A stretch of DNA of 38,460 nt from assembly GCA_012396115.1 (NCBI GenBank), contig JAAXOU010000014.1, positions 1 through 38,460 on the forward strand, read 5' to 3'. The position numbers and the translations under genes are program-made. This DNA comes from Streptomyces somaliensis DSM 40738. Lineage in GTDB: Bacteria; Actinomycetota; Actinomycetes; Streptomycetales; Streptomycetaceae. Each line of letters starts with the position of its first letter. Position 1 is the stretch's first letter. This document shows positions 1-38,460 of this stretch, in pieces. The notes under the pieces are model-generated. The model saw only the letters and a program-made list of their open reading frames with translations. It made no database searches and had not been told where the DNA came from.

Positions 1-25
1 CCGCCGGCCCCGGCGCGGTGGTGCG

Positions 26-343
26 TCAGCGCGCGGCGGGGGGCGGCGGCGCGCCCCGGCCCACCCGGACGCGCCCGCCCTCGTACTCGGGAACCAGCTC
101 CACCTGCACCTGGTGGGTCGTCTGGCGGTCCACCTGGCCGCCGAGTTCGGCCGTCACCACGCCGATGCGCAGCCCGCCGCGGCCCGAACCGGAGCGGTGC
201 ACCTGCACCGTGAACTCCAGGTTCACCTTCTCCACGGTGAACCCCAGCGCACGGCCCTCCGCCTCGTCGCGGGCCTTCTCCAACTCCCCGCGGATCTGCC
301 GCACCACCTCGGCCAGCCCGACGAAGTCCTGTCCGTCCGCCAT
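26..343 (-). CDS. trypco2 (trypsin-co-occurring domain 2) family protein
   Basis: The 105-residue product has an N-terminal helical segment (about residues 5-35, LAEVVRQIRGELEKARDEAE) followed by a beta-rich part with VEKVNLEFTVQVHRS and THQVQVELVP. This is the layout I recognise for the trypco2 family, small proteins named for occurring next to trypsin-like proteases in predicted NTP-dependent conflict and signalling loci. The gene is divergent from a trypsin-like protease gene with only 77 bp between them, which fits that association. No catalytic residues or membrane segment are visible. It is probably an adaptor or substrate of the protease; that role is inferred from family context. The C-terminal PPPPAAR tail is low complexity. 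Confidence 0.8.
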   Translation of the reverse strand: MADGQDFVGLAEVVRQIRGELEKARDEAEGRALGFTVEKVNLEFTVQVHRSGSGRGGLRIGVVTAELGGQVDRQTTHQVQVELVPEYEGGRVRVGRGAPPPPAAR

Positions 344-406
344 CGCGGAACCCCCCGTGTTCGTGTTTCCGGATCGTCAAGTATGGGGTGGAAGAGGCCT
401 TCCGCG

Positions 407-412
407 TATAGT
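407..412 (+). promoter_or_regulatory. -10 element of a probable leaderless promoter
   Basis: TATAGT matches the actinobacterial -10 consensus at five of six positions against TATAAT and lies 8 nt before the ATG at 421. This spacing puts the transcription start at or next to the ATG and no Shine-Dalgarno sequence is present, so the protease gene is probably read from a leaderless mRNA. I see no good -35 match 17-18 nt upstream. Confidence 0.5.
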
Positions 413-420
413 TTCGCACC

Positions 421-2187
421 ATGGTGGCCGACGGGGGTATCAGTGCCGCTCCTTCCTCGAAGACCCCGCCCTGGGCGGTCCGCATCCGGTGGGGGAGCGG
501 CGAGATCGCGGGCGCCGGCGTCCTGCTGAGCCGCGACCGCGTCCTCACCTGCGCCCACGTCGTCGCGCCCGGCGCGCGGGTCACCGCCGAGTTCGTCGGC
601 GCGCCCGGCCGCGAGGTCCCCGCCGTCACCGCCCTGGTCGACGAGGACGCGTACGTCCCCGAGACCCGCGACGCGGACGGCGACCCCAGCGGCGACGTGG
701 CCCTCCTCCGGCTCGAACACCCCCGGCCCGCCCACGAGGCGGTCTCCCTCCACCGGCTCTCCGCGCCGAACCGCACGGTCCGCATGTACGGCTTCCCGTA
801 CGAGCACAACGGCGGCATCTGGTTCCGCGCCACCATCATCGGCGGCTGCGGACGCGACGGGCAGGTCCAGCTCGGCCCGCAGACCCCCGGCGAACTGGCC
901 AGCCCCGGCTGCAGCGGCGCCGGCGTCGTCGACGACCTGACCGGCGAGGTCATCGGCATCGTCCTCACCGGCATGCATGACCGGCACGGCAACGCGTTCT
1001 CGTTCATGAGCCCCGCCGAGACCATCGTCCGGCACCTCCCGCAGGTCGCCGAGTGGACCCGTGGACGCACCGCCGTCGACGACCGGCTCCGCTCCGGCAC
1101 CGACGGCGGGCCGTCCGCACCAGACCTCGACGAGCCGTTCGCCCAGCGCCTGGCCGCCTGGCTCCGCGGCGACGGGGAGCAGGTGGAGATCAGCCTCGTG
1201 CACCCCTCGGACCGCGTCCGCACCGCGACCCTGCGCCGCGCCATCACCCTCGCCGACCGCGAGTTACGCACCACCGCCTCCGTCGGCAGGGCCTCCCTCG
1301 ACCCGCCCGGCACCGTCCCGTCCGCCGGCGGCCACGACCTGGCCCTCGACGTCACCGGCGTCACCGCCGCCGAGACGGCCGAGCGCGTCGCGGAGCGCAT
1401 GGGCCTGTGGCAGCACCCCGCCGACCCGGCCGTCGAGCGGATCAGGGCCGGGGGCGTCGCCCTCACCCTCGTCGTCGTCGGCGTCGACCGGGCCGCCGAC
1501 CCGCCCGCCCTCCTCGACCTCCTCGCCGTCCTCCGGGAGGGCGGCAGCCGCCTCCTCCTCGTCTTCCACGGGACCGGCGCCTGCTACGAGCGCGCCCGGT
1601 CCGACCTGGTCGCCCGGCCCGCCCGGGAGCGCCGCGCCCGCCTCGTCACCCGGCTCCGGGAACTCACCGGGCCGCTCGCCGCGTCCCTCGGCGAGGCCAT
1701 GGCCGCCGTACGGGCCGAGGACCCCGACTCCGTCCACGAGGCCCTCTACCGGGCCGGCGGCGCCCTCCACATCCTCGCCGCTGCCGAGCGGGCCGCCCCA
1801 CCCGGTGAGGAGCCCGTCCCATCCGGCGAGGGGCCCGCCCCACCCGGCGAGGGGCCCGACCTGGCGGCGTTCGAGCGGCTCACCGACCGCCTCGACGCCC
1901 GGCTCCGCGCCGCCGCCGACCGCCTCGACGCCCTGCGCCGCCGCCGCGGCGAGCTCCTCGGCCGGCTCGACGGCTACCACGCCCTGCACCGGAGCCTCAC
2001 CGAGGGCGCCGAGGACCTGGAGACCGACGCCCTCCACCGCAGCGCCCACCGGCTGCTGCGCGCCCGGCCCTGCGACGTGCGCGCCGCCGAGGAGGCCGTC
2101 GACGCGTACGTCCGCCTCGTCGAGCGCGCCGACCACCTCGGACGCGAGCGGAACCGGCGGGAGCGGGGAGGTGCCGCGCCGGCATGA
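421..2187 (+). CDS. Trypsin-like serine protease with a long C-terminal extension
   Basis: Residues 18-200 form a chymotrypsin-fold protease. His46 is in LTCAHVV, Asp92 in SGDVALLRL and the nucleophile Ser165 in SPGCSGAGVV, so the triad is complete. No signal peptide is present, which suggests a cytoplasmic protease. The remaining roughly 370 residues match no domain I recognise: an alpha/beta stretch (about 235-400), a linker with three 7-residue repeats rich in Pro, Gly and Glu (about 460-480), and a charged helical, possibly coiled-coil tail (480-575). The gene heads an operon; its TGA overlaps the ATG of the kinase gene. Proteases of this kind in conflict loci are thought to be released or activated by partner NTPases or kinases. 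Here the kinase next door is the likely controller, which is inference. Confidence 0.8.
   Translation: MVADGGISAAPSSKTPPWAVRIRWGSGEIAGAGVLLSRDRVLTCAHVVAPGARVTAEFVGAPGREVPAVTALVDEDAYVPETRDADGDPSGDVALLRLEHPRPAHEAVSLHRLSAPNRTVRMYGFPYEHNGGIWFRATIIGGCGRDGQVQLGPQTPGELASPGCSGAGVVDDLTGEVIGIVLTGMHDRHGNAFSFMSPAETIVRHLPQVAEWTRGRTAVDDRLRSGTDGGPSAPDLDEPFAQRLAAWLRGDGEQVEISLVHPSDRVRTATLRRAITLADRELRTTASVGRASLDPPGTVPSAGGHDLALDVTGVTAAETAERVAERMGLWQHPADPAVERIRAGGVALTLVVVGVDRAADPPALLDLLAVLREGGSRLLLVFHGTGACYERARSDLVARPARERRARLVTRLRELTGPLAASLGEAMAAVRAEDPDSVHEALYRAGGALHILAAAERAAPPGEEPVPSGEGPAPPGEGPDLAAFERLTDRLDARLRAAADRLDALRRRRGELLGRLDGYHALHRSLTEGAEDLETDALHRSAHRLLRARPCDVRAAEEAVDAYVRLVERADHLGRERNRRERGGAAPA
1798..1860 (+). 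repeat. Three tandem 21-bp coding repeats
   Basis: Three imperfect 21-bp units encode PPGEEPV, PSGEGPA and PPGEGPD inside the protease gene. They form a flexible linker between the protease-proximal region and the C-terminal helical tail. The copy number is likely to vary between strains. Confidence 0.8.
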
Positions 2188-4607
2188 CGACGTCCGCCCC
2201 CTGCACCCGGCCCGGTTGCACCGGCACGGTCATGGCCACCGGCTTCTGCGGCACCTGCCACCGCCTGCCCCCCGCCGGTCCGGGCACCACCGGCCCCGCC
2301 TCCACGCGCGACCCGGGCACCACGGGCCCCGCCTCCACCCGCGGCCCCGGCACCACCGGCACCGCCGGCCCCGCCTCCACCCGCGCCCCCGGCCCCGCAG
2401 GTCCGCGCGCGGCGTCCGCCGGGCCCGCCCCGCTCGACCGCGACGGCCTCGTCCTCCTCCCGCACATCACCGCCCCCGACCCCGGCGTCGCCGCCACCAC
2501 CACCGCCCGCCCGCCCACCGGCGGCCGCCGCTGCGGCTTCGAGAACTGCCCCGGCACCATCGGCATCGGCTACGACGGCGACCCCACCCCCGACCACGGC
2601 TTCTGCCCCGAGTGCGGCCGCCCGTACTCCTTCGAACCCCGCCTCCGGCCGGGCGACACCGTCGGCGGCCACTACCGCGTCCTCGGCTACCTGGCGGCCG
2701 GCGGCCTCGGCTGGGTCTACCTCGCCGAGGACACCGAGGTCCCCGACCACCTCGTCGTCCTCAAGGGCCTCATCAACACCAGCGACGCCGTCGCCCGCCG
2801 CGCCGCCGTCGAGGAGCGCCGCTCCCTCACCACGCTCCACCACCGGGACATCGTCCGCATCATCACCCACGTCCAGCACCGGGCGCCCGGCGACGACGAG
2901 CCGACCGGCTACATCGTCATGGAGTACATAGCGGGCCGCTCCCTGGCCTGGATCACGCGCGCCTCCGACGAGGAGCTGACCGCCGTCTTCGGCCGGCCCT
3001 TCGGCATCGACCACGTGATCACGTACGGCTGCAAGATCCTCGGCGCGCTGGAGTACCTCCACGAACAGGGCCTGCTCTACTGCGACATGAAGCCCGACAA
3101 CGTCATCCACTACGGCCGCGACATCAAGGTCATCGACCTGGGCGCCATCCGCCGTGTCGACGACCGCGACTCCGGCCTGGTCTACACCCGCGACTACGCG
3201 CCCCCGAAGCGGGAACGCGACCGGCGCGGCTTCCACGTCGACACCGACCTGTACACCGTCGGCCGCACCCTCCAGGCCCTCGCCACCCGTGCCGCCCCCG
3301 CCTCCGGGCTCGCCGCCCGCTCCTTCGACGCGCTCGTGCGCCGCGCCACCCACCCCGAGCCGGCCGCCCGGTTCGCCTCGGCCGCCGAGATGTCCCGCCA
3401 GCTGTGGGAGGTGCTGCGCGAACACCAGGCCCTGACCTGGCACGAGCCCTACCCCGAGCGCTCCACCCGGTTCGCGCCCACCGCGGCGCTGTTCGGCTCC
3501 GACCTCGGCACGGTCCCGGGCCTGCGCCACTGGGCCGGTGCCGACCCGGCCGGCCCGCGCCCCCTGCCCGCGGCCGCACCGGACCCCCGGGAGGCCGCGC
3601 GGGGCCTGCCCGCCCCGATCCCGGACCCCGGCGACCCGGCCGCCGTCCTGCTCGGCGGGCTCGCCGCGCACAGCCCCGAACGCGTCGCCGAACAGGCCGG
3701 GCGCGACCCGGCGCTGGGCACCGTCGAGACGGCCCTGTGGCTGTGCCGCGCGTACGCGGACCGGGGTGCCCCCGACGAGGCCGGGCGCTGGCTGGAGGCG
3801 GCCCGCCTGCGGGGCGCCGGCGAGTACGACTGGCGGCTCTCCTGGCACCGGGGCCTCGTCCGCCTCGCGGAGTACCGGGTGCGGGCCGCGGAGGAGGAGT
3901 TCGCCGCCGTGTACGCGGCGCTGCCCGGCGAATGGGCGCCCAAACTGGCGCTCGGCTACTGCGCCGAGTACCTGAGCGCCGACGCGGAGCGGACGCGGGA
4001 CTACTACGAGGCGGTCTGGCAGCGCGACCGCACCCAGGGCAGCGCGGCGTTCGGACTGGTACGGGCCCACCTGCGCGACGGCGACCGGCGGGGCGCCGTC
4101 GCCGTCCTGGACGCGGTGCCCACCACGTCCCGCCACCACGACGCGGCCCGGGTCGCCGCCGTGCGCGTCCTGGCCGGCAGGCTGCCGGCCGGACCCCGGG
4201 GAGCGGGCGCGGGCCGCGGCCCCACCGCGCGGGAGCTGCGGGAGGCCGTCGAGCGGCTCGCGGGACCGGACGGCGCGGGTGACGACCCCGCGACCCGGGA
4301 CCGGCTCGTCGCCGAGGTGCGGGAGAGCGCGCTCGCCTGCCGGCCGCCCGGTGGATGGGGACCCGGCTTCCCGGCGGGCGAGGTGCTCGGCACGGAGGAC
4401 GACGTGCCCGCCCTGAGCGGACTGCTCTCCCGCTCCCTGCGGGAACTCGCCGACCGGGTGCGCGACGGCCGGCTGCGGGACGACCTGCTGGACCGCTCGT
4501 ACGCGGTCCTCCCGCCGCCGCGCCTGCGGCTCGCCGCCGCGGGACGGCACGGGAAGGGACGGGACCGGGGACGCGCACGCGCGACGAGGGGGGAAGCGGG
4601 GACATGA
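2184..4607 (+). CDS. PknG-type serine/threonine protein kinase with zinc ribbons and TPR region
   Basis: The 807-residue product has the PknG architecture. An extra N-terminal zinc ribbon (Cys7, 12, 22, 25) is followed by a Thr/Pro/Ala linker and a rubredoxin-like ribbon (Cys117, 122, 141, 144). The kinase domain spans about 158-415, with glycine loop AAGGLGWVY, Lys194, catalytic YCDMKPDNV (Asp301) and DLGA (Asp318). DLGA instead of DFG and the later DLYTVGRTL both match mycobacterial PknG, as does AVLDAVPTTSRH in the C-terminal TPR-like part (about 490-720). In mycobacteria PknG phosphorylates the FHA protein GarA/OdhI to control glutamate metabolism, under GlnH and GlnX. GlnX-like and solute-binding genes lie downstream in this operon. 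The first ribbon and linker are additions I do not recall in PknG. Confidence 0.9.
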   Translation: MTTSAPCTRPGCTGTVMATGFCGTCHRLPPAGPGTTGPASTRDPGTTGPASTRGPGTTGTAGPASTRAPGPAGPRAASAGPAPLDRDGLVLLPHITAPDPGVAATTTARPPTGGRRCGFENCPGTIGIGYDGDPTPDHGFCPECGRPYSFEPRLRPGDTVGGHYRVLGYLAAGGLGWVYLAEDTEVPDHLVVLKGLINTSDAVARRAAVEERRSLTTLHHRDIVRIITHVQHRAPGDDEPTGYIVMEYIAGRSLAWITRASDEELTAVFGRPFGIDHVITYGCKILGALEYLHEQGLLYCDMKPDNVIHYGRDIKVIDLGAIRRVDDRDSGLVYTRDYAPPKRERDRRGFHVDTDLYTVGRTLQALATRAAPASGLAARSFDALVRRATHPEPAARFASAAEMSRQLWEVLREHQALTWHEPYPERSTRFAPTAALFGSDLGTVPGLRHWAGADPAGPRPLPAAAPDPREAARGLPAPIPDPGDPAAVLLGGLAAHSPERVAEQAGRDPALGTVETALWLCRAYADRGAPDEAGRWLEAARLRGAGEYDWRLSWHRGLVRLAEYRVRAAEEEFAAVYAALPGEWAPKLALGYCAEYLSADAERTRDYYEAVWQRDRTQGSAAFGLVRAHLRDGDRRGAVAVLDAVPTTSRHHDAARVAAVRVLAGRLPAGPRGAGAGRGPTARELREAVERLAGPDGAGDDPATRDRLVAEVRESALACRPPGGWGPGFPAGEVLGTEDDVPALSGLLSRSLRELADRVRDGRLRDDLLDRSYAVLPPPRLRLAAAGRHGKGRDRGRARATRGEAGT
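2283..2390 (+). repeat. Tandem coding repeat in kinase linker
   Basis: Three copies of a 33-bp unit encode GTTGPASTRDP, GTTGPASTRGP and GTTGTAGPASTRAP, the last longer by three codons. They join the two zinc ribbons of the kinase. The Thr and Ser residues could be autophosphorylation sites, which is speculation. Confidence 0.8.
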
Positions 4608-6067
4608 CGCAGGGCAACACCGCGGACGGCGCGACGGCCGGCCTGGAGACCAGCCAGTGGAAGTACCTGTCGGCGCGGGGCCGCGAACAGGAGATGCACG
4701 TCGTGCTGACCGTCCGCGTCGGGGGCACGGGCGGCACGCCGGGGGACCGGCCCGGCGGCGGCCCGCTGCTCGCCCAGGTCCTCGTCGTGGACTGCTCCGG
4801 CTCCATGACCTGGCCGCAGGAGAAGTTCCGCGCCGCCCGCCAGGCCGCCGCCGCGGCGATCCGGATGCTGCCGGACGGCACGCCGTTCGCCGTCGTCCAG
4901 GGCACCGAGGACGCCCTCATGGCGTACCCGGCGCAGGAGCGCATGGCCGCCGCCTCCGCCGAGGAGCGCCGCCGCGCCACGTCGGCCCTGCACGGCCTGC
5001 CGGCCGGCGGCGGCACCTGCATCGGCGCCTGGCTCGACCTGGCCGGGCGGCTCCTCGCCGAACGGGGCGCGCCCATCGGGCACGTGCTGCTCCTCACGGA
5101 CGGCAGGAACGAGCACGACGGGGTCATGCCGCTCGACCGGGTCCTGGACACCTGGGACGGCCGGTTCGTCTGCGACGCCTGGGGCATCGGCGACGGCTGG
5201 GACGCCCGCGAACTGCTGGGGATCACCCGGCGGCTGCACGGCGGCGCCGGAGCCGTACGGGAGGAGTCCGCGCTGCCCGGCGAGTACGAGAAGCTCACCG
5301 CCCGGCTGCTCACCAAGACCCTGCCCGAACTGACCGTCGAGGTCACGCCCGCGCCGGGCACCACCGTCCGCTACCTCAAGCAGGTGTTCCCCACGGAGGC
5401 CGACCTGGAGCCCGCCGGCCCGCCGGGACCCGGCGGCGCGTACCGCTTCACCACCCGCGCCTGGGGCGACGAGACCCGCCGCTACCAGCTGTGCCTCTCC
5501 GCCGACCCCACCGGGCGCCCCCGCCACGAGGACCTGCAGCTGGCCGTTGTCGCGCTCGCGCCGCCCGCCGGCCACACCGTGCGCCTGCCGCCCCCGCGCC
5601 CCTGCGTCGTCCACTGGACGGAGGACCCGGCGCTCTCCCGGCACACCGACACCCAGGTCGCCCACTTCCAGCTGTACGCACAGCTCGGCCAGGCCGTCGC
5701 CGCCGCGGCCGACGCCCACCGCCGGGGCGACCGCGAAGGCGCCGAGCACCACCTCGGCCGCGGCGTCCGGCTCGCCCACACCGTCGGCGCGGCCCGGCCG
5801 CTCGCCGACTTCCAGCGGTTGGTGGAGGTCCTCGACGCCACCGCCGGACGGGTCAGGCTCCGAGCCGGCCTCGCCCCCGTCGACTTCGAGCACCTGATCA
5901 CCAGCAGCAGCCGCAGTACGTACGGCCCCGAACCGGACGACGGCGACGCACCGCGGGGCCCGGCCGCCGCGGGCGCCACCGCCCCCTGCCCGGCGTGCGG
6001 CGGGCGGGCACCGGTCGACGCCCGGTTCTGCCCCCGCTGCGGCCGCCGGCTCCGGGAGCGGCCGTGA
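4604..6067 (+). CDS. vWA-domain protein with C-terminal zinc ribbon
   Basis: The ATG overlaps the kinase stop (ATGA), which fixes the start and gives 487 residues. A von Willebrand A domain begins near residue 55. Its metal-binding (MIDAS) motif is DCSGSM (Asp63, Ser65, Ser67), with the later conserved Thr in GGGTCIGA and Asp in LLLTDGRNE. A beta-rich middle region follows, then a helical segment (about 355-430). The C-terminus carries a double CxxC zinc ribbon, CPACG and CPRCG. No signal peptide is seen. vWA proteins often scaffold complexes with MoxR-type ATPases, but none is encoded here; the partner may be the kinase, which also carries zinc ribbons. Role inferred from position. Confidence 0.85.
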   Translation: MTQGNTADGATAGLETSQWKYLSARGREQEMHVVLTVRVGGTGGTPGDRPGGGPLLAQVLVVDCSGSMTWPQEKFRAARQAAAAAIRMLPDGTPFAVVQGTEDALMAYPAQERMAAASAEERRRATSALHGLPAGGGTCIGAWLDLAGRLLAERGAPIGHVLLLTDGRNEHDGVMPLDRVLDTWDGRFVCDAWGIGDGWDARELLGITRRLHGGAGAVREESALPGEYEKLTARLLTKTLPELTVEVTPAPGTTVRYLKQVFPTEADLEPAGPPGPGGAYRFTTRAWGDETRRYQLCLSADPTGRPRHEDLQLAVVALAPPAGHTVRLPPPRPCVVHWTEDPALSRHTDTQVAHFQLYAQLGQAVAAAADAHRRGDREGAEHHLGRGVRLAHTVGAARPLADFQRLVEVLDATAGRVRLRAGLAPVDFEHLITSSSRSTYGPEPDDGDAPRGPAAAGATAPCPACGGRAPVDARFCPRCGRRLRERP

Positions 6068-6987
6068 GCACCACCGCCCGCGACCTCAGGGAGCGGCTCA
6101 TCCGGCTGGTCGCGCTCGGACTGGCCACGACCTTCGTGGCGTTCGGCGCGTTCCGGGCCGTCCACGACGACGCCGCCCGGCTCGCCGGGTCCAGCTCGCC
6201 CGGCGTCCTCGCCGTCGACACGGCCCGCTCCGCCCTGATGTCGGCCCGCGAGTCCGTACCCGGGGCGGGACTGGACGGCGCCGGCTCCGGCACCTTCCAC
6301 ACCCGTGTGTCCGTCGCCCACCAGGCCCTCGCCGTGGCCGCGTCCGAGAACGTCACCGGCGTCGAGGGCCGCCGCACCATCCAGACCGTCACCGGGCTGA
6401 TCGCCGTCTACTCCGGCTGGGTCGAACAGGCCCACCGCGAGCCCGCCCGCTCCCCGCTGCGCGCCGCCTACCTCCACTACGCCGACCGCGTCCTGAACGC
6501 GCCGGGGACGGAGGAGGACATCACGGGCCGCCTCACCGACCTGCGCTCCCAGCAGGTCGCGGTGGCAAAGGAGCAGGCATCCCTCGGCTGGGCGCGCGCC
6601 CTGTCCTGGACCGCCGCCGCGCTGTTCGCCCTGCTGTGCGCGGCCCTGTGGGAGACCCAGCGGTTCACGCGGCACCGGTTCCGCCGCCTGGCCGACCCGC
6701 CGCTGCTCGCCGCGGCGGCACTGTGGACGGCGGGCGCCGCGGTCCTGGCGTGGCTCACCCTCCGCACGCGCGGCGGAACGGCCCGCGCGCTCGCCGAGCT
6801 GAGGACGCCCCGGACCGGCGACGGCGTCGCGGCGGCCGGAGGCCGCGTGGCGGAGCACCTGGCCGGCGTGGACCTGCGCGCGGCCGCGTCCGACCTGATC
6901 CTGGTGGGAGGGGTGGCCCTGGTGGCCCTGACGGTGAGCGGCCTGCTGCCGCGCATCAACGAGTACCGGCAGGAGGGGCGCCGATGA
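6064..6987 (+). CDS. Four-TM membrane protein resembling GlnX
   Basis: The GTG start overlaps the previous stop (GTGA). The 307-residue product has a hydrophobic helix at about 14-32, an outer helical domain to about 180, two helices at about 183-205 and 218-240, a second outer loop, and a last helix at about 278-297 ending in a short basic tail. A membrane protein with a helical-bundle sensor domain, placed between a PknG-type kinase and a solute-binding protein, matches mycobacterial GlnX in topology and context. GlnX is thought to pass ligand binding by GlnH to PknG. I recognise no sequence motif specific to GlnX, so the assignment rests on topology and neighbours. Confidence 0.65.
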   Translation: MSTTARDLRERLIRLVALGLATTFVAFGAFRAVHDDAARLAGSSSPGVLAVDTARSALMSARESVPGAGLDGAGSGTFHTRVSVAHQALAVAASENVTGVEGRRTIQTVTGLIAVYSGWVEQAHREPARSPLRAAYLHYADRVLNAPGTEEDITGRLTDLRSQQVAVAKEQASLGWARALSWTAAALFALLCAALWETQRFTRHRFRRLADPPLLAAAALWTAGAAVLAWLTLRTRGGTARALAELRTPRTGDGVAAAGGRVAEHLAGVDLRAAASDLILVGGVALVALTVSGLLPRINEYRQEGRR

Positions 6988-8222
6988 GGCGGTGGCGCAC
7001 CCACCTCGTCGTCGTGCTCGGCCTGGCGCTCCTCGCCGGCGCCGTGGCGGCGGGCACCGAGTGGGCGGACGGCCGGAAGCGCTCCGTCACGGTCCTGGGC
7101 AACTGGACCGGCGCCGACCAGGAGCGGTTCGAGAAGGAGGTGCTGGAACCGTTCGAGGAGGAGCACGGCATCCGGGTCGTGTACCAGGGCAGCTCCGCCG
7201 AGAGCCAGGTGCTCGCCGCCGACGTGGCCTCCGGCACGCCCCCCGACGTGGTCATCATGCCGGGCCCCGGCGAACTCGCGGCGTACGCGGCCCAGGGTCG
7301 CCTCAAGCCCCTGGACGGCCTGTTCGACCCGGACCACTACGACCCCATGTGGGTGCCCGAACTGAAGGGCGCCGTCCACTGGGTACCGGTGAAGACCGAC
7401 CTGAAGAGCACGGTCTGGTACCCGGGCGCCCTCACCGAGACCGAGGCCGTCCGCCTCGCCCGGGACCCGGGGGAGTGGTGCCTCGCCATGGAGTCCGGCG
7501 CCACGTCCGGCTGGCCGGGCACCGACTGGGTCGAGGACGTCCTGCTCCAGCAGGCCGGCTGGGAGACGTACCAGGAGTGGGCGACGGGCCGGCTGCCCTG
7601 GACCCACCCGGCCGTGCGCAAGGCGTGGACGACGTGGGGCGAACTCGTCGGCGCGGGCGACCGGCGGCGCGTCGAGCGGGCGCTCCTCGCCCCCTACCAG
7701 GACCCGTGGGGCGGTGGTCACCGCGCCTGCGCGGACGAGCGGCTGGAACACCAGGCGGCGTTCGTCCGTTCCGCCCCGCACTGGACGGCGGTGCGCGGCC
7801 GGTACCTCCACGCCGGGGCCGTGGTCCCGGACGCCCGCCGGGACCTGACGGCGTGGGAGGTCTCCGGCGACCTGGCGGCCATGCTGCACGACACGCCCGA
7901 GGCGCGGGCGCTGATCCGCCACCTCGCCGACCCCGGCACGGCCCGGCTGGGCTTCACCGCCAACAGGGCCGTCCCCACGGGCGCGTACGGCGCCGACCCG
8001 ATGACCGCCCGCATCGACGCCACCCTGCGCGGCCGCGGCACGGTGCGCTGCTGGGACGCCTCCGACGCGATGCCCCCGGCGATGCGCGACGCCTTCCACC
8101 AGGCGGCGCTGCGGTTCCTGGCCGATCCGGGGGAGCTGACGGCCCGGCTGGCGGTGCTGGAGGAGGTCCGCCGGCGGCACGGCAGGACGGCGTGGCTGCC
8201 CTCGGCGTGCGGCGACGGCTGA
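6984..8222 (+). CDS. Membrane-anchored extracellular solute-binding protein
   Basis: The ATG overlaps the previous stop (ATGA). The 412-residue product starts with a basic end and a hydrophobic segment (about 8-25, HLVVVLGLALLAGAVAAG) with no lipobox cysteine, so it is either secreted or held by an uncleaved helix. The rest looks like a family 1 (sugar-type) periplasmic-binding fold: SVTVLGNWTGADQERFEKEV, GTPPDVVIMPGPGELAAYA and SGWPGTDWVEDVLL are typical pieces. No ABC permease or ATPase gene is nearby, so it more likely serves as a sensor subunit for the upstream GlnX-like protein and PknG-type kinase than in uptake. Mycobacterial GlnH is an amino-acid-binding lipoprotein, so the ligand here may differ. 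Confidence 0.75.
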   Translation: MRRWRTHLVVVLGLALLAGAVAAGTEWADGRKRSVTVLGNWTGADQERFEKEVLEPFEEEHGIRVVYQGSSAESQVLAADVASGTPPDVVIMPGPGELAAYAAQGRLKPLDGLFDPDHYDPMWVPELKGAVHWVPVKTDLKSTVWYPGALTETEAVRLARDPGEWCLAMESGATSGWPGTDWVEDVLLQQAGWETYQEWATGRLPWTHPAVRKAWTTWGELVGAGDRRRVERALLAPYQDPWGGGHRACADERLEHQAAFVRSAPHWTAVRGRYLHAGAVVPDARRDLTAWEVSGDLAAMLHDTPEARALIRHLADPGTARLGFTANRAVPTGAYGADPMTARIDATLRGRGTVRCWDASDAMPPAMRDAFHQAALRFLADPGELTARLAVLEEVRRRHGRTAWLPSACGDG

Positions 8223-8323
8223 GGCCGGGTCCCCTCCGGGGGCGGTACGCCGCGACGGCCGGGGCTGCCCCCCCCAGGGGCCGGGCGCGTCCCGGCTGCC
8301 GGGGCCCGGTCCCCTCCCGGGGC

Positions 8324-9292
8324 TCAGCGCGCCCCGATGGCCCGCCGCAGCGCCTCCCCGGCCAGGCCCACGGCCGCGTCGTGCGTGGCACCGGCGAGCC
8401 GGGCCGGGTGGATCGGCCCGCCCTGCGCGAGGTGCCGGTCGTACGGCAGCACCAGCACCGTCACGCCCGGCTCCCGCAGGTGGGCGACGGCCGCCTTCGG
8501 GTCGAGGGTCATGTCCGGGGTGTTGGAGGTCAGTACGACGACGGTGCTGTCGATCGCCCGGCGGTGCGGCAGCCCGCCCAGCCAGTCCAGCACCACCCGG
8601 GTGCCGCCCACGCCCTCCGCGGTGCGCGGCGCGACGATCACCCGGGCGTGCGCGGTGTCCATCGCCGTACGGGCCACCTCGCCGGGCAGCGTCTCGCAGT
8701 CCACGACGGTCACCGCGAAGTGGCGGCGCAGCGCCAGCGACACCGTCCGGTACGTCGGCACGTCCAGCGGCGGCCCGACCCGCCCCTGGCTCGCGGGGAG
8801 CAGCCAGCCGCCGTCGGTGACGGGGACGAGGTAGCCGGTGATGTCGTTCAGGTCCATCCGGGGCGTCAGGATCCGCGCCAGCTCGGGGCAGGACCACCGC
8901 ACGGACGGCGCGCCCATCCGCACGGCGAGCGTGCCCAGCGCGGCGTCGGCCTCCAGGGTGAGCACCGGGTCGGGCCGGTAGCGGGTGAACGTACGGCCCA
9001 GCAGCGCGGCGACCGTCGACTTGCCGACCCCGCCGCGGATCGACGTCACGGCGATGACCCGTCCGCTGGGGACCGGCAGCCGCACCTCCCGCCCGACGCG
9101 CCCCTCCTCCACCACCTGCTTGGAGACCGCGGGGGCCAGTCCGCGCAGTGACCGTCCGGCCCGCCGCACCGCCGAGTCGCCGTGCTGGGGCCGCCCGAGC
9201 GCGGAGGCGAGCCGCGCGTCGACGACGGGCACGGATTCGGGCGCGGGCAGGGGTACGTACGGCCTGCGCATCAGGTGGTCGCCGTGGGTCAT
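8324..9292 (-). CDS. ParA/MinD-like P-loop ATPase
   Basis: The 322-residue product has about 75 N-terminal residues of low conservation, then a SIMIBI-class ATPase. The deviant Walker A is RGGVGKST (residues 86-93); the usual signature lysine of KGGxGK is Arg86 here. VTVVDCETLPGEVA is the Walker B-like segment. The start is supported by AGGAG placed 6 nt upstream. Similar ATPases in Streptomyces and mycobacteria accompany type VII secretion or spatial positioning, but no ecc or esx gene is present here, so the partner is unknown. It converges on the signalling operon, with about 100 bp of GC-rich dyad-containing DNA (8223-8323) between them. It probably forms a transcription unit with the small ORF upstream. 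Confidence 0.75.
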   Translation of the reverse strand: MTHGDHLMRRPYVPLPAPESVPVVDARLASALGRPQHGDSAVRRAGRSLRGLAPAVSKQVVEEGRVGREVRLPVPSGRVIAVTSIRGGVGKSTVAALLGRTFTRYRPDPVLTLEADAALGTLAVRMGAPSVRWSCPELARILTPRMDLNDITGYLVPVTDGGWLLPASQGRVGPPLDVPTYRTVSLALRRHFAVTVVDCETLPGEVARTAMDTAHARVIVAPRTAEGVGGTRVVLDWLGGLPHRRAIDSTVVVLTSNTPDMTLDPKAAVAHLREPGVTVLVLPYDRHLAQGGPIHPARLAGATHDAAVGLAGEALRRAIGAR

Positions 9293-9301
9293 GCCGTACT
9301 C

Positions 9302-9514
9302 CTAAGCGGGGGTGCCGGGGACACCGGTGGCGAGCGGGGACGACGCGCGGGAACCGGCGGCCCCGGGCGGACCGCCGCCCTTCCGCGGCCGCGCGCGCCG
9401 GCCGGCGCGCGGGACGCGGATCGGCTCACCCGGCGGCGCGACGGCCTCCCGCGCACACCGCACCCGCCCGGCTCCCGTTCCCGCGCCCGCCGCGTCGGCT
9501 CCCTCGACACTCAC
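9302..9514 (-). CDS. Small hypothetical protein upstream of the ParA-like ATPase
   Basis: A 70-codon ORF ends 9 nt before the ATPase ATG, and its TAG overlaps the ATPase Shine-Dalgarno sequence, as in a coupled operon. I chose the GTG at 9514 because TAGGTT, a good -10 hexamer, lies 7 nt upstream and would give a leaderless start. An in-frame GTG at 9538 is an alternative. The product is rich in Ala, Gly, Arg and Pro with no recognisable domain, and such composition can arise by chance in this GC-rich DNA, so it may not be a gene. Confidence 0.35.
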   Translation of the reverse strand: MSVEGADAAGAGTGAGRVRCAREAVAPPGEPIRVPRAGRRARPRKGGGPPGAAGSRASSPLATGVPGTPA

Positions 9515-9611
9515 GCTTTCGAACCTACCATCGGCCACCGCCCGTGCGGGGAACGGGAAAAGCCGCCGCCGGACGGCTCCGGCGACGGCGACGCCGGGGG
9601 CGGCGGGACCG

Positions 9612-9639
9612 GGCGCCGTCCCGGAAGCGGGACGCCGCC
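9612..9639 (-). terminator. Stem-loop after bcmG
   Basis: Twelve-base arms (GGCGCCGTCCCG and CGGGACGCCGCC, one mismatch) flank a GAAG tetraloop, about 20 nt beyond the bcmG stop. No U tract follows, which is common in Streptomyces. This is the likely end of the bcmA-G transcript. Confidence 0.55.
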
Positions 9640-9659
9640 CGGACCGCGTCGAGGCGCCT

Positions 9660-10565
9660 TCAGTAGAGTCCCGCGCCGTCCTGCCGGTAGGTGTTGGCGA
9701 GGATGTCGTCGAGGAACCGCCGGAAGTCGGCCTCCAGGTGGAGTCCGTCCCCGGGTTGGTAGCGCATCAGGCCCGGGCACAGGTCGCGGTCGAGAGTGCT
9801 GTCGACGAACAACGCGTAGGAGAAGCGGTCGGGTTTGCACGCCCCGGTGTCGGGCTGGCGCACCACACGGTGAGCTACCGCGGCCACGGGAGTGGCGGTG
9901 TGCCGGGTGAGGATCTCCATCGCACAGCCGAAGTTGACGATGAAGGTGCCGGGCAGCGGGTCTATGGGATGCCAGGCTCCGTCGCGTGCCACCTCCAGGC
10001 CGGGCTCGACGGAGCGCAGCACGGTGACCCAGTCGGAGTCCTTGTGGACGTTGAGCCCGCGTGCGGCCACGTGCGGACGGAAGTGGTTGAAGGTGAGGGT
10101 GTGGGTGCCCCGGGGGGTGAGGCTGTACCCGGTGGCCTCGTCCCACAGGGGGCGGGGCAGGTCGAGGCGGGCGAGCACGGCGCGCTGCACGTCCAGGGCG
10201 AAGTCCCGCATGTCGGCGGCCTGGCGGGCGAGGTCGGCCGGGTAGATCCGGTCCCACCACGTGCTCTCCAGGAAGAACTGCTCGGTCTGGTCGTCAGTGC
10301 GGCGGAAGTATCCCTGGTGGTCGCCGAGCCGGTCGGCGGTCCAGTCCCGGTAGCCCCGGTAGGCGTCGTGGCCGTCGGCCGGGCGGTAGAAGGAGCGGGC
10401 GAAGCGGTCGCCCGCGGACAGGTGCAGCCCGGCGGGACGGCGGATGTAGAAGAATCCGTCGCGCAGGGCACTCCCCAGGCCGCCCGCGGTGGTGAACTCC
10501 AGCTTCCCCCGGTGGAGTTCGGCCGTCTGCCAGCCGGTGACGGCGGGGCGCGGCGAGCCGCTCAT
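9660..10565 (-). CDS. bcmG: Fe(II)/2-oxoglutarate-dependent oxygenase BcmG
   Basis: The 301-residue product belongs to the isopenicillin N synthase-like 2-oxoglutarate oxygenases. The iron ligands are His174 and Asp176 (VHKDSDW) and His232 (VAHRV); Arg247 and Ser249 in DRFSY would bind 2-oxoglutarate. ATG overlaps the bcmF stop (ATGA), fixing the start. It is the last gene of a seven-gene bcm operon. In bicyclomycin biosynthesis, five such enzymes and one P450 oxidise cyclo(L-Ile-L-Leu). BcmG is, as I recall, one of the three that hydroxylate unactivated carbons (with BcmE and BcmC). The letter is assigned from gene order, since the five paralogues look alike. Confidence 0.88.
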   Translation of the reverse strand: MSGSPRPAVTGWQTAELHRGKLEFTTAGGLGSALRDGFFYIRRPAGLHLSAGDRFARSFYRPADGHDAYRGYRDWTADRLGDHQGYFRRTDDQTEQFFLESTWWDRIYPADLARQAADMRDFALDVQRAVLARLDLPRPLWDEATGYSLTPRGTHTLTFNHFRPHVAARGLNVHKDSDWVTVLRSVEPGLEVARDGAWHPIDPLPGTFIVNFGCAMEILTRHTATPVAAVAHRVVRQPDTGACKPDRFSYALFVDSTLDRDLCPGLMRYQPGDGLHLEADFRRFLDDILANTYRQDGAGLY

Positions 10566-11461
10566 ACGCGGGCGTGGAAGTCGTAGCCCAGCTCCTTGGC
10601 CTTGTCCACGGAAAAGGCCCGGAAACTCCGGTAGGGGCGCAGCGTCCCGTCCGTGTCGTACTGGTAGAGGTCCATGTCGTAGCGCGGTCCCATGTAGACG
10701 GTGAAAGAGGAGCGGTCGGGGTTGCCGGGGGTGGCGGTCAGTCCGGGGACGCGGTGGTAGACGGCCGTGACCGGGCGGGGCAGTTTGCGGGTCAGGACGC
10801 GGAAGGCGTCGCCGAGGTTGACGGTGAAGTGCCCGGGGCGTTCGCGGACGGGCAGCCAGCGGCCCCGGTGCAGGATCCGGTAGCCGGGCTGGTCGGTGCA
10901 GATGGTGGTGATGAAACCGCTGTCGGAGTGTCCGACGATGCCGGTGCGGCCGCCGAGTCCGGCGCGGTAGTGGTTGACGGTGGTGTAGCACAGGCCGTTG
11001 TCGCCGCGGGCACCACCGGTGACGGTCTCCCGGTCGGCCTCGGGCACCCCGGACAGTTCGAACACCCCGGCCAGGGCCTGCAGGGTGAGTTCGCGCATGT
11101 CGCGCAGCAGCGCTGTGACGTCGTCGGGAAGGTAGCGCTCCCACAGGAAGCTCTCGATCTGCAGCTGCTCGACCTGGTCGGGGCGGTCCTCGTAACCGAG
11201 TTTGGATTCGGGGTGACGGTGCTCGCGGTGGCCGCGCCGGCGGTCGCCGGCGACGCCGGGCCGGTAGAAGGTGCGGCAGAACTCCAGGCCCGGGCTGATG
11301 TCGAGCCCGTCCGGTACGGCGAGATGGAACGCGCCCAGTTCCAGGGCGTGCCCAGCCTCCCGGGAGGTGTCGAAACGCAGTCGGCGGTCCTCGACGCGGG
11401 CGGTGGGCAGGACCAGGTCCGTGGTTCCGGCCCCGTTCGGGTGGGGGGTGTCGGTGATCAT
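10562..11461 (-). CDS. bcmF: Fe(II)/2-oxoglutarate-dependent oxygenase BcmF
   Basis: The 299-residue oxygenase has iron ligands His178 and Asp180 (GHSDSGF) and His236 (VYHRV), and the 2-oxoglutarate pair Arg250 and Ser252 (DRSSF). It differs from its four paralogues in having HSD instead of HKD or HRD and a different C-terminus (about residues 255-299), in line with a different reaction. In the published pathway BcmF makes the exocyclic methylene by desaturation; I transfer that by position. AGGAG lies 9 nt before the ATG. It starts 46 nt after the bcmE stop, the only real gap in the operon, and overlaps bcmG by 4 bp. Confidence 0.88.
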   Translation of the reverse strand: MITDTPHPNGAGTTDLVLPTARVEDRRLRFDTSREAGHALELGAFHLAVPDGLDISPGLEFCRTFYRPGVAGDRRRGHREHRHPESKLGYEDRPDQVEQLQIESFLWERYLPDDVTALLRDMRELTLQALAGVFELSGVPEADRETVTGGARGDNGLCYTTVNHYRAGLGGRTGIVGHSDSGFITTICTDQPGYRILHRGRWLPVRERPGHFTVNLGDAFRVLTRKLPRPVTAVYHRVPGLTATPGNPDRSSFTVYMGPRYDMDLYQYDTDGTLRPYRSFRAFSVDKAKELGYDFHARV

Positions 11462-11507
11462 CGTGCGCGGCTCCTGTCGTGGGTTCGGGGGCTGCGGGCC
11501 CAGGGCT

Positions 11508-12450
11508 TCAAAGGGCTGCGGAGTCGTCGTAGGTGCGGTCCACCTCCCGGGCGGCGAAGTCGGCGACGGACTGCAGGCGGCGGGGGATCCCGCCCTCCAT
11601 GCGGTGGATGACGCCGTCGAGGCCGGAGTCGAGGAAGGTGACGTAGGAGAAGCGGTCGGGACGGCCGGGGGCGCGGCGTGTGGAGACGACGCCGTGGACG
11701 TTGGCCCGGACCGGGGTGGGCAGGAGTTCTGAGGACTTCCAGCGAACTGCCGAAGTTGACGATGAAGTGGCCCGGTTCCGGGTTGACGGCGCCGAGAGTG
11801 CCGTCGACCAGGGCGAGCAGACCGGGTTCGACGGAGCGCAGCACGGTGACCCAGCCCGAGTCGCGGTGGAACTTGGAACCGCGGGTGGGCTTGTCGGCGC
11901 GGAAGTGGTTGAACGCCAGCATCTGGTGGCCGCGGTCCGCGGTGAGGCCGGCGGTGACGGTGTCCCACGTCGCGCGGGGCACCCCGGCGTGGTCGAGGAC
12001 GGCGCGCAGCACGGTGAGTCCGGTCCCGGCCATCCGTGCGCCGAGGGCGGCAACCTCGCCCGGCAGCAGGTCCCAGTTGGCGCGTTCGACGTAGAGGTTC
12101 TCCCACTGGTCGTGTTCGCGGTCGAAGTAGCCCTGGTAGGCGCCGGGGACATCGGCGTGGCGGTAGCCGCGGTAGGGGTCGGGGGCGCCGCCCGCGTCCT
12201 GGTCCAGGTGGAAGTGGGTGGCGAAGCGGTCGTCGGGTGCGCAGTCGACGCCGTCGGGCACGCGCAGCAGGAAGAAGCCCTGGGCCAGTGCGGCGTCGAA
12301 GTCGCCGGGGCCGTCGAAGACGAGGCCGTCACCGTCGATGCGGGCACGGCGCAGTGCAAGGGCGGGATGGTGGGCGCGGGCCTCGTCCTCGGTGGACATC
12401 GGGGGCAGCCGGACGGGGGGACGGACGGTGAGGGGGTGCGGGGCGGTCAT
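11508..12450 (-). pseudogene. bcmE: Fe(II)/2-oxoglutarate oxygenase BcmE, frameshifted in this sequence
   Basis: The first 715 nt encode an intact oxygenase up to FIVNFGSSLEVL, with iron ligands His195 and Asp197 (FHRDSGW). At about 11728-11736 the frame is lost. The adjacent frame continues the family pattern with ELLPTPV, the distal His (ANVHGVV) and DRFSY, and stops cleanly at 11508. Aligned to the paralogues (pattern E-[ILV]-L-T-x4-TPV), restoring two bases gives the exact family length; removing one base would also join the frames. The unshifted frame would run on to 11458 as arginine- and proline-rich sequence. Translation is coupled to bcmD (ATGA). BcmE is described as performing an early hydroxylation. 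The shift is either a real lesion or a sequencing error. Confidence 0.85.
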
Positions 12451-13921
12451 GGCACCGGCTCCTGTTCCGTTCGGGCGGGGACGGCGGCCAGGGGGCTCAG
12501 CGTGATGGTGCCGGCGCGGGCGGGTCGGGGCATCGAGGAGAAGCGGCGCAGCCGCGGATCGGCGTCGCGGACGGTGACCTCGTACCGTCCGTACAGTTCG
12601 GTCAGGACGAGGGACTGCATGTGCACGGAGAACAGCCGGCCGGGGCACTTGCGGGGGTTGCGGTGCGCGTTGACCATGCTGAAGGAGTTGATCTCGTAGC
12701 GGTTGCGGGACAGCAGCGAGGAGACGGTCTCCCGGTCGGAGCGCGCGATGGCCCTGATGTTGGCCGGGGCGAAGACGCAGGGCCGCGGGAAGACGCCGGG
12801 GTCGTGATTGGCCTGCCGGCGGTCGAGCCACATCATGGTGTTCGCCGGCACGGTGACGGAGCGCCCGGCGTGCCGCAGGGTCAGGGGACGGGTGGTGCGC
12901 CGCCACAGGGCGCTGGGGTTGCTGCCGCCGAGCCGTACGGCCTCCAGCACCGCCAGGTCGATCACGGAGAGGCCGCCGTCCCGGTGCGGGCAGCCGCCGT
13001 CTCCCCGTGCCAGGGCCGCCACCTGTTCGCGCACCTCCCCGGTGTCAGGGCCCTCCAGCAGGACCAGGGCCCACATCAGGCTGAGCGCGGTGGTGTCGTA
13101 GGTCGCGACGACCGTGGTGCCGAGTTCCTTCACGCGTGCGGCGTCCAAGCTCGCGACGGCCTCGGGAGTGAAGGGCAGTCCCCACTGGACGAAGTGGCGC
13201 CGTATCAGGTTGCTGTCAGGGACGGGAGGTTGGCGTGCAGGACGTCGCGCACGAAGGGCACGATGACGTCGAGTTCGCGCATGACGCCCGGGTTGTCATT
13301 GCTGATGACGTCGGAGGCCAGGTCGAAGAAGCCGCGCACCACGGCGCCGTAGCGCGCCGAGCGCAGGTAGTCGTCCAGGGGCCTGCAGGTAAAGTCGAGC
13401 ACCCCGGGCAGTCGGCTGTCGACGTACGCCACCAGGGAGAGTGCGAAGTCCTCCAACGGCAGTGCGCGGCCGGACTGCCGCGCGGCCAGGAACCCGGCCG
13501 TGTGCCGGCGTATGTGGGGGGCGAGCCGTTCGACGAACCTGCTGCTACCCAGGGAGCGTTCGACGATGGCGCGCTTGGCGGGCCGCTCGGGGTGGTCGTG
13601 CGGCAGGGACCCCATGAAGTCGCCGAACAGTTCGCGGTTGGCGTCGGTGGAGGGTGCCAGGTCCTCCTCGTCGAGCAGGGGGCCGTTGGTGATCTGGTAG
13701 ACGGCCAGGCGCTCACCGAGCCAGAAGGTGCACAGTCCGCCGTTGTCCTCGGCCAGGGCGCTGATGCCGGAGGTGCGGAAGTAGTGGGAGGCGGGTTCTC
13801 CGCGCACCACGGTGGCCTCGTGGAAGGCGGCGGCGTGGCCGTGTCGCCGACTGGGGCCGGGGTGGTGGGGGAGTACGCCGGGGAACGGGGCGCCGGGCGC
13901 CTCGGGCAGTACGGTGCTCAC
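12447..13921 (-). pseudogene. bcmD: Cytochrome P450 BcmD, frameshifted in this sequence
   Basis: The N-terminal half (13205-13921) starts at GTG with GGGGG upstream and ends early at LHANLPSLTAT. From about 13225 the adjacent frame continues as DSNLIRRHFVQWG and then the P450 C-terminal half: I-helix ATYDTT, ExxR motif EAVR, and cysteine ligand in NPRKCPGR. One more C in the CCC at 13224-13226 (minus strand) would join them into a protein of about 490 residues. No other start exists in the second frame upstream of an internal TTG. The heme loop is divergent: the usual Phe and Gly of FxxGxRxCxG are Ala and Asn. BcmD is the only P450 of bicyclomycin biosynthesis and adds a hydroxyl late in the pathway. 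Confidence 0.85.
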
Positions 13922-14825
13922 GCGACCCCCACGTAAGGGCGCATGAGCCGAAGTCCTCGTGCCGGTCGGACCAGGTCCGCTCGTTGAACTCGCGCAGGAA
14001 GTCCGCCGCGTCGCGCACCGGGACGGCGGTCCCGTCACGCCTCACCTGGAGCAGGTCCCCGGTGGCGGGCGGATTGGCGAACGCGGCGAAGGACACCCGG
14101 TCGGAGGTGCCGGGGGCGCGGGTGCACTGGCGCACCCGGTGCAGTGGTGCGTGCACGGGGGTCGGCAGCTCGGTGGTGAGCAACTCGAAGGCGCCACCGA
14201 AGTTGACCACGAAGTGGTCGGGGACCGGATCGACGGGCGTCCAGCCGCCGTCGTGCAGGATCTCCAGACCCGGCTCCTGCTGGTACAGGACGGTCACGAA
14301 CCCGGTGTCCTTGTGTGGGGCGCAGCCGAGTTGCGGGCGCTCGGAGCGGTAGTGGTTGGCGGCGAACCAGTGGGTGCCCTTCCCTTCGACGGCGCCACCG
14401 GTGACCAGGTGCCACAGGTCGGGGGCGACGTCCAGCGCGGTGAGCGCGGAGCGCAGCACGATCAGGGTGAGCTCCTGCATGTGGTCGGCCGTCTCGCGTG
14501 CGGGCCGGGGGAACCAGCGTTCCCGGCCGGGACCGTCCACGAGGAGGTGCTCGGTCTGGAAGTGCTCCCGGTCGAAGTAGACCCCGTGCAGGCTCTTGAA
14601 GCCCCGGTACGCGTCGAGACCGTCGTGCCCCGCGGCGCCGGCGCGGTCGCGGTGGAACTCGTGACACAGGGTGAGGCCGGGTCCGGCATCGAGGGTGGAG
14701 GGGACGGCGAGGAGGAAACAGCCGTCGCGCAGGGCCTGGACCAGCCCTCCGGTGGTGACGAAGTCCAGGGTCCCGTCCTGTGGTACGGCCGTGGCGCGTT
14801 GGAGCGCCGGGGAGTGCGTGGTCAC
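13918..14825 (-). CDS. bcmC: Fe(II)/2-oxoglutarate-dependent oxygenase BcmC, probable 3' frameshift
   Basis: The oxygenase has iron ligands His171 and Asp173 (PHKDTGF), His229 (PLHRV) and the 2-oxoglutarate pair Arg243 and Ser245 (DRVSF). The GTG start overlaps the bcmB stop. The frame stays open far into bcmD, to 13713, as an Arg/Pro-rich tail unlike any paralogue. One extra base near 13948 (GG to GGG on the minus strand) instead gives EDFGLMRPYVGVA and a TGA that overlaps the bcmD GTG, the same 4-bp coupling used at other junctions here. I therefore give the corrected end; without correction the CDS ends at 13713. BcmC is described as one of the hydroxylases acting early on cyclo(Ile-Leu). 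Confidence 0.82.
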
Positions 14826-15850
14826 GTCCGGTCGTCCTCCTTCCGGGCGGGGGTTCCGGAGCCCGCGAGGACGGGTGCGTCGGTGCCCGCGTAGATCTCG
14901 TGGTCGTTCTCGTCGATGAGCTCGCGCGAGCCGCAGACCCGCAGCAGGCCGACGCCGCGCACGAACCGGTGGATGCCCTCGTCCTCGCCGGGCAGGCAGC
15001 CGCTGGAACTGAAATGCCCGAAGCTCGAGCGGTCCCGGTCCTGTCGGGCGACCCTGTGCATGATCGCCGCGACGGGCGTGCCGCTACCGGCGGTCAGGAT
15101 CTCCATGGACAGCCCGAAGTTGACGACGAAGTGGTCGGGGTCGACGGGCACGGCCTCCCAGCGGCCCTCGCGGTAGACCTCCAGGCCGGGTGTGGTGGTG
15201 CGCAGGATGGTGAGGAACCCGTCGTCCTTGTGGGAGCTGAGTCCGATGTCGGGTCGCGTGGGCCGGTAGTGGTTGAACGTCAGGTGGTAGGAGCCGCACG
15301 CCTCGGAGCAGCCGCCGGTGGCCCGCCGCCAGTCCTCGCGGGGGATGCCTGCGTGGGCGAGGACGGACCGCAGCACCGTCCGGGCCAGCCGGGTGAGTGC
15401 TTGGCCGAGGGCGGTGACCTCCGACGGGTAGTGCTCGGTCCAGAAGCGGCTCTCCAGCAGGAACTGTTCAATCTGGTCGACGCGCTGGTGGAAGCCGAGC
15501 AGCGGATCGTCGAAGCGGTCGCTGCGGATGTCCCGGAACCGGCCGTAGGGCATGGCGCCGGGACCCCGGTGGAACTGGGCGGCGAAACGGTCCCCGACCC
15601 CGACGTCAAGGCCGTCGGGAATACGCAGCAGGAACACCCCGTCGCGGAACGCGCGGGCACGTGCCCCGGCATCCTCGAAGACGAGGGAACCGGTTTCCGT
15701 TTCGCTCGCCTCCGGCCCCGGCCGTACGTACGCCTTTTCCAGCCGGGCCTCGCCCTGGGATTTACTGCCGGGGGAGCGCTGTTCGTACAGGTCTTGGTAT
15801 ATCTTTCCCCGGTGGATCTCCGGGATGCGGCTTCGGGAGGCTGCCGCCAT
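14822..15850 (-). CDS. bcmB: Fe(II)/2-oxoglutarate-dependent oxygenase BcmB
   Basis: This 342-residue protein is the longest of the five oxygenases, with an N-terminal extension of about 55 residues and a C-terminal extension of about 40. Iron ligands are His207 and Asp209 (SHKDDGF) and His265 (IMHRV); Arg274 and Ser276 (DRSSF) fit the 2-oxoglutarate site. Its AAGGAAGG ribosome site overlaps the end of bcmA, 5 nt away, and its stop overlaps the bcmC start, so it is tightly coupled to both. In the published pathway BcmB forms the bicyclo[4.2.2] ether ring after the first hydroxylations. The extra termini agree with a specialised member, but the assignment rests mainly on gene order. Confidence 0.88.
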   Translation of the reverse strand: MAAASRSRIPEIHRGKIYQDLYEQRSPGSKSQGEARLEKAYVRPGPEASETETGSLVFEDAGARARAFRDGVFLLRIPDGLDVGVGDRFAAQFHRGPGAMPYGRFRDIRSDRFDDPLLGFHQRVDQIEQFLLESRFWTEHYPSEVTALGQALTRLARTVLRSVLAHAGIPREDWRRATGGCSEACGSYHLTFNHYRPTRPDIGLSSHKDDGFLTILRTTTPGLEVYREGRWEAVPVDPDHFVVNFGLSMEILTAGSGTPVAAIMHRVARQDRDRSSFGHFSSSGCLPGEDEGIHRFVRGVGLLRVCGSRELIDENDHEIYAGTDAPVLAGSGTPARKEDDRT

Positions 15851-15855
15851 CTAGA

Positions 15856-16602
15856 TCACCTTCCTTTCAGGTGGAGGGACACCACGATGAGGTCGCGCAG
15901 CTCCCGTGGAGCGTTCCCGTGCTCTCCCCTGGCTATTTCGTTCAACGTGCTGAAGGAGCCGGGGTAAACCATCACGGGCAGCCCCCGGCGCTGCAGGAAC
16001 GCGAAGACGGAGAACTCTTCCAGGAAATAGGAGCACGATATCCCGACGCGCCGTTCCCGTTCAGCCTCGTCCACGTCGGCCGATCGCTTCGTGTGGTAGG
16101 AGCGGGCGAAGGACTCCACCGAGCCGCGGAACGCGTCATCGCTGGCGAACAACTCGTCCAACTGCTCCCGGATCTCGTCGCACTCGACTTGCTTCTGCAC
16201 CTCACCGCAGGTCAAGAAGGTGAAATCGGTGCTGTGCCGATGCGCGTCGAAGACCGGCCGCTCCTGGCCGAGGAACCGCCTTCCGAGGTCGACGGCGTGC
16301 CGGCGGGCCTCTTCCGGCTCCAGACCGCACATCGACTCCAAGGTGAGCCGGTGGATGCTGTCCCCGATCAGGACGGTACACCGGGGAAATCGTCGGGATA
16401 TCCACTTGACCATGCTTTCGAGCTTGGCCGTGGTGAAGTTGCTGTTTTCCAGACTGATGCCGAGAAAACAGGATCCGTTCTCTTCGAAGGTGTGCCGGGA
16501 GCTCTGTGGGGAGACGAAGGCGATCTCCGTCTTGTAGCGAGTTCTGCGGGTTTTCTTCTCTATGGTGACGGTGGAGGTGCTTCCCTGTACGTCCAATGCC
16601 AT
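15856..16602 (-). CDS. bcmA: Cyclodipeptide synthase BcmA, cyclo(L-Ile-L-Leu) synthase
   Basis: The 248-residue product is a tRNA-dependent cyclodipeptide synthase. The catalytic Ser50 is in FLGISLENSNF. LIGDSIHRLTLES follows the class pattern, and Tyr192-x3-Glu196 (YFLEE) matches the Tyr178/Glu182 pair of AlbC. Tyr213-Pro214 (VMVYPG) takes the place of the Tyr-His of AlbC, while Asn53 matches its Asn40, so the usual NYH/XYP subfamily labels are mixed. The enzyme takes Ile and Leu from aminoacyl-tRNAs to build the bicyclomycin core. A synthase next to five 2-oxoglutarate oxygenases, a P450 and an MFS exporter is the known bcm set. The ribosome site is weak (CAGGCGG). The gene body is less GC-rich than its neighbours, which may reflect transfer. 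Confidence 0.92.
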   Translation of the reverse strand: MALDVQGSTSTVTIEKKTRRTRYKTEIAFVSPQSSRHTFEENGSCFLGISLENSNFTTAKLESMVKWISRRFPRCTVLIGDSIHRLTLESMCGLEPEEARRHAVDLGRRFLGQERPVFDAHRHSTDFTFLTCGEVQKQVECDEIREQLDELFASDDAFRGSVESFARSYHTKRSADVDEAERERRVGISCSYFLEEFSVFAFLQRRGLPVMVYPGSFSTLNEIARGEHGNAPRELRDLIVVSLHLKGR

Positions 16603-17150
16603 GGAAGCCGCCTGGTCGGATTTTTTGAGGGCATCTGGATGCGCGCCGGTCCTGCGGACCCGGGGACGGGTGACATGCGCTGGCCTGCGTCAGCCTGCGA
16701 GAAGCCGCGAAGAGCCGTTCGGCTCCTGCTCTCTTCGTACACGTCGACGACGGCGCGGATTTCCCGTGCCGTCCGGTGCTTCATTGCTAACAGAGGGATG
16801 TGCGGGTGGTCACTCCCCTGGGAAAGGTTTCGGTCCCATCCCGCACCGGGGTCCCGCAACAAGGGCCGGTCGTCGCCGAGCTGCCTGGATTCCCTCGTCG
16901 CATCGCCCTTTCGGCGTGCCCGCCATCGATCCCGCCCGCCCCGAGGGGGCGTGAGCCCCTCACGTCCGCCCCCGCCCGTTGACGCGCTCCGCGTCGTCGT
17001 CCCACACCCCGCCGTGACCTGCACGGGCACCGGCCACCGACCTGCCGGATGGGGATGGTACGAGGGTTCCGGCGCGTCGGGCCCGCGGGGCGTCGACAGC
17101 AATGGCCGAATCGGGGCCGCCCCGAAAGGCAGGGGAACTCCCCGCCTCGT

Positions 17151-17195
17151 TCGTCCGCCTTCGGCGGATGTCGTCCGCCCGCGCTCGGCGGACGA
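17151..17195. repeat. Pair of inverted repeats sharing TCGTCCGCC
   Basis: TCGTCCGCC occurs at 17151 and 17171, exactly 20 bp apart. Each copy is followed by an inverted partner: GGCGGA after a TTC spacer, and a perfect GGCGGACGA after 7 nt. Two centred dyads about two helix turns apart suggest an operator, or tandem RNA hairpins, in the bcmA-bcmT intergenic region. Confidence 0.6.
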
Positions 17196-17370
17196 TCGTG
17201 GCCCTGCAGCACGGGACGGAGCGGGGTTGGCAAGCCCCGGCACGCCGTCTACGGTGGAAGTGCTCCCGCCCCTGGTCGATCGGGTGGCGGTTCCGAGCGG
17301 TCAGGCGATGCGGGCCCGTACCGGCCCCCGCTTTCCCGACGCCCCGCCAGGCGCCCGTTCCGGCAGTACC

Positions 17371-17440
17371 GCCGTCCTTCGGCTTCCCATTCCTCTCGCT
17401 GCCACTCCCCCCCTCGCACGTTCCGCCCGCACCCGCGCTC
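17371..17440 (+). promoter_or_regulatory. C-rich, G-poor leader of bcmT (possible Rho utilisation site)
   Basis: By hand count these 70 nt hold 39 C, 12 G, 15 T and 4 A. A C>G bubble in an untranslated leader is the usual sign of a Rho loading (rut) site. The gene downstream exports bicyclomycin, a Rho inhibitor, so Rho-dependent attenuation relieved by the drug is an attractive but untested idea. Confidence 0.35.
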
Positions 17441-17479
17441 CGGCGCGGGACCGTCACGACACGACCGGGAGACACGCGC

Positions 17480-18892
17480 ATGACCGCACGACCGCACCCC
17501 CGGACCTGGGTGCTGCTCGCCGTGTCGGTGGGGGTGTTCTGCATCCAACTGGACGCCTTCGCCCTCAACCTCGCCCTGCCGCGCATCGGGACCGATCTCG
17601 GCGTCCGGGGGGACGGAGCGCAGTGGACGGTGAGCGCCTACCTGCTGTCCACCGGCACCCTCATGCTAGGGGCCGGCCGCCTCGGCGACCTCCTCGGCCG
17701 TCGCAGGCTGCTCGTCTGGGGGCTGTCCCTCTTCGGCGCCGCTTCCCTGGTGTGCGCGCTCGCCGGCGATCTGCCCGTGCTGGTCGCCGCGCGCGTCGTC
17801 CAGGGCGCCGGGGCCGCCATGACCATGCCGGTGGGCCTGTCGCTGCTCACCAACGTCTACCCCGAGCACCTGCGCGGCCGGGCCAGCGGCCTCGCCTTCG
17901 GCATCGGTGGCGTCGCCACCGCCTGCGGCCCCTTCGTCGGCGGTGTCCTCACCGAAGCCGTCTCCTGGCGTGCCGTCTTCTGGCTCAACGTCCCCCTCGC
18001 CGCGCTCGGCGCCCTGTGCGCCTCGCGCACCGCCGAAAGTCTCGACACCACCGCGCCGCGTCGCATCGACTGGTCCGGCCTGGTCACCGTCACCGGCGCG
18101 CTCGCCGCCTTCGCCGTACTCCTCGACCGCGTCCAACGCGGGGTGGCCCACGGTGAGCTGGTCCTCCCGACCCTGCTGTGCGCGACCCTGCTCGGCGCGT
18201 TCGTCCGCGTCGAACGCCGCGCGCCGCACCCCCTGGTCGGATTCGCCCTGTTCCGCAACGGTCCCTACGTCGCCCTGACGCTCACCGGCGCCGTGGTCAA
18301 CGCCGCGACCGTGATGTTCCTCTTCACCGTCCCGCTGTCCCTGCAGGGGTCGTGGGGCCTCTCCGCCGCGGCCGCCGGGACGGCCTTCCTCCCGTCCGCC
18401 CTCGCCATGGCCGTCGCCGGCCCCCTCGCCGGGCGCGTCACCACCCGCGGCGCCGCGCCCGCGATGGCCACCTGTCTCGGCGGCGGTGCCCTCGGCCTGC
18501 TCGGACTGGTCCTCGCCCCCGACCTGCCCGCCTACCTGGTGGCCGCCACCTTCTGCGGCGTCGCCTTCGGCCTCGCCAACACCCTCACCCTCATCGCCAC
18601 CCAGGGCATCGTCCGCCCCGAACGCGCAGGCGAGGCCTCCGGCGTCACCAAGACCGTCATCACCGTCGCCGCCGGCCTCGGCGTCGCCCTCGCCGGCTCG
18701 GTCACCGGCCACGACGTCCCGGCTGCCGAGGCCGCCGCCCACACCGCGCTGTCGGCCGCGGCCGCCGGTTGCGCGGCCGCGTGCGCGGTCCTGCTGTGGT
18801 GGATGAGCGCGGTACGGACCCGGGCGCGACGGGCGGGAGCACGGGACGCCGAGGAGGGCCCGCACCGGCGGACGGGGAGCGTTCCGACGTGA
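17480..18892 (+). CDS. bcmT: MFS drug exporter BcmT
   Basis: The 470-residue product is a major facilitator of the drug:proton antiporter type (DHA2-like). It has GRLGDLLGRRR, the motif A loop, after the second helix, ARVVQGAGAAMTMP (motif B) and GPFVGGVL (motif C of drug antiporters). Hydrophobicity suggests 12-14 membrane helices. The ATG is preceded by GGGAG at 8 nt. The bcm cluster is known to contain one MFS gene, bcmT, taken to export bicyclomycin and give self-protection. Here it is divergent from bcmA, so the two share a control region. The basic, low-complexity C-terminal tail is cytoplasmic and probably unimportant. Confidence 0.88.
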   Translation: MTARPHPRTWVLLAVSVGVFCIQLDAFALNLALPRIGTDLGVRGDGAQWTVSAYLLSTGTLMLGAGRLGDLLGRRRLLVWGLSLFGAASLVCALAGDLPVLVAARVVQGAGAAMTMPVGLSLLTNVYPEHLRGRASGLAFGIGGVATACGPFVGGVLTEAVSWRAVFWLNVPLAALGALCASRTAESLDTTAPRRIDWSGLVTVTGALAAFAVLLDRVQRGVAHGELVLPTLLCATLLGAFVRVERRAPHPLVGFALFRNGPYVALTLTGAVVNAATVMFLFTVPLSLQGSWGLSAAAAGTAFLPSALAMAVAGPLAGRVTTRGAAPAMATCLGGGALGLLGLVLAPDLPAYLVAATFCGVAFGLANTLTLIATQGIVRPERAGEASGVTKTVITVAAGLGVALAGSVTGHDVPAAEAAAHTALSAAAAGCAAACAVLLWWMSAVRTRARRAGARDAEEGPHRRTGSVPT

Positions 18893-18939
18893 CGGGCCGG
18901 TCGCGTCCCGGGGCCTGCCCGCCACCCGTAACATCCCGC

Positions 18940-18963
18940 GGGACCGGGACCGGGACCGGGACC
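18940..18963 (+). repeat. Hexamer repeat (GGGACC)4 with G-quadruplex pattern
   Basis: Four exact GGGACC units lie between the convergent bcmT and hemerythrin genes. Four GGG runs with 3-nt loops fit the canonical G-quadruplex pattern. It could act as a transcription roadblock or be a simple slippage repeat. I see no other clear terminator in 18893-19062. Confidence 0.6.
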
Positions 18964-19062
18964 AAGGGGCGCGGGGCCGTGGCCGGAGCCGTTCGCGACC
19001 GGACAGGACGGCCGCCCTCCGCTCGTCCCCCCATACGGCCACCGGCCCCCGAAACCGGGCTC

Positions 19063-19674
19063 CTAGACCCCGGCCTCCGCCTCCCGCACCCGCTCCCCCA
19101 GCTCCTCCTTGTTCATCGTCGACCGCCCCTCGACCCCCAGCTCCCGGGCCTTCGCGTACAGCTCGTCCCGGGTCGGACCCCCGCCGTTCCGGCCGCCGCC
19201 GGAGGAACCGGCCTCCCCGCCGTCCCCGTGGAGCGCCTTCCCGGCGAGCTCCTCGGACCGCTGCCCGGCGAACCGCAGCCCGAGCCGGTGCAGTTCCCCG
19301 GCGTCCAGGGCCTCGCCGAGCGCGGTGAGCAGGTCCTGCTCCTCCTCCTCGACGTGGTGGCGCACGGCGTCGATCCACTTCTCCAGCGCCTGCTCGAACT
19401 CGGCGCTCTCCCAGTCCATCTCCAGCAGCCGCCTGCCCAACCGCTCCGCCTCGTGGTGCTCCTCGGTGGCGTGCCGGGTCTCCTCCTTCTCCCCGGCCTC
19501 CTCGACGAGCACCGGGTAGACGTGCTCCTCCTCGGCCCGGCTGTGCGCCTCCAGCATGGCGACGGCGAGCGGCAGCGCCAGCGGCCGCGAGCCCTTGTCC
19601 TTCCGCATCATCTCCAGGAGACGATCCAGCTCGCGGTGGTCGGTCTTGATCATCTCGATGACGTCATCAGCCAT
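19063..19674 (-). CDS. Hemerythrin (HHE) domain protein with Rho_N-like C-terminal domain
   Basis: The 203-residue product starts at the ATG with AAAGGG upstream; a longer in-frame start at 19803 only adds Gly-rich sequence. Residues 1-135 form a four-helix hemerythrin domain with the typical His and Glu ligands in TDHRELD, HSRAEEEHVYP, EEHHEAERL and VRHHVEEEE. A Gly/Ser linker (about 150-168) leads to RDELYAKARELGVEGRSTMNKEEL, a small helix-extended-helix module like the N-terminal domain of Rho and SAP-type nucleic-acid binders (residue range about 168-200). The protein may sense oxygen, NO or iron while bound to nucleic acid. Hemerythrin-Rho_N combinations occur in actinobacteria; nearness to a Rho-inhibitor cluster is probably coincidence. 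Confidence 0.82.
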   Translation of the reverse strand: MADDVIEMIKTDHRELDRLLEMMRKDKGSRPLALPLAVAMLEAHSRAEEEHVYPVLVEEAGEKEETRHATEEHHEAERLGRRLLEMDWESAEFEQALEKWIDAVRHHVEEEEQDLLTALGEALDAGELHRLGLRFAGQRSEELAGKALHGDGGEAGSSGGGRNGGGPTRDELYAKARELGVEGRSTMNKEELGERVREAEAGV

Positions 19675-19878
19675 GGCGGACCCTTTCGCGTTCGACGCCC
19701 CTACCTGCCGACCCGCGTGTTTCCCCGAAGGCCCGAAAGATGCACCGCACCGGGATCCTCCCCCGAACGGACCGCCGGGCCCCGCCCCGGCCCCGCCGGC
19801 CACGGAGCCTCCGGGGGCCTCGGAGGAGGCACCGCACGGCGCGCCCCTCCTCCGGCGCCACCGCGAACATCATCACTG

Positions 19879-20385
19879 TCAGTCGAGGAGGGCGACCAGT
19901 CCGTTCACCCAGATGCCCACCATCACCAGGCCCCCCATCAGGCATCCGGCGCCCACCACGAAGACGGCGAACCGCCCCTCTTCGGCCTCGGGCGCGGCGG
20001 GTGCCGGGTCCTCCCCCCAGTCCACCGGGCGCCCCAGCGCCTCCGAGCAGGCGGTCCGTACCGCCGCCAGCTGCTCCGCGGCGAACCGGGACGGGGCGAG
20101 CGACTCGGAGCCGCACCAGGCGAGGGCCCTCATCCGCTCCCGGGGCGTCCGGTACCTCGCCTCGAAGGCGGCGGCCTCGTCCGCGTCGCGGTCCTCTTCC
20201 AGGTACGTCCAGCGCCCGGCCTCCGCCGGCTCGCCGTACAGCCGGTACACCTCGGCCAGGCGGCGGCGGAGCGCCGGGTCGTGGGGGAAGGAGGAGACCA
20301 GTCCGCGCAGGCGCTGGCGCGCCACGGGCACGCGGCCGGCCGCCAGGTCCGCGTCGACTCGGGCGAGAGTGGTCGTCAGTGGCAT
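19879..20385 (-). CDS. DUF6584-like protein with C-terminal membrane helix
   Basis: The 168-residue product begins MPLTTTLARVDADLAAGRVPVARQ and continues with two TPR-like helix pairs (RLRGLVSSFPHDPALRRRLAEVYRLYG), then AGRWTYLEED, a signature I associate with DUF6584. Residues about 140-165 form one hydrophobic helix near the C-terminus. The start is uncertain: neither this ATG nor the in-frame ATG at 20427 has a good ribosome site; I prefer the shorter form because the family begins near it. Function is unknown. The 204 bp between it and the hemerythrin gene hold nothing I can identify. Confidence 0.65.
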   Translation of the reverse strand: MPLTTTLARVDADLAAGRVPVARQRLRGLVSSFPHDPALRRRLAEVYRLYGEPAEAGRWTYLEEDRDADEAAAFEARYRTPRERMRALAWCGSESLAPSRFAAEQLAAVRTACSEALGRPVDWGEDPAPAAPEAEEGRFAVFVVGAGCLMGGLVMVGIWVNGLVALLD

Positions 20386-20473
20386 GTGGACATGATCGGC
20401 CAGAGCGGGGCGGCTCCTCGACTCCATTTCCGCGGCCCCGGCGGCCGTCCCTCGCGGGGGACCGGCCCCGGCC

Positions 20474-23011
20474 TCACACCGGAGGCCGCTGCACGGGCAG
20501 GACGGACTGGATCCGCGACAGCGTGAACACCCTTTCGTCCTCGCGGAGGTGGCAGTACGCGTAGAGGAGCGGCGGGGCCATCTCCAGGTCGCTCACCGTG
20601 CGAACGGTCCGGCCCCCGGAGGCCGCCACGTACTCGATGGTGATGGGCTCGCCCGTGTCGAGGGCGTGGGCGAGCTGCCGGACGTCCGCCAGCGTCAGCC
20701 CCTCGGCGTAGCCGTCGAGGATCTCCTCGGTGTCGGTGCCGTACGCGGGGCCGCCCCCCATCGGGTTCGGGTGCGGCTCGTGGTCCGGGGCGGCCAGCAG
20801 CCGCCCGACCAGGTCCGCACCGCACAGCGGGCCGCGGGCGCCCACCGCGTCGGGGGCGCGGCGCGGCCCGGGGAGGGACGGTCCGGCGGCACGGGGCCCT
20901 TCACCGCGCCCGGAGGCGCCCGCCCCCTCGCCGCCCCCGGCGCGGACCGGGACCGCCCGCTCGACCCCGACCGCGCCCTCCTCGGTCTCGGCCGCCGGGG
21001 CGTACCCGTTCGCCCGCAGCGCCGCCAGGGCCTCCGCCGGGGCCGCGCGGCACATCAGCACGGTCGGGGCGAGGCGCCGCAGTCCGAGGCCGGACAGCTC
21101 CCGGCGCACCGCGATCTCGGCGACCAGGGAGGTGTCCTCGCTGTGGATCACGCACCCGGCGGGAGCCACCCGCACCCGGCCGTGGCGCCGCGCCGCGTCC
21201 GCGATCAGATACGTCAGGGCCTGCGGCAACGCCCCCTCCACCACCTCCGACAGCCCGGCCTCGATCTCCTCGGCCGTACGGCCCTCGTCCAGCGCCCGCC
21301 GCAGCGACGCGGGCGTGAACCGCCAGACCGACGCGGCCCCCCGCGCCTCCCGCTCGGCCAGGCCGTCCAGCAGCGACGCCAGCCGCCGCGACGGCACGCC
21401 GGGGACCACGGCCGTGAGGTCCGCGCCCACCCGCGCCGTCCCCACGCTGCCCGGCAGCAGGCGCGCGGCGTGCTCCCGCAGCGCGCCGGAGTCACCGTGC
21501 AGCAGGGCCGTGCCCATCGGAGCCGGCCTGCCGCGCGCGAGCACGCCCAGCACCTCCGCCTCCCGCACCAGCGTGGTGAAGGGCGCCGGGTCCTGCGGCA
21601 CCGCGTCCGCGAAGGGCCGGTACCAGGACACCAGGGGGCCCCACCCGGCGTGATCCCGCATCCCCACCCCCTCGGGGAGGGCGAACGCCGCGACCAGCAG
21701 CCCCTCCTTCGCCGCCCGGTAGCCGTGGCGGGCGTCCGCCCGGCCCACCGCCGGCAGGGCCCTCCCCTCCTCGCCGCGGGAGGCCGACGCGACGAACCAG
21801 AGCCGCCACCACGCCTCGACGAGCGCGACGTACCGCTCGGCCGGCTCCCGCTCCGCCCACGCGTCGTACGCCTCCGTCACCGGCAGCGCACCGCCCTCGT
21901 ACGCCACCAGCCCCGCCGCGTACGCGCACTCCAGCACCAGGCGCACCATCGGCTCCTCGCACCGCACGGCCTTGCCCAGCCGGGCCAGCTCGCGCACGCC
22001 GACACCGCCGGACTTCAGCGCGGCGAGCGGCCTGTCCGCGCACGCGGCGAGCAGCGCGGCGGCCTGCTCCGCGAAGGCGGTCGCCGAGGCGGCGGCCTCG
22101 CGCTCCACCTCGGCCCCGGTCACGGCCGCCACCTCCGGCACGGGCGGCTCCGGGTCGAACGGCGCGTGCCAGTCCGGCCCCCGCAGCGCGAGGACCACCT
22201 CGGCGGGCACCCTGGCCGGCACGTACCCGTGCAGGTCGCCGACGAGCAGGGCGCGCTCCAGCAGCCAGCGCTCGGCGGCCGAGGGGCCGTGCCCCCCGGA
22301 GCCGTAGAGGATCAACGCGGGCTCGGGGTCCGGGTCCGACCCGACCCGCTGCTCCAGCACCTCCCGGGCGTCCTCGGGGGCGGAGTCGATCAGCGCCCGC
22401 AGCCGCCCGGGGTCGCCGTGGTGCGCGAGCACGGCGTCGAGCCGCTGCTGCTTGCGGGTCCCGCCGCCCACCCCGAGCGCGACCGTGATCCTGCGCAGCT
22501 CCTCGGCCGACCTGGACGGCAGCAGCTCCGCCAGCCCGGGCCCCAGCCCGAGCGGCGCCTCCCACGCCCGGGGGAGCACCTCGGAGGCGTGGAGTTCGCC
22601 GTCCGCGTCGCCGGGCCACACCAGCGCGTGGTCCGCGAGCGCGCGGAGCACCCACTCCAGCCGTTCGCCGCCGACCCCGAGCAGCGACTCGAGCGCGTCG
22701 CGCGCCAGGGGCGTGCCCAGCGCGGCGACCGCCTCCGCCACCTGGAGGCACGGCAGGGGCAGCCGGGACAGCACCTCCACCACGGCCCCCGTCCGCTCCA
22801 GCCGCTCCGCCACCTCCCCGAGCGTGCGCGGTTCCGGCGGCAGCACCGCGTCGGGCCGCGCGCGCAGCACGGCCCCGAGCCCCTCGGCCCCGAGACCCCG
22901 GAGCCAACGAACCAACGAAGAACCACGAGCAGCGCTGATGGCAACCACATCCGACCGAGGAAGAACCGCCAGAGACGGCCCCACGCTATTACCGCCCCGA
23001 GCCCCCCGCAC
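20474..23011 (-). CDS. Large helicase-associated-domain protein with C-terminal WYL-like region
   Basis: The product is about 845 residues in length and lacks Walker A and B motifs, so it is not a helicase itself. Residues around 480-650 match the helicase-associated C-terminal domain (Helicase_C_3, XPB/Ssl2-like), with SVWRFTPASLRRALDEGRTAEEI and LTYLIADAARRHGRVRV. The last 75 residues, EPITIEYVAASGG to LSRIQSVLPV, resemble a WYL ligand- or nucleic-acid-sensing domain. Streptomyces carry a conserved protein of this kind, of unknown function and often paired with a DNA repair helicase encoded elsewhere. The start is uncertain: GTG codons at 23011, 22984 and 22948 all lack a clear ribosome site. 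Base composition shifts near the 5' end. Confidence 0.75.
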   Translation of the reverse strand: MRGARGGNSVGPSLAVLPRSDVVAISAARGSSLVRWLRGLGAEGLGAVLRARPDAVLPPEPRTLGEVAERLERTGAVVEVLSRLPLPCLQVAEAVAALGTPLARDALESLLGVGGERLEWVLRALADHALVWPGDADGELHASEVLPRAWEAPLGLGPGLAELLPSRSAEELRRITVALGVGGGTRKQQRLDAVLAHHGDPGRLRALIDSAPEDAREVLEQRVGSDPDPEPALILYGSGGHGPSAAERWLLERALLVGDLHGYVPARVPAEVVLALRGPDWHAPFDPEPPVPEVAAVTGAEVEREAAASATAFAEQAAALLAACADRPLAALKSGGVGVRELARLGKAVRCEEPMVRLVLECAYAAGLVAYEGGALPVTEAYDAWAEREPAERYVALVEAWWRLWFVASASRGEEGRALPAVGRADARHGYRAAKEGLLVAAFALPEGVGMRDHAGWGPLVSWYRPFADAVPQDPAPFTTLVREAEVLGVLARGRPAPMGTALLHGDSGALREHAARLLPGSVGTARVGADLTAVVPGVPSRRLASLLDGLAEREARGAASVWRFTPASLRRALDEGRTAEEIEAGLSEVVEGALPQALTYLIADAARRHGRVRVAPAGCVIHSEDTSLVAEIAVRRELSGLGLRRLAPTVLMCRAAPAEALAALRANGYAPAAETEEGAVGVERAVPVRAGGGEGAGASGRGEGPRAAGPSLPGPRRAPDAVGARGPLCGADLVGRLLAAPDHEPHPNPMGGGPAYGTDTEEILDGYAEGLTLADVRQLAHALDTGEPITIEYVAASGGRTVRTVSDLEMAPPLLYAYCHLREDERVFTLSRIQSVLPVQRPPV

Positions 23012-23644
23012 ACCGGCTTGACAGGCCGCCCCTCACCGGCCCTTCCCCACGGCCCCGCCCGCCGGCCTCACCCGCGTCGGGGAGACCGGCCACGCGCCGC
23101 ACCCGGGGGCCCGGGCCCCGCGGGGCAGCGGCCCGGCGGTCGACGTCGGCGGCCCCGCCGCCCGTCACGCCCCGGACGGTGACCCCCACGGGGTTCCGGC
23201 CGGCCGTGGTCACCGCCCGGTCCGGCAGGGCGCCGGGACCGGCGAAGGAGGACCGGCGACCGGGGATCCCCGCCGGCCACCGACCGGGCGCACACCCGGC
23301 GGCCGCGACCAGTGGCTCCGGCAACCGCGGTTGCGGTACCAGGTGGTTCGCGGTCACGCCGGCACGTGCCGACGGGAGACGGACCGCACGGGAACCGTCC
23401 ACCCCCGGGGGGGGCGTCCGGCCGGTCCGGAGCGACGGGACGCGGCCGAGTCCGCGGCAGACGCGGGTCGTCCCGCTCGTCGCCGAAGGACCCCGGGCCG
23501 GGACCGCCGGTACGCCCCGCATGCCGCCGGAGACGGCGAGGCCCCCGCGTGCGGGGGCGGCCGGCACGTCTGGTGTGCGCGGCCGTGCCGGGACCACGGC
23601 GAGACGGCTCTCCGCCGGCCGGGCGGGACACGGCGGGTGACCGC
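23012..23644. other. 633-bp intergenic stretch, no gene supported
   Basis: Several frames are open here, but all give low-complexity Arg/Pro/Gly sequence typical of non-coding GC-rich DNA. No recognisable domain, RNA gene or mobile element is seen. It separates the helicase-associated gene from the end of the glycosyltransferase operon and must hold the promoter of the former. Confidence 0.5.
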
Positions 23645-24787
23645 TCACCCGTCGTGCGACAGCAGACCGGCCAGCGTCCGGTAGGAACGGTCCCAGTCCC
23701 ATTCCCGACACACCCAGGCCCGCCCCTCCTCGCCCAGCCCGCGTGCCGCTTCGGCGTCGAGGAGCAGTTCGGTCAGGCGGGCGGCCACGTCCTCGGTGCT
23801 CCCGCCGTCGACCACGTGCCCCGTCTCGCCGTCGCGGACCGCGTCCGGGGCACCTCCGGAGTCCCCGACGACCACGGGGAGCCCGGCGGCTGCGGCCTCG
23901 AGGAAGACGATGCCCAGCCCTTCGGCTTCGAGGCCGAGCCGCCGGGTACGGCAGGGCATGGCGAAGACGTCGGCCGCCGCGTACAACGGCGCGACCCGGT
24001 CGTGGGGCAGCCCACCGGTGAAGACGACGGCGTCCTCGACCCCTTCCCGACGGGCCAGCGCCCGCAGCCGGCCCGCGTAGGATCCGGAACCGACGACGAG
24101 CAGGCGCGTTCCCGGCACCGCTCGGCGTACCGCGGGCAGGGCGCGGATCAGCGTGTCCTGCCCCTTCCTCGGCTTCAGCCGCGCCACGCACACCACGACG
24201 GGGTCGTCTCCCAGCCCCAGCTCCCGGCGCACCGCCCCACCGTCGGAGCGGGGCCGGAACTCCTCGTGGTCCACCCCCGGAGCCAGCCGGGCCAGTCGGG
24301 CCGCGCCCCGGGGCCCGACGGCGCGGGCGATCCGCGTCCGGGTGTACTCGCCCAAGTACGTCACCGTGTCGGCCCCGTCGCAGACCCGGCACAGCAATCC
24401 GCGGGCGATCGGCACCTTCGCCCACCACAGTTCGTGGCCGTGCGTCGTGGCGACGATGCGCTCCGCCCCGGCGCGGCGCAGCCGCGGTGCCATCAGGCCC
24501 AGGGGAGCCGCGGCCCCGAACCAGACACGGGTGCAGCCGTGTGCGCGGAGCAGTTCCGCGGCCCGGGCCGAGACGCGGGGGGTGGGGAGCAGGGTGCGGG
24601 CGGGGTCCCTGACCACGGGGAAGGGCTGCGCGGCGTCGAACTCCGCGCTTCCCGGGGTGGCGGAGGTGTACACGACCACCTCGCCCGCGGGGAAACGGCG
24701 GGCGACCTGGTACACGAAGGTTTCGATGCCGCCCTGCCGGGGCGGGAAGTCGTTGGTGACGACCAGGGTGCGGGGCACCACGCTCAC
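23645..24787 (-). CDS. GT4-family glycosyltransferase, PimB-like
   Basis: The 380-residue product starts at a GTG that overlaps the FkbM gene stop (GTGA). The N-terminal domain begins RTLVVTNDFPPRQGGIETFV, the loop typical of GT4 mannosyltransferases such as PimB. The C-terminal GT-B domain has VARLKPRKGQDTLI and ends its catalytic site with EGLGIVFLEAAAAGLPVV, the EX7E motif using GDP- or UDP-sugar. It is a cytoplasmic or membrane-associated enzyme. As the last gene after a GT-C type membrane protein and an FkbM methyltransferase, it likely belongs to assembly of a glycolipid or surface glycan. A role in phosphatidylinositol mannoside synthesis is possible but not shown. Confidence 0.82.
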   Translation of the reverse strand: MSVVPRTLVVTNDFPPRQGGIETFVYQVARRFPAGEVVVYTSATPGSAEFDAAQPFPVVRDPARTLLPTPRVSARAAELLRAHGCTRVWFGAAAPLGLMAPRLRRAGAERIVATTHGHELWWAKVPIARGLLCRVCDGADTVTYLGEYTRTRIARAVGPRGAARLARLAPGVDHEEFRPRSDGGAVRRELGLGDDPVVVCVARLKPRKGQDTLIRALPAVRRAVPGTRLLVVGSGSYAGRLRALARREGVEDAVVFTGGLPHDRVAPLYAAADVFAMPCRTRRLGLEAEGLGIVFLEAAAAGLPVVVGDSGGAPDAVRDGETGHVVDGGSTEDVAARLTELLLDAEAARGLGEEGRAWVCREWDWDRSYRTLAGLLSHDG

Positions 24788-25641
24788 GCCCCGTCCCGGT
24801 CGGTGACGAACAGGTAGTTGCGTCCCTCGCCGGTGACGCGGGGAACGGGGCGCCAGCGCGCGTTCCGCCATGCGTACATGCGGTAGCCCTGCCGTTCCAT
24901 CAGGTCCACGACCCCTCGGGCGCTCCACCCGTACTTGGCCAGATGGCGTTCCTCGATCTCCAGGAGCACCGCGGGCCGGTCACCGCGCAGAGTCCTGGCG
25001 GCGCCCAGCAGGACGGCGGGCTCGGCACCCTCCACGTCCGCCTTGACGAAGTCGACCCTGCCCAGCACACCGCCGGTCCGCAAGGCGTCGACCGTGGTGA
25101 CCCGGACCGGAACACGGCGTTCCCCGGTGAACTCCTCGTTGGGCCCGAGTCCGTCGGCGCCGGAGGTGACGAACGCCCGGCCGTGCACGGGAAGGCCGCG
25201 CCGCACGGGGAGGCTCATCTCGGAGGATTCGACACGCGCACCGAGAGCGGCCCGGTGCCGGCGGACCGTGCCCCGGCAGCCGAGCACGGCGCTCCCCGCG
25301 GACAGCACCGTGAACGCTCCCGGCAGCGGTTCGAAGCTGTGCACCGTTCCGCTCCTGCCGACCAGGTCGGCGAGGACGTACGTGTACAGGCCGTACTCGG
25401 CGCCCACGTCGAGGCAGGTGCCGCCCGCCGGCACCACCGCGGCCAGCCCGGCCAACTCCCCCTCCACGAAGGACACCCGGCCTCCGAGCCGGCGCAACAC
25501 GCCGGAGGCGCGGGACAGCCGGAACGGGCGCCGCGCCGGGGCGCTCCGGCGCCCGGCCGCACCGGGGGCGTCGGCCCGGCTCCGGACCGGGTCCACCCTC
25601 CTCCCGGTGCCGCGAAGGTTTCGTGAGGTATCCGAGGACAC
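24784..25641 (-). CDS. FkbM-family SAM-dependent methyltransferase
   Basis: The 285-residue product starts at GTG with GGGAG 7 nt upstream, 14 nt after the corrected end of the membrane glycosyltransferase. A basic N-terminal stretch (about 1-55) precedes the Rossmann fold: CLDVGAEYGLYTYVLA is the SAM-binding motif I, FVKADVEGAEPAVLLGA is the FkbM hallmark (DVEG), and ALLEIEERHL-like sequence follows. FkbM enzymes O-methylate sugars, polyketides and other small molecules. Placed between two glycosyltransferase genes, it most likely methylates a glycan or glycolipid. The order and coupling show one operon. Confidence 0.82.
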   Translation of the reverse strand: MSSDTSRNLRGTGRRVDPVRSRADAPGAAGRRSAPARRPFRLSRASGVLRRLGGRVSFVEGELAGLAAVVPAGGTCLDVGAEYGLYTYVLADLVGRSGTVHSFEPLPGAFTVLSAGSAVLGCRGTVRRHRAALGARVESSEMSLPVRRGLPVHGRAFVTSGADGLGPNEEFTGERRVPVRVTTVDALRTGGVLGRVDFVKADVEGAEPAVLLGAARTLRGDRPAVLLEIEERHLAKYGWSARGVVDLMERQGYRMYAWRNARWRPVPRVTGEGRNYLFVTDRDGA

Positions 25642-25655
25642 TGGGTCTCCCGTGG

Positions 25656-27009
25656 TCAGAGGCGGACAGGGGTGGGCGGGTCGGCTCCGTGCCGGAGGGT
25701 CGGCCGTGCGGCCCGGGACCCCCGGAGCACGGGAGTGGCGGCACGCTCGGTGCTCCGGCCGCCGGGGCGGCGGCAGATGATCAGCACCAAGGGGTAGGCG
25801 CAGTAGCCGAAACGGGTCGCGGGAGCGAGACAGAAGGCGGCGGAGAGGCCGAGGGCGAGCCGTGCGGCCGCGGCCGAGGCGGTGAGCGGTGGACGGACGA
25901 CGAGGGAAGCGGCCATCGTCAGCGCGGCTGCCCCGAGAGCCGCCACGGCGACCGTTCCGTCCGGGAACGGGGCGAGCAGACGACCCGGCAGAGGACTGTC
26001 CGCGGGCGACGGGACGTCCGTCATGCCGAGCGGGAAGAGGACCGTGCGCCGGGCGAGCCCCCGTCCCGTCGGCGATCGCCACGGGCAGCGTCCCCGCGGT
26101 CGCGATGACCGCCGTCACCACCGAGCAGCGCAGAGCGGCCCTCGTCCCGTCGCGTGTCCCGGAGCCGTCCGGTGGGGCGTCCGCACCGGGCGACGAGGCG
26201 CGTCGCCGGTGTACCGCGTTCGCGGCGAGCAGGGCGACGGCGACGGGCACCGCGGGCCAGGCGGTCCACTTCAGCACGGCGGCGGGTCCCGGGAACACCC
26301 CGGCACGCCCGGCCCGTGCCCGTCCCGCGTGGGCCAGTCCCAGGCACATCAGCCCGACCACCGGGAGGTCGACGCCTCCGGCGGTCAGCGGCAGGCCGAC
26401 CACCGGACAGGCGAGCAGCCCGAGGAGGACCGGTACCGAGCCGGCCGGGCGGCCGGGAAGCCCCCGTTCCCCCTCCGGGCCACCCCGCCCCGGCGTCCGC
26501 GTCCCACGGAGCGCGGCCGGCACCGCGGCGACGAAGCCGGCGGTGAACCACCACCGCGCGTCCGTCCACTCCCCCTCGCCGAAGAACGCGCGGGGCAGCC
26601 CGAAGACCACCATGCCGGGCAGGTACGGGTTGTACTCGGACAACTGGTCGGGCGCCGGGAAGCAGGGGGCGCCGGTGCGCAGCAGCAGCGCGGCCGCGTC
26701 CTCCACGACACGCACCTCGGACTGGGTGCGGGCGGTGCCGAGCAGCAGGAGCGGGACCACCGTCGCCCCGAGGGCGGCCACGGCACCCGGCAGCCACCGC
26801 GGGCGGTGCGGGCGGTACGCGGCCAGCAGCGCGGCGATCCCGTAACCGACGGCTGCAACCGTGCCCCAGACGCGGTGCGTGGGCAACGCCGTCAGCACGG
26901 CGAGCAGCACCGCGTGGACCGCGTGGACCGCGTACAGGCCCCAGCCGGCGACCCGAAGCCGGCCGACGGACCGGCGCCGCGCACGGCGAGCCGTCCACTG
27001 CCGGAGCAT
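25656..27009 (-). pseudogene. Polytopic glycosyltransferase-87-like membrane protein, frameshifted in this sequence
   Basis: AAGGAGG precedes the ATG well. The product has many hydrophobic helices and, early on, EYNPYLPGMVVFGLPR, like actinobacterial GT-C (GT87/DUF2029) polyprenyl-phosphate-mannose-dependent enzymes. The frame is good to VAIADGTG, then turns to Arg/Pro-rich nonsense running on into the methyltransferase gene. Removing one C from the run at 26058-26062 restores GLARRTVLFPLGMTDVPSPADSP and then further membrane helices, with a stop at 25656, 14 nt before the next gene. The corrected length is about 450 residues. A one-base change in a homopolymer suggests a sequencing error, though a real lesion is possible. 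Confidence 0.75.
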
Positions 27010-27180
27010 CGCGTCCTCCTTCCGTCGGGTCGGGCCGGGTTACGACGGTAGGGAGGCGTCGGTTTCCCCGCGTCAAACGGTGATCCGAATCCCGGCGTCA
27101 ACCCGCGGTTCGACTCCCGCGGGCCGGATCAACCCGCGCACCGACGCGACGAACGCGCGCACTGCCCGACAATCGGCCGC
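27010..27180. promoter_or_regulatory. Divergent promoter region with repeated TTGAC elements
   Basis: On the minus strand TTGACG occurs at 27078-27073 and 27101-27096, with TTGATC near 27132; all sit in similar GGGTTGA or GTTTGAC contexts. They could be -35 boxes for the glycosyltransferase operon or operator half-sites. On the plus strand GACAAT at 27168-27173 lies 7 nt before the histidine kinase ATG, which has no ribosome site, suggesting a leaderless start there. Confidence 0.35.
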
Positions 27181-28497
27181 ATGGACGACGAGCGTTGCCG
27201 CTTGCCGGCGAAGGCGCCGGCGGTGTCTCCCCCCGGTGACGGCGGACGTTCCCGGCCGGCGGTCCGACGGGTCCTCGGCGGGCCCGTCGGCCCGTGGACC
27301 ACGGCGGCAGCGTTGTCCTGCACGGCCGTGGCGGAGGTGCTTCGGATGCGTCCGGACTCCTTCCTGGTGCCGCTGACCGCCCTGTTCGCCACCGTGTGCT
27401 CGGCGTGGCACCACTCCCGGCCGGTGCTCGCCCGGGTGTCGGTGGCGGGCGCGCTGCTCAACTTCCTGGCCTGGCCGCAGATGCCGGTGTCGGTCGCCCT
27501 GGCGGGACTGCTGGCGTTCTACGCGCTCTCCCGCAACCGGACGCACCACCCGGTCACGCTGGTCGTCTGCGGAACGATCGGTGTGACATTGGTGCATATG
27601 GGTCAGATAAAGGCAGGGGTCCACGACCTGACCGGACTGCCGCTGGAGCACACGCGCGAGGTGCTGCCGTACCTCGCCGACCCCTGCGTGGTGGCCGTGG
27701 CGATCGTGGCGGCCGTCAGCGCCGGGGACGCGGTGCGCAGCAGGGAGGAGATGCGCCGCGAGCGCCTGGCGGCGGAGGCGCGGTGGGCGGCCGTGGGGCG
27801 GCAGCGGGCCGTGGAGGCCGAACGCGCCCGCATCACACGGGAGTTGCACGACGTCGCGGCTCATTCGGTGTCGCTGATCGCGGTACAGGCGGAGACCGCG
27901 ACCTACACGATCGCGGACCTCGGGCCGGAGGGCCGGAAGAACCTCCAGCAGATCGCGGAATCGGCGCGCACCGCACTGTGGGAACTGCGGCAGATCCTCG
28001 ACGTGCTGCGCGACCGGACCGGCGAGCGCGCCTCGACCTCGCCGCAGCCCACCCTGGAACGACTGGACGAGCTGATCGAGCAGCACCGGGCGGCCGGGGG
28101 CGAGGTGACGCTGCGCCGGACCGGTGGTCCGGAACCGGTGCCCGCCGCCGTGGCCCTCGCCGCCTTCCGCATCGTGCAGGAGGCGCTGACCAATGTGCGC
28201 AAGCACGCCCGGGGCGCTCGGACCGTCGTCGAGATCGGCCGCCACCCGGACCGGATCACCGTACGGATCGAGGACGACGGAGCAGACGGCGCGGGGGAGC
28301 CCGAACCTGGTGGACGGGCGCCGCGGAGCCCGGCCACCGGTGACGGCGCCGGCCATGGACTCGGGGGCATGTTCGAGCGAGCGGCGCTGCTCAACGGCCG
28401 CCTTTCGGCCGATCCTCGGCCGTCGGGCGGATTCGTCGTCGACGCCGTCCTGCCCGTGGGGCAGACTCGGGCACCTGACAACCGTTCAGGAACCTGA
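27181..28497 (+). CDS. NarL-family sensor histidine kinase
   Basis: The 438-residue protein has four or five hydrophobic helices (about 38-180) with little extracellular sequence, then a HisKA_3 dimerisation domain with the phospho-acceptor His223 in ITRELHDVAAHSVSLIAVQAE's core (ELHDVAAH). The ATPase domain has the N box EALTNVRKHA and a GHGLGGMFERAALL G box. Such intramembrane-sensing kinases often respond to cell-envelope stress or membrane-active compounds. It pairs with the response regulator 17 nt downstream and is divergent from the glycosylation operon, which may be its target. The signal is unknown. Confidence 0.88.
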   Translation: MDDERCRLPAKAPAVSPPGDGGRSRPAVRRVLGGPVGPWTTAAALSCTAVAEVLRMRPDSFLVPLTALFATVCSAWHHSRPVLARVSVAGALLNFLAWPQMPVSVALAGLLAFYALSRNRTHHPVTLVVCGTIGVTLVHMGQIKAGVHDLTGLPLEHTREVLPYLADPCVVAVAIVAAVSAGDAVRSREEMRRERLAAEARWAAVGRQRAVEAERARITRELHDVAAHSVSLIAVQAETATYTIADLGPEGRKNLQQIAESARTALWELRQILDVLRDRTGERASTSPQPTLERLDELIEQHRAAGGEVTLRRTGGPEPVPAAVALAAFRIVQEALTNVRKHARGARTVVEIGRHPDRITVRIEDDGADGAGEPEPGGRAPRSPATGDGAGHGLGGMFERAALLNGRLSADPRPSGGFVVDAVLPVGQTRAPDNRSGT

Positions 28498-28514
28498 GAG
28501 GGGGTGGCCACCGG

Positions 28515-29219
28515 ATGATCCGGGTGCTGGTGGCGGACGACCAGGCGGTGGTCCGCACCGGCTTCGCGAACCTGCTGGCCACGCAGGACGGCATCGAGGT
28601 GGTGGGGGAGGCCGAGAACGGTCTGGAAGCGGTGCGCATGACCCGTAAAACCCACCCCGACGTGGTGCTCCTGGACGTGCGCATGCCGATCATGGACGGC
28701 ATAGAGGCCGCCCGCCGCATGCTCGACCCGGAGTGCCGGGGACCGGGTGGAGGAACCGAAGCCCGGGTCCACCGGCCGAAGGTGCTCATGCTGACCACTT
28801 TCGCCCTCGACGAGTACATCTACGAGGCACTGGCCGTCGGCGCCAGCGGCTTCCTGCTGAAGGACACGACGTTTCCCGGTCTGCTGAACGCCGTCCACGT
28901 GGTGGCGCGCGGGGAGGCGCTGCTGTCCCCTTCCGTGACCAAGCGCCTCATCACGGAGTTCGCCCACCTGCGTTCCCCCACCAGACCGATACCGTCACTG
29001 GAGAACCTCACCGCCAGGGAGACCGAGGTCCTCACGCTCATCGCACGCGGGCTGACCAACGCGGAGATCTCGACCCGCCTGCGGATCAGCGACCACACCG
29101 TGAAGACCCACATCAACCGCCTGTTCGCCAAGCTCGACCTGCGCGGCCGGGCCCAAGCGGTGATCCTCGCGTACGAGCTGGGGCTGGTCTCCCCGAAGAA
29201 CGGCGGACCCGCACGCTGA
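28515..29219 (+). CDS. NarL/LuxR-type response regulator
   Basis: The 234-residue partner of the upstream kinase. The receiver domain has Asp9 and Asp10 (ADDQ), the phospho-acceptor Asp54 (LLLDVRMP), Thr in MLTTFA and Lys in FLLKDTT. It contains a 14-residue Gly/Arg-rich insertion after RRMLDPE (about residues 72-86), longer than usual for the family, between helix 3 and strand 4. The C-terminal LuxR-type helix-turn-helix runs from LTARETEVLTLIARGLTNAE to the recognition helix near DHTVKTHINRLFAKL. A purine-rich GAGAGGGGG precedes the ATG. It would bind DNA upstream of its own operon and perhaps the divergent glycosyltransferase operon. Confidence 0.9.
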   Translation: MIRVLVADDQAVVRTGFANLLATQDGIEVVGEAENGLEAVRMTRKTHPDVVLLDVRMPIMDGIEAARRMLDPECRGPGGGTEARVHRPKVLMLTTFALDEYIYEALAVGASGFLLKDTTFPGLLNAVHVVARGEALLSPSVTKRLITEFAHLRSPTRPIPSLENLTARETEVLTLIARGLTNAEISTRLRISDHTVKTHINRLFAKLDLRGRAQAVILAYELGLVSPKNGGPAR

Positions 29220-29446
29220 GGACGCGCCCCTCCCCGCCACTCCCGTGGCACGGGCCGCTCCGGTACGTTCCGTACGACGACCACGTAGCCCGTCTCCCCG
29301 CCGCTCGACACCGCCGCCGGCGGCGCGCCCGCCCACCCGCCGGCCGGCGGACGGAAACCGACGGGGCGGACGGCGCCGTGTCCCTTCCGCTCGCCCACGG
29401 GCAACGAACGGATGGGCTTCCCGGCGCCTCGGCCGGACTCGGTTCC

Positions 29447-29472
29447 CGCAGCCGCCTCAAGAGGCGGCTGCG
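29447..29472. repeat. Perfect 26-bp palindromic hairpin
   Basis: CGCAGCCGCCTC, AA, GAGGCGGCTGCG: two perfect 12-base arms with a 2-nt spacer. It lies 227 bp after the response regulator stop and just before the ribosome site of a truncated small gene. It could be a terminator or a mobile-element end marking the edge of the decayed island. The rest of 29220-29495 holds nothing I can identify. Confidence 0.7.
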
Positions 29473-29480
29473 CCTCGTGG

Positions 29481-29619
29481 TCTCCGGGAGGTGCGATGAG
29501 CTTGCCCGCGGTACTGGATGAAGCCGTGGCGGCTTTCAAGGCCCCTCTGCGGGGAGAGGATCGGGCGCAGGGCTGGACCGATGGCCTCCGGCGGGAAGTA
29601 CAGGAGGAGATCCCGATCA
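29481..29619 (+). repeat. 139-bp direct repeat, left copy
   Basis: This stretch aligns without gaps to 31966-32104 with about 30 mismatches in 139 (near 78% identity). It includes the ribosome site GGGAG, the start codon at the same offset and the first 41 codons of a small gene. The copies diverge abruptly after GATCA, which marks a recombination or deletion junction in the left copy. Confidence 0.85.
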
Positions 29620-29624
29620 GATGA
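29496..29624 (+). pseudogene. Truncated paralogue of the small protein encoded at 31981
   Basis: It begins MSLPAVLDEAVAAFKAPL and stops after 42 codons at EEIPIR, where the 93-residue paralogue at 31981 continues with NRSVLRRHG. The stop appears only after the point where homology ends, so the 3' half was lost and the break now joins the remnant of a CBS-domain gene. A short product could still be made, as the ribosome site is intact. Confidence 0.65.
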
Positions 29625-30515
29625 ATCCGGGGAAGCCGTCGGCGTGTTCCCGCAGGCGGCGATGCGGGCGCACGGCCTGCCCTGTGCCCGCGGGGTCGTC
29701 TCGATCACGCCGGACGTGCCGCTGTCCGCGGCGATCGGCGGAACGGCGGAGCACGGATACTCGCGGCTTCCCGCGATCGGCTCGTCGGGAACCCTGCACG
29801 GGGTCGTCACCCGGGTGTCGATCGCCCACATGCACGCGACCGGGCGTGAGGCGTGTCTGGCCGACGCGATCAGCACGGAGTACGAGATCGTCGACGCCTC
29901 GGCCCATCTGCTGCCGCTCGTGCCGACGATCCGCTCGCACGAGTTCGTCCTCGTCCGAGCCGCGGACGGGCAAGTGATCGGCATTGTCACCTCCGCCGGC
30001 CTCGCTGGCGAGTTCGGCACCGTGGCCCGGCCCTTCTTCACCGTGGCCCGGCCCTTCTCCACGCTGGGCGGGATCGGGTGACGACTGCGGCGCTGCCCGG
30101 GACGTGTCTACGACGAGGCCGACGTCCAGAAGGTGCACAAGAAGACCTCGGCCGATGAGATGCTGTCCAGCGAGTACATCCGCCTCCTGAGCGATGAGGA
30201 ACGCTGGGCGGACTCGGCTGGCCTCTCGTCGGCAAGGATCACTTCATCGGACTGCTCAAGCGCGTGAAGGGCGTCCGTAATACGGCCATGCACTTCAACG
30301 CGCCGTCACTCGGGGCCGGACGACTCAACCTGCTCGACAGCTGCGCTTCGATGCCGCGCCTGCATGACCCCGACTACAGGGGCGACCAGCACGGACTGAA
30401 CCACAGAAGGCGCGATGCGGTCCTCACCGGCTGCCCTGACGTGGATGCACGGAGCGTGGGCACCCCATCTCGACCTCCACCTTCACCTCGACAGGGCGGA
30501 GTGGTCAGATCTTGA
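29622..30515 (+). pseudogene. Degraded CBS-domain protein with HEPN-like C-terminus
   Basis: No start is left: the reading frame begins within CBS-type sequence. ITPDVPLSAAI, GYSRLPAIGSSGTLHGVVT and FVLVRAADGQVIGIVTSAGLAGEFG are the two CBS repeats. An in-frame TGA at 30079 (GGIG-stop-RLRRCPGRVYDE) interrupts it, as if CGA had become TGA. The same frame continues to DEERW, then a frameshift near 30210 leads to LGWPLVGKDHFIGLLKRVKGVRNTAMHFNAP. RNTAMH fits the Rx4H motif of HEPN ribonuclease-type domains. A truncation, a nonsense codon, a frameshift and a 21-bp tandem duplication together show true decay. The end after about 30370 is uncertain. The HEPN call is my inference. Confidence 0.6.
30019..30060 (+). 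repeat. 21-bp tandem duplication
   Basis: ACCGTGGCCCGGCCCTTC followed by TTC or TCC is repeated in tandem. The encoded FGTVARPFFTVARPFSTL has one TVARPF more than the CBS family pattern FGT-ARPF, so the copy looks like a recent duplication in the pseudogene. Confidence 0.8.
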
Positions 30516-30918
30516 TGACGGTGGCGCGTCCGCCGCACAGGGCGATGAGGTCCTCGTGGTCGGAGGTGAGGATCGTGGCCGGCCCCGGCGCGGCGAGGGC
30601 GGTGGCGGCGAGCATGGCGTCGATGGCGTGCTTGTGGCCGTGCAGGCCGACGTCGGCGAGGAGTGCGGCGGCGTGGCGGGCGATCGGTTCGGTGATCGGC
30701 TCCACGACGAGGCGGGAGAGCGTCCACTCCAGGGCCGGGCGGTTGATGCGGGGGTGGACCACTTCGACGAGGGTGGCTGCCGAGGTGATCACGCGGAGGT
30801 CGTCGGCTCGGGCCAGAGCGAACCAGTGGGTGACCGTGCGGTCGCGCAGGACGGCCTTGGCCAGTCCTTCACTGTCGAGGACGAGAGTGCCGCCGGGGAC
30901 CGCAGGGGGGCGGGTCAC
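30505..30918 (-). CDS. PIN-domain toxin, VapC-like
   Basis: The 137-residue product has the four acidic positions of PIN ribonucleases: Asp15 in TLVLDSEGLAKAV, Glu in TLVEVVHPRI, Asp in HAIDAMLAATAL and Asp in ILTSDHEDLIAL. Its GTG start overlaps the stop of the upstream antitoxin gene (GTGA), the usual toxin-antitoxin coupling. PIN toxins cleave tRNA or rRNA. The gene lies in a decayed island, convergent with the CBS pseudogene, but appears intact. Confidence 0.85.
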   Translation of the reverse strand: MTRPPAVPGGTLVLDSEGLAKAVLRDRTVTHWFALARADDLRVITSAATLVEVVHPRINRPALEWTLSRLVVEPITEPIARHAAALLADVGLHGHKHAIDAMLAATALAAPGPATILTSDHEDLIALCGGRATVIKI

Positions 30919-31187
30919 GCCGCGCTCGTCCCGTGCTGTGCCTGCTCGCGTCGCGCTTGGGCGAGCCGGTCGCGCAGGGACTGGATCTCCTCGTCCGTGA
31001 CGGGCCCGTGCTCGGCCTCGGCGACGGTGATCAGTTCGTTGAGGTTGTCGCGTTCGATCTGGCGGGCGACGGCTGCGGCCACGTAGGCGGACAGGCCGGA
31101 GGGGCCGCTGCGGGCCTTGGCGGCTTCGGCGATGTCGCGCGGCATGGTGATCGAGTACTTGCCGGTGGGCTCACTCATGCTACTCAT
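30915..31187 (-). CDS. VapB-like antitoxin
   Basis: The 90-residue product begins MSSMSEPTGKYSITMPRDIAEAAKAR; the KYSITMPRDIAE strand followed by two helices (SGLSAYVAAAVARQIERD) fits a ribbon-helix-helix DNA-binding antitoxin. The acidic and helical C-terminal half (about 48-90) would cap the PIN toxin. ATG at 31187 or the in-frame ATG at 31178 are both possible; AGGTAGG is just upstream. By family analogy the complex would repress its own promoter, within about 100 bp above 31187. Confidence 0.8.
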   Translation of the reverse strand: MSSMSEPTGKYSITMPRDIAEAAKARSGPSGLSAYVAAAVARQIERDNLNELITVAEAEHGPVTDEEIQSLRDRLAQARREQAQHGTSAA

Positions 31188-31980
31188 CCTACCTGCCATC
31201 CCCCCGCTCTCGGGGTCTTCCCGGCCGGCATGGCTGCCGTGGGCGAGGCGTCGACCTGGAGACAGGCGGCGGCCGCCGTGCGGAATTCGGCAGGTGGATA
31301 CGAGGTGCCCCCCAAGGGGGCGGGGGGCGAGGGCGGCGGTCACCACGCAGCCCCGCCGAGGGCGCGTGGCGAGGGACGGGACGGACACCAGAGCGGTGGC
31401 CGACGAACCCGGGGCCTCGTCTGGTCCGGGCTGTCGGGAAAGCCGCCACCGAGGACTTCGGCCGGGCGGGGTGGGGGCGCGGTTCGGCCTCCACCAGTTG
31501 GTACGCCTTCGCGCTCGAATGCCGGCGGGCGCGCCGGGGGCGGCTTGGCCCTCGCCGGCAGGTGCATCGAAGCGCCTCTGGACGAGTACGACTGAGGAGC
31601 CGTCACACTCCTCGCGGCGAACCGAGCGCACCACGCGGCCCCAGCGTCCCACGTATGTCCCGTGCGAGTCGGTTTCCAGGGGCGGACAGGCGTCGTCTCG
31701 TAGACGTGTCGCGATAGAAGCGCCGGCCGGGTGCGGCGGGCGTGCGGAGGGCGGTCAGCGCAGCGGCCACACGAGCCGTGTGCCCTTTCCCGCAGAGGCG
31801 CCCCGAACATGCCGACGGCCCGCAGCAGACCGCCAACCGCAGGATCGAGGAGCCGTTGCGCGAGTACGAGTGATTCCGTGCGGCGTTAGGCTTCGAGCCC
31901 TCGGACTCGTCCGGGGGCTCTCGCCGTTCGAGGGTTGTCGGGAACCGGTGCGGTGCACCTTGTGATCTCCGGGAGACGCC
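31188..31980. other. 793-bp stretch, no intact gene supported
   Basis: Open frames exist on both strands but none has consistent codon bias or a recognisable domain. Two similar plus-strand ends are visible, APLDEYD-stop at 31592 and EPLREYE-stop at 31873, which may be remnants of related genes. The right end supplies the ribosome site of the gene at 31981. I read it as decayed accessory DNA. Confidence 0.4.
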
Positions 31981-32104
31981 ATGGACTTGCTTGCGGTCCT
32001 CGACGAGGCGGTGGCGGCCTTCAAGGCCCCTTTGGACGAGGACGACCGGGCGCAGGGCTGGACCGATGATCTCCGAAGAGAGGTGCAGGAGGAGATTTCG
32101 ATCA
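31966..32104 (+). repeat. 139-bp direct repeat, right copy
   Basis: Gapless partner of 29481-29619, containing the translation start and 5' half of the intact small gene at 31981. The two copies bracket the VapBC pair and the CBS pseudogene. Confidence 0.85.
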
Positions 32105-32262
32105 ATCGCTCGGTGCTCCGTCGCCATGGGACGGGCATGGTGCGGTACCTGCGTCCGCGCTTCGGCGAGTGGATGGAACACGAGGGCGTGCGACCCGGAC
32201 GCCTCCGGGACCTGGTGGGCGAGGTGCAGCGGTCGCTCGTGGCGGCGCGGGCCGCAGGGTGA
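31981..32262 (+). CDS. Small helical protein of unknown function
   Basis: The 93-residue product starts MDLLAVLDEAVAAFKAPLDEDD, with GGGAG 6 nt before the ATG. It is acidic at the N-terminus, predicted all-helical, and has the central motif RRHGTGMVRYLRPRFGEWMEHEG. I do not recognise the family. A truncated paralogue lies 2.5 kb to the left. It is the last gene before tRNA-Arg and probably belongs to the accessory island. Confidence 0.6.
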   Translation: MDLLAVLDEAVAAFKAPLDEDDRAQGWTDDLRREVQEEISINRSVLRRHGTGMVRYLRPRFGEWMEHEGVRPGRLRDLVGEVQRSLVAARAAG

Positions 32263-32367
32263 GGAGCGCCCGCTGACCTGGCGGACGCCCCGGAACCGTG
32301 CGCACACCCCGTCCACGGGCCTGATGTGCGTCCGCTCCGGACGACGCATGCCGCCCGCACATACGCG

Positions 32368-32408
32368 AAGACCCCGGCCTCAGCGTTTCCGCTGGTGACG
32401 GGGTCTTT
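32368..32408 (-). terminator. Terminator of tRNA-Arg
   Basis: Arms AAGACCCCG and CGGGGTCTT pair over 9 bp, with an inner 5-bp CAGCG/CGCTG stem across a 5-nt internal loop and a TTTC loop. It sits 18 nt beyond the tRNA 3' end, the usual place and form of Streptomyces tRNA terminators. Confidence 0.75.
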
Positions 32409-32425
32409 AGGCACCTCATGCAGGG

Positions 32426-32497
32426 TGCCCCCGGCAGGATTCGAACCTGCGCACACGGCTCCGGAGGCCGTTGCTCTATCCCCTGAGCTACGGGGGC
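32426..32497 (-). tRNA. tRNA-Arg (anticodon CCG)
   Basis: The cloverleaf is complete: acceptor GCCCCCG/CGGGGGC, D stem GCTC/GAGC with loop AGGGGATA, anticodon stem ACGGC/GCCGT with loop CTCCGGA (anticodon CCG), variable GTGC, T stem GCAGG/CCTGC with loop TTCGAAT, discriminator A. CCA is not encoded. It reads CGG, a common arginine codon here. tRNA-Arg genes are frequent integration sites, and the decayed island abuts its 3' side. Confidence 0.96.
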
Positions 32498-32642
32498 GTC
32501 CGCCGTGCTTCGCGGCGACGGGTAGAACCCTACCAGCTCCTGAAGGGTGCCCGTGAACAGGTATTTCGGGCGGCCGGGCGGTGGCGGGTCCCCCGTGGGG
32601 AGGCGAAGTGGCGAAAAGCCGGACGCGGGGGCGGGGCGGGAC

Positions 32643-32648
32643 CTACTC
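32643..32648 (+). promoter_or_regulatory. -10 element of probable leaderless promoter
   Basis: TACTCT, 7 nt before the GTG at 32656, with CGGACG 17 nt upstream as a weak -35. No ribosome site precedes the GTG, so a leaderless transcript is likely and supports this start over the GTG at 32581. Confidence 0.4.
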
Positions 32649-32655
32649 TCGAGTT

Positions 32656-33078
32656 GTGTCAGGCGTCTCCGGTCGGGTGCTGGTTGTGGACGACAACCGG
32701 GTCATCCGGCAGCTGATCAGGGTCAACCTCGAGCTGGAGGGCTTCGAGGTCGTGACCGCGGTCGACGGTGCCGAGTGCCTGGAGGTCGTCCACCGCTTCC
32801 AGCCCCAGCTGGTCACCCTCGACGTGGTCATGCCGCGCCTGGACGGGCTGCGCACCGCCGCTCTGCTCCGTGCCGACGCGCGGACCCGGCACCTGCCGGT
32901 CGCGATCATCAGCGGGTGCGACGAGGGGGAGGTGGCGAGCGGCCTGGAGGTCGGCGTGGACGCCTTTCTCGCCAAGCCCTTCGAGCCGGCCGACCTGGTC
33001 CGGATGGTACGCGGACTCCTTCCGCCCCCGCTGGACGGCGGGCACGGCAACGGCCGGGCGGGCACGACCCGGGGCTGA
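32656..33078 (+). CDS. Single-domain response regulator
   Basis: The 140-residue product is a receiver domain only: Asp12 and Asp13 (VVDDNR), phospho-acceptor Asp56 (VTLDVVMP), Ser in IISGCD and Lys in FLAKPFEP. No output domain follows; the tail is Gly-rich and disordered. The start at GTG 32656 rests on a -10 box placed for leaderless transcription. Streptomyces carry such a gene just upstream of nrtL and lysA, next to tRNA-Arg. No kinase is encoded nearby, so it is an orphan that may work through protein-protein contact. Confidence 0.85.
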   Translation: MSGVSGRVLVVDDNRVIRQLIRVNLELEGFEVVTAVDGAECLEVVHRFQPQLVTLDVVMPRLDGLRTAALLRADARTRHLPVAIISGCDEGEVASGLEVGVDAFLAKPFEPADLVRMVRGLLPPPLDGGHGNGRAGTTRG

Positions 33079-33490
33079 GCCGGTTCGGGGGTCTCGATCG
33101 GGGGCGTACGAAGGGTGTTCGGGGGCCGGTGCGGTGCCCTGAGGTGAGCCGAGTGTCCCGGAGGAGCCGCCGGTGGTCCGAGAACCGAGGGCGCCCCGGA
33201 AGGCGCAGGCGGTCCGGGAGACGTGGCGCGGGCGGCGGTGACCGCCGGTGCCGTCCGCCAGGGGCAGCCGTGATGCCAGGGCCAGCCGTGACGGCCGGTG
33301 CCGTCCTCCGCACGTCGGACGCCCCCCGGTCCCGGCCGGACGACGGCGGCCCGTCCCGCCTCCGTCGACGTGCCCGCTCCTCGACTCCGTTCCGTGCGGC
33401 CGGGTCGGTTTCCGGCCGGTCGCGGCGTTTGCCGCCCGCATGCCGGAACCGGTTCGCCTTCCCTCCCCCCTCCTCGCCTACGCTTGTCCC
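33079..33490 (+). promoter_or_regulatory. Intergenic region with leaderless promoter for nrtL
   Basis: No gene is supported in these 412 bp. Imperfect direct repeats of GGGCAGCCGTGA type and a doubled CCGGTGCCGTCC (about 33243-33305) are visible. TACGCT at 33479-33484, 6 nt before the GTG at 33491, is a -10 candidate that would make the nrtL mRNA leaderless. Confidence 0.4.
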
Positions 33491-34519
33491 GTGACCCCCG
33501 CCGACCTCTCGCTCACCGTGCTGCGTGCCGTGCGGCGCGCCGTCGGCGACGGGGCCCTGGCCGTGCGCGACGTGCCCTCGCGGATCGTCGTCGAGCGGCC
33601 CCGTGCCGGCGGGCGGGGCGACTGGGCGACGAACGCCGCCCTCCGGCTCGCCGGGCCCGCCGCGCTCCCGCCCCGGCAGGTCGCCGAGGTGCTGCGCGAG
33701 CGGCTGCTGGACGCGCCCGGCATCGAGCGGGTCGACATCACCGGCCCCGGCTTCCTCAACTTCACCCTCCGCCCCGGCGCCCGCGCCGAGACCGGCCGGC
33801 TCCTCGTCCGGGGGATCCGCGAGCAGGGGCTGCGGTACGGGCACGGGGACGCGCTCGGGCGGCTTCCCGAGGACGAGGTCCGCTTCCCGGTCCCGGACGG
33901 CGCCGACCTCCGCCTGCGCACCCTCACCCACTGCGTCGTCGCACTCCTCCGCTCCCAGGGCGCCCCCGCCCGGGCGGTCGACGGCCGGGCCCCGGCCCGA
34001 GCCACCCCCGCCCGCCGCCTCCGCGCCGTCCCCCCGCACTACGACGTCGCCGCCGCCCTCCCGCCCGACGCGGCGCGCTGGGCGCTGCTGCGGCCCGCCG
34101 CGCACGACCGGGTCCTCGACGCGGCGCCCCTCCTCCGCCTCACCGAGACGGGCGGCAACACCCTCTTCACCGTCCAGTACGCGCACGCCCGCTCCCGCGC
34201 CCTCCTGCGCAACGCCGCCGACCTCGGCCTCACCGGCGCGTACGAGGAGGAGGTGGACGCCCCGGAGCTGCTCGCCGCGCTCGCCGACCACCCCCGCGCG
34301 CTCCTCGCCGCCGCCCGGCACCGCGCCCCGGACCGGCTCGCCCGGCACCTGGAGGCCGTCGCCGACGCGCTGCTCGGGTTCCAGCACGCCGTGCTGCCCC
34401 TCGGCGAGGAGAAACCCTCGGCCGCCCACCGCTCCCGGCTCGCCCTCGCCGAGGCCGCCGGGACGGTGCTGGCCGGCGGCCTGTCCCTGCTCGGCGTCAG
34501 CGCCCCCGACCGCCTGTGA
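33491..34519 (+). CDS. nrtL: ArgS-related anticodon-binding protein NrtL
   Basis: The 342-residue product resembles arginyl-tRNA synthetase without its catalytic core. The N-terminal Add-1-like domain covers about 1-100 ([29 protein letters not shown] core, then [11 protein letters not shown]), and the C-terminal part has the DALR-type anticodon-binding helices with [20 protein letters not shown]. The HIGH and KMSK motifs are absent, so it cannot charge tRNA. In mycobacteria the true argS gene sits just before lysA, thus this appears to be an ArgS derivative kept in the same place. The function is unknown; tRNA-Arg binding is plausible. It ends 16 nt before lysA and shares its operon. Confidence 0.85.
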
Positions 34520-34535
34520 CAGCTGTGAGAGAGAC

Positions 34536-35927
34536 ATGAGCCGTTCCGCACACCCCGCCGGCCCCCGCCACGCCGACGTCCTGCCCGAGGGGCACTACAG
34601 CGCGCCCCCCGCCGACCTCAACCACCTCGACCCGAAGGTGTGGGCCCGTACCGTGCGGCGCGGCGGCGACGGGGTCCTGACCGTGGGGGGCGTGCCCGTG
34701 ACGGCCCTCGCCGAGGAGTTCGGGACGCCCGCGTACGTCCTCGACGAGGCCGACTTCCGGGCCCGCTGCCGCGCCTGGGCCGACGCCTTCGGCACGGACG
34801 CCGACGTGTTCTACGCGGGCAAGGCGTTCCTCTCCCGCGCCGTCGTGCGGTGGCTGCACGAGGAGGGGCTCAACCTCGACGTGTGCTCCGGCGGCGAACT
34901 CGCCACGGCGCTCTCGGCCGGCATGCCCGCCGAGCGGATCGCCTTCCACGGCAACAACAAGAGCGAGGCCGAGATCGGGCGGGCCGTCGAGGCGGGCGTC
35001 GGGCGGATCGTCCTCGACTCCTTCCAGGAGATGGTGCGCGTCGCCCACGCCGCCCGGGCCCTGGGCAGGCGGCAGCGCGTGCAGATCCGGGTGACGGTCG
35101 GGGTGGAGGCGCACACCCACGAGTTCATCGCCACCGCGCACGAGGACCAGAAGTTCGGCATCGCGCTCGCCGGCGGACAGGCCGCCGAGGCCGTGCGCCG
35201 CGCGCTGCGGCTCGACGGGCTCGAACTGGTCGGCATCCACTCGCACATCGGGTCGCAGATCTTCGACATGGCCGGCTTCGAGGTGGCCGCCCGCCGGGTC
35301 GTCTCCCTCCTCGCCCAGGTGCGCGACGAGCACGGGGTCGAGCTGCCCGAGATCGACCTCGGGGGCGGGCTGGGCATCGCGTACACGCCGGACGACGACC
35401 CCCGCGAGCCGCACGAGATCGCCGAGGCGCTCGGCGAGATCGTCCGCCGGGAGTGCGCGGCGGCCGGGCTGGCCGTGCCGCGCGTCTCCGTCGAGCCCGG
35501 CCGCGCCATCGCGGGCCCGACCGCGTTCACCGTGTACGAGGTCGGCACGGTCAAGCCGCTGGAGGGGCTGCGCACGTACGTCTCCGTCGACGGCGGCATG
35601 TCGGACAACATCCGCACCGCGCTGTACGACGCCGAGTACAGCGTGGTGCTGGCCTCCCGCACGTCCGACGCGGAGCCGATGCTCTGCCGGGTCGTCGGCA
35701 AGCACTGCGAGAGCGGCGACATCGTCGTGCGGGATGCGTTCCTCCCCGCCGACGTCGCGCCGGGCGACCTGATCGCCGTGCCCGCGACCGGCGCGTACTG
35801 CCGCTCCATGGCCAGCAACTACAACCACGTGCTCCGCCCGCCCGTCGTCGCCGTCGCCGACGGCGCGGCGCGGGTGATCGTCCGGCGCGAGACGGAGGAG
35901 GACCTCCTGCGTCTCGATGTCGGCTGA
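34536..35927 (+). CDS. lysA: Diaminopimelate decarboxylase
   Basis: The 463-residue product is a fold-type III PLP enzyme converting meso-diaminopimelate to lysine. Lys96 in FYAGKAFLS binds PLP; HSHIGSQ, GGGLGI (phosphate loop) and SVEPGRAI are the family motifs, and CESGD provides the catalytic Cys of the partner subunit. GAGAGAG precedes the ATG. The length is normal for actinobacterial LysA. It lies between nrtL and hom, so aspartate-family amino-acid genes are clustered. Confidence 0.97.
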
Positions 35928-35937
35928 TGAGAAACAT

Positions 35938-35986
35938 GTCTCACCCACCGGACGGGAGGGAGAAAGTCCGGTTTGGTGGGTGAGAC
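35938..35986. promoter_or_regulatory. Long stem-loop between lysA and hom
   Basis: Perfect 12-base arms GTCTCACCCACC and GGTGGGTGAGAC enclose a second dyad (CCGGAC/GTCCGG) around a purine-rich loop GGGAGGGAGAAA. It starts 10 nt after the lysA stop and ends 50 nt before the hom ATG. No U run follows. It may end the lysA transcript, or act as an attenuator-like leader of hom-thrC; the purine-rich loop resembles an exposed ribosome site. Confidence 0.6.
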
Positions 35987-36036
35987 TGGACCAGCGTGGA
36001 AGAACCCGGTGGGGACAGGACAGGAAACGAGGTCGG

Positions 36037-37359
36037 ATGATGCGTACGCGTCCGCTGAAGGTGGCGCTGCTGGGCTGTGGAGTGGTCGGCTCAGAGGTGG
36101 CGCGCATCATGACGACGCACGCCGACGACCTCGCCGCGCGCATCGGCGCCCCCGTCGAACTCGCCGGAGTGGCCGTCCGCCGGCCCTCCAGGGTCCGCGC
36201 GGGCGTCGACCCCGCGCTGGTCACCGCCGACGCCACGGCGCTGGTCAAACGCGGCGACATCGACGTGGTCGTCGAGGTCATCGGCGGGGTCGAGCCGGCC
36301 CGCACGCTGATCACCACCGCCTTCGAACACGGCGCGTCGGTGGTCTCCGCCAACAAGGCGCTCCTCGCCGAGGACGGCGCCGCGCTGCACGCCGCCGCCG
36401 AGGAGCACGGCCGGGACCTGTACTACGAGGCCGCCGTCGCGGGGGCGATCCCGCTGATCCGGCCGCTGCGCGAGTCCCTCGCCGGCGACAAGGTCAACCG
36501 CGTCCTCGGCATCGTCAACGGCACGACGAACTTCATCCTCGACAGGATGGACACCTCCGGCGCCGGCTACGCCGAGGCGCTCGACGAGGCCACCGCCCTC
36601 GGGTACGCGGAGGCCGACCCGACCGCCGACGTGGAGGGCTTCGACGCCGCCGCGAAGGCCGCCATCCTCGCCGGCATCGCCTTCCACACCCGGGTGCGCC
36701 TCGACGACGTGTACCGCGAGGGGATGACCGAGGTCACCGCCGCCGACTTCGCCTCAGCCAAGCGCATGGGGTGCACCATCAAGCTGCTCGCCATTTGCGA
36801 GCGGGCCGCCGGCGGCGGGTCGGTCACCGCGCGGGTGCACCCGGCGATGATCCCGCTCGGCCACCCGCTGGCCTCCGTGCGCGGCGCCTACAACGCCGTG
36901 TTCGTCGAGGCCGAGGCGGCCGGGCGGCTCATGTTCTACGGTCCGGGCGCCGGCGGCGCGCCGACCGCGTCCGCCGTGCTCGGCGACCTCGTCGCCGTGT
37001 GCCGCAACCGCCTGGGCGGCGCGACGGGCCCCGGCGACTCCGCGTACGCCCGGCTACCCGTGAGCCCCATGGGGGACGTGGTGACGCGGTACCACATCAG
37101 CCTCGACGTGGCCGACAAGCCGGGTGTGCTCGCCCAGGTGGCGACGGTCTTCGCCGAGCACGGCGTGTCGATCGACACCGTCCGCCAGCAGGGCCGCGAC
37201 GTCCACGGCGGCTCCGGGAGCGGGGAGGACGGGGAGGCGAGCCTCGTCGTCGTCACCCACCGGGCGCCCGACGCCGCCCTGAGCGGGACGGTCGAGGCGC
37301 TGCGCAGGCTCGACACCGTGCACGGTGTCGCCAGCACCATGCGTGTGGAAGGGGAGTAG
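36037..37359 (+). CDS. hom: Homoserine dehydrogenase
   Basis: The 440-residue product reduces aspartate semialdehyde to homoserine. The N-terminal Rossmann fold has [18 protein letters not shown], the catalytic-domain signature [12 protein letters not shown] and [11 protein letters not shown] follow, with [19 protein letters not shown] near the substrate. A C-terminal ACT domain (about 350-440, [17 protein letters not shown]) would bind threonine for feedback control. Two ATGs are adjacent (36037, 36040); GAGG fits the second slightly better. A strong stem-loop precedes it. thrC follows 7 nt after the stop. Confidence 0.97.
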
Positions 37360-37366
37360 AGGACCC

Positions 37367-38437
37367 ATGACCAGCAAGGGCACCCACCAGTGGCGCGGGA
37401 TCATCGAGGAGTACCGTGACCGGCTCCCGGTCACGGATGGCACACCGGTCGTCACGCTCCGCGAGGGCGGTACGCCGCTCGTCCCCGCGCAGGTCCTCTC
37501 CGAGCGCACCGGCTGCGAGGTGCACCTGAAGGTCGAGGGCGCCAACCCCACCGGGTCGTTCAAGGACCGCGGCATGACCATGGCCATCACACGGGCCAGG
37601 GAGGAGGGCGCCAGGGCGGTCATCTGCGCCTCCACCGGCAACACCTCGGCCTCCGCCGCCGCCTACGCGGTCCGCGCGGGCATGGTCTGCGCCGTCCTCG
37701 TGCCGCGCGGCAAGATCGCGCTGGGCAAGATGGGCCAGGCGCTCGTCCACGGTGCGAGGATCCTCCAGGTTGACGGCAACTTCGACGACTGCCTGACGCT
37801 GGCCCGCGCGCTCTCCGACGACTACCCGGTCGCACTGGTCAACTCGGTCAACCCGGTGCGCATCGAGGGCCAGAAGACCGCCGCGTTCGAGATCGTCGAC
37901 ATGCTCGGCGACGCCCCCGACGTCCACGTGCTGCCGGTCGGCAACGCCGGCAACATCACCGCGTACTGGAAGGGGTACACCGAGTACGCGAAGGACGGCG
38001 CGGCCTCCCGCACCCCGCGCATGTGGGGCTTCCAGGCGTCCGGCTCCGCGCCGATCGTGCGGGGCGAGGTCGTCAAGGACCCGTCGACCGTCGCCACCGC
38101 GATCCGCATCGGCAACCCGGCCTCCTGGCACCAGGCGCTGGCCGCCCGCGACGAGTCCGGCGGCTTCATCGACGAGGTGACGGACCGTGAGATCCTGCGC
38201 GCCTACCGCCTGTTGGCCGCGCAGGAGGGCGTCTTCGTCGAGCCCGCGTCCGCCGCGTCCGTCGCCGGCCTGCTGAAGGCCGCCGAGCGCGGCGGGGTCG
38301 ACCCGGGCCAGAGGATCGTCTGCACGGTCACCGGCAACGGCCTCAAGGACCCCGACTGGGCGGTCGCCGGGGCCCCGCAGCCCGTCACCGTCCCGGTCGA
38401 CGCCGCGGCCGCCGCCGGGCACCTCGGCCTGGCCTGA
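37367..38437 (+). CDS. thrC: Threonine synthase
   Basis: The 356-residue product is a fold-type II PLP enzyme that turns O-phosphohomoserine into threonine. Lys66 in [11 protein letters not shown] forms the Schiff base; ASTGNTSAS and the PLP-phosphate loop [11 protein letters not shown] are present, as is [10 protein letters not shown] near the C-terminus. GAGG precedes the ATG, which lies 7 nt after the hom stop. The size is that of the short actinobacterial type. In actinobacteria thrB and then rho usually follow, beyond this window's end. Confidence 0.97.
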
Positions 38438-38460
38438 ACGGCCTCCGGCGCCGCCGGCCC

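Follow-up and report, generated by a model that had tools for sequence, protein, structure and literature searches.

Why would a bacterium place a solute sensor, a PknG-type kinase and a trypsin-like protease in one block of genes? Positions 26 to 8,222 of the window, the whole 38,460-nucleotide stretch of Streptomyces somaliensis DSM 40738 DNA analysed here, raise this question. To our knowledge, the signals that activate bacterial Ser/Thr kinases and the inputs of predicted conflict systems are mostly unknown. In the cassette the two would meet: the outside sensor is defined, the kinase family is well studied, and the protease effector would give an output that can be read. It is also open to study in genetically accessible Streptomyces. 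Its six genes appear to form a path from an extracellular sensor of nutrient type, via a membrane protein and a kinase, to an internal protease, a wiring for which no description was found in the literature.

Organization of the cassette

The operon consists of five forward-strand genes, encoding a trypsin effector (421-2187; 588 aa), a PknG-type Ser/Thr kinase (2184-4607; 807 aa), a vWA protein (4604-6067), a GlnX-like membrane protein (6064-6987; 307 aa, with a GTG start) and a solute-binding protein, or SBP (6984-8222; 412 aa). A sixth gene, trypco2 (26-343, reverse strand; 105 aa), is divergently transcribed. An earlier, sequence-only reading had described five genes linked by 4-bp overlaps with a divergent trypco2 gene 77 bp away, and the ORF coordinates confirm both the intergenic gap and the overlaps, which are called as ATGA, ATGA, GTGA and ATGA in order from trypsin to SBP.

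The effector protein

The effector comprises a trypsin-like domain (residues ~12-211), a STAND NTPase core (~236-392) and a helical C-terminal part (~387-582), with no transmembrane-like segment. Pfam matches Trypsin_2 at 53.6 bits, and the predicted catalytic triad is H46, D92 and S165; Ser165, already singled out by the sequence-only reading, is indeed the catalytic serine column. Conservation of the triad, which that reading made a test of itself, was found in 67 of 71 loci, with losses in the other four (L064, L066, L068 and L072; L numbers denote loci) and also in the named locus L208. Given these five triad-less loci, proteolysis is not universal and is dispensable there.

The STAND core profile matches all 71 cassette trypsin frames, none of which contains a Walker A motif (GxxxxGK[ST]); the core is P-loop-less. 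Searching with this profile also brings up L276 and L296, STAND proteins that do have a P-loop, at about 1e-11. Among PDB sequences, the best match of the middle domain reached only E 0.14. In VIA-align, matches to the protease domain take up the list for the trypsin protein, which therefore covers neither the middle nor the C-terminal fold; the STAND assignment is based on sequence profiles. By these profiles, the middle domain classifies as a predicted inactive STAND core with an N-terminal peptidase.

Further along the effector, residues ~478-572 match a helical protein whose gene directly precedes pknG in the ordinary PknG operons of Streptomyces. When aligned with hhalign, the trypsin C-terminus (positions 370-569, which are profile columns and not window residues) and this canonical protein give E 8.7e-14, compared with 0.26-0.51 for five control profiles; the helical profile was built without trypsin row L074. 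At E 1e-3 the domain is detected in 50 of the 71 cassette trypsin frames and undetected in 21, including all four trypsin-kinase fusions, while at E 1e-5 it is found in none of six other trypsin loci. This domain, shared with ordinary PknG operons, suggests a docking module. Taken together, the STAND remnant and the canonical-operon helical domain would place the protease among conflict-type effectors. Neither domain featured in the earlier reading of the trypsin gene.

The neighbouring Trypco2 protein matches PF19631 at 87.8 bits (cut-off 24.2), is the only Trypco2 match in its own genome and is 62-71% identical to 7 cassette homologues; a profile search against PDB sequences gave zero matches. 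It behaves as an optional partner, detected at 28 of the 71 cassette loci and undetected at 43. All its occurrences fall among the 67 intact-triad loci (28/67) and none among the four triad-less ones (0/4), an association rejected as evidence because four triad-less loci are too few and the loci are related.

Kinase and vWA protein

The kinase shows the PknG domain set, with Pfam matches to PknG_TPR (PF16918; 176.2 bits), Pkinase (PF00069; 77 bits) and PknG_rubred (PF16919; 31.1 bits, cut-off 28.5), and its profile matches PknG itself (PDB 2pzi) at E 1.1e-138. The parallel to PknG and GlnX drawn from sequence alone holds. Zinc-ribbon-like cysteines lie at N-terminal positions 7, 12, 22 and 25, and the rubredoxin cysteines Cys117/122/141/144, the first pair spaced CxxxxC, are conserved in 60 or 61 of 69 loci. 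Catalytic residues are mostly intact: the catalytic-loop Asp is present in 69/69 kinases and the ATP-binding Lys in 68/69 (one gap), the exceptions being four kinases that carry Ser at the catalytic-loop Lys position and one that carries Glu where the DFG-type Asp is expected. In a quick tree built from 79 of the 174 kinases, 29 canonical PknG rows, together with L259 and L260, lie on one side of a branch with SH-aLRT 100; all 43 trypsin-cassette rows fall on the opposite side, outside the canonical PknG clade.

The vWA protein (VWA_3, 38.6 bits in Pfam) contains a MIDAS motif, DCSGS, at residues 63-67 and a C-terminal zinc ribbon formed by C462, C465, C476 and C479. Three of the four cysteines are kept in 56 of 63 cassette loci and the fourth in 53 of 63; none of 12 vWA proteins from canonical operons has C-terminal zinc ribbon cysteines.

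The sensor pair

The membrane protein matches the GlnX model NF058618 at E 5.7e-13, but its 48.8 bits fall short of the curated cut-off of 250; it has zero Pfam family matches, hence the label "GlnX-like". Its predicted structure (pLDDT 87.9) has four transmembrane helices and a single long periplasmic helical bundle. The second periplasmic stretch spans about 45 residues, so the two four-helix bundles that mark GlnX are not both found. In a profile search against PDB sequences only NikO appeared, at E 0.2, and Foldseek with the model gave no match below E 0.001, the best being a chemoreceptor domain at 0.08 and 20 A rmsd.

For the solute-binding protein, the sequence-only reading had pointed to the mycobacterial axis of PknG, GlnX and GlnH. 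Identity with GlnH is rejected here: the protein is of the SBP_bac_1 type (47.2 bits in Pfam), and a canonical GlnH profile gave no match above 20 bits. Hydropathy places an N-terminal membrane anchor at residues 6-24, which has no cysteine and hence no lipobox. The closest PDB matches are sugar-binding proteins (best E 1.4e-6), pointing to a probable sugar-type SBP.

Distribution and gene fusions

Genome comparison shows that the gene set recurs widely, as the sequence-only reading had required of itself. Within the genus, all five operon genes occur together in 42 of 58 genomes, drawn from 60 fetched trypsin loci (about 40 best matches and 20 hand-picked from lower ranks); this count is a lower bound, since 163 of 295 genomes have some trypsin match. 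At the family level, 20 loci were retrieved by way of GlnX-like matches, and 14 of them have the full operon. A class-wide SBP search added 20 stretches: five with trypsin cassettes (L252, L253, L261, L262 and L270), two with trypsin-less cassettes (L259 and L260), four with GlnX-like protein and SBP alone (L254-L257) and nine with SBP alone. A phylum-level draw of 296 genomes gave matches at 1e-30 in 7; four were full-length (own included), all from the same genus. Coordinates and spacing were compiled for 30 named loci, some ending at contig ends. Among the Streptomyces carriers are S. clavifer and S. glaucescens.

The flanks differ from genome to genome and those in the window are not conserved, so recurrence of the set indicates a grouping beyond chance. 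The ParA-like gene that comes next in the window was rejected as a cassette part, being present only in the nearest relative (L172) among 154 loci searched, some of which have no cassette. Two types of natural fusion are also found. Trypsin and kinase share one frame in four loci (L084, L149, L151 and L160; Pfam was run on L084), and the GlnX-like protein and SBP do so in ten (L063, L065, L067, L068, L069, L070, L075, L143, L144 and L154). Judging from these fusions, the parts very likely act together. With mostly intact catalytic residues added to recurrence and fusions, the combination emerges as a conserved unit.

The effector position itself varies. Kinase, GlnX-like protein and SBP occur without trypsin in three loci (L083, L087 and L088), and other proteins occupy the trypsin position in L192, L223, L259 and L260. 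Neither Pfam nor NCBIfam names the domain at the N-terminus of the L192 protein; its motifs look cyclase-like to us, and we claim only that it is non-trypsin.

Relation to known systems

Passages in three papers link GlnX and GlnH genetically to PknG in M. smegmatis and C. glutamicum and describe the PknG TPR domain as needed (PMC6069109, PMC9769921, PMC8546545); for C. glutamicum, one passage calls the GlnH-GlnX and GlnX-PknG contacts themselves undemonstrated (PMC9769921). The cassette resembles this axis in combining a TPR-containing PknG-type kinase, a GlnX-like protein and an SBP in one operon, and in the kinase rubredoxin domain, though corynebacterial PknG is described as lacking rubredoxin. 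In contrast to that axis, its SBP belongs to a different family and is no lipoprotein, its GlnX-like protein has one bundle instead of two, and its kinase lies outside the canonical clade. The cassette also contains no FHA gene (9 FHA matches lie elsewhere in its genome) and adds a vWA protein and a trypsin-iSTAND (inactive STAND) effector. The canonical Streptomyces PknG operon, ordered GlnX-GlnH-helical-PknG-PP2C-vWA-FHA (L082, L085, L086, L089 and L091-L093), shares PknG, vWA, GlnX and a binding protein with the cassette, and its pre-pknG helical protein is related to the trypsin C-terminus. It has PP2C and FHA where the cassette has trypsin and Trypco2, GlnH instead of a sugar-type SBP, and a vWA protein without the C-terminal zinc ribbon. 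The cassette suggests that PknG axes are modular, with sensors and effectors exchangeable, perhaps via the helical domain.

Kaur et al. 2020 (PMC7159879) also name trypsin, inactive STAND, vWA and neighbours of the Trypco type as components of MoxR-vWA-iSTAND ternary systems, and Kaur et al. 2021 (PMC8195603) link iSTAND2 to trypsin and, at lower frequency, to cyclase domains. The cassette shares with them a predicted inactive STAND core with N-terminal trypsin or another effector, a vWA component and Trypco-type neighbours, yet has a PknG-type kinase and transmembrane solute sensor in place of the MoxR AAA+ ATPase. A scan of the cassette and of further window proteins, which cover one flank only as the contig ends at base 1, found no MoxR. 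GAP1-N2 kinase-PP2C-vWA groups, as outlined in a passage of PMC7159879, likewise pair an active zinc-ribbon kinase with a stand-alone vWA protein; the cassette differs in having trypsin and a solute sensor instead of PP2C, and no GAP1/GTPase was found among the window proteins scanned.

Proposed mechanism and alternatives

In the best reading, a PknG sensing axis now feeds a trypsin-iSTAND effector of the conflict type, which replaces the PP2C and FHA genes, and so has been rewired. The mechanism that we infer extends from the ligand class and direction of signalling to helical-kinase docking, a phosphorylation switch and all substrates. In it, the membrane-anchored sugar-type SBP would meet an extracellular ligand and touch the GlnX-like periplasmic bundle. 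Through a vWA/zinc-ribbon adaptor, the kinase would alter the state of the trypsin-iSTAND-helical protein, which the helical domain may hold to the kinase. Released or activated trypsin would then cleave cytoplasmic proteins, and Trypco2, where present, could serve as a regulator or targeting factor. That a PknG-family signalling cassette has in this way switched its output from metabolic control to a conflict-type intracellular protease is about equally likely to be right or wrong. The earlier interpretation as a whole is partly supported: the conserved unit survives, the binding protein is not GlnH, and proteolysis is not universal.

A bolder formulation is rather less likely than not. It envisages a ligand-gated transmembrane protease system of filamentous actinobacteria, in which an iSTAND-trypsin effector of death or immunity has taken over the PknG axis as its switch in place of MoxR, with an effector slot (trypsin, triad-less trypsin or other domains) before the helical docking domain.

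Somewhat less likely, the cassette is a conflict or cell-death system outright, an actinobacterial counterpart of the ternary systems with a sensor-coupled kinase of its own instead of MoxR. The sensor would then respond to damage, to invasion or to signals from kin, and the trypsin would kill the cell or halt its growth. The shared components, the trypsin and cyclase domains linked to iSTAND2 and the changing effector at L192, L223, L259 and L260 are consistent with this, as are carrier genera that we take to be filamentous, a habit in which such systems are enriched. However, the window scan lacks MoxR, the sensor is a solute-binding protein, and PADLOC returned only generic kinase/protease homology and one weak Cas11a match. 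Part of PMC7159879 moreover reports iSTAND systems as almost absent from actinobacteria.

Compared with the rewired axis, a nutrient-response system is improbable in which the trypsin fold is mainly structural, as scaffold or for peptide delivery, and the kinase phosphorylates metabolic targets as PknG does. It would suit the sugar-type SBP, the mostly conserved kinase residues and the five triad-less loci that retain the other operon genes, but the triad is intact in 67/71 loci, and Trypco2 occurs only beside intact triads (28/28), a weak point with relatedness uncontrolled. Fusions that bring the protease next to the kinase could also mean that trypsin acts on the cassette itself, either cutting the kinase or the vWA protein to throw a one-way switch, or ending the signal; the sequence offers no pointer to a cleavage site, and we consider this very unlikely. 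Finally, 4-bp overlaps are common in GC-rich actinobacteria and might join functionally unrelated, co-transcribed genes, but such chance neighbourhood is hardly credible when the gene set is conserved in different families while its flanks vary, and when two kinds of fusion and a shared helical domain are found.

Cassette organization and novelty

The cassette consists of a trypco2 gene on the reverse strand (26-343) and a divergent forward-strand operon encoding a trypsin protein (421-2187), a PknG-type kinase (2184-4607), a vWA protein with a zinc ribbon (4604-6067), a GlnX-like protein (6064-6987), and a solute-binding protein (SBP; 6984-8222). All were assigned by family matches, the SBP to the SBP_bac_1 type; the GlnX-like match falls far below the NCBI cut-off (48.8 bits versus 250), with an E-value of 5.7e-13 that is still significant. 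Overlaps in gene order are ATGA, ATGA, GTGA, and ATGA, and 77 bp separate trypco2 from the operon. The coordinates agree with the layout proposed in the sequence-only reading: five genes joined by 4-bp overlaps and a divergent trypco2. Comparison with solved structures identifies the kinase as a complete PknG. The SBP profile retrieved 24 PDB sequences at E 0.01 or better, mostly sugar or oligosaccharide binders, with three iron binders; sequence and hydropathy show an N-terminal anchor lacking cysteine.

The same reading was aware of no description of this gene combination, and the part of the literature searched, outside subscription papers and preprints, indeed yielded no description. The word "PknG" is absent from the main text of two papers on iSTAND conflict systems (PMC7159879, PMC8195603). 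The modules are already known; their combination appears to be new and would give a new wiring.

Recurrence across actinobacteria

Searches matched the GlnX-like protein in 32/121 family genomes, PknG_TPR in 143/394 class genomes, the trypsin protein in 163/295 genus genomes, and the SBP profile in 192/394 class genomes at 1e-25, many of the last probably generic binding proteins. Profiles of 8 to 15 rows each, drawn from the window and the family loci, served to annotate stretches of up to 20 kb around matches. The gene set does co-occur elsewhere, as had been asked: all five operon genes are present in 14 of 20 family loci around GlnX-like matches. One more (L070) begins at the kinase because the contig starts there, three (L076-L078) hold only GlnX-like and SBP genes, and two (L080, L081) carry the canonical PknG operon instead. 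In the genus, 60 loci from 58 genomes were picked by trypsin match. Trypsin and kinase occur together in 52 loci (51 genomes), trypsin, kinase, vWA, and SBP in 46 genomes, and the complete operon in 42. Among the eight kinase-less loci, two lie at contig edges (L114, L161) and six carry other trypsins (L152, L153, L155, L165, L166, L167).

Among the top 80 of at least 591 named loci, the cassette appears in Streptomyces, Actinacidiphila, Streptosporangium, Plantactinospora, Amycolatopsis, Kibdelosporangium, and Actinokineospora, with trypsin-less versions in Actinomadura and Saccharopolyspora. Since some records are common to both locus sets (L176=L117, L177=L115, L180=L063, and L182=L065, among others), these were kept apart and not summed. 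In a phylum draw, seven of 296 genomes and no others matched at 1e-30. The tight overlaps are conserved in part: in the other named loci, trypsin-kinase, vWA-GlnX, and GlnX-SBP spacing is often -4, and the kinase and vWA genes mostly stand 10 to 250 bp apart.

Some loci depart from this arrangement. In L131 (genome G518), kinase and SBP profiles match a single 1355-residue frame, with vWA and GlnX-like unmatched, explained either by misassembly or by a deletion that preserved the reading frame. Seven loci (L076, L077, L078, L254-L257) pair a GlnX-like protein with a sugar-type SBP, with PknG unmatched within the stretch; such pairs may be sensors for some other partner.

Relationship to canonical PknG operons

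Seven genus genomes (L082, L085, L086, L089, L091-L093) carry the canonical order GlnX-GlnH-helical-PknG-PP2C-vWA-FHA, and Mycobacterium L240 has the same gene set. Two genomes of another family (L095, L096) have GlnX-GlnH-PknG alone, like the published M. tuberculosis operon. Unlike the canonical operon, the cassette lacks PP2C, FHA, and GlnH, their slots being taken by trypsin-iSTAND (a trypsin domain followed by a STAND NTPase core), Trypco2, and a sugar-type SBP. No second PknG_TPR match was found in the S. somaliensis genome, though its assembly is split into 535 contigs.

Catalytic residues are mostly preserved: the catalytic-loop Asp is kept in 69/69 kinases, the ATP-binding Lys in 68 (one gap), and the DFG-type Asp in 68 (one Glu), while the catalytic-loop Lys is Ser in four. 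In a quick tree of 79 hand-picked rows out of 174, a branch with 100 support separates 29 canonical kinases plus L259 and L260 from the 43 trypsin-cassette rows, three trypsin-less kinase-GlnX-SBP rows, L192, and L223. The three trypsin-less rows are nested within the trypsin-bearing ones (support 100), a placement suggesting that trypsin was lost there.

Gene fusions and the effector position

Trypsin and kinase share one stop-free frame in four loci (L084, L149, L151, L160), where profile searches matched no vWA. In L084, Pfam resolves the 1431-residue product into Trypsin_2 (35-193), Pkinase (767-981), and PknG_TPR (1047-1385). GlnX-like and SBP are joined in ten loci; the fused SBP would still lie outside, its anchor serving as a fifth TM helix after the four of the GlnX-like part. 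These fusions provide good evidence for the joined partners acting together.

All 63/63 vWA proteins retain the MIDAS aspartate. The C-terminal zinc ribbon, with three of its cysteines kept in 56/63 and the fourth in 53/63 against 0/12 canonical proteins, is special to the cassette; this would fit an adaptor role for the vWA protein.

L192 (Actinomadura chibensis) and L223 (Saccharopolyspora) have a different N-terminal part ahead of the helical domain and retain that domain, the kinase, vWA, GlnX-like, and SBP. In L259 and L260 the effector position is filled by a short helical gene. No Pfam or NCBIfam family name was assigned to the replacement domains. Such swapping of N-terminal domains is described, in the sections consulted, as typical of iSTAND2 and VMAP systems (PMC7159879, PMC8195603). 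In L064, L066, L068, L072, and L208, the trypsin has lost its triad with the gene still open and conserved, and these are likely pseudo-proteases. Upstream of the trypsin-less PknG/GlnX/SBP cassette of L260, a gene (3313-5994, forward strand) encodes one protein in which NCBIfam identifies a PknB-type kinase and a TAXI-type solute-binding domain; its N-terminal part looks TIR-like.

Proposed mechanism

Genetic work in M. smegmatis and C. glutamicum connects GlnX and GlnH with PknG and shows a requirement for the TPR domain; direct contacts among the three were still described as undemonstrated (PMC6069109, PMC9769921, PMC8546545). By analogy, a ligand would bind the SBP, which would signal through the GlnX-like bundle to the kinase TPR domain; this would in turn control kinase activity, and the kinase would act on the trypsin protein. 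The signal may also run in the opposite direction, and the trypsin may kill, remodel, or regulate. We give an even chance to the cassette being such a sensing-to-protease system. That it is a conflict system seems rather doubtful, and the two readings shade into one another.

Flanking genes

Flanks vary across 154 loci, not all of which carry the cassette. In that set, the adjoining ParA/MinD-like gene (8324-9292, reverse strand), which scores below curated cut-offs, was found only in L172, the nearest relative, and the neighbouring 2OG oxygenase in none. In a possible small-molecule gene cluster (9660-16602, reverse strand), a cyclodipeptide synthase (CDPS, 53.8 bits) accompanies a P450 fragment and three 2OG-Fe(II) oxygenase genes. 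Further along, a PIN-domain protein (30505-30918, reverse strand), assigned by domain match, is possibly half of a toxin-antitoxin pair.
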